The translations under genes were made by a program, and so were the position numbers. A DNA stretch of 64,000 bases, taken from assembly GCF_016907715.1 (NCBI RefSeq), contig NZ_JAFBCM010000001.1:4836001-4900000 (forward strand), written 5' to 3'. Origin of the DNA: Tenggerimyces flavus (lineage in GTDB: Bacteria > Actinomycetota > Actinomycetes > Propionibacteriales > Actinopolymorphaceae). Below, piece by piece: positions 1-64,000 of this stretch. Position 1 is the stretch's first letter; the number at the start of each line of letters is the position of its first letter. The notes below the pieces were generated by a model. That model made no database searches, was not told the DNA's origin, and worked only from the letters and a program-made list of their open reading frames with translations.

Positions 1-1337
1 CGGACGCGCTGTGCTCGATCCATTCGGCCGGCGTCGTGCACCGCGACCTCAAGCCGGGCAACGTCCTGATCCACGACGGGGTCGCGGTCGTGATCGACTT
101 CGGCATAGCGCAGATCGCCGACGAGACGCGCCTGACCATGCCTGGAATGGTGTACGGGACGCCTGGGTACGTCGCGCCGGAGGTGCTCTCCGGCGGCGCG
201 GTCACGCCGGCGGCCGACATCCACGCGTGGGCGACCACGGTGACGTTCGCCGCGACCAACCGCGCACCGTTCGGCAAGGGCGGGCTGACGACGATCGCGT
301 ACCGGGTGCTGAACGACGACGTCGACCTGACCGGCTGCCCGCCGTGGCTCGTTCCGGTGCTGAAGCGCTGCCTGGCAAAGGACCCGCTGGACCGGCCGAC
401 GGCACCGGAGCTGCTGCTGTGGTTGGAGGAGGGCGAGGAGCCGGCCGACGTCCGGAAGTACCCGGCGGGACGGATCCCCACCTTCGTCGTGCCGGTGCAG
501 CAGCCGGCGGAGGACGCCACGCCCCAGGCGGGACCGGACATCGTGCAGCCGTACGACTGGACGCGCGAGCCGCCGAGCCCGACCCGGCAGTACACGGCGG
601 TGGCACCTTCGGCGGCGGCCGCGCCGTCGACAGGGCAGCTGCCGGTCGAGTCGCCCGCGCCGTCTCCGCAGCCGGTGAAAGCGCAGGGCGGCGGTCCGTT
701 CAACCTGTCCCGGGTCGACCAGCGGAACCTGCACCCGGTCGTGACCGTGCTGCTGTTCGGCACCCTTACTGCGCTGGCCGCGACGCTCCCGATCGTGGCG
801 CTGGTCGCACTGGTGTGCTGGCTGCTCGGCGTACGGATGGTCGACCGGGCGGCGCAACAGCTCGAACGTCGCCGTACCGGCAAGGGCCGCCGGCGCTCCG
901 ACGGCTGGGCCGTCGCCGGCGCGATGCCGTGGCACGGCACCCGCTCGCTGCTGTTCACCACGTTGACGCTGCCGATCGCGCTCGCCGGCGCGTTTGTCGT
1001 CGCGGCGATCCTCGTGTTGGGGATGCTGGCCGGGAACGTCACGCCACCGCTCGCCCTGGTCACCGCGGTCGGAGTCCTCGGCGCCGCGGCCCTGGCCTGG
1101 TGGGGCATCGAGGGGGAGAGCGTCCAGCGCGGCAGTATCCGGGTGCTGAACACACTGCTCAAGCCGCGCTGGCTCGCCATCGCGGTCGCCGCCGTGCTGA
1201 GCGTGGCGATCATCGGCTTCGTCGCCCTGGCCACGGTCGAGCCGGTGAACCCCTGGCCGTTCGGCGAGTTCCAGCTCCCGGGCCGCCTCGGCGGCCTGGT
1301 CGGCAACTGGATCGGCGGCCCGTCGCTCGGCGACTGA
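1..1337 (+). CDS. Membrane serine/threonine protein kinase (5' end outside window)
   Basis: The reading frame enters from the window edge (codons begin at base 3), so the N-lobe and ATP-binding lysine are not visible. The visible 444 residues start just before the catalytic loop HRDLKPGN, followed by DFG and the activation segment ending GTPGYVAPE. The kinase C-lobe ends near visible residue 150. A Pro/Ser-rich linker follows, then about four hydrophobic segments (roughly nt 739-835, 955-1040, 1060-1110, 1165-1240). This matches a PknB-type actinobacterial Ser/Thr kinase, though the C-terminus is a multi-pass membrane domain rather than PASTA repeats. The substrate is not evident. It ends 79 bp before ruvC and is probably a separate transcription unit. 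Confidence 0.9.
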
Positions 1338-1416
1338 CTCGCTCGGCGCGCCTAAGCTGCCCGGTCGACCGTGGCGGTTAACCTCCGAACAGGTGTTCGG
1401 CAAGAGGGAGGCGTGG

Positions 1417-1968
1417 GTGCGGGTGCTCGGGGTCGACCCCGGTCTGACGCGGTGTGGGCTGGGCATCGTCGACCAGGGGGCACAGCGCAAGCTGGCGCTC
1501 GTGGCCGTCGACGTCGTCCGCACCAGCCCGGACACCGACCTCGCGGTGCGGCTGTTCGCCGTCCAGTGCGCGGTCGAGCAGTGGCTGGACGACCATCAGC
1601 CGGACGCGGTCGCGCTCGAGCGGGTCTTCAGCCAGCACAACGTTCGTACCGTGATGGGGACGGCCCAGGTCAGCGGCGTCGTGATGGCGGCCGCGGCCAA
1701 GCGCGGGGTGCCCGTCGTTCTGCACACGCCGAGCGAGGTGAAGGCCGCCGTCACCGGCAACGGGCGCGCGGACAAGTCCCAGATCACGCACATGGTCACG
1801 CGGATCCTCATGCTGGAGAGCAGCCCGAAGCCGGCCGACGCCGCGGACGCGCTCGCGCTCGCGATCTGCCACCTGTGGCGCGGCCCCGCCGCGGCCAGGC
1901 TCGCGGCCGCGCAGAAGGCCGCCGGACCCGTTCGTACGCAGTGGAAAGTCCCGGGAGGTCGGTCATGA
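1417..1968 (+). CDS. ruvC: Crossover junction endodeoxyribonuclease RuvC
   Basis: Resolves Holliday junctions by symmetric nicking after RuvAB branch migration. The 183-residue protein has the RNase H-like catalytic acidic residues: D7 in GVDPG, E68 in ALERVF, and D141/D144 in the KPADAADAL segment. GTG 1417 is chosen because it gives the family N-terminus MRVLGVDPG and has an SD (agggag, 1405-1410) 6 nt upstream. An in-frame GTG at 1393 would add eight residues without family support. A TAAGCT -10-like hexamer lies at about 1351. The stop overlaps the ruvA start by 4 bp (ATGA), so the two are translationally coupled. Confidence 0.96.
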
Positions 1969-2594
1969 TCGCGTTCGTCAAGGGGAAGGTCGCCTCGGTC
2001 GGGTACGACTCCGCCGTGGTCGAGGTCGGCGGCGTCGGCTTCGAGGTCCGCGCGACACCCGGCACGCTCGCCGAGCTCCGCATCGGTGAGCCGGCGACGT
2101 TGCCCACCAGCCTCGTCGTACGCGAGGACTCGCTCACGCTGTACGGGTTCGCCGACGAGGACGAGCGCACGGTGTTCGAGCTCGTCCAGACCGCCAGCGG
2201 CGTCGGCCCGCGCCTCGCGCAGGCGATCCTCGCCGTGCTGAGCCCGGACGACATCCGCCGCGCGGTCGCCACCGACGACCTCGTCACGCTCACCAAGGTC
2301 CCCGGCATCGGCAAGAAGGGCGCGCAACGCATCGCGCTGGAACTGAAGGACCGCCTCGGCGCCCCCGTCGGCACCGGCACCCACACGGCGAACGGCAGGC
2401 CCAGCATGAGCGCGGCCGCCGGCTGGCGCGACCAGGTCCACGCCGGCCTGATCAGCCTCGGCTGGTCCGTCCGCGAGGCCGACGCGGCCATCGACGCGGT
2501 CGTCCCGCTCGCCGAGGACCAGCTCGCCGCCGGCAAGACGCCGGAGGTCGCGACGTTGCTGAAGGCCGCGCTCCGGACGTTGTCGCGGGCGTGA
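1965..2594 (+). CDS. ruvA: Holliday junction branch migration protein RuvA
   Basis: RuvA tetramers bind the four-way junction and load RuvB rings. The 209-residue protein has the N-terminal OB-fold ([12 protein letters not shown] onward), two helix-hairpin-helix motifs ([12 protein letters not shown] and [14 protein letters not shown]) and a C-terminal domain III ([11 protein letters not shown]) that contacts RuvB. The ATG overlaps the ruvC stop. A GGGAGG SD lies at 1953-1958. ruvB follows after 4 bp. This is the standard actinobacterial ruvCAB order. Confidence 0.97.
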
Positions 2595-2598
2595 GAGC

Positions 2599-3654
2599 GT
2601 GGACCCGATGACGCAGTACGAGGAGGGCGTGGTCTCCGCCGAGGCCTCCGATGACGAACGCGTCATCGAGAGCGCCCTGCGGCCTCGTACGCTCGACGAG
2701 CTGATCGGGCAGAACCGCGTCCGCGACCAGCTCGGGCTCGTGCTCGAAGCGGCCATGTCCCGGGGCAAACCGCCGGACCACGTGTTGCTGTCCGGTCCAC
2801 CCGGGCTCGGCAAGACCACCTTGGCGATGATCATCGCGAACGAGCTCGCCACCCCGCTGCGCATCACGTCCGGCCCGGCGATCCAACACGCCGGCGATCT
2901 CGCCGCGATCCTCTCTTCGCTGAGCGAAGGCGAGGTGCTGTTCCTCGACGAGATCCACCGGATGAGCCGCCCCGCCGAAGAGATGCTCTACATGGCGATG
3001 GAGGACTTCCGCGTCGACGTCGTCGTCGGCAAAGGCCCCGGCGCGACCGCGATCCCGTTGGAGATCCCGCCGTTCACGCTGGTCGGCGCGACGACGCGTT
3101 CCGGGCTGTTGCCGGGACCGTTGCGCGACCGGTTCGGGTTCACCGCGCACCTGGACTACTACGAGACCAGCGAGCTGCAGCAGATCGTGCACCGTTCGGC
3201 CAAGCTGCTGGACGTCCCCGTCACCGACGACGGCGCACACGAGATCGGCGCGCGGTCACGGGGAACGGCGCGGATCGCCAACCGGCTGCTGCGCCGGGTC
3301 CGCGACTTCGCCCAGGTTCGGTCCGACGGCATCGTCCGCGAGGACACCGCCCGCGCGGCGTTGGCGCTGTTCGAGGTGGACGAGCTGGGGCTGGACCGGC
3401 TCGACCGCGCCGTGCTCGACGCGCTCTGCAAGCGTTTCGGCGGGGGACCGGTCGGCCTCGGCACGCTCGCGGTCGCGGTGGGGGAGGAACGCGAGACCGT
3501 CGAGGAGGTCGCCGAGCCGTTCCTCGTGCGGTGCGGCTACCTGCAACGCACCCCGCGCGGCCGGATGGCCACGCCAGCCGCCTGGAAGCACCTCGGCCTC
3601 GCCGTCCCCGTGGACGCCGCCTACGCGCCGAGCCTGTTCGACGTCGAGGACTAG
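2599..3654 (+). CDS. ruvB: Holliday junction branch migration helicase RuvB
   Basis: Hexameric AAA+ motor that pulls DNA through the RuvA-bound junction. The 351-residue product has Walker A GPPGLGKT (66-73), Walker B LFLDEIHR (D117/E118), sensor and arginine-finger segment [18 protein letters not shown] (about 163-180) and the C-terminal winged helix (GRMATPAAW). GTG 2599 is used; ATG 2608 is an in-frame alternative that removes three residues. It is the last gene of ruvCAB. The 359-bp gap after it holds repeat copy A1 and the probable yajC promoter. Confidence 0.97.
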
Positions 3655-3691
3655 CCGGCTGCCGCGGTGGCTCCCGAGTGACTCCCCAGTG

Positions 3692-3776
3692 GCGGCGAAT
3701 GATCATGTTTACATGATCATTCGCCGCTCTACGTGGGGTACACCCCGCGTAGAGCACCCACTCGCCAGGTAGAGCG
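3692..3776 (-). repeat. Family A structured repeat, copy A1
   Basis: A perfect 17-bp inverted repeat (3692-3708 / 3711-3727, core TGATCATGT-tt-ACATGATCA) overlaps a second hairpin, GCTCTACGTGGGG / CCCCGCGTAGAGC (3726-3755). Read on the minus strand it aligns with copies at 9028, 39080 and 60814. Relative to A2 it carries about 22 extra bases that create the second hairpin. It lies 38 bp after ruvB. It could act as a 3'-end stabiliser or terminator, although there is no T-tract. The rest of the 3655-4013 gap shows only the possible yajC promoter. Confidence 0.8.
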
Positions 3777-3902
3777 CCGTCGTGCCCATCCGCCAGCACC
3801 GGCGTAACGTGCTGTTCGTTGGATTCCGGAGCCAACGAGGTCGATCGCTGACGACGGATCGAGGGCCGGTCAACGGCTTTCGGGAACGACGCCGGACCCG
3901 GG

Positions 3903-3931
3903 TACGTTCATCCAGGTCACGCGGTTAGACT
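3903..3931 (+). promoter_or_regulatory. Possible yajC-secDF promoter
   Basis: TAGACT at 3926-3931 fits an actinobacterial -10 (TAnnnT). A weak TACGTT sits 17 bp upstream at 3903-3908. The yajC start is about 80 bp downstream. Only the -10 is convincing. Confidence 0.3.
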
Positions 3932-4013
3932 CCGCCGGTGGCCACTCTGCGTGGTCACTCCATGTCGAGGGCGCCCTTAGTCGAAGGACCGCCAGGGAAG
4001 GAACACCCGCGAG

Positions 4014-4460
4014 ATGCGTGCCGAACAGCTCAGTACCTGGGCCGCCCAGTCCTCCGGAGGCGGAGGATCGTTGTGGACCCTGTTGCTTCCCGTGCTCCTG
4101 CTGGCCTTGTTCTACTTCGTGGCGATCCGCCCGCAGCGGCGCCGGCAGCGTGAGCAGCAGGAAATGCAGGGCCGCGTCCAGCCCGGCCAGCAGATCGTCA
4201 CGACGACCGGCATGTACGCGACCGTCGTCGCGATCGAGAACGACGCCGTCGTGCTCGAGGTCGCCCCGGGCGTCCACTCGCGCTTCGTCAAGCAGGTCAT
4301 CGGGCGGGTCATCGACCCCGTCGCCGACACGCCGGTCGAGTCCACCGACGCCACCGCCGCGGACGCGACGGAGCCGGTGACCGAGCCGGTGACCGACACG
4401 GACACGAAGACCGCCGACAAATCACAGAGCAGCAAGCCGGGCGACTCCGCCTCGAGCTAG
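4014..4460 (+). CDS. yajC: Preprotein translocase subunit YajC
   Basis: Small single-pass inner-membrane accessory of the SecDF complex. The 148-residue protein has a transmembrane segment at about residues 20-38 (WTLLLPVLLLALFYFVAIRP), the typical RPQRRRQ cytoplasmic stretch, then a beta-rich domain (PGQQIVTTTGMYATVV). It ends in an acidic Thr/Asp-rich tail that is low complexity. The SD-like agggaagga lies at 3994-4002. It is followed 19 bp later by secD, the standard yajC-secD-secF operon. Confidence 0.93.
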   Translation: MRAEQLSTWAAQSSGGGGSLWTLLLPVLLLALFYFVAIRPQRRRQREQQEMQGRVQPGQQIVTTTGMYATVVAIENDAVVLEVAPGVHSRFVKQVIGRVIDPVADTPVESTDATAADATEPVTEPVTDTDTKTADKSQSSKPGDSASS

Positions 4461-4479
4461 ACACGGGGGACAAGACAAA

Positions 4480-6234
4480 GTGGCAACGACGACCAAGAGG
4501 CCACATCCCTGGCGCGCGCTCCTCGCGCTGTTGGCCGCTCTGGTGGTCGGGTTCGTGGTGATGGCGCTGCTGGGCGCCTGGACTCCGCGGCTCGGCCTCG
4601 ACCTGCGTGGTGGAACGTCCATCACGCTCACGGCTCGACCGGCCGCCGGGCAGGGACCGATCACGCCGGACCAGCTGAACGAGGCTGTCGACATCATCCG
4701 GAACCGGATCGGCGCGATCTCCGAGGCCGAGGTCACGACGCAGGGCAACGAGCACATCATCGTCGAGGTGCCCGGCGTCGGCCGCGACGAGATCGTCCGC
4801 CTGGTCGGACAGACCGCGCAGATGCGGTTCCGGCAGGTGCTCGCGGTGCAGGCGGCGAGCCTTCCGCCCGCACCGACCCCGACGCCGAGCCCCAGTGCCA
4901 CCGGCCCGACGCCCAACCCGACCGCGACCGGCACGGCCGCACCGCAGCCGAGCGTGACGCCGTCGGGTACGGCGACGCCGCAGCCGACTCCGTCCGCGAC
5001 CGCGACCAACGCGGGCCGGGCCGTCACGAGCGCGCTGCTCGCCCAGGGAACGGCCTCGCCGTCACCGTCGCCGAGCGCCACCGCGTCCACCCCCGCCACC
5101 CCCGCCACTCCCGCTCCGTCAGGTCCGCTGAAGATCGCCACGACGCCGGCGAACGAGGCGCAGCTCGCCGCGCTGGCGAAGTACAAGTGCGACGACTACG
5201 ACGCGGCGAAGGACGACCCGAACCAGCCGCTGCTGACCTGTGACCGGGACGGCAGCCAGTCGTTCGTGCTCGGCCCGGCGATCATCCTCGGCTCGGAGAT
5301 CGCCGACGCGACGCCTGGCCTTCCGCAGCAGGAGATCAACTGGCAGGTCTCGCTGAAGTTCAAGAACCAGGGCCCGAAGAAGCTCGCCCAGGCGAGCCGC
5401 GAGATGTACCAGCTGGATCCGCCGCTGAACTCGTTCGCGATCGTGCTCGACGGCAAGGTGATCTCGTACCCGAACTTCGAGGAGCCGATCCCCGGCGGCG
5501 AGGCGAGCATCACCGGCAACTTCACCCAGGTGCAGGCCACCGACCTCGCGAACGTGCTGAAGTACGGCGCGCTGCCGTTGGCGTTCGAGGCCAGTGAGGT
5601 GTCGACGGTCACGCCGACGCTCGGTGCCGACCAGCTGACCGGCGGCCTCACCGCCGGCATCATCGGCCTGGGCCTGGTCGTGATCTTCTCGTTCCTCTAC
5701 TACCGCGGTCTCGGCCTCGTCGTCGTGGCCTCGCTCGCCGTCGCCGCGGCGATGACGTTCGCGGCGGTCGTGCTGCTCGGCGAGGCACAGGGCTTCACGT
5801 TGACGCTCGCCGGCATCGCCGGTCTGATCGTGGCGATCGGCATCACCGCGGACTCGTTCGTCGTGTTCTTCGAACGACTACGCGACGAGATCCGCGAGGG
5901 CAAGACGTTGCGCAGCGCGGTCGACAGCGGGTGGAACCGAGCCCGGCGTACGATCCTCGCCGCCGACTCGGTGTCGCTGCTCGCCGCCGTCGTGCTGTAC
6001 GTGCTGTCGGTCGGCAACGTCCGCGGCTTCGCGTACGCACTCGGCCTGACCACGATCGTCGACCTGATCGTCGTGTTCCTGTTCACCAAACCGCTCGTGA
6101 CCTTGCTCAGTCGCACGAAGTTCTTCGGCGAGGGGCATCGGCTGTCCGGCCTTGATCCATCCCGGTTGGGTGTCAGCAAGGCGAAGTTGACAGGCGCGTT
6201 CGGCCGCCGTACGCCCGCCCCGAGGGAGGCCTGA
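4480..6234 (+). CDS. secD: Protein translocase subunit SecD
   Basis: Proton-motive-force-driven component that helps pull and release exported proteins at SecYEG. The 584-residue protein has TM1 at about 10-31, a periplasmic P1 head with the DLRGGTSI motif, and five C-terminal TM segments (about 385-560). The P1 region is interrupted at about 127-217 by a Thr/Pro/Ser/Ala linker of about 90 residues, clearly low complexity. GTG 4480 has a GGGGGA SD at 4465-4470. The stop shares one base with the secF ATG. Confidence 0.95.
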   Translation: MATTTKRPHPWRALLALLAALVVGFVVMALLGAWTPRLGLDLRGGTSITLTARPAAGQGPITPDQLNEAVDIIRNRIGAISEAEVTTQGNEHIIVEVPGVGRDEIVRLVGQTAQMRFRQVLAVQAASLPPAPTPTPSPSATGPTPNPTATGTAAPQPSVTPSGTATPQPTPSATATNAGRAVTSALLAQGTASPSPSPSATASTPATPATPAPSGPLKIATTPANEAQLAALAKYKCDDYDAAKDDPNQPLLTCDRDGSQSFVLGPAIILGSEIADATPGLPQQEINWQVSLKFKNQGPKKLAQASREMYQLDPPLNSFAIVLDGKVISYPNFEEPIPGGEASITGNFTQVQATDLANVLKYGALPLAFEASEVSTVTPTLGADQLTGGLTAGIIGLGLVVIFSFLYYRGLGLVVVASLAVAAAMTFAAVVLLGEAQGFTLTLAGIAGLIVAIGITADSFVVFFERLRDEIREGKTLRSAVDSGWNRARRTILAADSVSLLAAVVLYVLSVGNVRGFAYALGLTTIVDLIVVFLFTKPLVTLLSRTKFFGEGHRLSGLDPSRLGVSKAKLTGAFGRRTPAPREA

Positions 6235-7418
6235 TGTCCCGCCTTGGAGAGCTTGGACACAAGCTCTACACCGGTGAGGTCTCGATCGACTTCATCAAGC
6301 GGCGCAAGACCTGGTACCTCGTCTCGGTCGCGATCATCGTCATCTCGGTCGGCGGGCTCTGGCTCCGGGGCGTGGACTTCTCGATCGAGTTCCGTGGCGG
6401 TGCCGACTTCCAGGCGCCGGTCTCGACGAACAACGCGAACGAGCGCATCGCCGAGGTTCGCGAGGCCGTCGCGGAGACCGGGCTGGCCGAGGAGCCGATC
6501 GTCACCGCGGTCGGCAACAACCGGCTGGACATCCAGACCCCGCCGCTCGACGCGACCGAGGGTGTCCCGAAGATCCGGCAGGCGATCGCGGACGAGCTCG
6601 GCGTCGCCGAGGAAGACGTCAACTACTCGTTGATCGGTCCCAGCTGGGGTGGGCAGATCACCGCGAAGGCGCTGCAGGCGCTCGGGGTGTTCCTCGTCCT
6701 CGTCATGGGCGTGATCTGGCTGTACTTCCGCGAGTGGCGCATGTCGGTCGCGGCGATCGTCGCGCTGATCCACGACCTGGTGATCACGGTCGGCATCTAC
6801 GCGCTCATCGGCTTCGAGGTGACGCCGGCGACCGTCATCGGTGTGCTGACGATCCTGGGTTATTCGCTGTACGACACGGTGGTCGTGTTCGACAAGGTCC
6901 GGGAGAACACCCGGGGGCTCGCGTCGAGCAGTCGCGTGACGTACAGCGACGCGGCCAACCTCGCGGTCAACCAGACGCTGGTGCGGTCGATCAACACCTC
7001 GATCATCGCGCTGCTGCCGGTCGCGGGCATCTTGTTCATCGGCACGTTCGTGCTGGGTGCGGGAACGTTGAAGGACCTCTCGCTGGCCCTGTTCATCGGT
7101 CTGGCCGCCGGTACGTACTCGTCGATCTTCACCGCGACGCCGTTGCTGTGCGACCTCAAGGAGCGCGAGCCCGCGATGAAGGCGCTGCGTCGCCGGGTCG
7201 AGCAGCGGCAGCAGAGCGACGCCGCGAAGGCCGGGCTCACTGGCGGCAAGAAGCCCTCGGGTGATGCTGCCGACGAGGCTGCTGACGAGGCGCCTGGTGG
7301 CGCCGAGCCGCGGCCCGCGGTGAAGGTGGGCCAGGCGCCGGGCAGCGGGTCCCGTACGCAGCCGCAACGCAAGACGCGGTCCACGCGTTCGTCGCGGCGG
7401 CCGAAGGGCCGCCGGTGA
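6234..7418 (+). CDS. secF: Protein translocase subunit SecF
   Basis: Partner of SecD in the RND-type SecDF complex. The 394-residue protein has TM1 at about 23-43, the FRGGADF motif near residue 55, a short periplasmic domain, and five C-terminal TM segments with GYSLYDTVVVFDKVREN (SecF signature). It ends in a long Ala/Glu then strongly basic tail (Arg/Lys-rich), probably cytoplasmic. The start overlaps the secD stop by one base and the stop overlaps the apt start by 4 bp. Confidence 0.95.
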   Translation: MSRLGELGHKLYTGEVSIDFIKRRKTWYLVSVAIIVISVGGLWLRGVDFSIEFRGGADFQAPVSTNNANERIAEVREAVAETGLAEEPIVTAVGNNRLDIQTPPLDATEGVPKIRQAIADELGVAEEDVNYSLIGPSWGGQITAKALQALGVFLVLVMGVIWLYFREWRMSVAAIVALIHDLVITVGIYALIGFEVTPATVIGVLTILGYSLYDTVVVFDKVRENTRGLASSSRVTYSDAANLAVNQTLVRSINTSIIALLPVAGILFIGTFVLGAGTLKDLSLALFIGLAAGTYSSIFTATPLLCDLKEREPAMKALRRRVEQRQQSDAAKAGLTGGKKPSGDAADEAADEAPGGAEPRPAVKVGQAPGSGSRTQPQRKTRSTRSSRRPKGRR

Positions 7419-7990
7419 CTCACGTCGCGTCCCCGGAGCCCGCGGGCGACATCGCCGACCTGGTGCGCTCGCGGATCCGGGACGTGGCCGACTACCCGAA
7501 GCCGGGGATCGTCTTCAAGGACATCACGCCCCTGTTGGCGGATCCGTCGGCTTTCCAGTCGACCGTGGAGGCGCTCGGGTCGCCCTGGCTTGGAGCCTCT
7601 CCCGCCGTGGACAAGGTCGTGGGCATCGAGGCGCGCGGCTTCATCCTCGCGGCTCCGGTGGCGCTGGCGTTGGGAGCGGGCTTCGTGCCCGTTCGGAAGG
7701 CGGGGAAGCTGCCGTCGGCCGTGCTGAGCCGCTCGTACGCGCTGGAGTACGGCGAGGCGACGCTCCAGGTGCACCGGGACGCGTTCGCGCCAGGGGAGCG
7801 GGTGCTGGTCGTGGACGACGTTCTGGCGACCGGCGGGACGGTCGAGGCGACGACGAGCCTGATCCGCGAAGCCGGCGCCGAGGTCGTCGGCGTCAGCGTG
7901 CTGCTCGAGCTGGCGTTCCTTGCCGGCCGGGCCCGGCTGGAGGGCCAGGACGGCTTCGACGTCCGCGCTTTGCTGACCGTCTCGGACTGA
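7415..7990 (+). CDS. apt: Adenine phosphoribosyltransferase
   Basis: Salvages adenine to AMP with PRPP in the cytoplasm. The 191-residue product has the type I PRTase PRPP loop VLVVDDVLATGGT and the APRT-specific GIEARGFILAAPVAL segment. GTG 7415 overlaps the secF stop (GTGA). In many actinobacteria apt lies between secF and relA, as here, except that two extra genes separate it from relA in this window. Confidence 0.95.
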   Translation: MTHVASPEPAGDIADLVRSRIRDVADYPKPGIVFKDITPLLADPSAFQSTVEALGSPWLGASPAVDKVVGIEARGFILAAPVALALGAGFVPVRKAGKLPSAVLSRSYALEYGEATLQVHRDAFAPGERVLVVDDVLATGGTVEATTSLIREAGAEVVGVSVLLELAFLAGRARLEGQDGFDVRALLTVSD

Positions 7991-8023
7991 CCCGGTCGCG
8001 GCACAACGGGCAGGCGTACTCGC

Positions 8024-8548
8024 GTGAGCAGAGTGCTCTACCTCTTCACCTGCGGTGCGCCGTTGGCCGCGCGTATCGGTGACGGCATCACCGCCGCACG
8101 CGCAGCGGGTTGGACGCCGGCCGTCATCCCCACCGAGGCATCCCTCGCCTGGATACCCGACGACGCGCTCGCTGATGTGCCCCACATCAGCGGGCATCGT
8201 CAACCAGGGCAGGAGAAACGTCTTCCTCCTGCGGACGCGGTCGCCGTGGTGCCGATGACGTTCAACACCCTCACCGCCTGGGCCACCGGGCGTGCCGACA
8301 CCTACCCGCTCGCGACCCTGTGCGCCCGGCTCGGGGCCGGCACCCCTTGCGTCGCCGTACCCTTCGCCAAACACGACCTCGCCGGACACCCAGCCTGGAC
8401 GACGTCGCTCGACCTGCTCCGCCGATCGGGCGTGGTTCTCGTCGATCCGTCCACCGGCACACGCGATCACGTCGAATCCACGCCCTCCGGCCAAGGCGAC
8501 GCGATAACCGCCGCGTTCCGTTGGGACTGGGTACTCGACGTCTTCTGA
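8024..8548 (+). CDS. Flavoprotein-family (HFCD-like) protein
   Basis: The 174-residue protein resembles the flavoprotein/HFCD domain of phosphopantothenoylcysteine decarboxylase and EpiD-like enzymes: an N-terminal beta strand with LYLFTCGAPLA, then ADAVAVVPMTFNTLTAWATGRAD and CVAVPFAKHDLAGHP. Members bind FMN and act on cysteine-derived substrates, but no partner gene is adjacent and the substrate is unknown. GTG 8024 has no strong SD. It sits between apt and relA, outside the usual backbone, so is probably an accessory acquisition. Confidence 0.75.
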   Translation: MSRVLYLFTCGAPLAARIGDGITAARAAGWTPAVIPTEASLAWIPDDALADVPHISGHRQPGQEKRLPPADAVAVVPMTFNTLTAWATGRADTYPLATLCARLGAGTPCVAVPFAKHDLAGHPAWTTSLDLLRRSGVVLVDPSTGTRDHVESTPSGQGDAITAAFRWDWVLDVF

Positions 8549-8633
8549 CAGGCGGAGTGCGGATCGGCCTGGCTGTCGAAATCTTCCCCTCCGCTCCGAC
8601 GTCTCAGGCGACACCACGATCTGAGGAGATCTC

Positions 8634-9023
8634 ATGAGCGACTTCCAGCCCCGACTCGGCGCCGTGACGCTGTTCGCCGAGGACCTGGCGACGACGAAGG
8701 CCTTCTACACCGAGATCTTCGGGCTGCCGGTGACCTGGGAGGACGACGTCTCGGTCGTCTTCCTCTTCGGCGAGACCATGGTCAACCTCCTGCAGGTGAG
8801 CGAGGCGCCGGGCCTCATCGCCCCGGTCGCGGTGGCGTCCCCGGACGCGGGCGCGCGGTTCCAGTTCACGATCCACGTGACCGACGTCGACGCCACCTGT
8901 GCCGAGCTCACCGGGCGTGGGGCGAAGCTCCTCAACGGGCCGATGGACCGGCCGTGGGGCATCCGTACCGCGCTGATCGCCGACCCCGCCGGGCACCTGT
9001 GGGAGATCGCCACCAAGGCCTAG
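8634..9023 (+). CDS. VOC-family (glyoxalase/bleomycin-resistance fold) protein
   Basis: 129 residues with paired beta-alpha-beta-beta-beta modules: TLFAEDLATTKAFYTEIFGLPV at the start and DPAGHLWEIA at the end. The ending supplies the typical metal-ligand Glu. Family members include glyoxalase I, dioxygenases and antibiotic-binding proteins. The substrate cannot be inferred. ATG 8634 has a strong SD (gaggag) about 7 nt upstream. It stands alone before repeat A2. Confidence 0.85.
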   Translation: MSDFQPRLGAVTLFAEDLATTKAFYTEIFGLPVTWEDDVSVVFLFGETMVNLLQVSEAPGLIAPVAVASPDAGARFQFTIHVTDVDATCAELTGRGAKLLNGPMDRPWGIRTALIADPAGHLWEIATKA

Positions 9024-9027
9024 CCTC

Positions 9028-9131
9028 GGGCGTCGTGGTCGCCTTACGCGGCCAGTGGCCGCTCTACCTGGCGTCCACCCCACGTAGAGCGGCGAATGAT
9101 CATGTAAACATGATCATTCGCCCCAGGGCGG
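9028..9131 (+). repeat. Family A structured repeat, copy A2
   Basis: Starts with GTCGTGGTCGCCTTA and ends near CCCAGGGCGGG; both ends are shared with copy A4. The hairpin core has 15-bp perfect arms (9091-9105 / 9108-9122) with a 2-nt centre. Upstream CCACCCCACGTAGAGC is shared with A1, A3 and A4. It is 5 bp after the VOC gene stop. The rest of the 9024-9323 gap up to relA shows only a TACACT hexamer near 9292 that may be the relA -10. Confidence 0.8.
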
Positions 9132-9323
9132 GGGCGGACAGGGCGAACCCACCGTCGGACGAAAGATCGAGGCTAGGTAGAGGCTAGTCCGCGTCCAGGC
9201 GGGATGTGTGGTGTGGCCCGTCCGGCGACGGATCGTGACCGGTTATCCACCTGTCGGCAGCGTCCGTGACAGCTCTCAGGTCACTCCCCGTACACTGGAC
9301 TCTCGGCGTAACGAGGAGTGCCT

Positions 9324-11810
9324 GTGGCCGATGACAGAGTCTCGACCGCGCCGGTGCGTGGCGATACGGAGCGCCCGCAGCCGCGGCCGGTCAGTGCGCC
9401 CGGCACCGGGTCCAGCGTCGCGGCCGCCCGAGCGGCCGCGACTCGCGTGGTGCCCACGCCACCAGCCGAGACTCCGCCGGAGCCCGCTCCGGCCGCCCCA
9501 GAGGAGACCGAACGCAAGCGTGAGCGGCGCGGCCGGGCCAATGGCGCGACCACGTTCGCCGAGGGCTCCCGCCGCGTACGCGACCGCCTAGCCAGGCTTG
9601 GCCGGGGCACCCAGCAGGGCAACCCCGCGCTCGAGCCGCTGTTCCGGATCGTCCGGTCGACCCACCCGCGCGTTGACCTGAGTCAGATCGAGCGGGCGTA
9701 CGTCACGGCCGAGCGCTACCACCGCGGCCAGTCCCGCAAGAGTGGCGACCCGTACATCACCCACCCGGTCGCCGTCGCCACGATCCTGGCCGAGCTCGGC
9801 ATGACCCCGCCGACGCTGTGCGCCGCGCTGCTGCACGACACCGTCGAGGACACCCCGTACACGCTGAACGAGCTCAAGGCCGACTTCGGCGAAGAGATCG
9901 CGATGCTCGTCGACGGCGTCACGAAGCTCGACAAGGTCAAGTACGGCGAGAGCGCGCAGGCCGAGACGATCCGCAAGATGGTCATCGCGATGGCCAAGGA
10001 CATCCGCGTGCTGGTCATCAAGCTCGCCGACCGGCTGCACAACATGCGGACGCTGCGGTACGTCAAGCAGTCCAGCCAGGAGCGCTCGGCCCGCGAGACG
10101 CTGGAGATCTACGCCTCCTTGGCCCACCGGCTGGGCATGAACACGCTGAAGTGGGAGATCGAGGACCTCGCGTTCGCGACCCTGCATCCCAAGCTGTACG
10201 ACGAGATCGTCCGCCTGGTCGCTGAGCGCGCGCCCTCCCGCGACGAGTATCTGGCGAAGGTCGTCGACCGCGTGCAGGCCGACGTGCGGGCGGAGAAGGT
10301 CAAGGCGACGGTCACCGGACGGCCGAAGCACTACTACTCGATCTACCAGAAGATGATCGTCCGCGGCCGCGAGTTCGGCGAGATCTACGACCTGGTCGGC
10401 ATCCGGGTGCTCGCCGAGTCCGTCCGCGACTGTTACCAGGCGCTCGGCGTCATCCATGCGCGATGGAACCCCGTTCCCGGGCGGTTCAAGGACTACATCG
10501 CGATGCCGAAGTTCAACATGTACCAGTCGCTGCACACGACAGTGATCGGGCCGGAGGGCAAGCCGGTCGAGATCCAGATCCGTACGTTCGCCATGCACCG
10601 CCGGGCGGAGTACGGCGTCGCCGCGCACTGGAAGTACAAGGAAGACTCCAACACCGGCATCGAGACCGACCGCTCCGCCGGGCCGAACGACATGGCGTGG
10701 CTGCGGCAGCTGCTCGACTGGCAGAAGGAGACCGAGGACCCGGGGGAGTTCCTCGAGTCGCTGCGGTTCGAGATCAACTCCACCCAGGTTTACGTGTTCA
10801 CCCCGCGCGGCGACGTGTTGGCGCTGCCGGCCGGATCGACGCCGGTCGACTTCGCGTACGCGATCCACACCGAGGTCGGACACCGCTGTATCGGCGCGCG
10901 CGTCAACGGCCGCCTGGTGCCGTTGGAGAGCCAGCTGGAGAACGGCGACCTGGTCGAGGTCTTCACGTCCAAGGCCGAGGGCGCGGGACCGAGCCGCGAC
11001 TGGCTGACCTTCGTCCGTTCGCCGCGGGCGCGCAACAAGATCCGGCACTGGTTCACCAAGGAACGCCGCGAAGAGGCGATCGACCAGGGCAAGGACGCGA
11101 TCGCGCGGATCCTGCGCAAGGAGGGCCTGCCGCTCCAGCGCATGCTCACCCACGACCAGATGGCCGCGGTCGCGCGCGACCTGCGTTTCTCCGACGTGTC
11201 GGGCTTGTACGCCGCGGTCGGCGAGGGCTCGGTCACCGTCCAGGCCGTCGTCCGTCGGCTCGTGCAGGCGCTCGGGGTGGACGAGCAGGAGACCGAGGAC
11301 CTGTCGGCCGCCGGAGCGGTCCTGTCGCCGGAGGCACGGCGCAAGGAACGGCTGCCGAACGGCGACTCCGGCGTGGTCGTGAAGGACGTCTCGGACGTCT
11401 GGGTGAAGCTCGCGAAGTGCTGCACCCCGGTGCCGGGCGACGGGATCGTCGGCTTCGTGACCCGCGGTGCGGGAGTCTCGGTGCACCGCGACGACTGCGT
11501 GAACGTGTCCCAGCTGCAATCCCAGCCCGAACGCATGGTCGCGGTCGAGTGGGCCCCGACGGCACAGTCGCTGTTCCTGGTCCAGATCCAGGTCGAGGCG
11601 CTGGACCGGGCGCGGTTGCTGTCGGACATCACCCGGGTGCTGTCGGACCAGCACGTGAACATCCTGTCCGCGTCGGTGACGACGACCCGCGACCGGGTGG
11701 CGAAGAGCCGGTTCACGTTCGAGATGGGTGACCCGAAGCACCTGGGCCACGTCCTGCGAGCAGTCCGCGGCGTCGACGGAGTGTTCGACGCGTACCGCCT
11801 CACCAACTGA
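9324..11810 (+). CDS. relA: Bifunctional (p)ppGpp synthetase/hydrolase RelA/SpoT
   Basis: Makes and degrades the stringent alarmone. About 828 residues: a disordered Pro/Ala N-terminus of about 100 residues; an HD hydrolase domain ([10 protein letters not shown], near 168); a synthetase domain ([13 protein letters not shown] near 331, then [11 protein letters not shown]-type segment); a TGS domain ([13 protein letters not shown], about 490-550); a helical/zinc-finger region with [10 protein letters not shown]; and a C-terminal ACT domain. GTG 9324 is preferred because gaggag (9313-9318) lies 5 nt upstream; GTG 9318 is in frame but overlaps that SD. It is the long Rsh type usual in actinobacteria. 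Confidence 0.95.
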
Positions 11811-11919
11811 TCAGTTATCGAGAAGCAGCCGCACCTACCGCATACACCGCGCTCGTGTTGAAAGCTGTGCGCTAGCACCGATCCGGCGCGTAGATTGCAA
11901 GGGAGGTGCGGGAGGCTCT

Positions 11920-12537
11920 ATGCGGTTTCGGCTGGTTCCGTGGGCAATGTCGCTGGTCATCGTTGGCGCGTTCTCCGGGGTCGCCGCCGCGACCCCCTCG
12001 CCCAAGGCTGACGTCGTGGTGACTGACCAGAAGGTCGACAAACCAGTCGACGAGAGCGATCCGGCGGTCATCCAGGCGCGCAAACACCAGCAGTTCGTGA
12101 ACGACCTCGGTGCTCTGGTCGAGCAGAACCCGCGGATCTACGCCGCCCTCATGGCGCGGCCCGCGGGTCGCTACGAGGTGCTGATCAAGAGCGGGGCGAA
12201 TCGATCGGCCGCGGTCCGCGCGGTGGTTGAGCTGGTGGCGAGGTCGGGCCGTCCGATCGACTCGGTCACGGTCACGGCTGCCGCCCCACGCTCGCGTGCG
12301 GAGCTGCTGGCTCTGCATGCCCGGGTGGACGCGCTGTTGGACGAGCTGCACGCCGCGGGCGCCGACATCGTGGGCACCGGGCCGGACTTCCAGCTCGGCA
12401 AGATCCAGATCGACATCGTGAGCGGCCAGGACGTCGCCGAAAGGGTCCTTGGCCCCCTTGTCGACGACGTCCATTTCGTGCAGAGCGTGATCACGAACCC
12501 CGATCCGAACGCCAAACCGCTTGCCTCGTGGCGTTAG
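11920..12537 (+). CDS. Secreted protein of unknown function
   Basis: I do not recognise this gene. The 205-residue product begins with MRFRLVPWAMSLVIVGAFSG and a VAAA cleavage-type site near residue 24, so it is probably exported by Sec. The mature part is mixed alpha/beta with two similar ferredoxin-like stretches (YEVLIKSGANRSAAVRAVVELV and LGKIQIDIVSGQDVAERVL), possibly a duplicated small domain. There are no cysteines and no catalytic motif. ATG 11920 has a good SD (ggagg) 5-6 nt upstream. It lies alone between relA and a minus-strand cluster. Confidence 0.7.
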   Translation: MRFRLVPWAMSLVIVGAFSGVAAATPSPKADVVVTDQKVDKPVDESDPAVIQARKHQQFVNDLGALVEQNPRIYAALMARPAGRYEVLIKSGANRSAAVRAVVELVARSGRPIDSVTVTAAAPRSRAELLALHARVDALLDELHAAGADIVGTGPDFQLGKIQIDIVSGQDVAERVLGPLVDDVHFVQSVITNPDPNAKPLASWR

Positions 12538-12563
12538 GCGGGCGCCCGCACCGACACGTCAGT

Positions 12564-12776
12564 TCAGCGGCTGGAGCTCGTCAGCTCCGGCGTCGACCGC
12601 TCGGCGTCGCGCTGGCGCGGGACGCTGACAACCAGGCGAGCCGCGGCCGCGGCCCGGCGGCGGTTCCGCCAAGCACGCCACTTCGACGTACGTACAGACA
12701 GTCCTGCGTGCCGCCGGGAAGCTTCCGCCGCCTCGGTCAATTGGCGCAGGACGAACATCTCATATCCGCCGTTCAC
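12564..12776 (-). CDS. Small basic protein (about 70 residues), unknown
   Basis: GTG 12776 is preceded by a good SD (gaggag, 9 nt away). The product begins MNGGYEMFVLRQLTEAAEA and continues with an Arg-rich helix. It looks like the many short Arg-rich actinobacterial proteins with a YEMFVxRQL-like opening; their role is unknown to me. It is transcribed convergently with the secreted protein gene. A 9-bp inverted repeat covers its SD (separate entry). Because it is short and GC-rich, chance coding is not excluded. Confidence 0.5.
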   Translation of the reverse strand: MNGGYEMFVLRQLTEAAEASRRHAGLSVRTSKWRAWRNRRRAAAAARLVVSVPRQRDAERSTPELTSSSR

Positions 12777-12788
12777 GGCGTTTCACTC

Positions 12789-12827
12789 CTCGAAGACATT
12801 CATCAGACGATCAGATACGTCTTCGAG
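12789..12827 (-). promoter_or_regulatory. Hairpin covering the SD of the small 12564-12776 gene
   Basis: Perfect 9-bp arms CTCGAAGAC / GTCTTCGAG (12789-12797 / 12819-12827). In the minus-strand transcript the second arm contains part of the tcgaggag SD. Pairing could hide the ribosome site; alternatively it is a protein-binding palindrome. Confidence 0.35.
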
Positions 12828-12904
12828 ATTACGCGCAGGCGGACCGGCCGAGCGAACCATTTACGCACGGCCCTACCAGGCCAATACCACGGCCCAGCAA
12901 GCGA

Positions 12905-14143
12905 TTATCCGGAGAACTCGTCCAAGGTTTTCTCGGCCTCCGCCAGCCACAAACGCCGGGCTTCCAACGCCTCGGAGGCCTGCCGTTCGGCCCGGGCGTC
13001 GCCACGGGTCTGGGCCGCCGCGAGCTGCGACTCCAGCTTCGCGATCGACGTCCGCAGCTGCGTCACCGTGTCGTTCACCCGCGCTTGGGTCTCCGGGTTG
13101 GAACGGCGCCACTCGTTCTGCTCGGCCGCACGTACGGCCTCCTCGACTCGTCGCAGCCGGGACTCCACGGTCCGGATGGACTCGCGCGGCACCCGTCCGA
13201 CGGCGTCCCAGCGTTCCACCAGCGAACGGAACGCCTCCCGCGCCGACCGATGGTCGCGGACCGGCAGCAACGCCTCGGCCTCGACCAGCAGCGCTTCCTT
13301 CGCGGTGAGGTTCGCGCGGTACTCGGTGTCCTGCTCGGCCAGCGTCTCGTTCCGCGAGGTGAAGAACCGGTCCTGCGCGGCCCGGAACCGCTTCCACAGC
13401 TGGTCCTCGACGTCGCGCGGTGCCGGGCCGGCCGCCTTCCAGCGCCGCATCAGCTCGCGGAACCGCCCGGACGTCGGACCCCACTCGGTCGAGTCGGCGA
13501 GCGTCTCGGCTTCGGCGGCGATCTCTTCCTTGACCGTACGAGAGTCCTCGCGCTGCGCGTTCAGCTCCGCGAAGTGCTGCTTCCGCCGCCGGGTGTACGC
13601 CGTCCGGGCGGAGGAGAACCGGTGCCACAGCTCGTCGTCGGTCGCCTTGTCCAGCCGGGGGAGCGCCTTCCACTGGTCCAGCAGCTCGCGGAACCGCCCG
13701 ACCCCGCCGCGCCAGTCGGTGCCGGCGGACAGCGTCTCCGCCTCGGCGGCGATCGAGGCCTTGGTGTCCTTCGCCTCGTCCAGCTGCCGCCGGCGTTCCT
13801 CGCGCCGCGCGGTCCGCCGCTCGGCGACGACCTTCTCCAACTCGTCCAGCCGGGTCAGCAGCGAGTCGAGGTCGCCGACCGCCTGCGCGGTCTCGACGTT
13901 GCGCCGTTCCCGCCGCACCGCCTGGTGCGCGTCGTCGGGCGCGAGCACGCCGGACGTGATCCGGGAGCCGAGGAGCTCGACCTCGAGCGCGATCGCCTCG
14001 TACTTGCGCTTGAAGAACGCGAGCGCGCCCTCGGGATCACCGACCTGCCACGATCCGACGCGACGCTCGCCAGCCGCAGTGCGCACGAACACCGTTCCGT
14101 CGTCGGCGACTCTGCCCCAGCTGTCCTCTGCGGTTGCGCTCAC
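12905..14143 (-). CDS. DUF349 domain-containing protein
   Basis: 412 residues, almost entirely charged helix, with repeated DUF349 units whose recurring pattern is FRELLDQWKALPRLDKATDD followed by W.RF..A. Counterparts recur about every 70 residues (FRELMRRWKAAG, FRSLVERWDAVG). These predict a long coiled helical repeat protein. The gene neighbours relA and the cyclophilin gene in many actinobacteria. The family function is not established. ATG 14143 gives the usual N-terminus (MSATAEDSWGRVADDGTVFV). It is 21 bp downstream of the cyclophilin gene, so they are probably cotranscribed. Confidence 0.9.
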   Translation of the reverse strand: MSATAEDSWGRVADDGTVFVRTAAGERRVGSWQVGDPEGALAFFKRKYEAIALEVELLGSRITSGVLAPDDAHQAVRRERRNVETAQAVGDLDSLLTRLDELEKVVAERRTARREERRRQLDEAKDTKASIAAEAETLSAGTDWRGGVGRFRELLDQWKALPRLDKATDDELWHRFSSARTAYTRRRKQHFAELNAQREDSRTVKEEIAAEAETLADSTEWGPTSGRFRELMRRWKAAGPAPRDVEDQLWKRFRAAQDRFFTSRNETLAEQDTEYRANLTAKEALLVEAEALLPVRDHRSAREAFRSLVERWDAVGRVPRESIRTVESRLRRVEEAVRAAEQNEWRRSNPETQARVNDTVTQLRTSIAKLESQLAAAQTRGDARAERQASEALEARRLWLAEAEKTLDEFSG

Positions 14144-14164
14144 TGCTCGCTCCTGGTCGACAGA

Positions 14165-15013
14165 TCACTTCTTGGTGATCTTGACATCCTGAATCACTAC
14201 GGCGGTCTTCGGGCTTCCGACTCCCGCCACCGGGCTGGTGCTCGGCGTTACTCCACCTTTGGCGATCTTCTCGACGATGTCGAGTCCTTTCGTCACCTTC
14301 CCGAAGACGGTGACGGGTCGATCGAACGTCGAGGCCTTGCCGTACGTGACGAGGAACTGGCTTCCGCCGCGGTTCGCGTCGCCCGCCATGACCAGGCTGC
14401 CGGCCGGGACGGAGGCCGATTTCTCGTTCTCTCCCGCGAAGATGTACCCCGGCCCGCTCGTCGGGGTCCCGGTCAGCGAGCCGCAGCGCAGGTACGACGC
14501 TTTGGCAGGCGCGGAGGCGAGTTCGGTGCAGGCCGTCTTGTCGAACGCGTTCTTGGTCGCGAGGAAGTCGAACGAGTTCGTCGAGCACGGCGCGACCTTC
14601 GGATCGAGCGTCGCGGTGATCGTGCCCTGGCTGGTGACGATCGAGGCGACGTACGAGGCCGCGAGCGTCGGCTTGGTCGGCGGCAGGCCGACCTCCTTCT
14701 GGTCCGCACCGGCCTCCGCCTGGTAGAGGCACTCGCCGGCCTTCGGCTGCGGGGCAGCGACCGGCGTGGTCGAAGGTGCGACCGAAGGAGCGGAGACCGA
14801 CGGCGAAGGAGTCGGTGTGGCCGCCTCCGATGGCTCGTCGCGCACCAGCAGGTAGACGCCATAGCCACCGGCGATGACCGCGATCACGCCCACGACGGCA
14901 CCGATGACGATCGCTCGCTGCCGGACCTTGCGCCGATGAACGGCGCGAGCCTGCTGCTGGCGCTCCCACTTCTCGCGGGCCAGCTGCCGCTGGCGCTGTC
15001 TCCTACTGACCAC
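14165..15013 (-). CDS. Membrane-anchored peptidyl-prolyl cis-trans isomerase (cyclophilin)
   Basis: 282 residues: a basic cytoplasmic N-terminus (Gln/Arg-rich), TM at about 32-56, a Thr/Pro/Ser linker, then a cyclophilin domain from about 115. The domain includes NSFDFLATKNAFDKT, GSQFLVTYGKAS and VFGKVTKGLDIVEKIA. The typical FHR-type catalytic arginine segment is replaced (ACTELASAPA), so catalytic activity is uncertain. It probably acts on exported proteins at the membrane surface. Its start is divergent from the MBL hydrolase gene. Confidence 0.9.
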   Translation of the reverse strand: MVSRRQRQRQLAREKWERQQQARAVHRRKVRQRAIVIGAVVGVIAVIAGGYGVYLLVRDEPSEAATPTPSPSVSAPSVAPSTTPVAAPQPKAGECLYQAEAGADQKEVGLPPTKPTLAASYVASIVTSQGTITATLDPKVAPCSTNSFDFLATKNAFDKTACTELASAPAKASYLRCGSLTGTPTSGPGYIFAGENEKSASVPAGSLVMAGDANRGGSQFLVTYGKASTFDRPVTVFGKVTKGLDIVEKIAKGGVTPSTSPVAGVGSPKTAVVIQDVKITKK

Positions 15014-15185
15014 GTGGGCGACCTACTCTTCGGCGGAGGAAAACGGCTCGATTGGAGGGTCAGTCTAAGCAAAGGTCCGAAAACCCGCCGGAAGGACGGC
15101 AGCCCCGACGAATCCGGGTCGCAGCCGGCAATCAGCGCTGGGTACGCTCGGTACGCCGCACCCCTCCATTTACTAAGGATCCTTC

Positions 15186-15890
15186 GTGTTCGTCGCCGGC
15201 TTCCCGACCGGGGGCTTCGCCGCCAACTGCTACGTGCTGGCGACCGACCCCGGCACGGAGTGCGTGGTCGTCGACCCCGGCGAGGATGCGGCGCAAGCGG
15301 TCGCCGAGGTCGTCCGCGAGCACCGGCTCAAGCCGGTCGCCGTCGTCCTCACCCACGGCCACCTCGATCACATGTGGGCCGTCACGCCGGTGTGCGGAAC
15401 CTACGAAGCCACCTGCTGGGTCCACCCCGAGGACCGGCACCTGCTCGCCGACCCGCTCGCCGGGATCTCCCCGCAGTGGGCGAGCTCGCTTCTGGGCGAC
15501 GGCGAGAAGTTCGCCGAGCCCGACGACGTCCGCGAGCTCACCGACGGCGTCACGCTGGAGCTCGCCGGCCTGCAGTTCGTCGTCGACCACACCCCTGGCC
15601 ATACGAGGGGGTCGGTGACGTACCGGACGCCGTACGCGGGCGAGGAGATCCCGGAGCTGATGTTCTCCGGGGATCTGCTGTTCGCCGGCTCCATCGGACG
15701 CACCGACCTGCCGGGTGGAGACCATCCGACGATCCTGCGCAGCCTTGCCACCAAGGTGTTGCCGCTCGACGACCGGATCGTGGTCCTGCCCGGCCACGGC
15801 GACCAGACGACCATTGGCCGTGAGCGCCAGACCAATCCGTTCCTCACCGGGTTGGCAGTGCCCGGCGAGGACAGAGGAAAGTTCCATTGA
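15186..15890 (+). CDS. MBL-fold metallo-hydrolase (glyoxalase II-like)
   Basis: 234-residue metallo-beta-lactamase fold protein with the metal-binding THGHLDHMW motif and later [11 protein letters not shown] and FSGDLLF ligands. Members of this clade are annotated as hydroxyacylglutathione hydrolase-like; in mycothiol-using actinobacteria the real thioester substrate is unknown. GTG 15186 has an SD-like taagga 6 nt upstream. The stop overlaps the hisS TTG start, and this gene commonly precedes hisS in actinobacteria. Confidence 0.9.
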
Positions 15891-17149
15891 ACGCGACCTA
15901 TCAAGGCCCCAAAGGGGTTCCTGACTACTTCCCACCCGACTCCCGCGCCTTCAAGGCGGTGCGCGACGCGCTGACCGGTGCCGCGGAGCTGGCGGGCTAC
16001 GACTACATCGAGATCCCCGTCTTCGAGGACACGGCCCTGTTCGTCCGCGGCGTCGGGGAGTCGACCGACATCGTGAACAAGGAGATGTTCACGTTCGACG
16101 ACCGCGGCGGCCGCTCGCTCACGCTGCGCCCAGAGGGAACGGTCGGCGTCCTCCGCTCGATCGTCGAGCACGGCCTGGACCGCGGCCAGCTGCCGGCGAA
16201 GCTCTGGTACGCCGGGCAGTTCTTCCGCGCCGAACGCCCACAGGCCGGCCGGTACCGCCAGTTCCACCAGGTCGGCATCGAGGCGGTCGGCGTGGACGAC
16301 CCCGCGCTCGACGCGGAGGTCGTCGCGATCGCCGACGAGGGGTTCCGCGCGCTCGGCCTCACCGACTACCGCCTCGAGCTGACCTCGCTCGGCTGCAAGG
16401 AATGCCGGCCCGCCTACCGTGAGCTGCTCGTCGCGTTCCTGGAGAAGCTCGACCTGGACGACGAGACCCGGCGGCGCGCACAGCTCAACCCGCTCCGCGT
16501 GCTCGACGACAAGCGCGAATCGGTCCAGAAGCAGCTGACCGAAGCGCCGCTGATCGTCGACCACCTGTGCGCCGAGTGCGCCGAGCACTTCGCGGCCGTG
16601 AAGCGCGGCCTCGACCTGCTCGGGGTGAAGTACGAGCTCAACCCGCGGCTGGTGCGCGGCCTCGACTACTACACGCGGACGACGTTCGAGTTCGTGCACG
16701 CCAAGCTCGGATCGCAGTCCGCGATGGGCGGCGGCGGCCGGTACGACGGCCTGATGGGCGAGCTCGGCGGGCAGGACCTGTCGGGCATCGGCTTCGGGCT
16801 CGGCACCGACCGGACGTTCCTCGCCTGCAAGGCCGAGGGGCTCGAGGTCGGCAACCAGGCGCGTTGTCAGGCGTTCCTGGTGCCTCTGGGTGACCAGGCG
16901 CGGGAGCGCTGCGTAGTCCTCGCCGGTGAGCTCCGTGCACTCGGTGTCAGCGTCGACCTCGCGTACGGCAGCCGCGGGCTCAAGGGCGCGATGCGCGGCG
17001 CCGACCGCGCCGGTGCCGACTACGCGGTCGTGATCGGCGACCGCGACCTCGAGGCAGGCACCGGACAGCTCAAGGACCTGCGTTCCGGCGAACAGATCGA
17101 ACTACCGCTCGCTGACATTGCTCAACAGGTGAAGGAGAAACTCGGGTGA
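15887..17149 (+). CDS. hisS: Histidyl-tRNA synthetase
   Basis: Class II aminoacyl-tRNA synthetase charging tRNA-His. 420 residues. Motif 2 is visible in [21 protein letters not shown], the HisA signature in [15 protein letters not shown], motif 3 in [10 protein letters not shown], and the anticodon-binding domain is at the C-terminus. The start is TTG 15887, overlapping the MBL gene stop and preceded by an AGAGGAAAG SD. The stop overlaps aspS by 4 bp. Confidence 0.96.
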
Positions 17150-18909
17150 TCCGCACCCACGAAGCCGGCGTCCTGCGCGCTGAGCACATCGGCCAGAACG
17201 TGACGTTGACCGGGTGGGTGGCCCGCCGCCGTGACCACGGCGGCGTCGCGTTCGTCGACCTGCGGGACGCTTCCGGCGTCGCGCAGGTGGTGATCCGGGA
17301 CGAGCAGGCCGCGCACGGACTGCGCCAGGAGTACTGCCTCCGCGTCGTCGGCGAGGTGAGCAGACGCCCCGAGGGCAACGAGAATCCTGGCCTGCCCACG
17401 GGCGAGATCGAGGTCGTCGTCGACACCGTCGACGTGCTCAGCGAGTCGGCGCCGTTGCCGTTCCCGGTCGAGGAACATCACACGACACCGGTGAACGAAG
17501 AGGTCCGGCTCCGCTACCGCTACCTCGACCTGCGCCGTCCCGACATGGCTGCCAACCTCAGGTTGCGCTCGCGGGTGACCCGGCTGATCCGCGACGTGAT
17601 GGACGACAACTCCTTCCTGGACGTGGAAACGCCGTACCTCACCCGGTCGACGCCGGAGGGCGCGCGCGACTTCCTGGTGCCCGTACGGCTGCAGCCAGGC
17701 AGCTGGTACGCGCTGCCGCAGTCACCGCAGCTGTTCAAGCAGCTGCTGATGGTCGCGGGCTTCGAGCGCTACTTCCAGATCGCGCGCTGCTTCCGCGACG
17801 AGGACTTCCGCGCCGACCGGCAGCCGGAGTTCACCCAGCTGGACGTGGAGATGTCGTTCGGCACCACCGACGACGTGGTCACGCTGACCGAGCAGCTGAT
17901 CGAGCGGATCTGGCGCGAGGTTCACGGTTATCAAGTGACGTTGCCGATTCCGCGCATGACGTACGCGGAGGCGATGCGGCGGTTCGGCATCGACCGGCCC
18001 GATCTGCGCTTCGGGTGCGAGCTCGTCGACTTCACCGCGTACTTCGCGAACACGCCGTTTCGCGTGTTCGCTCCCAAGGGTGACGACTGGCACGTCGGCG
18101 CGGTTGTCATGCCGGGCGGCGCGAGCCAGGCCCGCCGCGAGCTCGACGCGTGGCAGGAGTGGGCGCGCTCGCGCGGGGCCAAGGGCCTGGCGTACGTGCT
18201 CGTGGGAGAGGACGGCGAACTGGGCGGCCCAGTAGCGAAGAACCTCTCCGAGGAGGAGCGCACGGGGCTGGTGGCGCACGCCGGCGCGAAGCCGGGCGAC
18301 TGTGTGTTCTTCGGCGCCGGTACGCGGTCGGAGGCGCTCGGCCTGCTCGCGGCGACGCGGCTCGAGGTGGGGGAGCGGTGCGGCCTGATCGACCACTCCC
18401 GTTGGGAATTCTGCTGGGTCGTCGACGCGCCGATGTTCGAGAAGGTCGTCGCCGATGACGGCACGACGGGGTGGACGGCCATTCACCACCCGTTCACCGC
18501 GCCGACCGCGGAGTGGGTGGACCGGTTCGACAAGGAGCCGGGGGAGGCGCTGAGCCAGGCGTACGACATCGTGCTCAACGGCACCGAGCTGGGTGGCGGT
18601 TCGATCCGTATCCACCAACGCGACGTGCAGCAGCGCGTGTTCGAGGTGATCGGCCTGTCCGAGGAGGAGGCGACGAGCCAGTTCGGCTTCCTGCTCGACG
18701 CGTTCCAGTACGGACCGCCGCCGCACGGCGGAATCGCGCTCGGGCTGGACCGGCTGTGCGCGTTGCTCACCGGCGCGGAGTCGATTCGTGACGTGATCGC
18801 GTTCCCGAAGACCGCGTCCGGCTCGGACCCGTTGACCGGTGCGCCGTCGCCGATCACGGCCGTACAACGACGCGATGCGGGTGTAGACGCGGCGCCGAAA
18901 GTCCCTTAG
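17146..18909 (+). CDS. aspS: Aspartyl-tRNA synthetase
   Basis: Class II synthetase for tRNA-Asp (some bacterial forms also charge tRNA-Asn; not decidable here). 587 residues: N-terminal OB-fold ([22 protein letters not shown]), motif 2 ([20 protein letters not shown]), a GAD insertion domain in the middle, and motif 3 ([13 protein letters not shown]). The TAG stop at 18907-18909 is shared with mobile element D1: TA is target sequence and the G is the first base of the element. Confidence 0.96.
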
Positions 18910-19086
18910 GGCGTGTCTGGAAGATAGCGTCGGTCATCGCGCGTAGCGCGATGGCGCGCGGCGCATCGCGCCCGGCTGGGTGTGGTGCAGGTCAAGGTCG
19001 TACTCGTCTGTACGTCCGCCGATCTGCAACGCAGCCAGCCGGGATGCGAGGTGTCGCGCGCCAGGCGATATGTTCCAGACCCGCCC
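18909..19086 (+). mobile_element. Family D foldback MITE-like element, copy D1 (178 bp)
   Basis: Ends are near-perfect inverted repeats: GGGCGTGTCTGGAAGATAGCG at the left and, on the opposite strand, GGGCGGGTCTGGAACATATCG at the right (18 of 21). The arms continue inward (TGGCGCGCG..., CCCGGCTGG), so almost the whole element folds on itself, with an extra side hairpin in the left arm (ATCGCGC/GCGCGAT). TA dinucleotides flank both sides (18907-18908, 19087-19088), consistent with a TA target duplication. There is no coding capacity, so it would need a transposase in trans. It has the same length and layout as D2 at 32627. Confidence 0.8.
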
Positions 19087-19088
19087 TA

Positions 19089-19360
19089 TGCCGCAGGGCA
19101 TCCGGTCATCAACGATTTCGCGTGGATGAAATGTTTCCACTTCGTTGTCCGACCGGAAATGGAGTAACGAGCCTCTGTACAGGGAGTAAGCGCGGACGGT
19201 CGCGAGACCGGCACGGAAAGTAGCGCAAAGCGTATACAAATCGTGACCTCACCCGCGCTGTCGGGTCAGAAGGCTTCGTCTATCGTCAAGCAGCGCGTGT
19301 AGGTGGCGTGTGGCCCACTTCGAGTGCCACACGCGGCGAGAGAGGGCGACCAACCAACCG
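19089..19360 (+). other. Leader/promoter region of the peptide transporter operon
   Basis: This is a lower-GC stretch than its surroundings. It contains TATACA at about 19231 and TATCGT near 19280 as possible -10 hexamers, but no convincing -35. A short dyad (GGAAATGG against CCACTTCG-like sequence around 19130-19165) is weak. I see no gene here beyond the disputed extension of the permease start (GTG 19310). Confidence 0.35.
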
Positions 19361-20338
19361 ATGGCGGACCCAGCACTGCTCGAGAACATCCCGACCGAGC
19401 CGGCGACCCCGGAACGACGGACTCTGAAGAGCAAGTCCCCCACCCAGATCGCGCTCGAGCGACTGCGGCAGGACAAGATCGCCATCATCTGTGCCGTCGT
19501 CGTCCTCATCTTCGTGCTGATCGCGATCTTTGCCAACGTGATTACGTCCCTGACGGGCACGGACGCGTACGCGACGAACCAGGATCTCATCGACGAGTAC
19601 GGCTTCCCGATGATCAACCCGAGCGCCGCGCACCCGTTCGGCATCGAGCCGCGGCTCGGCCGCGACCTGTTCGCCCGCTGGGTGCAGGGCGCGCGCCCGT
19701 CGCTCCAGGTCGGGGTCCTCGCGGCGGTGCTCTCCACGATCATCGGCACGATCATGGGCATGCTGGCGGGCTTCGCCGGAGGCTGGATCGACCGGGTCAT
19801 CTCCTGGGTCATCGACTTCCTGCTCTCGCTGCCGCTCCTGCTCTTCGTGATCGCGATCGGCCCGGTCGTCGCGACTCGGTTCGGCAACGACGCCGAGACG
19901 GTCTCGACGGTCCGGCTGTGGACGTTGATCCTGGTCTTCGCATTCTTCGGCTGGACCGGTCTGGGACGGCTGATTCGTGCGCAGGTGTTGTCGTTGCGCG
20001 AACGCGAGTTCATCCTCGCCGCGCGGGCCATCGGCGTACCGCGGTACCAGGTGCTGTTCCGCGAGCTGCTGCCGAACTTGACCGGCCCCATCATCGTCTT
20101 CTTGTCGCTGTCCATCCCGGCCTACATCTCGGCCGAGGCAGGCCTGTCGTTCCTCGGCATCGGCCTGGTCGAACCCACGGCGTCCTGGGGTCAGACGATC
20201 TTCCAGGCACAGAACTACTACCAGACCTATCCCATCTATTTCTGGCAACCAGCGCTGGGCATTCTCGTCCTCGTGCTGGCCCTGAACCTTCTTGGCGACG
20301 CGATCCGCGACGCGTTCGACCCCAAGACACGTCGGTAA
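19361..20338 (+). CDS. Oligopeptide-type ABC transporter permease (OppC/DppC family)
   Basis: Membrane subunit of a peptide/nickel-type importer. It has one N-terminal TM (IAIICAVVVLIFVLIAIFA), a periplasmic loop with the AHPFGIEPRLGRDLFARW sequence typical of OppC, then five TM segments with the EAA loop (RAIGVPRYQVLFRELLPN). ATG 19361 gives 325 residues. GTG 19310 is in frame with AGGTGG upstream and would add 17 polar residues, so the start is not settled. It is the first gene of a five-gene operon, ahead of its own binding protein, which is an unusual order. Confidence 0.9.
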   Translation: MADPALLENIPTEPATPERRTLKSKSPTQIALERLRQDKIAIICAVVVLIFVLIAIFANVITSLTGTDAYATNQDLIDEYGFPMINPSAAHPFGIEPRLGRDLFARWVQGARPSLQVGVLAAVLSTIIGTIMGMLAGFAGGWIDRVISWVIDFLLSLPLLLFVIAIGPVVATRFGNDAETVSTVRLWTLILVFAFFGWTGLGRLIRAQVLSLREREFILAARAIGVPRYQVLFRELLPNLTGPIIVFLSLSIPAYISAEAGLSFLGIGLVEPTASWGQTIFQAQNYYQTYPIYFWQPALGILVLVLALNLLGDAIRDAFDPKTRR

Positions 20339-20378
20339 GTCAACGCCGACTGGCAATGAGAGAGGCAGGAAAGATCGA

Positions 20379-22169
20379 ATGCGATTGAGATCAGCCGCAG
20401 CGGTTGCCGCGGTGCTGACGCTCGGCATCGCCGCAGCATGTGGCGGGGGGACTACACCCTCCGACCGCAACGAGGGATCGCAGAGCACGGCGACGGCCAA
20501 GCCGGCCGGCGGCGAGTTCGACGTGATCCTGAACGACAAGGCGACCGGACCGGCGCCCGAGGTCGAAGGTGCGCAGCAGGGCGGCACGGTCACCGTGCTC
20601 ACCGCCGCGGCGCCGGAGACGTTCGACCCGACGCGTTCGTACTACATCGACACGTTGAGCGTCGGTCGTCTGATCCACCGGACGCTGACCGCGCTGTACC
20701 TCAACAAGGACGGCAAGTACGAGCTCGTTCCGGACCTCGCGACGGACCTGGGCAAGGCGAACGCGGACTTCACCGAGTTCACCTTCAAGATCAAGCCCAG
20801 CCAGAAGTTCGAGGACGGCACGCCGATCACTTCGAAGGACTTCGCGTACGCCATCAAGCGGTCGTTCGCGACCGAGGAACTCGCCGGTGGTCCGACGTAC
20901 CAGCAGATCTACTTCCTGGACGGCGACAAGTACAAGGGTCCGTTCAAGCCGGCCGCTCAGGGCGGTGGCGAGGACTATGCCGGCGTCGAGACGCCTGACG
21001 ACGAGACGCTGATCGTCAAGATGGCCAAGCCGTTCCCGGACCTGCCGTACTACCTGACGTTCCCGCTGTACTCGCCGATCCCGCAGGCGAAGGAAACCAA
21101 GGAGAACTACGGCAACAAGCCCGTGTCGACCGGCCCCTACAAGGTCAAGTCGTACCAGAAGGGCAAGAGCCTGATCCTGGACAAGAACCCGAACTGGGAC
21201 GCCAACTCCGACCCGGCGCGGCACCAGTACGCCGACCAGTTCGACTTCAAGTTCAGCCAGGAGCCGTTGAAGCTGCAGGAGCAGTTGATCGCCGACAACG
21301 GCATCGACAAGACGTCGATCACCTACGACAACGTCGACTCCTCGCTGCTGCCGAAGATCCAGGGCAAGCCGGACGTCGAGCCCAGGCTCATCACCGGTCC
21401 CGGTACCTGCACGACGTACGTGTACCTCGACACCACGAAGATCACCAATGTCGACGTGCGCAAGGCGATTGGTGTCGCCTACCCGTACGACAACATCCAC
21501 AAGGCGGCTGGCGACAGCCCGCTGACGTTCCAGCCGGGTACGACGACGTACTCGCCGGTCGTCCCCGGATGGCAGAACTTCGACGTCACCGGCACCGCAG
21601 CCAAGGGCAACGGTGACCCGGAGCGCGCGAAGGCGATGCTCGAGAAGGCCGGCCAGCTCGGCTTCGAGCTCGTGTGGCCGTACTCGCAGGACAACCCGAT
21701 CGCCGTCAACACCTCGTTGGCGCGCCAGAAGGGTCTCGAGGCCGCGGGCTTCAAGGTGAAGCCGATCCCGATGCCTCGCGAGCAGGTCCGTGCCGCGCTG
21801 GACGACCCGAAGGCCGCGATCAACATGCGTCCTTCCGGTTGGTGCCCGGACTGGCCGTCGGCCGCGACGATCTTTCCGGCGATCTTCGATGGGCGCCTCA
21901 TCGCGCTCAACCCGACGTCGCTGCCGAACAAGTCGCTGCTGAACGAGAAGGAAGTCAACGACGAGATCGACCGGATCTCCGCGCTGCCGATCGCTGAGGC
22001 TCCCGCGGAGTGGGCGAAGCTCGACAAGTTGATGATGGAGAAGTACTACCCGGTCGTCGCGGTGGACTACGCGAAGAACGCGTTCCTCACCGGTTCCGGC
22101 ATCGGTGGAGTCGTCAACGACGCCTACGCGGGCGGACCTGACTTCTCCAAGCTGTTCGTCAAGAAGTAG
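20379..22169 (+). CDS. Peptide ABC transporter substrate-binding lipoprotein (SBP_bac_5)
   Basis: 596-residue extracytoplasmic solute-binding protein. The signal peptide ends at a lipobox with Cys21 (LGIAAAC), predicting lipid attachment. The mature protein has the family-5 layout: TFDPTRSYYIDTLSVGRLIH near the start and KPVSTGPYKVKSYQKGKSLIL mid-protein. ATG 20379 has an AGGAAAG SD 7 nt upstream. It probably binds an oligopeptide or similar ligand. A stable hairpin follows the gene (22181-22206). Confidence 0.93.
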   Translation: MRLRSAAAVAAVLTLGIAAACGGGTTPSDRNEGSQSTATAKPAGGEFDVILNDKATGPAPEVEGAQQGGTVTVLTAAAPETFDPTRSYYIDTLSVGRLIHRTLTALYLNKDGKYELVPDLATDLGKANADFTEFTFKIKPSQKFEDGTPITSKDFAYAIKRSFATEELAGGPTYQQIYFLDGDKYKGPFKPAAQGGGEDYAGVETPDDETLIVKMAKPFPDLPYYLTFPLYSPIPQAKETKENYGNKPVSTGPYKVKSYQKGKSLILDKNPNWDANSDPARHQYADQFDFKFSQEPLKLQEQLIADNGIDKTSITYDNVDSSLLPKIQGKPDVEPRLITGPGTCTTYVYLDTTKITNVDVRKAIGVAYPYDNIHKAAGDSPLTFQPGTTTYSPVVPGWQNFDVTGTAAKGNGDPERAKAMLEKAGQLGFELVWPYSQDNPIAVNTSLARQKGLEAAGFKVKPIPMPREQVRAALDDPKAAINMRPSGWCPDWPSAATIFPAIFDGRLIALNPTSLPNKSLLNEKEVNDEIDRISALPIAEAPAEWAKLDKLMMEKYYPVVAVDYAKNAFLTGSGIGGVVNDAYAGGPDFSKLFVKK

Positions 22170-22180
22170 TCACTGAAGGG

Positions 22181-22206
22181 GTGGGGGACCGGCGACGGTC
22201 CCCCAC
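22181..22206 (+). terminator. Hairpin between binding protein and OppB-type permease
   Basis: GTGGGGGACC / GGTCCCCCAC arms, 10 bp perfect, with a 6-nt loop, 11 bp after the binding-protein stop. There is no T-run. In ABC operons such hairpins often give partial termination or protect the upstream mRNA, so the binding protein is made in excess; that role is inferred here. Confidence 0.6.
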
Positions 22207-22253
22207 CTCATCTGCCAACGTGTCTCCAGGCCGCAGCACAAGGTTGGTACTTC

Positions 22254-23246
22254 ATGCTCGGGTACATCATTCGGCGCATCTTGGCCGGAATCACCGTCGT
22301 CTTGGTGGCAATGGTCGCCGCGTTCGTGCTGTTCTTCGTGGGGCCGACCCAACCGGAGTACGCGATCTGCGGTGACCGCAACTGCACGCCCGACCGGCTC
22401 GCGGACATCCGTGCCAGCCTGTCGCTCGACGAACCTGTCATGAAGCAGTTCACCGACTACTTCGGTGGCATCTTCACCGGTCGCGAGATCAAGACCGGTG
22501 GCTTCACGAAGGAATGCCCCGTTCCGTGTCTCGGCTACTCCTATGTCGCCAACGACCCGGTGACGAAGCTGATCGTCGAACGCATACCGGTGACCTTGTC
22601 GGTCGCGTTAGGCGCGATGGTCTTCTTCTTGCTCATCGGGATCACGACCGGGGTGTACGCGGCCATCCATCGAGGGACGATCCTCGACAAGCTTCTGGTG
22701 GGCGGATCGCTGGTCCTGTCGGCGTTCCCGTACTACATCGTGGCCTTGCTGGCGGCGATCTATCTGTCCATCCAGTACGAGATATTCCCGCGCGGCGGCT
22801 ATGTGCCGTTAACCCAGAATCCGATCGGCTGGTTCAAGGGCCTGCTGCTCGCCTGGTTCGTCCTCGGCCTGGTCTACGCCACGCAGTACGCGCGATATAC
22901 GCGAGCCGCGATGGTGGAGGCGTTAGGCGAGGACTACGTCCGGACCGCGCGGGCCAAGGGGCTGACCCGGCGGAAGGTCTACTTCCGGCACGCGCTCCGG
23001 GCGGCGCTGACTTCCGTGGTCACGATCCTCGGCCTCGACCTCGCGGGACTGTTCGCCGGAACGATCTTCACCGAACGGATCTTCGATGTGCAGGGGCTCG
23101 GCATCCTGGCGTTGAACGCGTTCAACGTCGGTGACCTGCCGTTGATCATGGGTTCGGTGCTGTACGCCGCGATCATCCTGGTGGCTCTGAACATCCTGAT
23201 CGACATCGTGTACAGCTTCCTCGATCCCCGAGTCAGACTGAGCTGA
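22254..23246 (+). CDS. Oligopeptide-type ABC transporter permease (OppB/DppB family)
   Basis: 330 residues. N-terminal MLGYIIRRILAGITVVLVAM is the standard OppB/DppB opening. An extended extracytoplasmic loop (residues about 35-100) contains four cysteines (AICGDRNC, ECPVPC), more than usual, possibly two disulfides. Five further TM segments follow, with the EAA loop RTARAKGLTRRKVYFRHALR. It pairs with the OppC-type permease upstream of the binding protein. Its ATG lies 84 bp after the binding-protein stop. Confidence 0.93.
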   Translation: MLGYIIRRILAGITVVLVAMVAAFVLFFVGPTQPEYAICGDRNCTPDRLADIRASLSLDEPVMKQFTDYFGGIFTGREIKTGGFTKECPVPCLGYSYVANDPVTKLIVERIPVTLSVALGAMVFFLLIGITTGVYAAIHRGTILDKLLVGGSLVLSAFPYYIVALLAAIYLSIQYEIFPRGGYVPLTQNPIGWFKGLLLAWFVLGLVYATQYARYTRAAMVEALGEDYVRTARAKGLTRRKVYFRHALRAALTSVVTILGLDLAGLFAGTIFTERIFDVQGLGILALNAFNVGDLPLIMGSVLYAAIILVALNILIDIVYSFLDPRVRLS

Positions 23247-23255
23247 GCTGAATCC

Positions 23256-24302
23256 ATGACTGATGCCACCACGAACGGGCGACCGTTCCTCGAGGTCGAA
23301 GACCTCAGTGTCCGCTTTCCCACCGCCGACGGCGTCGTCGCCGCCGTCCAGGGCCTCAGCTACTCCGTCGAGCTCGGAAAAACCCTCGGCATCGTGGGGG
23401 AGTCCGGCTCGGGCAAGAGCGTGTCGAGCATGGCGATCATGGGCCTGCACGACACCAAGCGCACGAAGATCGACGGCCTGATCCGGGTCGAGGACACCGA
23501 CATCGTCGGCCTCGAGGACGAGAAGATGCGCCGCGTTCGCGGCAACCTCGTCTCGATGATCTTCCAGGACCCGCTGTCGAGCCTGCACCCGTTCTTCTCG
23601 ATCGGCGACCAGATCTCCGAGGCGTACCTCTCGCACCACCCGCGGGCGTCGAAGTCCACGGCGAAGAAGCGCGCGATCGAGATGCTGGACCGCGTCGGCA
23701 TCCCACAGGCGAACCGTCGGGTCGACGACTACCCGCACCAGTTCTCCGGCGGCATGCGCCAGCGCGCGATGATCGCGATGGCGTTGGTGAACGACCCGAA
23801 GCTGCTGATCGCGGACGAGCCGACGACGGCGCTGGACGTCACCGTTCAGGCGCAGATCCTGGACCTGCTGCAGGACCTGCAGCGCGAGTTCGGGTCGGCG
23901 ATCATCATCATCACCCACGACCTCGGCGTCGTCGCGGAGATGGCGGACGAGGTTCTCGTCATGTACGCCGGCCGCTGCGTCGAGTACGGGGCGGCGAAGG
24001 AGATCCTGACCCACCCCGAGCATCCGTACACCTGGGGCCTGCTCACCAGCGCCCCGCACCTCACCGGTGACCCGGACCTGCGGCTGACGCCGATCCGGGG
24101 CAACCCGCCGAGCCTCATCGACCTGCCGAAGGGCTGCTCGTTCGAGCCGCGGTGTCCGTACGCCAACCGGCTGCCGGACAACCGGGCCGCCGAGGTGCTG
24201 CCCGAGCTTCGCCCGGGTGGGCGCGGTCGCGGACACTTGGTCCGTTGCCATCTGCCCAATCCGGAAGAGATCTTTGTCAACGAGGTTCAGCCGCGGCTCT
24301 GA
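23256..24302 (+). CDS. Peptide ABC transporter ATP-binding protein (OppD/DppD family)
   Basis: 348-residue nucleotide-binding subunit: Walker A GESGSGKS, signature FSGGMRQR, Walker [15 protein letters not shown], and H-loop [11 protein letters not shown]. The C-terminal oligopeptide extension carries the [10 protein letters not shown] cysteine pattern often linked to an Fe-S site. It begins 9 bp after the permease. It overlaps the next ATPase if the upstream ATG (24302) of that gene is used. Confidence 0.94.
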
Positions 24303-24319
24303 TGAGGGACGATTTGTCG

Positions 24320-25441
24320 ATGAGCGACGTGAAGACGGCACCTGCCGCCGCCGGAGTGGAGCCTACGGGCGACGCTCCGCTGCTCGAGGTGACCGATCTG
24401 GTGAAGCACTTCCCGGTCCGATCGAGCGGCGTGCTGCGCCGGGTGGTCGGGCAGGTCCGGGCGGTGGACGGGGTCTCGTTCTCGCTGCAGGCCGGTAAGT
24501 CGCTCGGCCTGGTGGGCGAGTCGGGCTGCGGGAAGTCGACGACGGGCCGGCTGCTGACGCGCCTGCTCGACCCGACGTCCGGCGCGGTGAAGTTCCTCGG
24601 CCACGACGTCGCGAAGATCTCGCAGAAGAAGATGCTGCCGTTCCGGCGCGAGATCCAGATGATCTTCCAGGACCCGTACTCGTCGCTGAACCCGCGGCAC
24701 ACGGTCGGCGCGATCGTCGGCACCCCGCTGCGGGTGCACAACATCGTTCCGCGCAACAAGACGCTGGCCCGGGTGCAGGAGCTCCTCGAGGTCGTCGGCC
24801 TGAACCCGGAGCACTACAACCGCTACCCGAACGAGTTCTCCGGCGGTCAGCGGCAGCGGATCGGCATCGCGCGCGCTTTGGCCGTTCGTCCCAAGCTGAT
24901 CGTGGCTGATGAGCCCGTCTCGGCTTTGGACGTCTCGATCCAGGCGCAGGTGATGAACCTGCTCGAGGACCTGCAGAAGGAATTCGGGATCTCGTTCATC
25001 TTCGTCGCGCACGACCTGGCCGTCGTCCGGCACTTCTGCCCGGACGTCGCGGTCATGTACCTCGGCAAGATCATGGAGGTCGGGCCGCGGGACCGGCTGT
25101 ACGAGCAGCCGCACCACCCGTACACCCAGGCTCTGCTGTCGGCCATCCCCGAGGTGACCGCAGCGACCGTGGGCACGCGGCGGGAACGGATCCGCCTCTT
25201 CGGCGACGTGCCTTCGCCGATCGACCCGCCCTCGGGCTGCCGCTTCCGTACGCGCTGCTGGAAGGCCCAGGACATCTGCGCCGAGGTCGAACCGCCCTTG
25301 ACGACGCTGGTGACGGGGCACCAGGTCGCCTGCCACTTCGCGGCGCCCCCGACGGTGGAGGACGCGAAGGCCAGCCAGATCGCCGCGGAAGTCGCCGCCT
25401 CCGGCGACGGCGAAGTCCCCTTGGGCGCGATCACCCCTTAG
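24320..25441 (+). CDS. Peptide ABC transporter ATP-binding protein (OppF/DppF family)
   Basis: Second NBD of the importer, 373 residues: Walker A GESGCGKST, signature FSGGQRQR, Walker B LIVADEPVSALDV, H-loop VAHDLAVVRHF, and C-terminal CRFRTRCWKAQ extension. ATG 24320 is chosen because gaggga (24304-24309) lies 10 nt upstream; ATG 24302 would overlap the upstream stop and has no SD. It is the last gene of the operon, followed by a 416-bp repeat cluster and the convergent Lrp gene. Confidence 0.94.
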   Translation: MSDVKTAPAAAGVEPTGDAPLLEVTDLVKHFPVRSSGVLRRVVGQVRAVDGVSFSLQAGKSLGLVGESGCGKSTTGRLLTRLLDPTSGAVKFLGHDVAKISQKKMLPFRREIQMIFQDPYSSLNPRHTVGAIVGTPLRVHNIVPRNKTLARVQELLEVVGLNPEHYNRYPNEFSGGQRQRIGIARALAVRPKLIVADEPVSALDVSIQAQVMNLLEDLQKEFGISFIFVAHDLAVVRHFCPDVAVMYLGKIMEVGPRDRLYEQPHHPYTQALLSAIPEVTAATVGTRRERIRLFGDVPSPIDPPSGCRFRTRCWKAQDICAEVEPPLTTLVTGHQVACHFAAPPTVEDAKASQIAAEVAASGDGEVPLGAITP

Positions 25442-25455
25442 CACCCGCGTTTTTC

Positions 25456-25502
25456 ATGAAGGGCACCTTCATTCGAACCTATTGAATGAAGGTGCCCTTC
25501 AT
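25456..25502. repeat. Family C hairpin, copy C1
   Basis: Perfect 19-bp arms (25456-25474 and 25484-25502; right arm GAATGAAGGTGCCCTTCAT) with a 9-nt loop. The 57-bp block around it is identical to copy C3 after nusB. It may terminate both the transporter operon and the convergent Lrp gene; there is a TTTT just before the left arm. Confidence 0.85.
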
Positions 25503-25527
25503 TCAAACCGTCCGAAGCCCGCGCCCC

Positions 25528-25602
25528 GTGATCATGTACGTGATCATGAAGGCAAACCGGCGTATACGACCGGTTTAGCTTCATGATCACGTACATGATC
25601 AC
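25528..25602. repeat. Family B long hairpin, copy B1
   Basis: 24-bp perfect arms beginning GTGATCATGTACGTGATCAT, with a conserved tip containing CGTATACG. Near-identical to B2 (29077) and B3 (52682). It is palindromic, so has no orientation except at the tip. Confidence 0.85.
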
Positions 25603-25671
25603 CGCAGCACGACCTCCCGTCGAAGCGCCCTGGTCCTGGCGCTCTCGAGAGTGAGCTGCGGCGGCGTTTGC

Positions 25672-25834
25672 ATGAAGGGCACCTTCATTCGAACCTCCTC
25701 GAGCGAGGGGACCCTCCGCTCTTCGCGAAAGTGTGGGTTTCTGGTCGCGACACGCTGGCGTGTCGCGACCAGAACCCCACAGTTTGATGGAACATGGTGG
25801 ATGAGCCGGGCTATTGAATGAAGGTGCCCTTCAT
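25672..25834. repeat. Family C composite repeat, copy C2
   Basis: The same 19-bp arms as C1 (25672-25690 and 25816-25834), but the loop is enlarged to 125 nt by an insert. The insert has its own hairpin with 15-bp perfect arms, TCTGGTCGCGACACG (25740-25754) against 25759-25773, extended by GTGGG / CCCAC. It looks like a plain C hairpin with a second structured unit in its loop. Together with C1 and B1 it fills most of the 25442-25857 gap; I see no gene there. Confidence 0.75.
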
Positions 25835-25857
25835 TCAAAGCAGGCCGGCTTTGGCAG

Positions 25858-26349
25858 CTAGGCCGACCAGCCGGCTGAGCGGGTGACGGTTCGGGCTTCC
25901 TCGGTTGGGGGTTGGACGGCGCGGCCTTCGTACTCGGTGGCCAGGACGATGTGGGTGTTCATCTCACCGTGCTCGCCGAGGCGCTCGAACAGGCCCTCCA
26001 GGTGGGCCATCGACGTCACCCGGACGCGCAGCATCGAGCAGGAGCTGCCGCTCAGCTTGTGGATCTCGACGACCTCCGGGAAGTCGTCCGCTCGCGTGGT
26101 CTTCAACAGGCAGCGGCCGGTGGCGCAGCGCATCTGGACGAACGCCGACAACGGCTGGCCGGCCGCGACGGGGTCGATGTCGGCGCGGTAGCCGGCGATC
26201 ACGCCGCTCTCCTCGAGGCGGCGCACCCGTTCGGCGACCGCGGGTGGGGAGAGGTTGACGCGCGTGCCGAGCTGCTTGAACGACAGCCGCCCGTCCTCCT
26301 GCAGCTCGGCGATGATGCGCCAGTCGGTCTGGTCGAGCTCTCGACTCAT
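25858..26349 (-). CDS. Lrp/AsnC-family transcriptional regulator
   Basis: 163 residues: N-terminal winged helix-turn-helix (LDQTDWRIIAELQEDGRLSF, then LGTRVNLSPPAVAERVRRLEESG) and a C-terminal RAM ligand-binding domain (VEIHKLSGSSCSMLRVRVTSM). ATG 26349 has a good SD (gaggtgg, 8 nt). It is divergent from the MFS gene with 128 bp between, so it probably controls that exporter and itself. The ligand is unknown; amino acids are usual for the family. Confidence 0.92.
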   Translation of the reverse strand: MSRELDQTDWRIIAELQEDGRLSFKQLGTRVNLSPPAVAERVRRLEESGVIAGYRADIDPVAAGQPLSAFVQMRCATGRCLLKTTRADDFPEVVEIHKLSGSSCSMLRVRVTSMAHLEGLFERLGEHGEMNTHIVLATEYEGRAVQPPTEEARTVTRSAGWSA

Positions 26350-26372
26350 CGGAATGCCACCTCGAAATCGTT

Positions 26373-26434
26373 CGAAAGGCGAGACCCCCAGTACACCTTT
26401 CTCATCGCTGGTCGGCAAGCCCGAACGCCTTTCG
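26373..26434. promoter_or_regulatory. Candidate Lrp operator pair in divergent promoter
   Basis: CGAAAGGCG (26373-26381) and its inverse CGCCTTTCG (26426-26434) are 44 bp apart, between the divergent Lrp and MFS starts. Widely spaced half-sites suit Lrp octamer wrapping. No binding data. Confidence 0.4.
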
Positions 26435-26477
26435 TTCCCCATTCAACCGGCGCTTCGACTTACCTATCGTCGTAGCC

Positions 26478-27656
26478 ATGCTCACACGTCTGGTCCTCGC
26501 CACCGCTTCGATGAACGTCGCCATGGCCGTCACCAGCGCGATGAGCACGCTCGTGGTGGCCGACCGGCTCAACGTCGGCGCGAGCGGGCTCCCCAACACG
26601 GCCGCGGTCCTCGGTACGGCCGCCGGCGCGCTCGCGGTCGGCCGGCTCACCGACCGCCTCGGGAGGGCGGGCGCCCTCCGGCTCGGGTACGCGACCGCGG
26701 CCGTCGGCGGTGGGTTCGCGCTCTTCGCCGCGGCGGGAGCCTGGCTGGGTTGGCTGTTCGTCGGCATGGCGATGCTCGGTGCCGGAAACGCGTCCGCGCT
26801 CCTGTCGCGGTATGCCGCCGCGGAGCTGGCCAAGCCAGACCGGCGCACGACGGCGATGGGCACGGTCGTCGGTGGCGGTGCCGCCGGCGCGGTCCTCGGG
26901 CCGTTGCTGCTTGAACCCGCCAGGCACCTCGGTCTGGGCACGGCGGCGGGACCGTTCGTCGTCGCCACCGTCGCGGCGGCGATCGCCTGCGCTGTGACGT
27001 TCGGCTTGCGCAACGGCGAACCCGAACGGGAATCGCCAACCAGGCTTGAAGGAACCCAAACCTGGGGCGTACGAGTCGGCGGTGTCGCCATGCTCGTCAC
27101 GCAGCTCGTCATGGTCCTGTTCATGACTGCCGTACCGATCCACGCCTCGCAACACGGCCAGGGACTCACCCAGCTCGGGGTCATGCTCTCGATACACATC
27201 CTCGGCATGTCCGCCCTTGCCCCGTTGACAGGTTGGTGGATCGACCGCGCCGGACCGCGACCCGCGATGCTCTGCGGGCTGCTCCTGCTCAGCCTGGCCG
27301 GGATGCTGATGGCGTTCGGACACGCGTTCGTCGTCGCTCTGTTCGTCCTCGGCTACGGCTGGAACCTGTGCTATCTCGGCGGCAGCGCGGTCGTGTTCCG
27401 CTCCGTTCCGTCGCACGTCTCTCGCAGCACTGTGGAGTCCGCGCTGGAGGCCGTGGCCTGGGGCGCGTCCGCGCTCGCGACCGCTACCTCCACGTGGTTG
27501 TTCGCCATCGGCGGCTTCGGGCTTCCGGCCGCCCTGTCCCTCTTCGTCATCGTGGGCGCGTTCGCGCTCATCCTCGCCAAGAACCGGAGGAATTCCTCAT
27601 GTGGCCAGCAGGATCCAACCTCGACGACCAGCCCCGCCGCGCGTACGACGACCTAG
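26478..27656 (+). CDS. Major facilitator superfamily transporter
   Basis: 392 residues with about 12 hydrophobic segments. Motif A-like GRLTDRLGRAGALRLGY lies between TM2 and TM3, and GWWIDRAGPRPAMLCG is its counterpart in the second half. These indicate a drug- or metabolite-efflux MFS protein. ATG 26478 follows the divergent regulatory region shared with the Lrp gene. Its end is 8 bp from the convergent rarA end. The substrate is unknown; Lrp control suggests an amino-acid-like molecule (inference). Confidence 0.88.
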   Translation: MLTRLVLATASMNVAMAVTSAMSTLVVADRLNVGASGLPNTAAVLGTAAGALAVGRLTDRLGRAGALRLGYATAAVGGGFALFAAAGAWLGWLFVGMAMLGAGNASALLSRYAAAELAKPDRRTTAMGTVVGGGAAGAVLGPLLLEPARHLGLGTAAGPFVVATVAAAIACAVTFGLRNGEPERESPTRLEGTQTWGVRVGGVAMLVTQLVMVLFMTAVPIHASQHGQGLTQLGVMLSIHILGMSALAPLTGWWIDRAGPRPAMLCGLLLLSLAGMLMAFGHAFVVALFVLGYGWNLCYLGGSAVVFRSVPSHVSRSTVESALEAVAWGASALATATSTWLFAIGGFGLPAALSLFVIVGAFALILAKNRRNSSCGQQDPTSTTSPAARTTT

Positions 27657-27664
27657 TGCGCGGC

Positions 27665-29032
27665 TCACTCCTCGCCGGCCAGAATGCGGCGGATGCGGTC
27701 CAGCCGCTCCGCGAACGCTTTCTCCGCACCGCGCTGCGTCGGCTCGTAGTAGCGCTGGCCCGCCACCGAGTCCGGCGCGTACTGCTGGGCGACGACCCCA
27801 CGCGGATCTGCTTGTGAGTAGGCATAGTCGGCGCCATGACCGAGCTTCTTCGCACCGCCGTAGTGGGCGTCGCGGAGGTGCGCGGGGATGGCGCCGATCT
27901 TGCCGGCGCGTACGTCGGTCAGCGCGGCCCCGATCGCCTTGACGACGGCGTTCGACTTAGGCGCGAGGCTGAGGTGGATCACCGCGTGCGCGAGGTTGAT
28001 CGCGGCCTCGGGGAAACCGACGAACTGGCAAGCCTGGTGAGCGGCAACGGCGACGCCGAGCGCGGTCGGGTCGGCCATGCCGATGTCCTCGCTCGCGAGG
28101 ATGACGAGCCGGCGGGCGATGAACCGCGGGTCCTCGCCGGCCTCGACCATCCGCGCCAGATAGTGCAGCGCGGCGTCGACATCGCTGCCGCGGATCGTCT
28201 TGATGAACGCGCTCGCGACGTCGTAGTGCTGGTCGCCGTCGCGGTCGTACCGTACGGCCGCCTGGTCGACCGCGGTCTCGAGCGTCTTCAGGTCGACGGT
28301 CGTACTGCCGTTGGAGAGCGTGGCGCCGGCGCCGGCCTCGAGGTACGTGAGCGCGCGGCGGGCGTCGCCACCGGACATCCGGATCAGATGGTCCTCGGCG
28401 TCCTGGTCCAACCTCACTTGGTTGCCCAGCCCGCGCTCGTCCTCGAGCGCGCGGTGGACGACGTCGCGGACGTCGTCGTCGGTGAGGACCTCGAGCCGCA
28501 GCAGCAGGCTTCTGGACAGGAGGGGGGAGATGACGGAGAAGAACGGGTTCTCGGTGGTGGCGGCCACGAGCGTGACCCAGCGGTTCTCGACGCCGGGCAG
28601 CAGTGCGTCCTGCTGAGCCTTGCTGAACCGGTGGACCTCGTCGACGAACAGGACGGTCTCGACGTTGCGGGTCAAAGCCTTCCGTGCGCCGTCGATGACC
28701 GCGCGGACGTCCTTGACGCCGGCCGTGACCGCGGACAGCTCGACGAACTCGCGGTTGGTCTGCCGGCTGACGATCGCCGCGATCGTCGTCTTGCCGCTGC
28801 CGGGCGGACCCCAGAGCAGCAGCGACATCGGCTGGTCGCCCTCGATCAGCCGCCGCAGCGGCGCGCCCTGCGCGAGCAGCTGCTTCTGTCCGACAAGCTC
28901 GTCGAGCGTACGAGGCCGCATCCGTACGGCCAACGGCGCGGCGATGTGGTCGGCGTCCGCGAGACTCCCACCTCCCGGCCGCGCCTGGGCAGCCGGCCGG
29001 CCTGGAACCTCGAAGAGCGCATCATCCGTCAC
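27665..29032 (-). CDS. rarA: Replication-associated recombination AAA+ ATPase RarA (MgsA)
   Basis: 455-residue clamp-loader-like AAA+ protein that acts at stalled replication forks. Walker [10 protein letters not shown], Walker [13 protein letters not shown], sensor 1 [12 protein letters not shown], and the C-terminal MgsA domain ([21 protein letters not shown], then KSNAV). The RarA Q-linker [12 protein letters not shown] lies before the P-loop. ATG 29032. In many actinobacteria rpsD lies next to it on the way to DUF948; here only hairpin B2 is present. Confidence 0.95.
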
Positions 29033-29076
29033 GCCATCGAGCGTATCCGGGCGCGGGGACAGCCATGCCCCACCTC

Positions 29077-29152
29077 GTGATCATGTACGTGATCATGAAG
29101 GCCAACCCGGCGTATACGACCAGTCTGGCTTCATGATCACGTACATGATCAC
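29077..29152. repeat. Family B long hairpin, copy B2
   Basis: 24-bp arms as in B1 with a single bulge, and tip CCGGCGTATACGACCAG as in B3. It lies between the divergent rarA and DUF948 starts, 45 bp from the rarA ATG, so it may sit in a promoter region rather than at 3' ends like B1 and B3. Confidence 0.85.
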
Positions 29153-29218
29153 GGGCCAGGTCCGCGGCGAGTAGACCCGGCAAGGAAACCGACAGTGAGC
29201 GAGATAGGTTGAGGGGTT

Positions 29219-29641
29219 ATGACTGCCGGTGAAGTCGCGGGGCTGATCGCTGCTGCCGCGTTGCTCCTCTTGGTCGGGTTGCTCGCCTACCCGATTCTCA
29301 AGCTGGGCAAGGTGTTGGACGAGACGCGCCTGCTCGTGCGCGGGGTGTCGGACGAGACCGTGCCGCTGCTGGGCGAGGTCACCACGACCGTGACCACGAC
29401 GAACGCCCAGCTCGAGCGGGTCGACGCGATCACCTCGAACGCCGAGACACTGTCCAGCAACATCGCCGGGATGTCGTCGCTGTTCGCCGCGACGCTGGGC
29501 GGGCCGCTGGTCAAGATCGCCGCGTTCTCCTACGGCGTCCGCCGCGCGCTCGGCGTGCAGGAACGCCGCGACCTCGAGCGCCGAGTGCGAGCCGACATCA
29601 AGGCGAAGAAGACCGCCCGCCGACGAGGAGCGCCCCGATGA
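29219..29641 (+). CDS. DUF948 domain-containing membrane protein
   Basis: 140 residues: TM at about 5-27, then a long amphipathic helix ([20 protein letters not shown] and a Thr-rich [15 protein letters not shown] stretch) and a basic C-terminus. DUF948 proteins are conserved next to alaS in actinobacteria; function is not established. ATG 29219 has a GAGGGG SD. It overlaps the next gene by 4 bp. Confidence 0.9.
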
Positions 29642-29937
29642 AGAGACTGTTCTGGCTGGCGGTCGGCGTCGCCGTCGGCGTCGTCGTGGTCCGCAAGCTG
29701 AGCCAGCGCGCCGACTCGTTCACGCCGCAGGGTCTGGCCGAAGCCGTCCAAAGTCTCGGCAAGCAGATCAAGGCGTTCGGCGAAGAGGTACGTGCCGGCA
29801 TGGAGTCCCGCGAGGACGAGCTCCGCGACGCCCTGGCGCTGGGCGACGCGCACCCGAACGGGCACTCGGGCCTCGACTCCGATGCCGCCGCACGACTGCA
29901 TCGCAACCCCGACGCGCAGTGGCGGGAAGGAAACTAG
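29638..29937 (+). CDS. Small membrane protein (DUF6167-like)
   Basis: 99 residues starting [20 protein letters not shown], a single TM, followed by an amphipathic helix ([19 protein letters not shown]) and a hydrophilic tail. It occurs between the DUF948 gene and alaS in many actinobacteria. No enzymatic motif is seen. It is translationally coupled to DUF948 (ATGA overlap) and ends 5 bp before alaS, so the three form one operon. Confidence 0.85.
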
Positions 29938-29942
29938 CCAAC

Positions 29943-32627
29943 ATGGAGACCGCGGAGATCCGCCGTCGGTTCCTGTCGTTCTTCGAAGAACGCGGTCACA
30001 CCGCCGTCCCGAGCGCCTCGCTGCTGCTCGACGATCCCAACCTGCTGTTCGTCAATGCCGGCATGGTGCAGTTCAAGCCGTACCTGCTCGGCCAGGAGAC
30101 GCCGCCGTACCCGCGCGCCACCAGCGTGCAGAAGTGCGTCCGCACCCTCGACATCGAGGAGGTCGGCAAGACCACGCGGCACAACACGTTCTTCCAGATG
30201 AACGGCAACTTCTCCTTCGGCGACTACTTCAAGGAACGCGCGATCGAGCTCGCGTGGGACCTGTGCACGCGCCCGGAGAACGAGGGCGGCTTCGGCCTCG
30301 ACGAGTCCAAGCTCTGGGTCTCGGTCTACCTCGAGGACGACGAGGCCGCGCGCATCTGGACCCAGAAGATCGGCATCTCGCCGAATCGCCTTGTCCGCAT
30401 GGGCATGGCCGACAACTTCTGGTCGATGGGCGTCCCCGGCCCCTGCGGTCCGTGCAGCGAGATCCACCTCGACCGCGGCCCGGAGTACGGTCCCGACGGC
30501 GGCCCCGAGTTCGACCTCGGCGGCGACCGGTTCCTGGAGTTCTGGAACCTCGTCTTCATGCAGTACGAGCGCGGCGACGGCCCGGGCAAGGAGGGCTACC
30601 CGATCCTGGGCGAGCTCCCCGCCAAGAACATCGACACCGGCATGGGCTTGGAGCGCATGGCGTTCCTGCTGCAGGGCGTCGACAACAACTACGAGACCGA
30701 CGAGATCTACCCGGTCCTCGACCGCGCCGCCGACCTCGCCGGCCGCAAGTACGGCGACGACCACGACACCGACGTCCGTCTCCGGGTGGTCGCTGACCAC
30801 GTCAGGTCCGCGCTGATGATCGTCGGCGACGGCGTGACCCCCGGCAACGAGGGCCGCGGCTACGTCCTGCGCAGGATCATCCGCCGCGCCGTACGCCAGA
30901 TGCGCCTGCTGGGCTACGAGGACCACGCGATGCCGGAGCTGCTCCCGGTGAGCCTCGGGCGGATGAAGAACTCCTACCCCGAGCTCCAGCAGGAGTGGGA
31001 GCGCATCCACACCGTGATCGACGGCGAGGAGGAGGCGTTCCGCCAGACGCTCCGCAGCGGCACGCAGATCTTCGACCTCGCGGTCGACGAGACGAAGAAG
31101 GCCGGCGGCAGCAGCCTGGCCGGCGCGCAGGTCTTCCAGCTGCACGACACGTTCGGCTTCCCGTTCGACCTCACCCTCGAGATGGCGGCCGAGCGCGGCC
31201 TGTCCGTCGACGAGGAGGGCTTCCGCCGGCTGATGACCGAGCAGCGGCAGCGCGCCAAGGACGACGCGCGGTCGAAGAAGACCGGGCACGCCGACCTGTC
31301 CGCGTTCCGCGGCATCGCCGACAGCCTGGGCCGCCAGGTCGAGTTCACCGGGTACGACGAGGTCGACTCCGACGCGAGCATCGCCGGTCTGCTGATGGAC
31401 GGCGCACCAGTGACCGTCGCCCGCGAGGGCGACATGGTCGACGTCGTTCTCGACCGTTCGCCCTTCTACGCCGAGGGCGGTGGCCAGCTCGCCGACGAGG
31501 GCCTGATCGAGCTCGCCAACGGCGCGCTGATCGAGGTACACGACGTCCAGTCGCCGTTGACCGGGTTGATCGTGCACCGCGCGAAGGTCGCCCGCGGCGA
31601 GGTCGTCACCGGTGCCGCGGCGCACGCTGCCGTCGACATCGAACGCCGCCGCGCGATCTCGCGTGCGCACACCGCCACGCACATGGTGCACAAGGCTTTC
31701 CGCGAGGCCCTCGGCGAGAGCGCCGCGCAGGCCGGTTCGGAGAACGCGCCGGGGCGGTTCCGCTTCGACTTCACCTCGTCGGGTCCCGTGCCCCCGGCCG
31801 TGCTTGCCGAGGCGGAGGAACGCGTCAACGCGCTGCTGCTCGCCGACCTCGCGGTGACCGCCGAGGTGATGCCGATCGCCGAGGCGCGCTCGATGGGCGC
31901 GATGGCGCTGTTCGGCGAGAAGTACGGCACCGAGGTGCGTGTCGTCTCCGTCGGCGACTGGGCGCGCGAGCTGTGCGGTGGCACGCACGCCGGCCGTTCC
32001 GGCCAGCTCGGCGTCGTCAAGCTGCTGGGGGAGTCGTCGATCGGTTCCGGCGTACGTCGGGTCGAGGCGCTCGTCGGCGCGGACGCGTACCGCTTCCTCG
32101 CCCGCGAGCACGTGCTCGTCGCGCAGCTGTCCGAGGCACTGAAGGCGCGGCCCGAGGAGCTGCCCGACCGGGTCGCCGGCATCGTCGAGCGGCTGCGGGT
32201 CGCGGAGAAGGAGCTCGAGCGCGTCCGTGTCCAGCAGGTGCTGGCCGCGGCGGGCGAGCTCGCGGCGAACCCGATCGACGTGTTCGGCGTCGCGTACGTC
32301 GGCACGGTCGTCGAGGGTGCCGGCGGCAACGACCTGCGCAAGCTCGCGCTCGACATCCGCGGCCGGATGGCGAACGACCGCCCCGCAGTCGTGACCGTCG
32401 TCGGCACCGCGAACGACCGCCCGTCGGTCGTCATCGCGCTGAACGACCAGGCCCAGGCCTGGCGGCTGTCCGCCGGCGACCTGGTCAAGGTCGCGGCCGG
32501 CACGCTCGGCGGTAGCGGCGGCGGCAAGGCCGACGTGGCGCAGGGCGGCGGCACCGATCCGAGCAAGGCGGCCGACGCCGTCCGCGAGGTCGAGTCGGCC
32601 ATCGGTGCCAAGGTGACGAGCGGCTAG
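29943..32627 (+). CDS. alaS: Alanyl-tRNA synthetase
   Basis: Class II synthetase with editing, 894 residues. Aminoacylation core with [15 protein letters not shown] and [20 protein letters not shown]; editing domain with zinc ligands in [13 protein letters not shown] and [16 protein letters not shown]-terminal DHHA1-like domain with Gly-rich [18 protein letters not shown] 29943 has SD ggaaggaa. The TAG stop at 32625-32627 is formed by target TA plus the first G of element D2. Confidence 0.96.
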
Positions 32628-32804
32628 GCCGTGTCTGACAAAGAGCGTCGGCTAGCGCGCGCAGCGCGCCTGCGCGCGGCGCATCCGCGCCCGGCTGGGC
32701 GTGGTACAGGAGGAATTCATATTCGTAATATGGGTGACGAACTGAACCGCGGTCAGGCGGGATGCGGGGTGTCGCGCGCACGGCGATATTTGGCAGACAG
32801 GGCC
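32627..32804 (+). mobile_element. Family D foldback MITE-like element, copy D2 (178 bp)
   Basis: Exactly the same length as D1. Left end GGCCGTGTCTGACAAAGAGCG, right end (opposite strand) GGCCCTGTCTGCCAAATATCG, 17 of 21 matching. Flanking TA at 32625-32626 and 32805-32806; the longer CTAG is also present on both sides. The centre diverges from D1 but keeps a tip hairpin (CATATT-cgt-AATATG; CGTAC...GTACG in D1). No coding capacity. It separates alaS from ruvX, normally adjacent, and ends 4 bp before the ruvX start. Confidence 0.82.
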
Positions 32805-32808
32805 TAGG

Positions 32809-33309
32809 GTGCGTACAGGCGTACGCTTGGCCGTCGATGTCGGCACGGTCCGGATCGGGGTCGCACGGAGCGATCCGTCCGGGTTCCTCGCGGTTCCGGT
32901 CGAAACGGTGCGCCGCGGCGACGGTGACCTCGAACGGCTGGCCACTTTGGCCGCGGAGTACGAGATCCTCGAGGTCGTCGTCGGCCTGCCGCTCTCGCTC
33001 TCGGGGAAGGAAGGGCCGTCGGCGCAGGCCGCGAGGGACTTCGCCGGTGCCCTCGCCGGGCGTGTCGCTCCCATCCCGGTGCGGCTCGTTGACGAGAGAC
33101 TGTCGTCGGTGAGTGCCCAGCAGGCCTTCCACGCGAGTGGTGTGGACACGCGCGGGGCCCGTGGCCGGCTTGACCAGGCCGCCGCCGTGGTTATTCTGCA
33201 GAGCGCCCTCGACGCAGAACGGAGCACCGGGAATCCGGCCGGCGAGGTCGTACCAGGGGGCACAGAATCACAAGATAAAGGGACGAACGTGACCGGACCG
33301 AAGCGGTGA
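32809..33309 (+). CDS. ruvX: Holliday junction resolvase-like RuvX (YqgF)
   Basis: 166 residues with the YqgF RNase H-like fold: LAVDVGTVRIGVARSD (catalytic Asp), VVGLPLSLSGKEG, VRLVDERLSSVSAQ, and a final RGRLDQAAAVVILQ. In E. coli YqgF processes pre-16S rRNA 5' ends. GTG 32809 gives the family start. There is no strong SD; the nearest is agggc inside the right end of D2. A GATATT hexamer in D2 (about 32785) could be a -10. The stop overlaps mltG. Confidence 0.92.
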   Translation: MRTGVRLAVDVGTVRIGVARSDPSGFLAVPVETVRRGDGDLERLATLAAEYEILEVVVGLPLSLSGKEGPSAQAARDFAGALAGRVAPIPVRLVDERLSSVSAQQAFHASGVDTRGARGRLDQAAAVVILQSALDAERSTGNPAGEVVPGGTESQDKGTNVTGPKR

Positions 33310-35171
33310 GCGAAGCTCCCGAGCAGGGTTCGGCGCGCCACCGGGCGACCAGCCCGGGACGCCGGCGCGCGACTCCTCCACCGCCGCAGGACGACGAGCT
33401 GAACCTGTTCGGCGACGGCGGCCAGTACGGCGAAGACCCCGTGCCTCGCTACCAGTCCGACGCGCTCGGGGAGTACCTCGCCGAGGAGCTCGAGGCGGGC
33501 CAGCCGGTTCAGGAGTCGGACTACTTCCGTACGAACGATCGGCGCTCACCTCGTACCGAGGACGTCGCCGGCTACCTCGCCTCGGACGACCCCGGCTACC
33601 CGAGCGGTCCCGCCGAGCCCCACCACGATCCCTATCGTGACTCGTACCGCGACCCGCTGACCGACCCGTTGGCGCAGCCCGCGCACGACCCGCTCAGCGA
33701 GCCGCACGACCCGCTGACCGATCCGCTCGCGGACCCGCGCGCGGGCCAGGGCAACTACGCGGACGAGTCCCTGTACCGCCCGGCGGCCTCGGACCCGACA
33801 CCCGAGCCCGAGCGCACCTGGCGGCCGGACCCCGAGCCGGAGCCGCAGGCTCCGCCGCCTCCCGCGCCGCTCCCGCCGGCCGAGGACCAGTACGCCGCAC
33901 GCCGCGCGATCCCTCGCGACGACGAGCCGATCAGCCTGTTCGGCGAGGAGCAGCACCTCCCGCCACCGGCCCCGCCGGCACAGCCGGCCCAGCCGGTCCA
34001 GCCGCGCAGCCGCGCAGCGACCCCGGGCGGCGGCGACCACGACCCGAAGGTGCAGGCGGAGGACGCCGGCCTCGGCGACCTCGGCTTCCGGAGCAGCGGC
34101 CGCGTACGGCATCGCCGGTTCCGCGGCTGCCTCGCCGTCCTGATCGCGCTCGCCGTCCTCGGCGGTGGCATCGGGTTCGCCGTCCTCAAGGGCCAGAGCT
34201 TCCTCGTCGGCAAGTTGACCACGCCCGACTACAGCGGTGCGGGGACCGGCAAGGTCACGATCGAGGTGAAGGCCGGCGAGACCTCGACCAAGATCGGTGC
34301 GACGCTCGAGAACAAGGACGTGGTGAAGAGCGCCAAGGCGTTCACGACCGCGGCGAAGTCCGACCAGCGGTCGCGGTCGATCCAGCCCGGCTTCTACAAC
34401 CTGCGCTCGCAGATGAGCGCCGCGGCCGCGCTCGCGCTGCTGCTCGACCCGAAGTCGCGCGTCCTGGAACGAGTGACGATCGCCGAGGGACTGCGGCTCA
34501 AGGTCATCCTGGACACGCTGTCCAAGCAGACCAAGCTCCCGCGAGCGGACTTCGACGCGGCGTTGAAGAACCCGGCGGGGCTGGGCATGCCCGCGTACGC
34601 GAAGAAGCCCGAGGGCTTCCTGTACCCGGCCACCTACGACATCGATCCGGGGACGACGGCGGAGAGCCTGCTGACCCAGATGGTGACCCGCTACAACGAG
34701 GAGGCCGACCAACTCGGGCTCGTCGACGGCGCCAAGGGCGTCGGCAGGTCGCCGCTGCAGGTGATGACGATCGCCAGCCTGGTCCAGGCCGAAGCACGCC
34801 GCCCGGAGGACTTCGGCAAGGTGGCGCGCGTCATCTACAACCGGCTCGCCAAGGGACAGAAGCTGCAGTTCGACTCGACCGTGCACTACGCGGTCGGCAA
34901 GTTCGACAAGGTGTCCAGCACGGCGAAGGACCGGGCCAGCACGAACCCGTACAACACCTACAAGTACGTCGGCCTGCCGCCCGGTCCGATCAACGCGCCT
35001 GGTGAGGACGCGCTGATCGCGGCACTCGAACCCACCGCTGGCGACTGGTTGTTCTTCGTCACGACCAACCCGGACACGGGGGAGACGAAGTTCGCCACGA
35101 CCGGGGAGCAGTTCGAGGTGTACGCGCAGGAGTTCCAGCAATGGTGCCGAGACAACAGCGGGCGATGCTGA
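33306..35171 (+). CDS. mltG: Endolytic murein transglycosylase MltG
   Basis: Cleaves nascent glycan strands and so limits peptidoglycan chain length. The 621-residue protein is unusually long at the N-terminus: about 270 disordered residues rich in Pro/Asp/Glu, including DPLTDPLADP-type repeats. Then a TM (about 275-294), a LysM-like region and the YceG catalytic domain (IASLVQAEARRPEDFGKVA with catalytic Glu near 490, and GLPPGPINAPGEDAL). GTG overlaps the ruvX stop. Confidence 0.94.
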   Translation: MSEAPEQGSARHRATSPGRRRATPPPPQDDELNLFGDGGQYGEDPVPRYQSDALGEYLAEELEAGQPVQESDYFRTNDRRSPRTEDVAGYLASDDPGYPSGPAEPHHDPYRDSYRDPLTDPLAQPAHDPLSEPHDPLTDPLADPRAGQGNYADESLYRPAASDPTPEPERTWRPDPEPEPQAPPPPAPLPPAEDQYAARRAIPRDDEPISLFGEEQHLPPPAPPAQPAQPVQPRSRAATPGGGDHDPKVQAEDAGLGDLGFRSSGRVRHRRFRGCLAVLIALAVLGGGIGFAVLKGQSFLVGKLTTPDYSGAGTGKVTIEVKAGETSTKIGATLENKDVVKSAKAFTTAAKSDQRSRSIQPGFYNLRSQMSAAAALALLLDPKSRVLERVTIAEGLRLKVILDTLSKQTKLPRADFDAALKNPAGLGMPAYAKKPEGFLYPATYDIDPGTTAESLLTQMVTRYNEEADQLGLVDGAKGVGRSPLQVMTIASLVQAEARRPEDFGKVARVIYNRLAKGQKLQFDSTVHYAVGKFDKVSSTAKDRASTNPYNTYKYVGLPPGPINAPGEDALIAALEPTAGDWLFFVTTNPDTGETKFATTGEQFEVYAQEFQQWCRDNSGRC

Positions 35172-36004
35172 GCTCCACGCAGCATCACTGCGCTGTCCTG
35201 GGCAAGCCGATCGCGCACTCGTTGTCGCCCGTGCTGCATCGCACGGCGTACGCGGAGCTCGGGCTGGACTGGACGTACTCGGTGCACGAGGTGGACGAGG
35301 CCGGGCTCGCCGCGTTCGTCGACGGGGTGGACGCCTCGTGGCGCGGGCTGTCGCTGACGATGCCGTTGAAGCGCGCGGCGATCCCGTTGTGCGACGAGGT
35401 GGACGAGGTCGCGCGTACGGTCACCGCGGTCAACACGCTGCTGCTCGACGAGAACGGCCGGCGGCGCGGTACCAACACCGACGTCCCGGGCATGGTGGCG
35501 GCGTTGCGCGAACGCGGTGTCGACGCGGTCGAGTCCGCGCTGCTGTTGGGCGTCGGTGCGACGGCCTGCTCCGCGGTCGCCGCGCTCGCGTCGCTTGGCG
35601 CCAGGACGGTGATGGCGGTCGCGCGGAACGCCGCGACCGCGGGCGAGCTGCGGGCGGTCGCGGAACGCTGCGGCGTCGAGGTCGCGCTTGTGTCGTTCGA
35701 CGACCTCGGCTCGCTCGACGCCGCGGACGTCGCCGTGTCGACCGTTCCCGACGCCGCGTCGGCCGTCGTCGCCGACACCGTCGTGAAGCGCGTGGGCACG
35801 ATCTTCGAGGTGCTGTACGACCCGTGGCCGACGGTGCTCGCGGCAGCGGGGGAGCAGGCCGGCCGGACCGTCGTCGGCGGCTTCGATCTGCTCGTACACC
35901 AGGCGGCGTTGCAGGTCGAGCTGATGACGGAACGTACGCCCGCGCCGCTCGCCGCGATGCGTTCCAGCGGTGTCGCGGCGTTGCGAGCAAGATGGGGTAA
36001 GTGA
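35141..36004 (+). CDS. aroE: Shikimate dehydrogenase
   Basis: NADPH-dependent reduction of 3-dehydroshikimate. Shikimate-binding AHSLSPVLH, catalytic Lys in LTMPLKRAAIP, Asp in GTNTDVPGM, nucleotide loop LLGVGATACSAVAAL, and C-terminal GFDLLVHQAALQ. ATG 35141 (287 residues) has AGGAG 8 nt upstream but overlaps mltG by 31 bp; ATG 35165 is an alternative with a shorter overlap and poor SD. The stop overlaps the FAD oxidoreductase by 4 bp. Confidence 0.93.
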   Translation: MVPRQQRAMLSSTQHHCAVLGKPIAHSLSPVLHRTAYAELGLDWTYSVHEVDEAGLAAFVDGVDASWRGLSLTMPLKRAAIPLCDEVDEVARTVTAVNTLLLDENGRRRGTNTDVPGMVAALRERGVDAVESALLLGVGATACSAVAALASLGARTVMAVARNAATAGELRAVAERCGVEVALVSFDDLGSLDAADVAVSTVPDAASAVVADTVVKRVGTIFEVLYDPWPTVLAAAGEQAGRTVVGGFDLLVHQAALQVELMTERTPAPLAAMRSSGVAALRARWGK

Positions 36005-37587
36005 CGAACGAACGGGGATCCGACCGCAGGACCGTGCTGCGCCTCGCGGCGCTCGCAGGGGTGGCGGTCACGACGGGCTGCGGCACCGGCGGCAACGGCG
36101 CGACGCCACTGCCCTCGAAGACACCGAGCATCGCGCGGAACCCGCAGGGTCCGACACCTACGCCGGTGCGGCCCAGCGCCAGCCCACCGACGTTCTCGCC
36201 GTCGCCGGTTCCCGCGCCGACGGCGACCGCTCCGCCCACCCCGATCGCGACGGCCCGTGCGACCGCACCCGCGGCGGCGGACTGGAACGCGTTGTCCAAG
36301 GGGCTGCGCGGCGACCTGCTGCGTTCCGGCCCGGCGTACGACACCGGCCGCACGCTGTTCAACCCGCGCTACGACAACGTCAAGCCAGCAGCCGTCGTCC
36401 GCTGCGCCGAGCCCGCCGACGTCGCCGAGTCGATCGCGTTCGCACGCAGGTTCGGCCTCCCGATCGTCTCGCGCAGCGGCGGTCATTCCTACGTCGGTGC
36501 GTCGACGCGGGCGGGCGGGATGGTGCTCGACGTGCGTCCGATGGCCGACATCACCGTCGGGTCGGGCACAGCACGGATCGGCGCCGGCGCACAACTCGAG
36601 TCGGTCTACTCCATCCTCGGTGCGCGCGGCCGCGTCGTGCCGGGAGGGACGTGCCCCACAGTCGGCATCGCGGGGCTCGCGCTCGGCGGCGGTGAGGGGC
36701 TGGCCACCCGCAAGTTCGGCTTGACGTGCGACGCGATCCAGTCGCTGCAGCTCGTCACCGCGGACGGGAAGATCCGCACGGTCGACGCAAACCACGATCC
36801 CGAGCTGTACTGGGCCTGCCGCGGTGGTGGCGGCGGCACGTTCGGCGTGGTGACCGCCTTTCAGATGAAGACGTTCCCGTCGCCGACGTTCTCCTCGTTC
36901 CGCGCGACCTGGTCATGGTCCAACGCAGGCGCGGTGCTGCGTGGTTGGCAGAACAGGATGCGCGCGGTCGGCGACAACGTCTGGGCCAACCTGCACCTGC
37001 AGACGACGTCGGGCGGGAGCCGGTCCGCGGTGGTGTTCGGCGTGACGTACGACAACGATCCGAACGACCAGCTGGCCAAGCTCGTCGCCGCGGTGGGCAA
37101 GGACCCGAGCGGAACGTCGATCAGGCGCAACCGCAAGCTCGGCCCGCTCGGTGGCTCGGACCGGGTGACGTTCTTCGCCGGCAGCGACGTGCTGAAGGCA
37201 CCGATCCCCGCGGCCGGCATCGACGCCGTGCTCGCGGTCGTCAACCGGGCCGTTGCCGCGAAGCTGCAGGCCGACGCGATCTTCGACCCGCTCGGAGGAG
37301 CTGCCGGACGCGTCGGGGCGGACGCGACCGCGTTCCCGTGGCGGTCGGCGTTCGCGACGATCCAGTGGTACGCCGAGCGGGGCCGCACGACCACGGCCGC
37401 AGCGGAGAAGTGGGTGAGCGACAGCCATGCCTCGGTGCGCGCGTCGTCGGCCGGCGCGTACGTCAACTACCTCGAGCCGTCGCGACCGGGCGCCCACCCG
37501 TACTTCGGGACGCACCTGAAGCGGCTGCGGGCGGTGAAGGCGAAGTACGACCCGGGCAACGTGTTCCGCCCGGGCTACGTACTCTGA
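36001..37587 (+). CDS. Tat-exported FAD-dependent oxidoreductase (berberine-bridge type)
   Basis: 528 residues. The N-terminus SDRRTVLRLAALAGVAVTTG is a twin-arginine signal; a TTGC site (Cys27) suggests a possible lipoprotein. A Pro/Thr linker runs to about residue 95. Then the PCMH FAD domain with SRSGGHSYVG (His162) and PGGTCPTVGIAG (Cys218), the two positions that bind FAD bicovalently in this family. The C-terminal BBE motif is YDPGNVFRPGYV. It probably oxidises a sugar, alcohol or natural product outside the membrane; substrate unknown. GTG overlaps the aroE stop. Confidence 0.9.
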   Translation: MTNERGSDRRTVLRLAALAGVAVTTGCGTGGNGATPLPSKTPSIARNPQGPTPTPVRPSASPPTFSPSPVPAPTATAPPTPIATARATAPAAADWNALSKGLRGDLLRSGPAYDTGRTLFNPRYDNVKPAAVVRCAEPADVAESIAFARRFGLPIVSRSGGHSYVGASTRAGGMVLDVRPMADITVGSGTARIGAGAQLESVYSILGARGRVVPGGTCPTVGIAGLALGGGEGLATRKFGLTCDAIQSLQLVTADGKIRTVDANHDPELYWACRGGGGGTFGVVTAFQMKTFPSPTFSSFRATWSWSNAGAVLRGWQNRMRAVGDNVWANLHLQTTSGGSRSAVVFGVTYDNDPNDQLAKLVAAVGKDPSGTSIRRNRKLGPLGGSDRVTFFAGSDVLKAPIPAAGIDAVLAVVNRAVAAKLQADAIFDPLGGAAGRVGADATAFPWRSAFATIQWYAERGRTTTAAAEKWVSDSHASVRASSAGAYVNYLEPSRPGAHPYFGTHLKRLRAVKAKYDPGNVFRPGYVL

Positions 37588-37592
37588 CCCTC

Positions 37593-39050
37593 GTGAGTGA
37601 CGCGACCCCGCTGAGGCTGTTCAACACGTTGGGCCGGCAGGCCGAGGACTTCGCCGTGCCGGCGGGACAGCGCGTGGGCCTGTACTCGTGTGGTCCGACG
37701 GTCTACGCCGACCCGCACCTGGGCAACATGCGGCCGTACGTCTTCAGCGACACGCTGCGCCGCGTGCTCGCGTGGAAGGGCTACGACGTCACGCAGGTCG
37801 TGAACATCACCGACGTCGGGCACGCGGTCGGCGACGGCGACGAGGGCGAGGACAAGGTCGAGCTCGGCGCGCGGCGCGAAGGGCGCACGGTCCAGGAGGT
37901 GACCGCGCACTACACGCAGGTCTACTTCGACGCGATGGCGGCGCTGAACGTGCTGCCCGCGCACGACTACCCGCGCGCCTCGGACTACGTGCCGCAGATG
38001 ATCGACTTCGCCCGCGAGATCGAGGCGAACGGCTTCACGTACGCGCTGCCGTCGGGGCTGTACTTCGACACGTCGCGCTCGCCGTCGTACGGCGCGCTGG
38101 CGTTGCGGCCCGCGGAGGGTGCGCTCGAGGGCGCGCGCGTCGCGGCGGTCGAGGGGAAGCGGAACGCCGCGGACTTCGCCGTGTGGCGTACCGATCCGCC
38201 GGACTCGCCGCGCATCATGCGCTGGGACTCGCCGTGGGGACCGGGCGTACCGGGTTGGCACCTGGAGTGCTCGGTGATGAGTATCGCCTTGCTGGGAAGG
38301 CATTTCGACATCCACACCGGGGGAGTGGACCACCGCGAGATCCACCACCCGAACGAGATCGCGCAGAGCGAGGCGTACCTGTCCGACGCTAAACCGTGGG
38401 TGCCGTTGTGGATGCACAACGAGTTCCTGGTGTCGAACGGACGCAAGATCGCCAAGTCCGGCGGCAAGATGCCGACGTTGGCGGAGTTCGCGACGACGTC
38501 GCACCCGTTGGCGTTCCGGTACTTCCTGCTGACCGCGCACTACCGCAGCCAGCTCGACCTGACCGACGCCGGGCTGTCGAGTGCGACGGGTGCGTACCGC
38601 CGGCTGCTCGCGCGCGCCGCGCCGCTGCGGCCGCTGCCCTCGGTTCGCACGTTCGAGGAGGGGCGTTCGAAGCTGACCGGTGCGGCGCTGGAGTCGTTGA
38701 TCGAGCTCGACGCCGCGGTGTCGGACGACCTGCACACCCCGCGTGCGTTGGCGATCCTGCACGGTGCGCTGCGTTCGGACGCGTTGAACGACGCGGACAA
38801 GGCGGTGCTCACCGGCGCCGCGGACTTCCTGCTGGGCCTGTCGCTCGACGAGCTCGACGCGGGCGCCGTCGAGGTGACGGAGTCGGCGGCGGAGCTGCCG
38901 GTCGTGGAGATCGAACGGTTGGTCGCCGCCCGTACGGCCGCCCGCGCCGCGAAGGACTGGGCCGAGGCCGACCGGCTGCGCGGCCGGCTGACCGAGCTCG
39001 GCGTGACCGTGACCGACACCGCGGACGGGCCGGTCTGGCAGCCCGCCTGA
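37593..39050 (+). CDS. cysS: Cysteinyl-tRNA synthetase (divergent)
   Basis: 485-residue class I synthetase of the CysS family: zinc/active-site CGPTVYADPHLGN (HIGH-like HLGN), WHLECSVMS, and HTGGVDHREIHHPNEIAQSE holding the zinc His/Glu ligands. A KMSKS-like KIAKSGGK follows. The C-terminal DALR and anticodon parts are present, so it is a full-length CysS rather than mycothiol ligase MshC. The HIGH and KMSKS variants and the accessory location suggest a second copy. GTG 37593 starts 5 bp after the oxidoreductase. Confidence 0.88.
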   Translation: MSDATPLRLFNTLGRQAEDFAVPAGQRVGLYSCGPTVYADPHLGNMRPYVFSDTLRRVLAWKGYDVTQVVNITDVGHAVGDGDEGEDKVELGARREGRTVQEVTAHYTQVYFDAMAALNVLPAHDYPRASDYVPQMIDFAREIEANGFTYALPSGLYFDTSRSPSYGALALRPAEGALEGARVAAVEGKRNAADFAVWRTDPPDSPRIMRWDSPWGPGVPGWHLECSVMSIALLGRHFDIHTGGVDHREIHHPNEIAQSEAYLSDAKPWVPLWMHNEFLVSNGRKIAKSGGKMPTLAEFATTSHPLAFRYFLLTAHYRSQLDLTDAGLSSATGAYRRLLARAAPLRPLPSVRTFEEGRSKLTGAALESLIELDAAVSDDLHTPRALAILHGALRSDALNDADKAVLTGAADFLLGLSLDELDAGAVEVTESAAELPVVEIERLVAARTAARAAKDWAEADRLRGRLTELGVTVTDTADGPVWQPA

Positions 39051-39079
39051 CGCACAGCGCTGTCGTCGTGGACGACACC

Positions 39080-39152
39080 TGGCCAGCAGGTCCTTGACGC
39101 GGCGTCTACCCCACGTAAAGCGGCAGTTGATCATGTCAACATGATCATTGGC
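39080..39152 (+). repeat. Family A structured repeat, copy A3 (degenerate)
   Basis: Retains TCTACCCCACGTAAAGCGGC and the core TGATCATGT-ca-ACATGATCA (39128-39147), but outer stem pairs are lost and the 5' part is diverged. It lies between the convergent cysS and TetR genes. This is the most decayed of the four copies. Confidence 0.7.
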
Positions 39153-39168
39153 CCATCCCGTTGGACGC

Positions 39169-39777
39169 TCAGGGGCGTGGCGCGGGTGGTGGGCCGAGGA
39201 GGGCGATGGCGGCCTGGACGGAGACGTCCAGGATGTCGGCGGGCCGACCGCCTTCCTCCACGGTCGTCGCGATCAGCTCGCGCAAGCCACCGAGCAGGAT
39301 CAGCGCCAGGCCGCGGTCCACGCCGTCGGGGCGGATCGCCCGCCACGCGTCGGTCGCGGTCAGCACCTGCACCATCCGTACGAACGCGTCCATCATCTCC
39401 CGCTGCAGCGCACGCGCCGGGATGCCCAGCGTGGGGATGTCGCGGATCCAGCTCACCACGATCCACGGCGCCGACTCGGCGTGCTCGATCCATGCCTCGA
39501 TCGCCTGCCGGACCTGCACGTGCCAGGGCGCGTCGGGGGAGACCGCGGCCTCGATGCCGCGGATCATCGCCACGTTCGCCTCGTTCAGCAACGCGATCAG
39601 GCACTCGCCGAGGCTGCCGAAGTGCTCGTAGAACGTCCGCCGCGAGGTCCGGGCACGGCGGACGACGTCGGCCACGGTCGTGTTCCGGTAGCCGATCTCC
39701 GCGATCGACTCGCCCAGGCCGTCGAGCAGCCGCTGGCGATAGGGATCGCCGGTCCGCAGGAGCTGCTGGGTCGTCAT
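39169..39777 (-). CDS. TetR-family transcriptional regulator
   Basis: 202 residues: N-terminal HTH (LLDGLGESIAEIGYRNTTVA followed by VVRRARTSRRTFYEHFGS) and an all-helical ligand-binding C-terminus. ATG 39777 is used; GTG 39786 is in frame. Neither has a strong SD. It is divergent from the P450 operon with 88 bp between them. Paired palindromes lie in that gap, so it is very likely the repressor of that operon. Confidence 0.9.
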   Translation of the reverse strand: MTTQQLLRTGDPYRQRLLDGLGESIAEIGYRNTTVADVVRRARTSRRTFYEHFGSLGECLIALLNEANVAMIRGIEAAVSPDAPWHVQVRQAIEAWIEHAESAPWIVVSWIRDIPTLGIPARALQREMMDAFVRMVQVLTATDAWRAIRPDGVDRGLALILLGGLRELIATTVEEGGRPADILDVSVQAAIALLGPPPAPRP

Positions 39778-39810
39778 CGTCGTCACCGTAGTCGAGGTCT
39801 TGTGCCGTGC

Positions 39811-39851
39811 TGGTACATCAGCGTACCGTCCCTGGTACGCGACCGTACCAG
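39811..39851. promoter_or_regulatory. Twin palindromes, probable TetR operators
   Basis: CTGGTAC-N6-GTACCAG (39832-39851) is perfect with 7-bp arms. A second, GGTAC-N6-GTACC (39812-39827), has the same spacing. The centres are about 22 bp apart, two helical turns, so two dimers could bind on one face. The pair sits between the TetR start (39777) and P450 start (39866). Confidence 0.65.
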
Positions 39852-39865
39852 GTTGGAGTTGGTCC

Positions 39866-41200
39866 ATGACGACGCTTCCACCCAGTCCGTCCTCGCCGCG
39901 CTTCGTGCAGGCGCTCGCGACGCTGACCCAGCCGCATCGCGGCATGCGGAGGATGCGAGAGCGGTACGGCGACGCGTTCACGATCCACCTCCCGCCGTTC
40001 GGCGACGCCCCGGTGATCAGCGATCCGGGGGAGATCAGGCAGCTGTTCCAGGCCAGCACCGACGTCGCGGAGACGCTCGAGCCGAACCTCGGCCGCGTGC
40101 TCGGCCCGGGGTCGCTGTTCGCGCTGAAGGGCGACGAGCACCGCTCCCAGCGCAAGCTGCTGATCCCGCCGTTCCACGGACGCCGGCTGGCCGCGTTCGA
40201 GCAGCTCGTCGAGGACGAGACCGTCCGTGAGCTGGCCACGTGGCCGGAGGGTCGCCCGTTCCCGGTCCTGCCGTCGACCGCGCGGATCACGCTGAACGCA
40301 ATCCTGCGCGCCGTCTTCGGCGCCGAGGGCGCCGAGCTGGAGGAGCTTCGGGAGCTGCTGCCCCGGATGGTGACGCTCGGCTCGCGGCTGCTCTTCCTCC
40401 CGATCCCGCAGGGCGGCGGGCGGTGGAGTCCGTGGGGCCGGTACCGCGCCGCGCGGCAGAAGTACGACGCGATCGTCGACCGGCTCGTCGACAAGGCCGA
40501 ACGCGACGAGCGCCTCGACGAGCGGAACGACGTGCTCGCGATGATGCTGCAGAGCCGGTACGAGGACGGAACGGCCATGTCCCGACGGGATCTCGCCGAC
40601 CAGCTGCTCACGCTGCTGGCCGCCGGACACGAGACGACCGCGACCACCCTCGCCTGGCTGGTGGAGCGGCTCCGCAGGCACCCGAACGTTCTGCACGACC
40701 TGGTCGTCGAGGTGGACGCCGGCGGCAAGGAGCTGCGCGAGGCGTCGATCATCGAGGTGCAGCGGGTCCGGCCGGTCATCGACATCGTCGGCCGGCATAT
40801 CAAGTCCGATATACAGCTTGGCCGCTGGACGGTGCCTAAGGGACGCAACGTGCTGGTCAGCATCGACCTGATCCACGACGACCCGGCGGTGTTCCCGAAC
40901 CCGCGCGCGTTCGACCCGTCCCGGTTCCTCGGGACGAAGCCGGACCTGCACCATTGGATCCCGTTCGGCGGAGGCATCCGGCGCTGCCTCGGCGCCGCGT
41001 TCGCGTCGATGGAGCTGAACGTGGTGCTGCGGACGACGCTGCGCGATTTCACGCTCGTACCGACGAGCGACCCGGACGAACGCTGGCGCTCCCGCGGCGT
41101 CGCCAACGCTCCGGCGAAGGGCGGCATCGCGGTCGTGCACCGCCGAGCGATCCGCGTCCTGCCTGCCGCGGCCGGGGCGACGACGGGAGCACGGTCGTGA
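39866..41200 (+). CDS. Cytochrome P450
   Basis: 444-residue heme-thiolate monooxygenase: I-helix AAGHETTATT, ExxR in IIEVQRVRP, and heme loop PFGGGIRRCLGAAFA with ligand Cys374. No membrane anchor, so it is a soluble bacterial P450 that needs ferredoxin partners; none is encoded nearby. ATG 39866 has GGAG 7 nt upstream. It is the first gene of a four-gene operon with hydrolase, SDR and BVMO, suggesting oxidative breakdown or tailoring of a lipophilic substrate. Confidence 0.93.
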   Translation: MTTLPPSPSSPRFVQALATLTQPHRGMRRMRERYGDAFTIHLPPFGDAPVISDPGEIRQLFQASTDVAETLEPNLGRVLGPGSLFALKGDEHRSQRKLLIPPFHGRRLAAFEQLVEDETVRELATWPEGRPFPVLPSTARITLNAILRAVFGAEGAELEELRELLPRMVTLGSRLLFLPIPQGGGRWSPWGRYRAARQKYDAIVDRLVDKAERDERLDERNDVLAMMLQSRYEDGTAMSRRDLADQLLTLLAAGHETTATTLAWLVERLRRHPNVLHDLVVEVDAGGKELREASIIEVQRVRPVIDIVGRHIKSDIQLGRWTVPKGRNVLVSIDLIHDDPAVFPNPRAFDPSRFLGTKPDLHHWIPFGGGIRRCLGAAFASMELNVVLRTTLRDFTLVPTSDPDERWRSRGVANAPAKGGIAVVHRRAIRVLPAAAGATTGARS

Positions 41201-42084
41201 GCGAGAAGGAGGTCGAGGTCGGGCGCGGCATCACGTTGGCGTACGACGAGCTCGGCGACGCCGGCGGCGAGCCGCTGCTGCTGGTCGCTGGGCTGGGGCA
41301 GCAGCTGTACAGCTGGCCCGAGCCGTTCTGCGTCTCGCTCGCCGACCGCGGCTACCGGGTGATCCGGTTCGACAACCGCGACGCCGGCCGGTCGACGCAC
41401 CTGCGGTTCCGGCCGCCGAGCTTCGGCGCGATGATGATGCGGCGTTGGCCGAACGGGCAGTACGACCTCAGTGACATGGCGGCCGATACCGTCGGGCTGC
41501 TCGACCAGCTCGGCGTGGCCGACGCGCATCTCACCGGCATCTCGATGGGCGGCATGATCGCGCAGACCGTTGCCGCGCGGTATCCGCGGCGCGTGCGGAC
41601 ATTGACGTCGATCATGTCGACGACGGGTGCGCGCCGGATCGGGCGGCCGGCGCTGTCGACGTGGCGGCTGATGCGCGGCCGGGCGCGTTCGCGGGAGGAG
41701 GCCGAGGCACGAGCCGTACGCCTGTTTCGGCATATCGGATCGCACGGCTTCCCGTTCAACGAGGCGTACGTTCGGGAGGCGACCGGCCGCGCGTGGGACC
41801 GCGACCCGTCGTCGGCCGGAGTGGGCCGCCAGCTGGGCGCGATCTTCCGTTCCGGCGACCGGACCGCGATGCTCGGTGAGGTGACCGCGCCGACGTTGGT
41901 GATCCACGGCGACCGCGACCGGATGGTCAACCCGACCGGCGGTGCGGCCACGGCTCGCGCGATCGCCGGCGCGCGGCTGGAGACGATCCGCGGCATGGGC
42001 CACGACCTTCCGCAGGCCGCGTGGCCGAAGCTGCTCGAGCTCATCGACGACCATGCCAGGAGGAAGAGCGATGCCACCACCTAG
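41197..42084 (+). CDS. Alpha/beta-hydrolase
   Basis: 295 residues. Nucleophile elbow GISMGGM (Ser116), oxyanion segment LLLVAGLGQQLYSW, acid/His region VIHGDRDRMVNP and GMGHDLP. This is the proline-iminopeptidase/haloperoxidase-like group. In this operon it could hydrolyse an ester or lactone made by the BVMO (inference). GTG 41197 overlaps the P450 stop by 4 bp; the C-terminus overlaps the SDR start by 14 bp. Confidence 0.9.
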   Translation: MSEKEVEVGRGITLAYDELGDAGGEPLLLVAGLGQQLYSWPEPFCVSLADRGYRVIRFDNRDAGRSTHLRFRPPSFGAMMMRRWPNGQYDLSDMAADTVGLLDQLGVADAHLTGISMGGMIAQTVAARYPRRVRTLTSIMSTTGARRIGRPALSTWRLMRGRARSREEAEARAVRLFRHIGSHGFPFNEAYVREATGRAWDRDPSSAGVGRQLGAIFRSGDRTAMLGEVTAPTLVIHGDRDRMVNPTGGAATARAIAGARLETIRGMGHDLPQAAWPKLLELIDDHARRKSDATT

Positions 42085-42925
42085 CAGGTCTAGCATCACC
42101 GGCCGCCCGGTCATGATCACCGGCGCGGCGTCGGGCATCGGTCGGGCGCTGGCGCGGCGGCTGTCCCGGTTCGGTGCGCCGGTCGCCATCGCGGACGTCG
42201 ACGAGGCGGGGCTGAAGGAGACCGCCGCGTCGTTGGGCGGCATGGTGTTGACCCGGGTGCTGGACGTCCGTGACGCGGACGACGTTCATCGCTTCGCCGG
42301 CGAGGTCCGGGGCTGGCTGCCGGCACCGCTCGCTGCCGTCTTCAACAACGCGGGCGTCGCCGTCACGTCGACCCTGCTCGAGGCCGATCCGGACGACGAC
42401 GAGTGGCTGTGGAACATCAACTTCCACGGCGTCGTGAACGGGACCCGCGCGTTCCTCCCGTTGCTCGTCGAGCAGAACGAGGGCGCGATCGTCAACACGT
42501 CGAGCGTCTACGGCCTGGTCGGCGTGCCGTACCAGACCGCTTACTGCGCTGCGAAGTTCGCGGTCCGCGGCTTCACCGATTCGCTGCGACAAGAGCTGCG
42601 GCGTACCGGCGTCCGTGCCGTCGCGATCCATCCCGGCGGCATCACCACGAACATCGCCCGCAACGCGCGCGTCCGCAAGGACCCGACCGGGCTGGGCCGG
42701 ACGAAGGACCAGCTGGCGGCGGAGTTCGAGGCTGTGACAATGACCTCGCCGGACAAGGCCGCCGAGATCATCCACCGCGGCATGGAACGCGGCAAGGCGC
42801 GCATCCTGGTCGGGCCGGACGCGTACCTGATCGACGCGCTCGCCCGCCTCACCCCGACGCACTCCTACCAGGCGATCATGGCCGTGCAGAAGCGGCTGTG
42901 GGCCATGAGGAGATCGGGCCGGTGA
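42071..42925 (+). CDS. Short-chain dehydrogenase/reductase
   Basis: 284 residues, classical [15 protein letters not shown] cofactor loop, NNAG, catalytic Ser in IVNTSSVYG, and YCAAK (Tyr/Lys). The Asp after beta2 (AIADVDE) favours NAD(H). It likely interconverts an alcohol and ketone, feeding the adjacent BVMO. ATG 42071 has a strong SD (aggagg). It overlaps both neighbours. Confidence 0.93.
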
Positions 42926-44397
42926 CCCACTTCGACGTGGTGATCGTCGGCGCTGGGCTGTCCGGCGTCGGAGCGGCGCACCAGCTGCAGGCGGCGTTCC
43001 CGCGGCGTACGTACGCGATCCTCGAGGCGCGCGACGTCATCGGTGGCACCTGGGACCTGTTCCGCTACCCGGGCGTGCGGTCCGACTCCGACATGAACAC
43101 GCTCGGGTACCGCTTCCGCCCGTGGACCGACGCCAAGTCGATCGCCGACGGCCCGTCGATCCTGCAGTACGTCCGCGACACCGCGCACGAGGCCGGCGTC
43201 GACCGGCACATCTGGTTTGGCCACCGGGTCGTCCGCGCGTCCTGGTCGACGGCCTCCGCGCGGTGGACGATCGAGGCCGAGCACGACGGCGCACCGGTGG
43301 TCATCACGGCCTCGCTGTTGTACCTGTGCAGCGGCTACTACCACTACGACCGCGGCCACCAGCCGCCGTTCCCCGGCATCGATCGCTTCGGCGGCACGGT
43401 CGTGCATCCGCAGCACTGGCCGGAGGACCTGGACTACACCGACAAGCGGGTCGTGGTGATCGGCAGCGGCGCGACGGCGGTCACGCTGGTGCCGGCGATG
43501 GCGGACCGCGCCACGCACGTGACGATGCTGCAGCGGTCGCCGTCGTACGTCTCGACGCTGCCGCGGGAGGACGCGCTCGCGATCAAGCTGCGCCGCTGGC
43601 TCGGCGCGCGGCGTGCGTACTTCTTCGTCCGCTGGAAGAACGTGTTGATCAGCACGTTCTTCTACCAGCTGGCCCGGCGGCGGCCGGAGCGTGTGAAGGC
43701 GCTGCTCCGCGAGGCCGCGGTGAAGCAGCTGCCAGCGGGCTTCGATGTCGACACGCACTTCAAGCCGCGCTACAACCCGTGGGACCAGCGGCTGTGCTTC
43801 GTACCGGACGGCGACCTGTTCCGCGCCGTTCGCCGTGGTCGTGCCTCGGTGGTCACCGACGTGATCGACGAGTTCACGCCGTCGGGTCTTCGGCTGGCTT
43901 CGGGTGCGGAGCTGGACGCGGACATCGTGGTGACGGCGACCGGGCTGCGGTTGTTGCCGTTCGGTGGCATCGAGCTGGTGGTCGACGGTCGGGCCGTGGA
44001 GCTGCCGAAGACGATGGCGTACAAGGGCATGATGCTCAGCGACGTGCCGAACTTCGTGTTCACGATCGGCTACACGAACGCGTCGTGGACGTTGAAGGCC
44101 GACCTGGTGACGGAGTACACGATCAGGTTGCTGCGGCAGTTGGACGCGCGTGGGTTCGACCAGTTCGTGCCGAGCCTCGACGACCCGACCGTGACCGAGC
44201 GGCCGTTGCTGGACTTCCAGGCGGGGTACGTGCTGCGGTCGATCGACGCGTTCCCGCGGTCGGGGTCGCGGGCTCCGTGGCGGTTGGGGATGAGCTACGC
44301 GCAGGACCTGCTCGCCCTGCGCCACGGGCGCATCGAGGACGGCGCGATGCGCTTCTCTCGCCGACCCGCGGTCAGCTCGGCGGTGCCCTCCCCGTAG
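42922..44397 (+). CDS. Flavin monooxygenase, Baeyer-Villiger type
   Basis: 491 residues. FAD loop GAGLSGVG near the N-terminus, [17 protein letters not shown] (typical of the Rv3083/EthA-like clade), NADPH loop [13 protein letters not shown], and the BVMO fingerprint [12 protein letters not shown], which fits FxGxxxHxxxW. It should insert oxygen next to a ketone or oxygenate a heteroatom. Monooxygenase + lipase-like hydrolase + SDR recall the mycobacterial mymA operon (Rv3083-Rv3085). GTG 42922 overlaps the SDR stop. Last gene of the operon. Confidence 0.92.
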
Positions 44398-44460
44398 CCC
44401 GTCCCGGTTGTCCACAAGCGCTCGGGCCGTGGTGGGCGAGATCGCATAGGCTCGCTGCCC

Positions 44461-45168
44461 GTGACGGTCGGGATGGTCCTTCTCGTCGGCTGCGTGCTCG
44501 CCGGCGGGATGGCTGGTGCCCTGATCCCGAGCTGGATCGCGCGGCTGCCCGAGCCCGACCTGCCCGACGGCGAGACCAAGGTCCCGTACACCCAGCTCGC
44601 CGCCTGGCCCCACCTGCACCTTGTCGCGATCCTGTGCACAGCGTTCGGCGCCACGTTCCTGGTCTGGCGACTTGGCCTCGACCCCGCCCTGCCGGCCGTC
44701 CTCTACACGGTGGTCGTCGGCGTGCTGGTCTCGTACGTCGACATCCGGGTCAAGCTGATCCCGAACGCCATCGTCCTCCCGTCGTACCCCGTCGTCGCCG
44801 TCCTCCTGCTGGTTGCCGCGCTCGCCTCCGGCCGCTGGGACCGCCTGCTCTGGGCCGCGCTCGGCGGCGCCGCGCTGTGGGGGTTCTTCGCGCTGCTCGA
44901 GCTGATCTACCCGGCCGGCCTCGGCTTCGGCGACGTGAAGCTCGCCGGCCTGCTCGGGCTCACGCTCGGCTGGTACGCGCTCGCCCACCTCGTCGTCGCC
45001 ACGTTCGGCGCGTTCGTCCTCGGCGGCCTCACCAGCCTGGTGCTGATGGCGGCCAAGCGCGCCGGGCGCAAGACCGCGATCCCGTTCGGCCCGTTCCTCG
45101 TCGGCGGCTGGTTCGTCGCGCTGCTCGCCGCGGGCGAGCTCGCCCGCTGGTACCTCAGCTACCGCTGA
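44461..45168 (+). CDS. Prepilin peptidase (A24), peptidase domain only
   Basis: 235 residues, about seven TM segments. Catalytic aspartates in [11 protein letters not shown] and [10 protein letters not shown]. The N-terminal zinc-cysteine methyltransferase segment of classical PilD is absent. No pilin or secretion ATPase lies in the window. Many actinobacteria have this gene between aroE and aroC, which supports the view that 36001-44397 is inserted. GTG 44461 lacks an SD but has TAGGCT 8 nt upstream, so the transcript may be leaderless. Confidence 0.9.
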
Positions 45169-45185
45169 ATGGGAGAATTGACCTC

Positions 45186-46364
45186 ATGCTCCGCTGGCTT
45201 ACCGCGGGCGAGTCGCACGGCTCGGCCCTCGTCGCGATCCTCGAAGGACTTCCCGCCGGCGTCCAGGTCACCTCGACCGACGTCGCCCACGAACTCGCCC
45301 GCCGCCGGCTCGGCCACGGCCGCGGCGCGCGGATGTCGTTCGAACGCGACGACCTCGAGTTCGTCGGCGGCCTGCGGCACGGCGTGACGATGGGCAGCCC
45401 GGTCGCGCTGCGCATCGGCAACACCGAGTGGCCGAAGTGGGAGCAGGTCATGGCGCCCGACCCGGTCGACGAAGCTGAGCTCGAGGCGCTCGCCCGCAAC
45501 GCGCCGCTGACGCGGCCCCGACCGGGCCACGCCGACCTCGCCGGCATGCAGAAGTACGGCTTCGAGGAGGCGCGCCCGATCCTCGAACGCGCCAGCGCCC
45601 GCGAGACCGCTGCCCGCGTCGCGCTCGCCGCGGTCGCGCGGCGGTTCCTCGACCAGGTGCTCGGCGCGAAGGTGCTGAGCCACGTCGTGGAGCTGGGGAC
45701 CGTACGCGCCCCGTACGGCACGCTGCCCGGCCCGGACGACCTCGAACGCGTCGACGCCGACCCGGTCCGTGCGGCCGACCCGGCGACGAGCGAGGCGATG
45801 GTCCGCGAGATCGACACGGCGAAGAAGGAGGGCGACACGCTCGGCGGTGTCGTCGAGGTCGTCGTGTACGGACTCCCGCCGGGCCTCGGCAGCCACGTGC
45901 ACTGGGACCGCCGGCTCGACGCGCGGCTCGCCGGCGCGCTGATGGGAATCCAGGCGATCAAGGGCGTGGAGGTCGGCGACGGCTTCGAGCTGGCCCGGAC
46001 GCGCGGGTCGGCGGCGCAGGACGAGATGGAGCTGACCCCGGACGGGATCCGGCGGACGTCCGGCCGCTCTGGCGGCACCGAGGGCGGCATGTCGACCGGC
46101 GAGGTGCTGCGGGTCCGGGCCGCGATGAAGCCGATCTCCACGGTGCCGCGCGCGCTGCGGACCGTCGACGTCGCGACTGGCGAGGAGGCCCGCGCGCACC
46201 ACCAGCGGTCGGACGTCTGTGCGGTCCCTGCGGCCGGCGTGGTCGCCGAGGCGATGGTGGCGTTGGTGCTGGCCGACGCGGTGCTGGAGAAGTTCGGTGG
46301 CGACTCGGTGGCGGAGACGCGGCGCAACGTCGAGGGCTACCTCGCCAACCTGAGCGTCCGATGA
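45186..46364 (+). CDS. aroC: Chorismate synthase
   Basis: FMN-dependent last step of the shikimate pathway (EPSP to chorismate). 392 residues with signatures [26 protein letters not shown] and [17 protein letters not shown] 45186 has GGGAGA about 9 nt upstream. It is followed by aroK and aroB, each overlapping by 4 bp, so aroC-aroK-aroB are coupled. Confidence 0.96.
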
Positions 46365-46861
46365 GCCCCCGCGCGGTGGTCGTCGGGCCGCCCGGGTCGG
46401 GGAAGACCACGATCGGCTCGTTGCTCGCTTCCCGTTACGAGGTTGAGTTTCGGGACACCGACGCGGATATCGAGGCCTCGGCGGGCGCGTCGATCGCGGA
46501 CATCTTCGTGACCGACGGCGAGCCGCATTTCCGTTCGCTGGAACGTGCCGCGATCGCTGCTGCTCTGTCGTCGCACTCGGGGGTGCTGTCGCTGGGCGGC
46601 GGCTCGGTGCTCGACCCCGCGACGCGTGCGTTGCTTGCCGCGGAGCGGGTGGTGTTTCTCGAGGTGTCGTTGACGGACGCGGCGAAGCGGGTAGGGCTGG
46701 ACAACTCGCGGCCGCTGCTGTTGGGCAACGTCCGCGGGCGGTTGAAGCAGCTGATGGACGCGCGGCGACCGCTGTACGAGGAGGTCGCCACGGTCGTGGT
46801 CGACACGAGCGGCCGGACGCCGGAGGACATCGTCGACGAGATCGTCAAGGCGCTCTCATGA
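46361..46861 (+). CDS. aroK: Shikimate kinase
   Basis: Phosphorylates shikimate at the 3-OH. 166 residues, P-loop GPPGSGKT (9-16), shikimate-binding [10 protein letters not shown] and [16 protein letters not shown], and the LID arginine in [12 protein letters not shown] overlaps the aroC stop; the stop overlaps aroB. Confidence 0.95.
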
Positions 46862-47952
46862 CGTCGCGGATCCGCGTCGATGCCGCCGCGCCGTACGACG
46901 TGCTCGTCGGACGCGACCTCCTCGGCGAATTGCCCGGCCTGCTTGGGGATTCGACCCGTCGAGTGAGCATCATCTTGCCCGCCGTGGTGAAGCCGTTGGC
47001 GATGTCGATCGCGAGCGTGCTCGCTGACCACGGCCTCGAGGTGCACACGCTGTCGGTGGCGGATGCCGAGGATGCGAAGACGGCGAAGGTCGCGGCGCTC
47101 TGCTGGTCGCAGCTCGGTGAGCTGGGCTTCACCCGTTCCGACGCGATCATCGGCGTCGGCGGGGGAGCGACGACCGACCTCGCGGGCTTCGTCGCCGCGA
47201 CCTGGCTGCGGGGCGTCCGCCTGGTCCAGATCCCGACGACCCTGCTCGGCATGGTCGACGCGGCGGTCGGCGGCAAGACCGGCATCAACATCCCCGAGGG
47301 CAAGAACCTCGTCGGCGCCTTCCACGAGCCGGCCGGCGTGCTCTGCGATCTCTCGACGCTCGCGACGCTGCCTGCCGACGAGTACGTCGCGGGGCTGGGC
47401 GAGGTCGTGAAGTGCGGGTTCATCGCCGACCCGGTGATCCTCGACCTGATCGAGTCCGACCTCGCCGCCGCGGTTCTGCCGGACGGGCCGCTGACGGCCG
47501 AGCTGGTCGAGCGTTCGGTCCGGGTGAAGGCGACGGTGGTGTCCGACGACCTCACCGAGTCCTCCGCGCTGCGTGGCGGGGGACCGGGGCGGGAGGTGCT
47601 GAACTACGGGCACACGCTCGCGCACGCCATCGAACGCGTCGAGCAGTTCCGCTGGCGGCACGGGCGCGCGGTCGCGGTGGGCATGGTATTCGTGGCCGAG
47701 CTGGCCCGGCTGGCCGGCCGCCTCGACGACGGTACGGCGGACCGGCACCGCATGGTGCTCTCCGCGCTGGGCTTGCCGACCACGTACGACGGCGACTTCG
47801 ACGCCCTGCTCGCGGGGATGCGCGTGGACAAGAAGACCCGCGGCGACCTGCTCCGCTTCATCGTGCTGGACGGCCTCGCCAAGCCCGCCTTGCTGGAGGG
47901 GCCGTCGGACGAGCTATTGCGCGCCGCGTACTTCCGCCTGAATGCCGACTGA
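46858..47952 (+). CDS. aroB: 3-Dehydroquinate synthase
   Basis: NAD- and zinc-dependent cyclase converting DAHP to 3-dehydroquinate. 364 residues: [38 protein letters not shown], and zinc ligands in [12 protein letters not shown] and [10 protein letters not shown]. Last gene of aroCKB. A dyad follows in the gap to the convergent L7/L12-like gene. Confidence 0.96.
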
Positions 47953-47967
47953 CTACCCAGCCACCAC

Positions 47968-48059
47968 GCTCGGCGGGTTCGGCTTCCGGGGTCCGAGGAC
48001 GAGCCCTCCGGCCGAAGGCCGCCGTCTGTTCGCCGCAGGGCCACCCGAAGCCGCCGAGC
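47968..48059. terminator. Dyad between convergent aroB and L7/L12-like gene
   Basis: GCTCGGCGGGTTCGG (47968-47982) and CCGAAGCCGCCGAGC (48045-48059) pair with one mismatch across a 62-nt GC-rich interior that contains a smaller CGGCC/GGCCG stem. It could be a bidirectional terminator, though there is no T-tract. Confidence 0.4.
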
Positions 48060-48118
48060 ACCGCGACCCGAAGCCGCTAGGCCGCCCGCGGCCGACGCGT
48101 GCGAGCGGTCGCCATGAG

Positions 48119-48574
48119 CTACAGCGCTTTGACGAACTTCTGCGCGTCCGCGATGCCCATGCCGGTCTCGTCGCAGACCAGCCGGATCGCCTGCACTTCC
48201 TGACCGTCGGCCATCAGCTTGCGGGCCCGATCAGCGAGGTCCGGCCGGTGCAGCCGTTCCGCGATGATCTCGCCCTGGACGAGCGGCGCCGGGCGGTGGC
48301 CGGCTTCGATCGCGTCGACCAGGTCCTTCGCGTCCTTCAGGCCCAGCCCGGTGACCTCGCGCAGCTCCTTGACCGCCTGGATCTTCCGGCCCGCCGTACA
48401 CAGCTCGGTGATCCGGGCCACCAGGCCAGGACTGAGCGGCTGCCGCATCAGGGCTTCGCGCCGCGGGTCGGGGCCGGTGGGTACCTCGGCACGGGCGCGG
48501 TTCGAGGCCCGGACGCCGATGAGCACCAGGATCACGACCGCCGCCACGGCGAGGACGATCAGGACATCGGTCAC
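48119..48574 (-). CDS. Membrane-anchored protein with L7/L12-like C-terminal domains
   Basis: 151 residues: TM at about 3-23, a linker, then a stretch resembling the ribosomal protein L7/L12 C-terminal domain (KAVKELREVTGLGLKDAKDL-like; observed IQAVKELREVTGLGLKDAK). A second, weaker copy is at the end (VQAIRLVCDETGMGIADAQK). L7/L12 CTDs recruit translational GTPases, but a membrane role is unknown. A related protein lies on the other side of aroQ (49028-49609). Confidence 0.8.
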   Translation of the reverse strand: MTDVLIVLAVAAVVILVLIGVRASNRARAEVPTGPDPRREALMRQPLSPGLVARITELCTAGRKIQAVKELREVTGLGLKDAKDLVDAIEAGHRPAPLVQGEIIAERLHRPDLADRARKLMADGQEVQAIRLVCDETGMGIADAQKFVKAL

Positions 48575-48594
48575 GCGCTGAGCGTAGCTGGCCC

Positions 48595-48600
48595 TAATCT
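48595..48600 (+). promoter_or_regulatory. aroQ -10 element, leaderless-type
   Basis: TAATCT ends 6 nt before the GTG start of aroQ, and no SD is present. This spacing is typical of leaderless actinobacterial transcripts. No clear -35. Confidence 0.4.
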
Positions 48601-48606
48601 GTACGC

Positions 48607-49044
48607 GTGCGAGTCCTCGTTCTGAACGGTCCCAATCTCAACCGGCTCGGTGTCCGCGAGCCGGACGTCTACGGGCACGAGACGTTCGCCGACCTGGCCG
48701 CCGAGTGCGCCAAGGTCGGTGCCGAGCTCGGGCTGGAGGTCGACGTTCGCCAGACGAACGACGAGGCCGAGCTGATCCAGTGGCTACACGAGGCAGCTGA
48801 CCTGGAGACTCCGGTCGCGCTCAACCCGGCGGCGTTCACGCACTACTCCTACGCCCTGCGCGACGCCTGCGCGATGCTGACCGCGCCGCTGATCGAGGTG
48901 CACCTGTCCAACCCCGCCGCGCGCGAGGAGTTCCGGCACACCAGCGTCGTCGCCGGAGTGGCGACGGGAACGATCGCCGGCTTCGGCTTCGACTCCTACC
49001 GCCTGGCGCTGCGCGCGATCGCGGGACTTACGGCGCCTCGATAG
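48607..49044 (+). CDS. aroQ: 3-Dehydroquinate dehydratase, type II
   Basis: Dodecameric dehydratase of the shikimate pathway. 145 residues: LNGPNLNRLGVREPDVYG with catalytic Tyr, DVRQTNDEAELIQWLHEA, NPAAFTHYSYALRDA (Asn/His), and EVHLSN. GTG 48607 gives the family start. The 3' end overlaps the convergent 49028-49609 gene by 17 bp. Confidence 0.95.
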   Translation: MRVLVLNGPNLNRLGVREPDVYGHETFADLAAECAKVGAELGLEVDVRQTNDEAELIQWLHEAADLETPVALNPAAFTHYSYALRDACAMLTAPLIEVHLSNPAAREEFRHTSVVAGVATGTIAGFGFDSYRLALRAIAGLTAPR

Positions 49045-49609
49045 CGAGCACGTACCGGCTCGCCGGGTAGAGCTCCATCCCGGTCTCCTCGCGGAGCACG
49101 TCGATCGCCTCGACGGTCTTGCCGGTCTTGCGCAGGACCTCGACCCGGGCGTGCAGCTCGGGCGACACCTTGATGTCGTTCGGGTCCACCAGCGTCGGCG
49201 GCGTCGGCACCGGGGGAGGCGGTGTCGCCGGAACGGGCGGCTGGGACGTCGGGAACGTCTGCGACGCCCACCACTGCGGCGGCGGCGCCTGGTGCGTGGT
49301 CGGGTGACCCGGCTGCGCCCACGCCGGCGGCGGCGGCTGCTGCTGCTGCTGAGTCGCCTGCGGTTGCGGGGCTGGTTGCGGTTGCTGGGGTCGCGGGGGT
49401 TGCTGCCTCTGCTGCAGCGTCTGGGCCGCGGTCTCCCCTTGCCCCACCGCCTGCTGCTCCTGCTTCCTCTTGGCGTAGATGCCGAGCAGGACCAGCGCGA
49501 CCGGAACGACGAGCCCGAGCATCGAGGGATTGGCGACTGCCAGCACGACGACCACGACTCCGGTGGCGACGATCGCCGCCGCGAGATTGGACTGGGGCGG
49601 CTTCGGCAT
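49028..49609 (-). CDS. Membrane-anchored Pro/Gln-rich protein with L7/L12-like C-terminus
   Basis: 193 residues: two hydrophobic stretches near the N-terminus (about 9-25 and 31-45), a very Pro/Gln-rich linker (about 60-145), and a C-terminal segment VEVLRKTGKTVEAIDVLREE that matches the helix pair in the 48119-48574 protein and in L7/L12. It appears to be a relative of that protein with one copy of the domain. Function unknown. Confidence 0.75.
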   Translation of the reverse strand: MPKPPQSNLAAAIVATGVVVVVLAVANPSMLGLVVPVALVLLGIYAKRKQEQQAVGQGETAAQTLQQRQQPPRPQQPQPAPQPQATQQQQQPPPPAWAQPGHPTTHQAPPPQWWASQTFPTSQPPVPATPPPPVPTPPTLVDPNDIKVSPELHARVEVLRKTGKTVEAIDVLREETGMELYPASRYVLAIEAP

Positions 49610-49689
49610 GGCGGCAGCTTACTGAGCTTGTCCACAGGCGACCCGGACCCGACTTGCCATGCGTGCCGTGTCGCGTGAGGGTGGAGCAC

Positions 49690-50778
49690 GTGCCGACCGC
49701 TACCCAAGCCGCCCACGCCGCCCGCCGCGACGCGCTCCGCGCGACGTTCGCCGCCCGCGACGTTCCGGCTGCCCTCATCACCCGGCTGCTGAACGTCCGG
49801 TACCTCACCGGCTTCACCGGTTCGAACGGGCTGCTGCTCGTCCGTGCCGACGGTGCCGACGTGCTCGTCACCGACGGCCGCTACCGCGACCAGGCGGCCG
49901 CCCAGACCGAGGGCGTCGAGATCGTCATCGAGCGCCCGCTGCTCGGCCCGGTCGACGGGTGGCTGACCGCGGGCAACATCGGCCGGCTCGGCGTCGAGAC
50001 CCACGTCCTGACCCTCGACGAACGAGCGGCGCTGCCGGCCGAAGTCGAGACGGTCTCGCTCGACCGCGCCGTGGAGAAGCTCCGCTACACCAAGGACGAG
50101 ACCGAGCTCGACCTGATCCGTACGGCCTGCGCGATGTCGGCCCGCGCGCTGGAGGGGCTGTTCGAGACCAGGCTGGGCGGCCGTACCGAACGAGAGATCG
50201 CCCGCGACCTGGAGAGCCGGATGTACGCCGAGGGGGCCGAGGCGCTCGCGTTCGACACGATCGTGGCGAGCGGGCCCAACTCGGCGATCCCGCACCACTC
50301 GCCGACCGACCGGGTGGTCGAGCGCGGCGACTTCCTCAAGATCGACTTCGGCGCCCGGCACACCGGCTACCACGCCGACTGCACCCGGACCGTGGTCGTC
50401 GGCGCGGCGCCTGCGGCCTGGCAGCAGGAGTTGCACGACCTCGTTCGTACCGCCCAGCAGGCCGGCCGGGAGGCGCTGAAGCCCGGCGCCGAGCTGTCGG
50501 CCGTCGACGCCGCGGCCCGCGACCTGATCACGGCGGCCGGTCACGGCGGCGAGTTCACGCACGGTCTCGGGCACGGGGTGGGCCTGGAGATCCACGAGGA
50601 CCCGTTCTTCGCCGCGAACGCAACGGGTACGCTTGCTGATCGCACTCCTGTCACCGTCGAGCCGGGTATCTACCTCCCGGGGCGCGGCGGGGTCCGCATC
50701 GAGGACACGCTCGTGGTCCGCGATGGCGAGCCGGAGCTGCTCACACCGACGACGAAGGATCTCGTCGTCCTGGACTAG
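49690..50778 (+). CDS. Xaa-Pro peptidase (M24B)
   Basis: 362-residue metallopeptidase of the pita-bread fold. An N-terminal creatinase-like domain begins near [18 protein letters not shown]. Metal ligands are seen in [18 protein letters not shown] (two Asp), [17 protein letters not shown] (His), [12 protein letters not shown] (Glu) and GVRIEDT (Glu). GTG 49690 is preferred over GTG 49681 because gaggg lies about 9 nt upstream. It is the usual neighbour upstream of efp; the 16-bp gap suggests one operon with efp and nusB. Confidence 0.92.
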
Positions 50779-50794
50779 CGAAAGAAAAGAAAAC

Positions 50795-51352
50795 GTGGCG
50801 ACGACGAACGACCTGAAGAACGGCATGGTGCTGAACCTCGACGGCCAGTTGTGGAGCGTCACGTGGTTCCAGCACCACAAGCCCGGCAAGGGCGGCGCCG
50901 TCGTGCGGACGAAGCTGAAGAACGTGCTGTCGGGCAAGGTGGTCGACAAGACGTTCAACGCCGACGTGAAGGTCGAGGTGGCCAACGTCGACAAGCGCGA
51001 GATGACCTACCTCTACAACGACGGCCAGTCCTACGTGTTCATGGACGGCTCGACGTTCGAGCAGCTGCCCGTGCCGCCGGAGACCGTCGGCGAGGCGTCG
51101 CACTTCATGCTCGAGAACCAGACCGCCACGGTCGCGGTGCACGAGGGCAACCCGCTCTACATCGAGCTGCCGGCCTCGGTCGAGCTCACTGTCGAGTACA
51201 CCGAGCCCGGCCTGCAGGGCGACCGTTCGACCGGTGGCACCAAGCCGGCGCGGCTGGAGACCGGCTACGAGATCCAGGTCCCGCTGTTCCTCACCACCGG
51301 CGAGAAGGTCAAGGTCGACACCCGCTCCGGCGACTACCTCGGCCGGGTCTGA
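50795..51352 (+). CDS. efp: Elongation factor P
   Basis: Relieves ribosome stalling at polyproline. 185 residues: KOW-like domain I with the loop HHKPGKGGA (modifiable Lys region), then two OB domains, ending GDYLGRV. GTG 50795 follows a purine-rich leader (aaagaaaagaaaa) rather than a classical SD. nusB starts 1 bp after its stop. Confidence 0.95.
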
Positions 51353-51353
51353 C

Positions 51354-51764
51354 TTGCCCGCTAGGTCGAAGGCGCGGAAGCGAGCACTGGACCTGCTGTA
51401 CGAGTCCGAAGCACGCGGGCTTCCGCCGGTCGAGCTCCTGGCGGAGCGGCTCTCCGAAGCCGACCCGCCCGTCCCGGAGTACGCGGTCACGCTCGTCGAG
51501 GGCGTCGACGCGCACGTCGGCCGGATCGACGAGCTGCTCGCGGAGCATGCCGTCGGCTGGACCCTGGACCGGATGCCAGCCGTCGACCGCAACATCCTCC
51601 GCCTCGGCGCGTACGAGCTCCTCTACGCGTCGGACATCCCGGACCCGGTCGCGATAGCCGAAGCCGTCGAGCTCGCCCGCGACCTCTCGACCGACGAGTC
51701 GCCCGCCTTCATCAACGGCCTACTCGCCCGCCTGATGGAGCTCAAACCCACCCTCACGGTCTGA
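51354..51764 (+). CDS. nusB: Transcription antitermination factor NusB
   Basis: 136-residue all-helical protein that binds boxA RNA with NusE for rRNA antitermination. Signatures ARSKARKRALDLLYESEARG and MPAVDRNILRLGAYELLY, ending in LARLMELKP. A TTG start at 51354 is inferred (1 bp from the efp stop, family N-terminus, weak SD). Coupled to efp. It is the last backbone gene before the repeat-rich gap and accessory block. Confidence 0.93.
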   Translation: MPARSKARKRALDLLYESEARGLPPVELLAERLSEADPPVPEYAVTLVEGVDAHVGRIDELLAEHAVGWTLDRMPAVDRNILRLGAYELLYASDIPDPVAIAEAVELARDLSTDESPAFINGLLARLMELKPTLTV

Positions 51765-51774
51765 CGCAGTTTTC

Positions 51775-51821
51775 ATGAAGGGCACCTTCATTCGAACCTA
51801 TTGAATGAAGGTGCCCTTCAT
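51775..51821. repeat. Family C hairpin, copy C3
   Basis: Same 19-bp arms (51775-51793, 51803-51821) and 9-nt loop as C1; the surrounding 57 bp are identical. It lies 10 bp after the nusB stop. Identity at two sites 26 kb apart implies recent copying or gene conversion. Confidence 0.85.
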
Positions 51822-51840
51822 TCAAAACGGGGGAACGGAC

Positions 51841-51878
51841 GGCCCCGGCTTCATCTGAGCCACAAGAAGCCCGGGGCC
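51841..51878 (+). terminator. GC-rich hairpin after nusB
   Basis: GGCCCCGGCTT (51841-51851) pairs with AAGCCCGGGGCC (51867-51878) with one bulge. No T-run. It may end the pepP-efp-nusB transcript together with C3. Confidence 0.45.
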
Positions 51879-51970
51879 AACAAGCGACCGCAACACGGCA
51901 GCAGACCGGAACCGCAAGCAGGCCTGGCCCGGGCACCCGTTCCCGGGGGAGGGGGCGGCGCGTTAGAAAC

Positions 51971-52087
51971 TGGTGGCCGGTCCGGGGCGAGTCAAGGGTC
52001 GCAAAGCGATCGCGAAGCGACGTCGTTTGCTCCTGCGCGAAGCGCCCGTCCAAACGGCGCCCTTGACGCGCCCCGGACCGGCCACCA
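51971..52087. repeat. Long inverted repeat (28-bp arms)
   Basis: Arms 51971-51998 (starts TGGTGGCCGGTCCGGGGCG) and 52060-52087 pair with one mismatch. The 61-nt interior carries GCGAAGCG twice as a direct repeat. It is inside the 1,024-bp gap 51765-52788. From 52100 to 52430 the gap continues as purine-skewed sequence with short degenerate repeats (GATGGTCGAG). I see no credible gene there. Confidence 0.7.
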
Positions 52088-52433
52088 CACTCGACCGCCG
52101 CAACAGCCCACGGACAGCACCAACCAAGGACAGCTGCGCAGAGAACAATCGAGCCCACCCGCCAAGAACAGCAACAATCCGCTGACAGAGAGCCATCGAG
52201 CCATCGACGACGGCCAACTGACGGATGAGAAGCAGCTGGTCCGATAGGGGATTGGCGACGGATGGTCGAGGGCCGACCGATGGGGCATCGGCCGAGCGGT
52301 GGCGGGGGAGGGCCGACCGGCCGACGGGCAAGGGACTGGCAGACCGATGGTCGAGCGGTGGTGAGGGTCGAGGGATGGCCGGCCAAAGAGGCGGCGACCT
52401 CGATCACGCCAGCATCGTTCTGCCGCGACCCCC

Positions 52434-52642
52434 TTGGATGAAGGGCACCTTCATCCAACAAGCCCGCGCGTCCCAGCGGGACCGTGAAACGTGCCCAGTC
52501 GGTCTGGGTCGGGGGCACCCGAGTCCCATAGTTTCGGACCAGGGTGCCCCCGACCCAACCACCCCCGCCCCAAACGAGCGCCACGGGCAACCTCGACAAC
52601 AGCCAACCCCCATGCATTGGATGAAGGGCACCGTCATCCAAC
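52434..52642. repeat. Family C composite repeat, copy C4
   Basis: Two 25-bp imperfect palindromes, TTGGATGAAGGGCACCTTCA-type (52434-52458, and 52618-52642 with one change), bracket a hairpin with 16-bp perfect arms (52505-52520 / 52542-52557, TGGGTCGGGGGCACCC). The layout parallels C2: C units outside, an unrelated stem inside. The stem region in both carries CCCAyAGTTT beside the stem. Confidence 0.7.
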
Positions 52643-52681
52643 CCTTGAGGCAGAGCCCCCCACACGACCTCCACCCGCCCC

Positions 52682-52757
52682 GTGATCATGAACGTGATCA
52701 TGAAGGCAAACCCGGCGTATACGACCAGTTCGGCTTCATGATCACGTTCATGATCAC
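52682..52757. repeat. Family B long hairpin, copy B3
   Basis: 24-bp perfect arms like B1 and B2 but with AACGTG in place of TACGTG on the left, and the matching change on the right, so pairing is kept. Tip CGGCGTATACGACCAG is conserved. It ends 31 bp from the 3' end of the SGNH hydrolase gene. Confidence 0.85.
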
Positions 52758-52788
52758 GGGCTTAGACGGCACCAAAGCGGATCCTCCC

Positions 52789-54021
52789 TCACAGGGACGA
52801 CAGCTTGATCGCCTTCGCCATCGCGTGAGCTCCGGCGTCGCTCGGGTGCAGGTGGTCGCCGGAGTCGTACGCCGGCAGCAGCGCGTCGAGGTTGGTCGGA
52901 TCGCGCAGCACCTGGTCGAAGTCGACGACCGCGTCGTACATCCCGCTCGTCCGGACCCAGTGGTTGAACGAGTCCCGGACCGCCTCGTGCTCGACCGTGT
53001 CGTACATCGGCGTGCCCTTCATCGGCAGGATCGTCGTGCCGATGACCTCGATCCCGCGTGCGTGCGCCGCCCGGATCAGCGAGCGATGCGCGGCGATGAG
53101 CGCCCGCGCGGTCGCGACCGGCGGCTGGGCGCACCCGAGGTCCAAGCCGCCCGTGCCGATGTCGTTGATGCCGATGTGGACGACCACCGTCCGCACGTCC
53201 GGTTGCGCGAGCACGTCCCGGCCGAACCGGGTGCGGGCCGAGTCGGCGAAGCAGGGCACGTCGGTGAGCAGCAGGTCGCCGGAGATGCCGGCGTTCGCGA
53301 CCGCGAGCTTGTGGCGCTGGGGCGAACGGGCGATGCGTTCGGCGAGCTCGTCCGGATACCGGTTGTCGGCGCCGCTCGTCGTGCCGTACCCGTCGGTGAT
53401 GGAGTCGCCGAGCAGCACGACCGTTCCATGTTGCCGCGCGGCCAGAACGTCAACGCCAGTGAGGAAGTACGTCGAGTTCGTCGTCTCGGTGAACGCACCG
53501 CCGCCGGCGTCGAAGCGGTGGTCGCCATTCGCGCGATAGGTCGGGGCGAGCCCGAGCTCGTGGAACGTCGCTGGTCCGCTCGGCTCGCGGAGGTAGAGCG
53601 TGACCGTGAGCTTGTCCAGCGCCTTCACGGGCAGCAGCGCTGGGTCCGACGCGGTTTCGCGACCCTGGGCGATGGTGGTCGCCGGACGCCCGCCGAACGT
53701 GAGGCGGCGGAGCGATCGCTTGTCGACCGTCGCGCCCTGGTCGGTACGAGCGATAGTGGCGCCGGCGACTTCGAGCGGCTTGCTGCCGTACGCGTTGCTC
53801 AGCCGGATCCGTACCAGCGGCCCGGTCGCCGTGACGCGGACGACCTGGCGAACGGAGTGGTTGGCGAAGCCCTCGACCGACCAGTTCGGCCCCTCGAAGC
53901 CGGCGAACGCGGGCTGCTGTGAGGCCGTCCACGCCGTCGTCCACCCGTACGCCTCGGCGGGCAACGCCGTAGCGCCAACGAGCAGGACCGCGGCCGCCGC
54001 GGCGAGGGCGAGGCGCCTCAT
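52789..54021 (-). CDS. Secreted SGNH/GDSL-family hydrolase
   Basis: 410 residues with a Sec signal (MRRLALAAAAAVLLVGATAL, AEA cleavage). An N-terminal beta domain (about 25-190) precedes the SGNH domain: block I VVLLGDSITDGYG (Ser), GISGDLLL, HIGINDIG (Asn), and SGDHLHPSDAG (Asp/His). This layout fits secreted esterases of the RmlB/GDSL group acting on acetylated polysaccharide or lipid. ATG 54021 overlaps the SRPBCC stop (ATGA). Confidence 0.92.
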   Translation of the reverse strand: MRRLALAAAAAVLLVGATALPAEAYGWTTAWTASQQPAFAGFEGPNWSVEGFANHSVRQVVRVTATGPLVRIRLSNAYGSKPLEVAGATIARTDQGATVDKRSLRRLTFGGRPATTIAQGRETASDPALLPVKALDKLTVTLYLREPSGPATFHELGLAPTYRANGDHRFDAGGGAFTETTNSTYFLTGVDVLAARQHGTVVLLGDSITDGYGTTSGADNRYPDELAERIARSPQRHKLAVANAGISGDLLLTDVPCFADSARTRFGRDVLAQPDVRTVVVHIGINDIGTGGLDLGCAQPPVATARALIAAHRSLIRAAHARGIEVIGTTILPMKGTPMYDTVEHEAVRDSFNHWVRTSGMYDAVVDFDQVLRDPTNLDALLPAYDSGDHLHPSDAGAHAMAKAIKLSSL

Positions 54022-54854
54022 GCCGCCAACCAGATCGGCTGCCAGTTCTCCAGCTCGTGGTACCGCCGCAGCTCGGCAATCCCGGCGAGCGTGCCGCCCC
54101 AGGCGCCGTACGGGGTCCGGGGCGTGCCGAAACCGCTCTGGACGAACGTCAGCCGCGTCTCGCCTTCGGAGCCGTCCAGCTCCCAGGTCGAGATGCCGTT
54201 CGGGCCCCAGTCGACCGACATCCGCCGGTTCGGCTCGAGGTCGACGATCTTCGCCGGCTGTGGGTTGTCGAAACCACCCATCGCGAACCGGCCGCCGACC
54301 TCGGGCTCGATGCCGATCGGGAAGCCGAACCACTCGCTCGCCTTCTTGTCGTCGATCAGCGAGTCGTACACCTCGGCGACCGGCGCGTGGATCGTGATCT
54401 CCTGGCGGAGCACGGGCGTGGTGAAGTCGATCCTCGCGGTGATCGTTCGCCCGGCGACGTAGTCCGCGAGGTTGGCGAGGGCGAGCACCCAGTACGTGTA
54501 GAGCACGCCGATGACGCTCGTCTCCGCCATGGCCTCCTGGGTGTCGACGTGCGTCTGGGTGAGCGTGACGATCGTCTTGTCGCTTGCCTGTTCGGCGAGG
54601 GTGATCTCGGTGGTGGTCTCGGTGCCGTCGAGCAGCCAGGTGAACCGGATGCTGGTGTCGTCGGCATGGACCAGCGTCTGATGAGGCGCGTCGCCTTCGG
54701 GGGTGTAGCGGCCCCAGAACTCCAAGCGGTGGGGGAGTTCGACCTCGGCGTGCTCGGCGAGCCAGGTCTCGAGTGCTTGCTTGGTGGTGAGCGCGTCTCG
54801 TACCACCTTGATCGGCGCGTCCAACCTGGCGCGGATCGTCATCGGTTCAGTCAT
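54018..54854 (-). CDS. Tandem SRPBCC (AHSA1/START-like) protein
   Basis: 278 residues containing two SRPBCC domains: the first about 5-130 (IRARLDAPIKVVRDALTTKQ), the second about 140-275 (QEITIHAPVAEVYDSLIDDK, then SEWFGFPIGIEPEVGGRFAM). These folds bind hydrophobic ligands and commonly pair with an ArsR regulator, as here. The ATG overlaps the ArsR gene end by 8 bp. Specific ligand unknown. Confidence 0.88.
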   Translation of the reverse strand: MTEPMTIRARLDAPIKVVRDALTTKQALETWLAEHAEVELPHRLEFWGRYTPEGDAPHQTLVHADDTSIRFTWLLDGTETTTEITLAEQASDKTIVTLTQTHVDTQEAMAETSVIGVLYTYWVLALANLADYVAGRTITARIDFTTPVLRQEITIHAPVAEVYDSLIDDKKASEWFGFPIGIEPEVGGRFAMGGFDNPQPAKIVDLEPNRRMSVDWGPNGISTWELDGSEGETRLTFVQSGFGTPRTPYGAWGGTLAGIAELRRYHELENWQPIWLAA

Positions 54855-55407
54855 GGGGGCGTTCTCCCTTGGGGTAGCAGGCGAGGGCGAGCTTGAAGGC
54901 GTCGCCCTCGGCTCCGCCGTAGCGGGTGAAGAGGGCTTGCAGCATGGTCTGCAGGTCGTCAAGGAACTGTTGACGCTCCTCGGGCGGGATCCTGAGGTGC
55001 CCGGCGATGCCGATCGAGGGCAGCTCCTGGTCGCGATCCAGGGCGCCGACGTCGGCGTGGACCTCTTCGGTGAGGTCGAGGAGGTAGTCGAGGCTGGTGG
55101 CATCTTGGCTGTGCCGGTCGCCGCCGAGGCGTCCGACGAGGCGTGGCGAGAGCCAGTACGAACGCGCGGTGGCCTGGTAGATGCCCTCGTGAATCGCGCG
55201 CACCTTCCGTTCGGCCACCTGCTCGACGAGGCCAGCGTCGACCAGCCGTTTGACGTGGTAGTAGACGCGCTGAGGGCTTTGGCCGAGTCGCTCCGCGACC
55301 TCATTGCACGTCCGCGGCTCAGCCAGCTGCCGCAGCACCTCGATGCGCTGCGGCTTGAGCAGGGTCTCGGCCTGCTCGATCCGATCTAGATACAGGACGT
55401 CTCTCAT
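54847..55407 (-). CDS. ArsR-type winged-helix transcriptional regulator
   Basis: 186 residues: N-terminal HTH (LKPQRIEVLRQLAEPRTCNE, then VAERLGQSPQRVYYHVKRLVDAGLVE) without metal-binding cysteines, followed by a helical C-terminal domain. ATG 55407 is chosen; there is no SD. A consensus -35 TTGACA (minus strand, 55441-55446) with a CAAACT -10 17 bp on suggests a leaderless transcript. The palindrome between them suggests self-repression. It regulates the SRPBCC-SGNH operon it heads (inference). Confidence 0.88.
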   Translation of the reverse strand: MRDVLYLDRIEQAETLLKPQRIEVLRQLAEPRTCNEVAERLGQSPQRVYYHVKRLVDAGLVEQVAERKVRAIHEGIYQATARSYWLSPRLVGRLGGDRHSQDATSLDYLLDLTEEVHADVGALDRDQELPSIGIAGHLRIPPEERQQFLDDLQTMLQALFTRYGGAEGDAFKLALACYPKGERPHD

Positions 55408-55415
55408 GGCAAGAA

Positions 55416-55436
55416 CGAGTTTGTTTATAAAACTCG
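55416..55436 (-). promoter_or_regulatory. AT-rich palindrome in ArsR promoter
   Basis: CGAGTTT-N7-AAACTCG (55416-55422 / 55430-55436), between TTGACA (55441-55446, minus strand) and the ArsR ATG, overlapping the putative -10. Its AT content stands out from the region. Probable operator for the ArsR-type protein. Confidence 0.6.
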
Positions 55437-55442
55437 ATTTTG

Positions 55443-55919
55443 TCAATGGTCCAGTCGGAGGTGAACCTTGCGGCCGGTCGTCGTGAACGCCGCGAACCCC
55501 AGGCGCTCGTAGAGTCGGCGGGCGGGGTTGACGTCGATGACCTCGAGCACCACGGGCTTGGATCGTTCCGCCGCGACCACGGCCAGACGTCGGAGGAGCA
55601 TCGTTCCGATCCCCGCGCCCTGCAGGTCCGGCCGAACCTCGATCCGCCCGACGTAGAGGTCGTGCTCTCGCCAGGTCCAGTCGACGACCGCGACCAGCTC
55701 GTCGTCACGGAGGACGACCTGCGGGTCGCCGCGTTCCAGCCACTCGTGGTGCATGGCGAGCTGAACTTCGTCGATCCAAGGTCCGTAGATCGCCTCGACG
55801 TACGTCAGCATCGTCGCCTTGTGGAGGGCGTACAGCGGCTCGCTGTCGGAGCTGAGGGCTGGACGCGAGAGGTACCCGCGCGTGGAGAGATCACCGAGTT
55901 CTGGCACGAGCTCAAGCAC
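55443..55919 (-). CDS. GNAT-family N-acetyltransferase
   Basis: 158 residues with the acetyl-CoA loop VRPDLQGAGIGTMLLRRLA and final strand ARRLYERLGFAAFTTTGRKV. Substrate unknown. GTG 55919 is the furthest start; GTG codons a few residues in are possible. The stop TGA overlaps the -35 of the ArsR promoter, so the gene ends where the ArsR unit begins. Confidence 0.85.
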   Translation of the reverse strand: MLELVPELGDLSTRGYLSRPALSSDSEPLYALHKATMLTYVEAIYGPWIDEVQLAMHHEWLERGDPQVVLRDDELVAVVDWTWREHDLYVGRIEVRPDLQGAGIGTMLLRRLAVVAAERSKPVVLEVIDVNPARRLYERLGFAAFTTTGRKVHLRLDH

Positions 55920-55950
55920 ACCGTCGGAGACCTCGCGGGGTCAAGTTGAC

Positions 55951-55982
55951 GGAAGGCCGGCCCAGGCGAGGGCCGGCCTTCC
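55951..55982 (-). terminator. Strong hairpin after phospholipase D-like gene
   Basis: GGAAGGCCGGCCC / GGGCCGGCCTTCC, 13-bp perfect arms with a 6-nt loop, 59 bp past the 3' end of the 56042-57343 gene and upstream of the GNAT gene. It probably separates the two minus-strand units. Confidence 0.7.
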
Positions 55983-56041
55983 GGGGGGCCTCGAGGGCCC
56001 TGCGCGCTGCCGGAGTTACCAGGCTCGGGCAGCGCCGCTCG

Positions 56042-57343
56042 TTACTTGCAGTTGTACTTCGGGTTGCGCTTCGGCTCGACGTCGTACTTGCTCGTCTGCC
56101 ACGTGATCGCGGCGCCGGCGCGGAGCTTGAAGAAGGCCTGCTTGAACTTCTCGTGCACCGACGCCGAGTTGATCCGAAGGATGACCTCGTCGTTGTAGAG
56201 AGGCGACTTGTTGTTCATGTTGTGGCTGCCGGTGACGACGATCTTCTGGTTCGGCTTGCCGTTGAAGTGGCCGTCGATGAGCACGTTCTTCTGGTGTACG
56301 CCGCACTGACTGCCGCTGAACTCGCGGACCTCGGGGCCGTGGTAGTTGTCCCGCTCGGGCGGCATCGCGACCGGCCGGGCCAGCAGGTACTCCAGCGCCC
56401 CCTTGGGGCCATTGCGCTTCTTCTTCAGCGAGATCTCGTCCGCCACGATGTCCACGTAGCAGCCCTGGTTGTCGAGTTCCCACAGCCGCTTCGCGATGTT
56501 GATCCCGTTCTTGCCCGCGATCTGCATCTGCGCGACCCGCACGATGGTGTGGTGCTTGCCGGTCGTGCCGCCGGAGGTGTTTCCCTTGCATTTCACCGCG
56601 TTCAGCACGTCCAGGTAGACGTTGCCCGACGTCCGCGGCGACACATTCATCGCGAACTTCCCGTTCGACGGGCTGTGCTTCGATCGGAACGTGGAGTAGT
56701 AGTCGGAGTCACTGGCACCCGGCGCGCTCGCCGCGGAGAGGTCGTTGAAGTACGCCAGGTACTTCGAGTACAGCCAGGCGTCCGGCGTGACGTACGCCGT
56801 GTTCCACATGTTCGTTCCCGAGTGCCCGTTCAGGTTGGCGCTCGTCTGCACGACGACGTTCGAGGTGCCGCCCGTCTTGCCGAAGAGGAAGAACTTGTTG
56901 TGCATGATGTGCTCGCCCATGCACGAGGAACCCTTGTTGTCGGCGTCCAGGTCGGGCTTTCCGCAGTGCTTGATCCAGGATCCGGACGGAGCGTCCGCGA
57001 TGGCGCTCTTGATCGTCTTGTAGGGATCCAAGCCCTCGTCGAGCCCGTCGGCCAGGATCCGGACCCGGACGTTCCGCTTCAGAGCGTCAGCGAGCTCGTT
57101 GGCGACCGCCCTGTCGTTCATGTGGTAGGTCGCGATCGTGATGTCGGTGTCCTCGGCGCCGCGAATGAGCTGCACCAGCCGATCGTGGATCGCGAACTTG
57201 CTGGCGGAGGAGTCCGGGTTGTTCTGCAGGACCTCCTCCGTGACCGCGCGCTCCTCGGCCGATCCCGTCGTGACCGTGCTCGTCACAAGCACGATGGCCG
57301 CCGCGGCGGCAACCGCTCCTTTGGCTAGGTCCCGTGGTCTCAT
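56042..57343 (-). CDS. Secreted phospholipase D-like protein
   Basis: 433 residues with an N-terminal signal (LAKGAVAAAAAIVLVTSTVT). Two HKD-type motifs are visible: HNKFFLFGK, where the usual Asp is replaced, and HQKNVLIDG, which fits HxK(x)4D. Each is followed by an Asn motif (ANLNGHSGTN; GSHNMNNKSP). Four or more cysteines suggest disulfides. Related secreted PLD proteins of actinomycetes hydrolyse phospholipids, but the altered first motif makes the activity uncertain. ATG 57343. Confidence 0.88.
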   Translation of the reverse strand: MRPRDLAKGAVAAAAAIVLVTSTVTTGSAEERAVTEEVLQNNPDSSASKFAIHDRLVQLIRGAEDTDITIATYHMNDRAVANELADALKRNVRVRILADGLDEGLDPYKTIKSAIADAPSGSWIKHCGKPDLDADNKGSSCMGEHIMHNKFFLFGKTGGTSNVVVQTSANLNGHSGTNMWNTAYVTPDAWLYSKYLAYFNDLSAASAPGASDSDYYSTFRSKHSPSNGKFAMNVSPRTSGNVYLDVLNAVKCKGNTSGGTTGKHHTIVRVAQMQIAGKNGINIAKRLWELDNQGCYVDIVADEISLKKKRNGPKGALEYLLARPVAMPPERDNYHGPEVREFSGSQCGVHQKNVLIDGHFNGKPNQKIVVTGSHNMNNKSPLYNDEVILRINSASVHEKFKQAFFKLRAGAAITWQTSKYDVEPKRNPKYNCK

Positions 57344-57452
57344 GGCCGCGACCGTACGGATCGCAGCTATACGCCCGTTATCGAACGTCCATAACGACCC
57401 CATAAGCCCGCCTCCTACCGTCGGACCGGCGACGAAACGGAGAGGGGAGAAC

Positions 57453-57920
57453 GTGAAGAGCAAGCGGCTGATCGCCGCGGTGGCGGGTGTCCTGGCACTC
57501 ACCACTGGGGTCGGTGCGGCGCAGGCAGAGGTCTCGACCAACGAGCTGGACTGCCGAGAGACAGCCCACACCTACAAGGACAGCAACAAGCTCTATCTCT
57601 ACGGCCGGTCCTACTGCAAGGGCGGCAACGACGAGTGGGACGACGACAACGACAGCGACTACGGCGACGGCAAGGGCAAGATCACCGCCTTCGACAACAA
57701 GACCGACTCCATCGTCAACACCACCAAGAAGAACGTCGCCTTCTTCAACAAGCCAAACTATGAGGGCGACAGCTTCTGCCTCCGCCCGGGCAACTACCTG
57801 CGGCGCCTGTACGTGTACGGCGACGGGGAGGGCACGAACAACTGGTGGAGCAACAGCATCAGCTCGCACAAGTTCGTCGACGCGGGCGACTGCGACCGCT
57901 GGTTCGGGTGGCTCGTCTAG
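57453..57920 (+). CDS. Secreted crystallin-fold protein (peptidase inhibitor I36-like)
   Basis: 155 residues: signal peptide (KRLIAAVAGVLALTTGVGAAQA), then a domain with Greek-key-like repeats AFDNKTDSIVNTTKKNVAFF and NKPNYEGDSFCLRPGNYLR, plus an Asp-rich loop. Four cysteines, two possible disulfides. This matches the beta/gamma-crystallin-like I36 inhibitor family of streptomycetes; target protease unknown. GTG 57453 has GAGGGGAGA upstream. It is divergent from the PLD gene, 109 bp between. Confidence 0.82.
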   Translation: MKSKRLIAAVAGVLALTTGVGAAQAEVSTNELDCRETAHTYKDSNKLYLYGRSYCKGGNDEWDDDNDSDYGDGKGKITAFDNKTDSIVNTTKKNVAFFNKPNYEGDSFCLRPGNYLRRLYVYGDGEGTNNWWSNSISSHKFVDAGDCDRWFGWLV

Positions 57921-57987
57921 GGGATCAAGCCGAATCCGGCCTTTCCGGGTCGAGAAGGACACCCGTTGTTGACTACTCTGCTGTGCC

Positions 57988-60726
57988 ATGGGGGCGGCGG
58001 AGGTACGGGTCCTGGGGCCGGTCGAGGTCCTTGTCGACGGTGAGCCTGTCGAGCTGCCCGGGCGGCGGTCCCGTCAGGTGCTCGCGGCCCTCGCTGTCGA
58101 CGTGGGGCGTTCGGTCTCCGTCGAACGGCTGGTCGACCTGGTCTGGTCGCACGACCCGCCGAAGTCCGTACGTACCCAGGTCGCGATCCAGATCTCCGCG
58201 CTGCGACGCGCTCTCGGCGAGGCCGTCGAGACGACCGCTGAGGGCTACCGGCTGCGGGACGACGCCGTACGAGTCGACGCCGACCGGGCCGAACGAGCTC
58301 TCCGGGAGGCCCGCGAGCAGGACTGCGCCGACGACGCGGTCGGGCTGCTCCGCGCGGCCCTGAAGCTGTGGCGCGCCGAGCCGCTCGTCGGCCTCCGGAC
58401 GCCCGGCCTCGAGATCGTCGTCCGCGGACTGGGGGAGTTGCGTACAACACTCGCCGACGAGCTCTACGACGCCGAGCTCAGGCTCGGCAGGCACCGCGAG
58501 GTGATCAACGAGCTGCGCGCACTCGTGGAGGAGGATCCGTTGCGGGAACGGTTCCGCGCGAAGCTCATGACCGCGCTCTGGCGGTCCGGCCGCAAGGTCG
58601 AGGCTCTCGAGGCCTACCAGGCCGGGCGGAACCTCCTCGTCGAGCAGCTCGGCATCGAGCCCGACCCGAAGCTGCGGGACCTGCATCAGGCGATCCTCGC
58701 CGACGACCACGCCGCCGACGAGGCGGACGCGGAGCCGGCCCCACCGGCAGCGGTCGCGCCCGCCGAGGTGCCGTCGACCTCGCCCACGTTCACCGGACGC
58801 GAGGCCGAGCTCGCAAAGCTGCTGGGCTCGACCGCGCGCCGCCTCGCCCTGAACGGCCCGGGCGGCGTCGGCAAGTCCTGCCTCGCCTGGCAGGTCGCGG
58901 CTGCCCTCGCCCCCGAGCATCCCGACGGCCAGCTGTACGTCAACCTGCACGGCGCGACCCCCGGGACCGAACCGCTGGCACCGCTGGACGTACTCCGGAG
59001 GTTCCTGCGCTCGCTCGGACTTCCGGACCGCGACATCCCGTCGACCGAGGACGAGGCTGCCGCCCGGTTCCGCACGCTCACCGCCGGCCGACGGCTGCTC
59101 GTCGTCCTCGACGACGCGCTGAACGGGAGTCAGGTACGCCCGCTCCTGCCCGCCGGTCCGGACGCGACCACGATCGTCACCAGCCGCTCCGTGCTCGCGG
59201 ACCTCGAAGACGCCGACCACCTCGCCGTCGGCGGCATGGACGACGTCCGCTCGGTCGAGCTGCTGGCCCGCCTGGTTGGGACCGCCCGCGTCGCCGCCGA
59301 GCCGCACGCCGCCACGGAGGTCGTCCAGCAGTGCGGACGGCTGCCGCTCGCGGTCAAGATCGCGGGTGCCCGGCTGGTCGGGCGGCCGGACTGGGCGCTG
59401 GCCACGTTCGCCGCGCGGCTTCGTGACGAACGCAACAGGCTGGACGAGCTGCAGTACGGCGACCTCGCCGTCCGCGCCAGCCTCGCCGTCGGTTGGCAGG
59501 GCCTGAACGACACCGCCACCCGCCTGCTCGGACTGATCGGAACGCTCGAGCTCGACGAGCTCGGACTCGAAGCCGCGGCTGCCCTCGACGGCCGCGCACC
59601 GAGGGCGGTCCGGCGCGACCTGGACCAGCTGGTGGAGGCCCGGCTGCTCGAGCCCGGCGCCGGACCCGACCGCTTCACCGTGCACGACCTGGTCCGGCTC
59701 GACGCCCGGGAACGCTCCGCCCAGCTGTCCGCGACCGAGCGGGACGAGGCCGCGAGACGGCTCGTGCACTTCTTCCTGGAGAGTCTGCGCACGGCCTCGC
59801 GGCTCTACGCGCCGCACTCGGCCTGGCGGGTGACCACCGGCGTCGCCGACCACGAGCTGCGCGCGAGCGGCATGGCGTTCGCGGACCGGCAGGCGATCAT
59901 CGACTGGATCCGGGCGGAGAGCGGCAACCTGGTCCGGCTCGCCCACCTCGCCGCAAGCCTGGGCGGCGGCGAGCTGGTCGCGTACGCGGTCGCGCTGCAC
60001 GTTCCCGTCGGGAGCCAGGGCTACTGGCAGGAGCGGCGCGAGATCTACGAGCTCGTACTGGCGGAGAGCACCGCGGACGTGGCGTACGTCCAGCGTGACC
60101 TGGGGCTCGTCTGCTGCCATCTCGGCCTGTTCGACCGGGCGCGGGTAGTCCTGGAGCAGGCGGTGCGGACGTTCCGGGACCGCGGGGACGCCTATCTCGA
60201 GGCCGACACGCTGGTCCTGCTGGCCGAGGCCGACGGCGAGGTCGACCACCTCCGGCGAGCCCGCGCCCTGTCGCAGCGGTTCGACGACTACCGGCTCGAG
60301 GCGAACGCGCTCGTCGCGATGTCGGAACTGCTCGCCAAGGGCGGCGAGTACGCGGACGCGCGCGGCTGCCTGGAGAAGGCCCTCGACCTGTACCGCACCC
60401 AGGGCAGTACGACCGGCATCGGCCGCGCGCTGGGCAAGCTGGGGGAGCTGTGCCAGCGGTCCGGGGACCTGGAGGACGCCGCCTCGTACCTCAGCCAGGC
60501 GGTCGAGGCCTGCCGGAAGGTCGGCATGAGCCTGCGGGAAGCCGCCCGAACGTGGGACCTGGCCGACGTCCTGCACGACCTCGGGCACGTCGACGAAGCG
60601 CGCCGCCACCGGGACGCCGCGATCGAGCTGGGCGTCCGCCTGGGTGCGATCGCGCCTGACCAGGTCGAGGCGCTCAAGGCCGAGCCCAGACCTCCCCGGC
60701 CCGGGAGCCTGCGCTCCGACCCGTGA
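57988..60726 (+). CDS. SARP/AfsR-family transcriptional regulator
   Basis: 912 residues. An N-terminal OmpR-like DNA-binding domain (VEVLVDGEPVELPGRRSRQV) and BTAD (to about 250) define the SARP group. An NB-ARC ATPase domain follows, with P-loop LNGPGGVGKSCLAW (near 288) and LLVVLDDALNG (Walker B). The C-terminal 300 residues are TPR-like (YLEADTLVLLAEADGEV onward). Large SARPs activate antibiotic or morphological genes. The only close targets are the secreted genes upstream; no biosynthetic cluster is in the window. Confidence 0.93.
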   Translation: MGAAEVRVLGPVEVLVDGEPVELPGRRSRQVLAALAVDVGRSVSVERLVDLVWSHDPPKSVRTQVAIQISALRRALGEAVETTAEGYRLRDDAVRVDADRAERALREAREQDCADDAVGLLRAALKLWRAEPLVGLRTPGLEIVVRGLGELRTTLADELYDAELRLGRHREVINELRALVEEDPLRERFRAKLMTALWRSGRKVEALEAYQAGRNLLVEQLGIEPDPKLRDLHQAILADDHAADEADAEPAPPAAVAPAEVPSTSPTFTGREAELAKLLGSTARRLALNGPGGVGKSCLAWQVAAALAPEHPDGQLYVNLHGATPGTEPLAPLDVLRRFLRSLGLPDRDIPSTEDEAAARFRTLTAGRRLLVVLDDALNGSQVRPLLPAGPDATTIVTSRSVLADLEDADHLAVGGMDDVRSVELLARLVGTARVAAEPHAATEVVQQCGRLPLAVKIAGARLVGRPDWALATFAARLRDERNRLDELQYGDLAVRASLAVGWQGLNDTATRLLGLIGTLELDELGLEAAAALDGRAPRAVRRDLDQLVEARLLEPGAGPDRFTVHDLVRLDARERSAQLSATERDEAARRLVHFFLESLRTASRLYAPHSAWRVTTGVADHELRASGMAFADRQAIIDWIRAESGNLVRLAHLAASLGGGELVAYAVALHVPVGSQGYWQERREIYELVLAESTADVAYVQRDLGLVCCHLGLFDRARVVLEQAVRTFRDRGDAYLEADTLVLLAEADGEVDHLRRARALSQRFDDYRLEANALVAMSELLAKGGEYADARGCLEKALDLYRTQGSTTGIGRALGKLGELCQRSGDLEDAASYLSQAVEACRKVGMSLREAARTWDLADVLHDLGHVDEARRHRDAAIELGVRLGAIAPDQVEALKAEPRPPRPGSLRSDP

Positions 60727-60741
60727 GCACGGCGGTGATTA

Positions 60742-60785
60742 GGTCGTGTCCTGTCAAAGATCGCCTGGCGCGCGACACCCCCCAG
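60742..60785 (-). mobile_element. Family D fragment, copy D3
   Basis: GGTCGTGTCCTGTCAAAGAT followed by CGCCTGGCGCGCGACACC matches the right arm of D1 read on the opposite strand. It is preceded by TTA (target-type TA at 60740-60741). Only one arm remains; the rest is lost where the sequence runs into repeat A4. Confidence 0.65.
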
Positions 60786-60813
60786 AAGTCAGCAGGGGCC
60801 CTCTGGACGCGGT

Positions 60814-60914
60814 GCGTCGTGGTCGCCTTACCCGGCCAGTAGCCCCTCTACCTGGCGTCCACCCCACGTAAAGCGGCCAATGATCATGTAAACATGATCA
60901 TTGGCCCAGGGCGG
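60814..60914 (+). repeat. Family A structured repeat, copy A4
   Basis: Aligns end to end with A2 (GTCGTGGTCGCCTTA to CCCAGGGCGGG). Hairpin arms 60875-60889 / 60892-60906 are perfect. Where A2 has GGCG/CGCC, A4 has GGCC/GGCC, a paired change. Its right end abuts the truncated reductase fragment. Confidence 0.8.
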
Positions 60915-61085
60915 GCGTTGCTGCGGGCGGGCCTGGTCGACGAGCTGAACTTGCTCGTGCACCCGATCGTGCTCGGCAAGGGCCATCACCTGTTCGACGA
61001 CCTCGACCAGACGATCCCGCTGGCGTTGGAGAGTTCAGCCTCGTTCGGCAGCGGCGTGGTGCACGCCGTCTATCGGAAGGCCTGA
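60903..61085 (+). pseudogene. Remnant of a dihydrofolate reductase-like (RibD C-terminal) protein
   Basis: About 60 residues matching only the C-terminal end of this family: LLRAGLVDELNLLVHPIVLGKG, a HHLFDDL stretch, then the final beta strands to TGA. The nucleotide-binding N-terminal two thirds is missing. The coding similarity begins exactly at the right end of repeat A4, so the gene was truncated by repeat-associated rearrangement. Not expected to be functional. Confidence 0.75.
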
Positions 61086-61100
61086 GCGGCCAGATCCGAT

Positions 61101-61134
61101 CCGCCGCCACCTTTCACTTCTCAGGTGGCGGCGG
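61101..61134. terminator. Bidirectional hairpin between reductase remnant and bldD
   Basis: CCGCCGCCACCT / AGGTGGCGGCGG, 12-bp perfect arms with a 10-nt loop, 13 bp from the bldD stop. Likely terminates bldD. Confidence 0.65.
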
Positions 61135-61147
61135 GTGACGGTGATCC

Positions 61148-61648
61148 TTATTCTTCGTCGGTGACGGCCTCGGCCGCATCAGCGTTCAGCACGCCCCAGG
61201 CGACGAGCCGGTCCGCCAGTACCGAGGGGCGCTCGTCGTAGATCACCGCGAGCGTCCGCAGGTCGTCCTTTCGGATCGACAGCACCTTGCCGTTGTAGTC
61301 GCCGCGCTGCGCCTGGATCGTCGCCGCGTAGCGGGCCAGCGGCGCCACTTCGACGCCTTCCAGCTCGCCGAGGCGTTCGAGATCCAGAACCAGCTTCGGC
61401 GGCGGCTCGGCGGCCGCTCCCAAGGGCCCGACACCGGGCAGCAGCTCCGTAATCGGCACGCCGTAGAACTCGGCGAGCTCGGAGAGCTTCTGTACGGTGA
61501 CGGCCCGGTCGCCGCGCTCATAGGAGCCTACGACGACGGCCTTCCACCGGCCCTTGGACTTCTGCTCGACCCCATGGAGGGAGAGCCCTTGCTGCTGCCT
61601 GATGGCGCGGAGTTTCGCCCCCAGGGACCTGGCGTAGTCGGTCGGCAT
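61148..61648 (-). CDS. bldD: Developmental regulator BldD
   Basis: 166 residues (Streptomyces BldD is about 167) with nearly full-length similarity: N-terminal XRE HTH (LGAKLRAIRQQQGLSLHGVE, then GRWKAVVVGSYERGDRAVTV) and the c-di-GMP-binding C-domain. BldD represses sporulation and antibiotic genes when bound to c-di-GMP. The ligand signature RGD-x8-RQDD appears as R115-G-D117...R126-K-D-D129, with Lys in place of Gln. ATG 61648 is chosen by family length. A BldD box lies upstream. Confidence 0.95.
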   Translation of the reverse strand: MPTDYARSLGAKLRAIRQQQGLSLHGVEQKSKGRWKAVVVGSYERGDRAVTVQKLSELAEFYGVPITELLPGVGPLGAAAEPPPKLVLDLERLGELEGVEVAPLARYAATIQAQRGDYNGKVLSIRKDDLRTLAVIYDERPSVLADRLVAWGVLNADAAEAVTDEE

Positions 61649-61714
61649 CCGTGCCTCACCCGTTCTCAAGCGTCCACACGAGGGACAGTGCGGACGACGC
61701 CCTGTCCACAACGA

Positions 61715-61727
61715 TCACGGAGCGTGA
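61715..61727 (-). promoter_or_regulatory. BldD box, probable autoregulation site
   Basis: TCAC-GGAGC-GTGA is a perfect-arm palindrome matching the known BldD pseudopalindrome TNAC-N5-GTNA. It is 67 bp upstream of the bldD start and about 190 bp upstream of the divergent pyrR. Confidence 0.6.
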
Positions 61728-61884
61728 CGGTAACTCGTTGTGGCGGCCAAGTCAAGCCGACGCCACGAAGAGTATCGGAATCGAGTCCGGCCAGGCGCGT
61801 TGCCTCGCGTCGTACACGGTGGGTCGGAGTCCCGATCTGGTCACCGGCTGATACTGTCAAAGCCGGTCCTACCCCCTTTAACGA

Positions 61885-61910
61885 CCCGTCCAGCGAGGCG
61901 GGGAAGGAGG
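61885..61910 (+). promoter_or_regulatory. PyrR-binding leader hairpin overlapping the pyrR SD region
   Basis: Stem CCCG (61885-61888) / CGGG (61899-61902) with loop TCCAGCGAGG, close to the PyrR recognition loop UCCAGnGAGG. The SD aaggagg (61904-61910) follows at once. PyrR plus UMP binding would therefore block translation initiation rather than steer a terminator. The arrangement is seen in sequence; the mechanism is inferred. Confidence 0.65.
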
Positions 61911-61917
61911 TTCGGCA

Positions 61918-62486
61918 GTGGCTGTCGCTGCCCACCATCAGCCTGAACGCTCCGTACGCGCCGTCCTCGACGAGGACGACATCTCCCGAGCGTTGACCCG
62001 CATCGCGCACGAGATCCTCGAGCGCAACAAAGGCCCGAAGGACGTCGTCCTGCTCGGCATTCCCACCCGCGGCGTCGACCTCGCCCGACGGATCGGCGAA
62101 CGCATCGCCGCCGTCGAGTCCGCGGCCGCCCAGGGCGCCCTCGACGTCACGATGTACCGCGACGACCTGAGGATGCGCCCCACCAGGGCCCTCGAGCACA
62201 CCGACATCCCCGACGGCGGCGTCGACGGCAAGATCGTCGTGCTGGTCGACGACGTCCTGTACTCCGGGCGTACGATCCGCGCCGCGCTCACCGCCCTCGA
62301 CGACATCGGCAGGCCGCGAGCCGTCCAGCTCGCTGTCCTCGTCGACCGCGGCCACCGCGAACTGCCGATCCGGGCCGACTTCGTCGGCAAGAACCTCCCC
62401 ACGGCCGCCGACGAACGCGTCACGGTTCACGTCAGAGAACGCGACGGCAAGGACCTCGTCGCGATCGTCAAGGAGGGGGAACCGAA

Positions 62487-62490
<4 letters not shown>
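61918..62490 (+). CDS. pyrR: Bifunctional pyr operon regulator / uracil phosphoribosyltransferase PyrR
   Basis: RNA-binding regulator of pyrimidine synthesis with weak uracil PRTase activity. 190 residues: PRPP loop [20 protein letters not shown] and the PyrR-specific [15 protein letters not shown] and TMYRDDL segments. GTG 61918 has aaggagg 7 nt upstream, beside the PyrR-type hairpin. It overlaps pyrB by 4 bp. Confidence 0.95.
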
Positions 62491-63418
<928 letters not shown>

Positions 63419-63422
<4 letters not shown>

Positions 63423-64000
63423 GCTACCTGCTGAAGGGCGTACGTCCCCTCGGCGGCGACCCCGTCGACCTCGTGTTGAACGAAGGCGTCATCGCCGAGC
63501 TCGGCACCGGGCTGACTGCCGACGTCACCATCGACGCCGACGGCCTGATCGCGCTGCCCGGCCTCGTCGACCTCCACACCCACCTGCGGGAGCCCGGCCT
63601 GGAGAACGCCGAGACCGTCGAGTCCGGCACGCTCGCCGCCGCGCTCGGCGGGTTCACGGCCGTCTTCGCGATGCCCAACACCCAGCCCGCCGCCGACACC
63701 GCTGGTGTGGTCGAGCAGGTCTACCGGCTCGGCCGCGACGCCGGCTACTGCGACGTCCAGCCGATCGGCGCCGTCACCCAGGGCCGCGCGGGCAAGCAGC
63801 TCGCCGAGCTCGGCGCGATGGCCGAGTCCGCCGCCCGCGTCCGCGTCTTCTCCGACGACGGCGACTGCGTCTCCGACGCCGTGCTCATGCGCCGCGCGCT
63901 GGAGTACGTCAAGGCGTTCGACGGCGTGATCGCCCAGCACGCCCAGGAGCCCCGGCTGACCGAGGGCGCCCAGATGAACGAGGGCGTGCTCTCCGGCCAG
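63419..64000 (+). CDS. pyrC: Dihydroorotase (3' end outside window)
   Basis: First 194 residues of a class I dihydroorotase: metal-binding [20 protein letters not shown] (HxH), [14 protein letters not shown], and the later His in [10 protein letters not shown] zinc amidohydrolase that closes carbamoyl aspartate to dihydroorotate. GTG 63419 overlaps the pyrB stop. The frame is open at the window edge. Confidence 0.95.

Follow-up and report, generated by a model that had tools for sequence, protein, structure and literature searches.

A P450, hydrolase, SDR and Baeyer-Villiger monooxygenase gene set under probable TetR control in Tenggerimyces flavus, and its kinship to mycobacterial TetR/CYP138-type loci

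The closest relatives of the locus described here are mycobacterial pairs recognised by their gene order as TetR/CYP138-type (Rv0135c/Rv0136) and, for its Baeyer-Villiger monooxygenase (BVMO), a clade near EthA. In the mycobacterial loci, a tetR gene is likewise divergent to a P450 gene whose product is 51-57% identical to the P450 found here; identity reaches 72% with homologues from clusters of the present type, and the usual cut-off for a P450 family is at least 40%. Loci such as L121 and L113 we take to be the Rv0136 locus from a comparison of gene order with the M. tuberculosis map. The L121-type order runs EphF-like hydrolase, TetR, P450, epimerase and CLC channel; the mycobacterial P450s were first considered as CYP136 (Rv3059), but the L121 context fits CYP138 better. 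The same twin GGTAC-N6-GTACC sites in the same -35/-10 frame occur in these loci (L112, L113, L116, L117, L121, L128 and L129). They differ from the clusters in that no hydrolase, SDR or BVMO of the families considered here adjoins them and in that the sites of the lone TetR/P450 pairs lie 33-35 bp apart, about one helical turn above the 22-26 bp found in most other loci (L057, with 19 bp, is the single exception). A palindromic motif was predicted for Rv0135c in 2015 with an E-value of 6e-80, the lowest of 30 regulators (PMC4482099).

The mymA operon (Rv3083-Rv3089) also combines a BVMO, a hydrolase and an SDR. It has an AraC-type regulator, VirS, begins with the BVMO gene and encodes the HSL-type lipase LipR together with AdhD and FadD13, with no known P450. 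In contrast, the cluster studied here has a TetR regulator, its P450 gene comes first and its BVMO gene last, and its PF00561 hydrolase has no HSL model match. Membership in a mymA-type group was rejected on regulator, gene order and hydrolase family, and mymA, to which the earlier note had likened three of the enzymes, is replaced as nearest comparison by the TetR-CYP138-type locus, which matches the TetR, P450 and operator part. Camphor catabolism in Pseudomonas putida works alike, by P450 hydroxylation, alcohol oxidation and Baeyer-Villiger insertion. The camphor system has its own putidaredoxin and reductase, a different alcohol dehydrogenase and two-component type II BVMOs; the cluster, which contains no ferredoxin or reductase genes, is not homologous to it as a system. 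CamR, which belongs to camphor catabolism, is a TetR-like repressor (PMC4592980).

The locus lies in a 64-kb window of the T. flavus genome, the window being the whole stretch of DNA analysed (Table 1). A divergent tetR gene faces a predicted P450–hydrolase–SDR–BVMO operon (39866–44397), with pilD as the next gene on the 3' side. Successive reading frames of the four enzymes share 4, 14 and 4 nt, which confirms the operon-like arrangement of four overlapping genes reported earlier.

Table 1. Genes and predicted regulatory features of the locus (positions within the window)
Feature	Position	Strand	Remarks
TetR-family repressor gene, 202 aa	39777–39169	-	PF00440, E 9.5e-10; divergent to operon
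Candidate -10 (TACGGT) of tetR	39785–39790	-	7 nt before ATG; read from sequence
Candidate -35 (TTGTGC), P450 operon promoter	39800–39805	+	TTG-17/18-TACC conserved in relatives
Putative operator 1 (Op1), GGTACATCAGCGTACC	39812–39827		Right arm overlaps operon -10; CTGGTAC...GTACC from 39810
Candidate -10 (TACCGT), P450 operon	39824–39829	+	Asymmetric conservation beside palindrome
Putative operator 2 (Op2), CCTGGTACGCGACCGTACCAGG	39831–39852		9-bp perfect arms; would cover predicted transcription start
Cytochrome P450, 444 aa, CYP138-like	39866–41200	+	PF00067, E 4.3e-60
Alpha/beta hydrolase (esterase candidate), 295 aa	41197–42084	+	PF00561, E 2.5e-25; GTG start
SDR (short-chain dehydrogenase/reductase), 284 aa	42071–42925	+	PF00106, E 1.9e-48
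Type I-like Baeyer-Villiger monooxygenase, 491 aa	42922–44397	+	FMO-like, PF00743; GTG start

The catalytic motifs of the P450 (AGHETT, EVQR and FGGGIRRCLG) are intact; the hydrolase carries the nucleophile motif GISMG, the SDR the motifs TGAASGIG and YCAAK, and the BVMO the type I fingerprint FxGxxxHxxxW[PD] at residue 156 with a Rossmann GAGLSG at residue 10. Searches of solved structures returned no close relative of the P450 or the BVMO. The proposal that the gene set would be chemically able to open a carbon skeleton is supported. No ferredoxin was found among the gene families conserved around the relatives of the cluster, nor any redox partner linked to the operon, in agreement with the reported absence of ferredoxin partners; one Fer4_13 ferredoxin was found in the genome, 2.3 Mb away.

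As in EthR/EthA, where a TetR repressor is divergent to a BVMO gene, regulator and enzymes are here encoded on opposite strands. EthR-flanked BVMOs are 54-58% identical to the BVMO of the cluster. In a BVMO phylogeny, a check suggested earlier against EthA and MymA, the enzyme of the cluster falls within a clade of cluster BVMOs near EthA (35 rows, support 95), and the EthR-flanked EthA-type enzymes form a clade of their own (6 rows, support 100) that excludes it; the tree covers the EthA side of the comparison, with no labelled MymA sequence among its rows. The neighbouring regulators of L192, L200 and L176 match the EthR model PF21313, whereas the TetR of the cluster matches TetR_N (PF00440) only and lacks the EthR_C domain. 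EthA orthology was rejected given the position outside the EthR-flanked clade and the missing EthR_C neighbour. For EthR, a larger, multi-copy operator of greater complexity is described (PMC4482099).

In the AlphaFold model of the TetR protein (pLDDT 91), the nearest folds are FadR (Z 18.7 over 182 residues, rmsd 2.5) and EthR; these are tied with many other TetR folds, so that they indicate the ligand class only weakly. Its recognition region, ARTSRRTFY, is conserved over 62 aligned sequences.

Both palindromes noticed earlier in the divergent promoter are real, each an exact GGTAC-N6-GTACC, and their start-to-start distance of 22 bp bears out the spacing of two helical turns. These are the only two exact matches in the window. 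Over the 8,519,422-bp genome the pattern occurs in three places, with two per strand for a reversed control pattern; the third (5131361) falls within a predicted ORF and is taken to be a chance match. The occurrence of two of the three genomic matches at this one promoter, compared with the control, argues that the pair is not due to chance. On the other strand, the position of its candidate -10 makes it possible that the tetR transcript is leaderless.

Comparative data support the operators well. An exact twin site was found just upstream of the P450 gene in 72 of 80 named P450 relatives, and in 68 of the 69 loci in which a TetR relative is present. Site and TetR relative were both present in 68 loci and both absent in 7, with 4 and 1 off the diagonal (n = 80; Fisher p 8e-7, uncorrected for relatedness). 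In 68 of the 71 promoters a TTG precedes TACC at a distance of 17 or 18 bp, compared with a frequency of 0.7% per position in the flanks. A T two bases past the Op1 palindrome is kept in 69 of 71, while the mirror base is free (A in 21/71); this asymmetry supports a -10 element overlapping the right arm of Op1, which sits over the -10 in the conserved promoters. Where the BVMO gene is inverted (L099, L101, L107, L125 and L127), sites precede each of the two promoters, and in Nocardia, where tetR lies downstream of the BVMO gene, the pair is still found before the P450 gene. Sequence conservation thereby supports the control first proposed from this locus alone, in which TetR would act on a pair of palindromes separated by about two turns. 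The twin pattern was detected in 32 of 395 genomes of the class, and in 26 of 30 such loci examined a gene related to the P450 adjoins it. In L203 and L204 the twin sites have no P450 relative nearby, and a further genome with the pattern, G331 (L134), proved to be a tandem repeat artefact.

All five genes are kept together in 28 loci from at least 10 genera, with the enzyme genes on one strand in the same order and a median gap between matches of 37.5 bases. The hydrolase or the SDR is missing from a number of otherwise similar loci (hydrolase in 32, SDR in 39 of the 80) and lone TetR/P450 pairs also exist, so that the P450 need not always feed the BVMO. Cluster and lone forms are intermixed in a FastTree of the P450s, which thus gives no direction for loss or gain of the other genes. 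No further gene family widely accompanies the five genes in the flanks of the 80 loci. Distribution is sporadic, the operon being absent from 7 other genomes of the family, and the unit is found alone in unrelated neighbourhoods; in T. flavus it looks like an inserted block. No description of the five-gene cluster was found in the literature searched, which lay mostly outside subscription journals.

We consider that the locus is probably an inducible catabolic operon, in which TetR acts on twin operators and the P450, SDR, BVMO and hydrolase perform a subterminal oxidation. Support for its regulation is good; the order of the reactions and the substrate we infer. Without inducer, TetR dimers would occupy Op1 and Op2, which point to almost the same side of the helix. 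The first would block the promoter spacer and -10 and the second the predicted transcription start, so that RNA polymerase would be excluded. Kinship of its fold with FadR and EthR suggests that TetR may then be freed by a lipid-like, hydrophobic compound or the corresponding acyl-CoA. From the enzyme families, the P450 would hydroxylate an unactivated C-H with electrons from a ferredoxin and reductase encoded elsewhere. The SDR would oxidise the resulting alcohol to a ketone, which the BVMO would turn into an ester or lactone by oxygen insertion; cleavage by the hydrolase would yield an acid and an alcohol. This order of steps is presumed. The SDR could instead act as a reductase. The net route would be camphor-like and would cleave alkyl chains or side chains. 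The characterised BVMOs of this group, EthA, MymA and Rv0565c, favoured the linear ketones 2-octanone and ethyl 3-oxohexanoate (PMC9044951). Loss of cyp138 in M. tuberculosis, which affected the metabolism of triacylglycerol and fatty acids (PMC10999552), also speaks for this reading.

That the enzymes form a broad detoxification set against foreign hydrophobic compounds, with TetR as xenobiotic sensor and no single carbon source, is rather unlikely. The EthR-like fold of TetR, the many substrates taken by EthA-group BVMOs (PMC9044951), the macrolide esterases that are the best NCBIfam matches of the hydrolase, though below cut-off, and the sporadic distribution would suit it, but a coherent four-enzyme series in one order across genera suggests one pathway, and neither efflux pumps nor resistance genes are found with the five genes. 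A role in modifying or turning over lipids of the organism's envelope, like that suggested for M. tuberculosis CYP138, is improbable. Deletion of cyp138 changed triacylglycerol and the membrane lipids there (PMC10999552), and mycobacteria have a similar P450 and the same operator; however, those P450s stand alone, and the operon is found in genera that lack mycolates but not in close relatives of T. flavus, and so does not belong to a shared envelope pathway. Still more doubtful is a tailoring cassette in which a terpenoid or polyketide is modified by the P450, SDR and BVMO (cf. pentalenolactone) and TetR senses the end product: pentalenene oxygenase and PtlE are among the weak NCBIfam matches of P450 and BVMO, far below cut-off, but no terpene synthase, PKS or transporter accompanies the five genes over 80 loci, the unit moves alone and seems inserted here as a block, and, according to a literature survey, biosynthetic clusters of mycobacteria contain few members of CYP138 or CYP136 (PMC9820752).

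The unusual specificity of the operator (two sites and one probable chance match in 8.5 Mb) and its geometry, conserved over many genera, would make it a clean sensor part, and the BVMO-P450-SDR-esterase set may be of biocatalytic use. More tentatively, the operon may represent a horizontally spread, previously undescribed actinobacterial pathway that cleaves unactivated carbon chains subterminally, of which the mycobacterial TetR/CYP138-type pairs would be reduced remnants that keep the repressor and the phased twin operator. In that case the substrate and inducer of the operon would point to the substrate of CYP138. In any case, the locus connects a P450 family that is an orphan in M. tuberculosis with a full and conserved series of reactions proposed for other actinobacteria, so that the question of its substrate could be tested in harmless species.

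The region outlined in the earlier note, four overlapping enzyme genes faced by tetR at 39169-44397, was confirmed, with Pfam support for each gene and overlaps of 4, 14 and 4 nt between successive enzyme genes (P450, hydrolase, SDR and BVMO). The two palindromes it placed in the divergent promoter are both there, 22 bp apart from start to start. The exact pattern GGTACN6GTACC occurs at only two places in the window, both in the tetR/P450 promoter, and at three in the 8.52-Mb genome, the third within an ORF, so that the twin palindromes of the operon are not due to chance.

Genes, operators and candidate promoter elements of the P450 operon
Feature	Position	Strand	Remarks
tetR, 202 aa	39777->39169	-	divergent to enzyme genes; Pfam support
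candidate -35 of P450 operon	39800-39805	+	Op1-anchored promoter comparison
Op1 GGTACATCAGCGTACC	39812-39827		palindrome in divergent promoter
candidate -10, TACCGT	39824-39829	+	Op1 right arm; promoter comparison
Op2 CCTGGTACGCGACCGTACCAGG	39831-39852		palindrome in divergent promoter
P450, 444 aa	39866-41200	+	Pfam support; catalytic motifs intact
alpha/beta hydrolase, 295 aa, GTG start	41197-42084	+	Pfam support; catalytic motifs intact
SDR, 284 aa	42071-42925	+	Pfam support; catalytic motifs intact
BVMO, 491 aa, GTG start	42922-44397	+	Pfam support; catalytic motifs intact

A P450 profile was scanned against one genome per species (84,980 species), and the cluster genes were sought by translated search in each of the best 80 of the 574 loci. 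Among these 80, relatives of TetR were found in 69, of the BVMO in 43, of the SDR in 39 and of the hydrolase in 32, and all five genes occur together in 28, which belong to Nocardia, Amycolatopsis, Mycobacterium, Mycolicibacterium, Rhodococcus, Micromonospora, Planosporangium, Rugosimonospora, Actinocrispum and Actinosynnema. Enzymes of the non-mycobacterial full clusters are ca. 58-81% identical to those of the window. Across relatives the enzyme genes lie on one strand in the constant order P450-hydrolase-SDR-BVMO; in Nocardia tetR has been relocated 3' of the BVMO gene, and in several mycobacteria the BVMO gene is inverted and faces the P450. No further gene family is common to the flanks of most of these loci and no ferredoxin is widely common there, in line with the lack of a ferredoxin partner remarked on earlier. 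An NAD-kinase-like ORF found in 10 loci, mostly of Amycolatopsis, is local synteny.

In 72 of the 80 loci a P450 is preceded, within 250 bp, by an exact pair of sites. Sites and TetR are both present in 68, both absent in 7, with sites only in 4 and TetR only in 1 (Fisher p 8e-7, with no correction for relatedness). In the lone locus that has TetR but no exact pair, L123, there is one site, with a single mismatch. Five loci with a reversed BVMO gene carry separate sites at each divergent promoter. In the window and the 80 loci, 76 closely spaced pairs were counted, with start-to-start spacings of 22-24 (61 pairs), 25-26 (3), 19 (1) and 33-35 (11), the last being that of mycobacterial lone TetR/P450 loci. 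About one helical turn separates the short class from the long one, consistent with a pair of TetR dimers held on the same DNA face. The TetR recognition region, ARTSRRTFY, is nearly invariant across 62 aligned sequences.

The twin pattern occurs in 32 of 395 genomes of the class versus 2 for the reversed control, and a relative of the window's P450 lies beside it in 26 of the 30 loci fetched. Of the other four, three precede, respectively, the SDR/BVMO part of a split cluster, another kind of P450 accompanied by a TetR, and a molybdopterin hydroxylase, likewise accompanied by a TetR; the fourth is a tandem repeat and was set aside. In L202 (3447-6301) a TetR (45%) and a P450 belonging to a very different family flank the twin sites. 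In L205 (2340-5494) a TetR 50% identical to that of the window faces a molybdopterin-binding hydroxylase, with twin GGTAC-N6-GTACC sites at 4739 and 4765, apparently a second use of the repressor/operator module, with another oxidase. Twin sites without a P450 relative were also seen in L203 (4346-4383), where an Ig-domain protein and a weak TetR match lie close by, and in L204 (4821-4862), near an AlkZ-like gene.

In promoters aligned on Op1, TTG stands 17 or 18 bp ahead of TACC in 68 of 71; its frequency in flanking DNA is 0.7% per position. In 69 of the 71 promoters the second base past Op1 is T, and the mirror position is unconstrained, which indicates that the right arm doubles as the -10. 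From this placement transcription is predicted to start near 39835-39837, inside Op2, and the natural reading is a putative repression by occlusion at Op1, with Op2 blocking the start site. TACGGT is found 7 nt ahead of the tetR ATG (39777-39790), and the tetR transcript may be leaderless; the -35 region of this candidate promoter would overlap Op1, which suggests autoregulation. Control of the operon by TetR via twin operators is well supported.

The operon cannot be classed as a mymA operon, to which the earlier note likened its BVMO/lipase/SDR subset. In a quick tree the BVMO groups with other cluster BVMOs (clade of 35 rows, support 95) and away from the EthA-type enzymes that have EthR next to them, so that it does not count as an EthA orthologue. 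P450, TetR and operators match those of mycobacterial TetR/CYP138-type loci, in which the P450s are 51-57% identical to that of the window and the twin sites are the same. Such loci, L121 among them, are presumably Rv0135c/Rv0136, judging by gene content and order against the M. tuberculosis map. A palindrome was predicted for Rv0135c in 2015 (E 6e-80, the lowest among the study's 30; PMC4482099), and the operator is thus probably already known in mycobacteria. Literature searches returned no description of the five-gene cluster or of the operator geometry conserved over actinobacteria.

The P450 is absent from the other seven family genomes examined, five of which have aroE adjoining pilD-aroC and two a homologue of the window's berberine-bridge-type FAD oxidase adjoining pilD. 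In the window, a cysS-like gene and the operon (37587-44397) are interposed at that junction, and the block was either inserted here or lost elsewhere; its patchy distribution favours insertion. The cysteinyl-tRNA-synthetase-like gene (37587-39050), 37% identical to the genome's other CysS-like gene and missing at this place in the relatives compared, could be a second, resistance-type copy. The FAD oxidase (36001-37587) has a twin-arginine/lipoprotein-like N-terminus, RRTVLRLAALAGVAVTTGC. G+C is ca. 64% at 20001-24000 and 56001-58000, versus 70% around.

Action of P450, SDR, BVMO and hydrolase as one route is probable, and in this order their chemistry would follow the same plan as subterminal oxidation and the breakdown of camphor. 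The latter is under a TetR-like repressor, CamR (PMC4592980). EthA, MymA and Rv0565c, characterised BVMOs of the same group, preferred linear ketones (PMC9044951), and this tips the balance slightly towards an alkyl chain, over a ring, as the substrate. The closest folds to the TetR model, with many ties, are FadR and EthR, a hint that the ligand may be long and hydrophobic, and deletion of cyp138 in M. tuberculosis upsets triacylglycerol and fatty-acid metabolism (PMC10999552). Ketone preference, TetR fold and cyp138 phenotype are pointers to the substrate, not proof. Through the operon, an orphan P450 family becomes linked to a pathway that can be tested.
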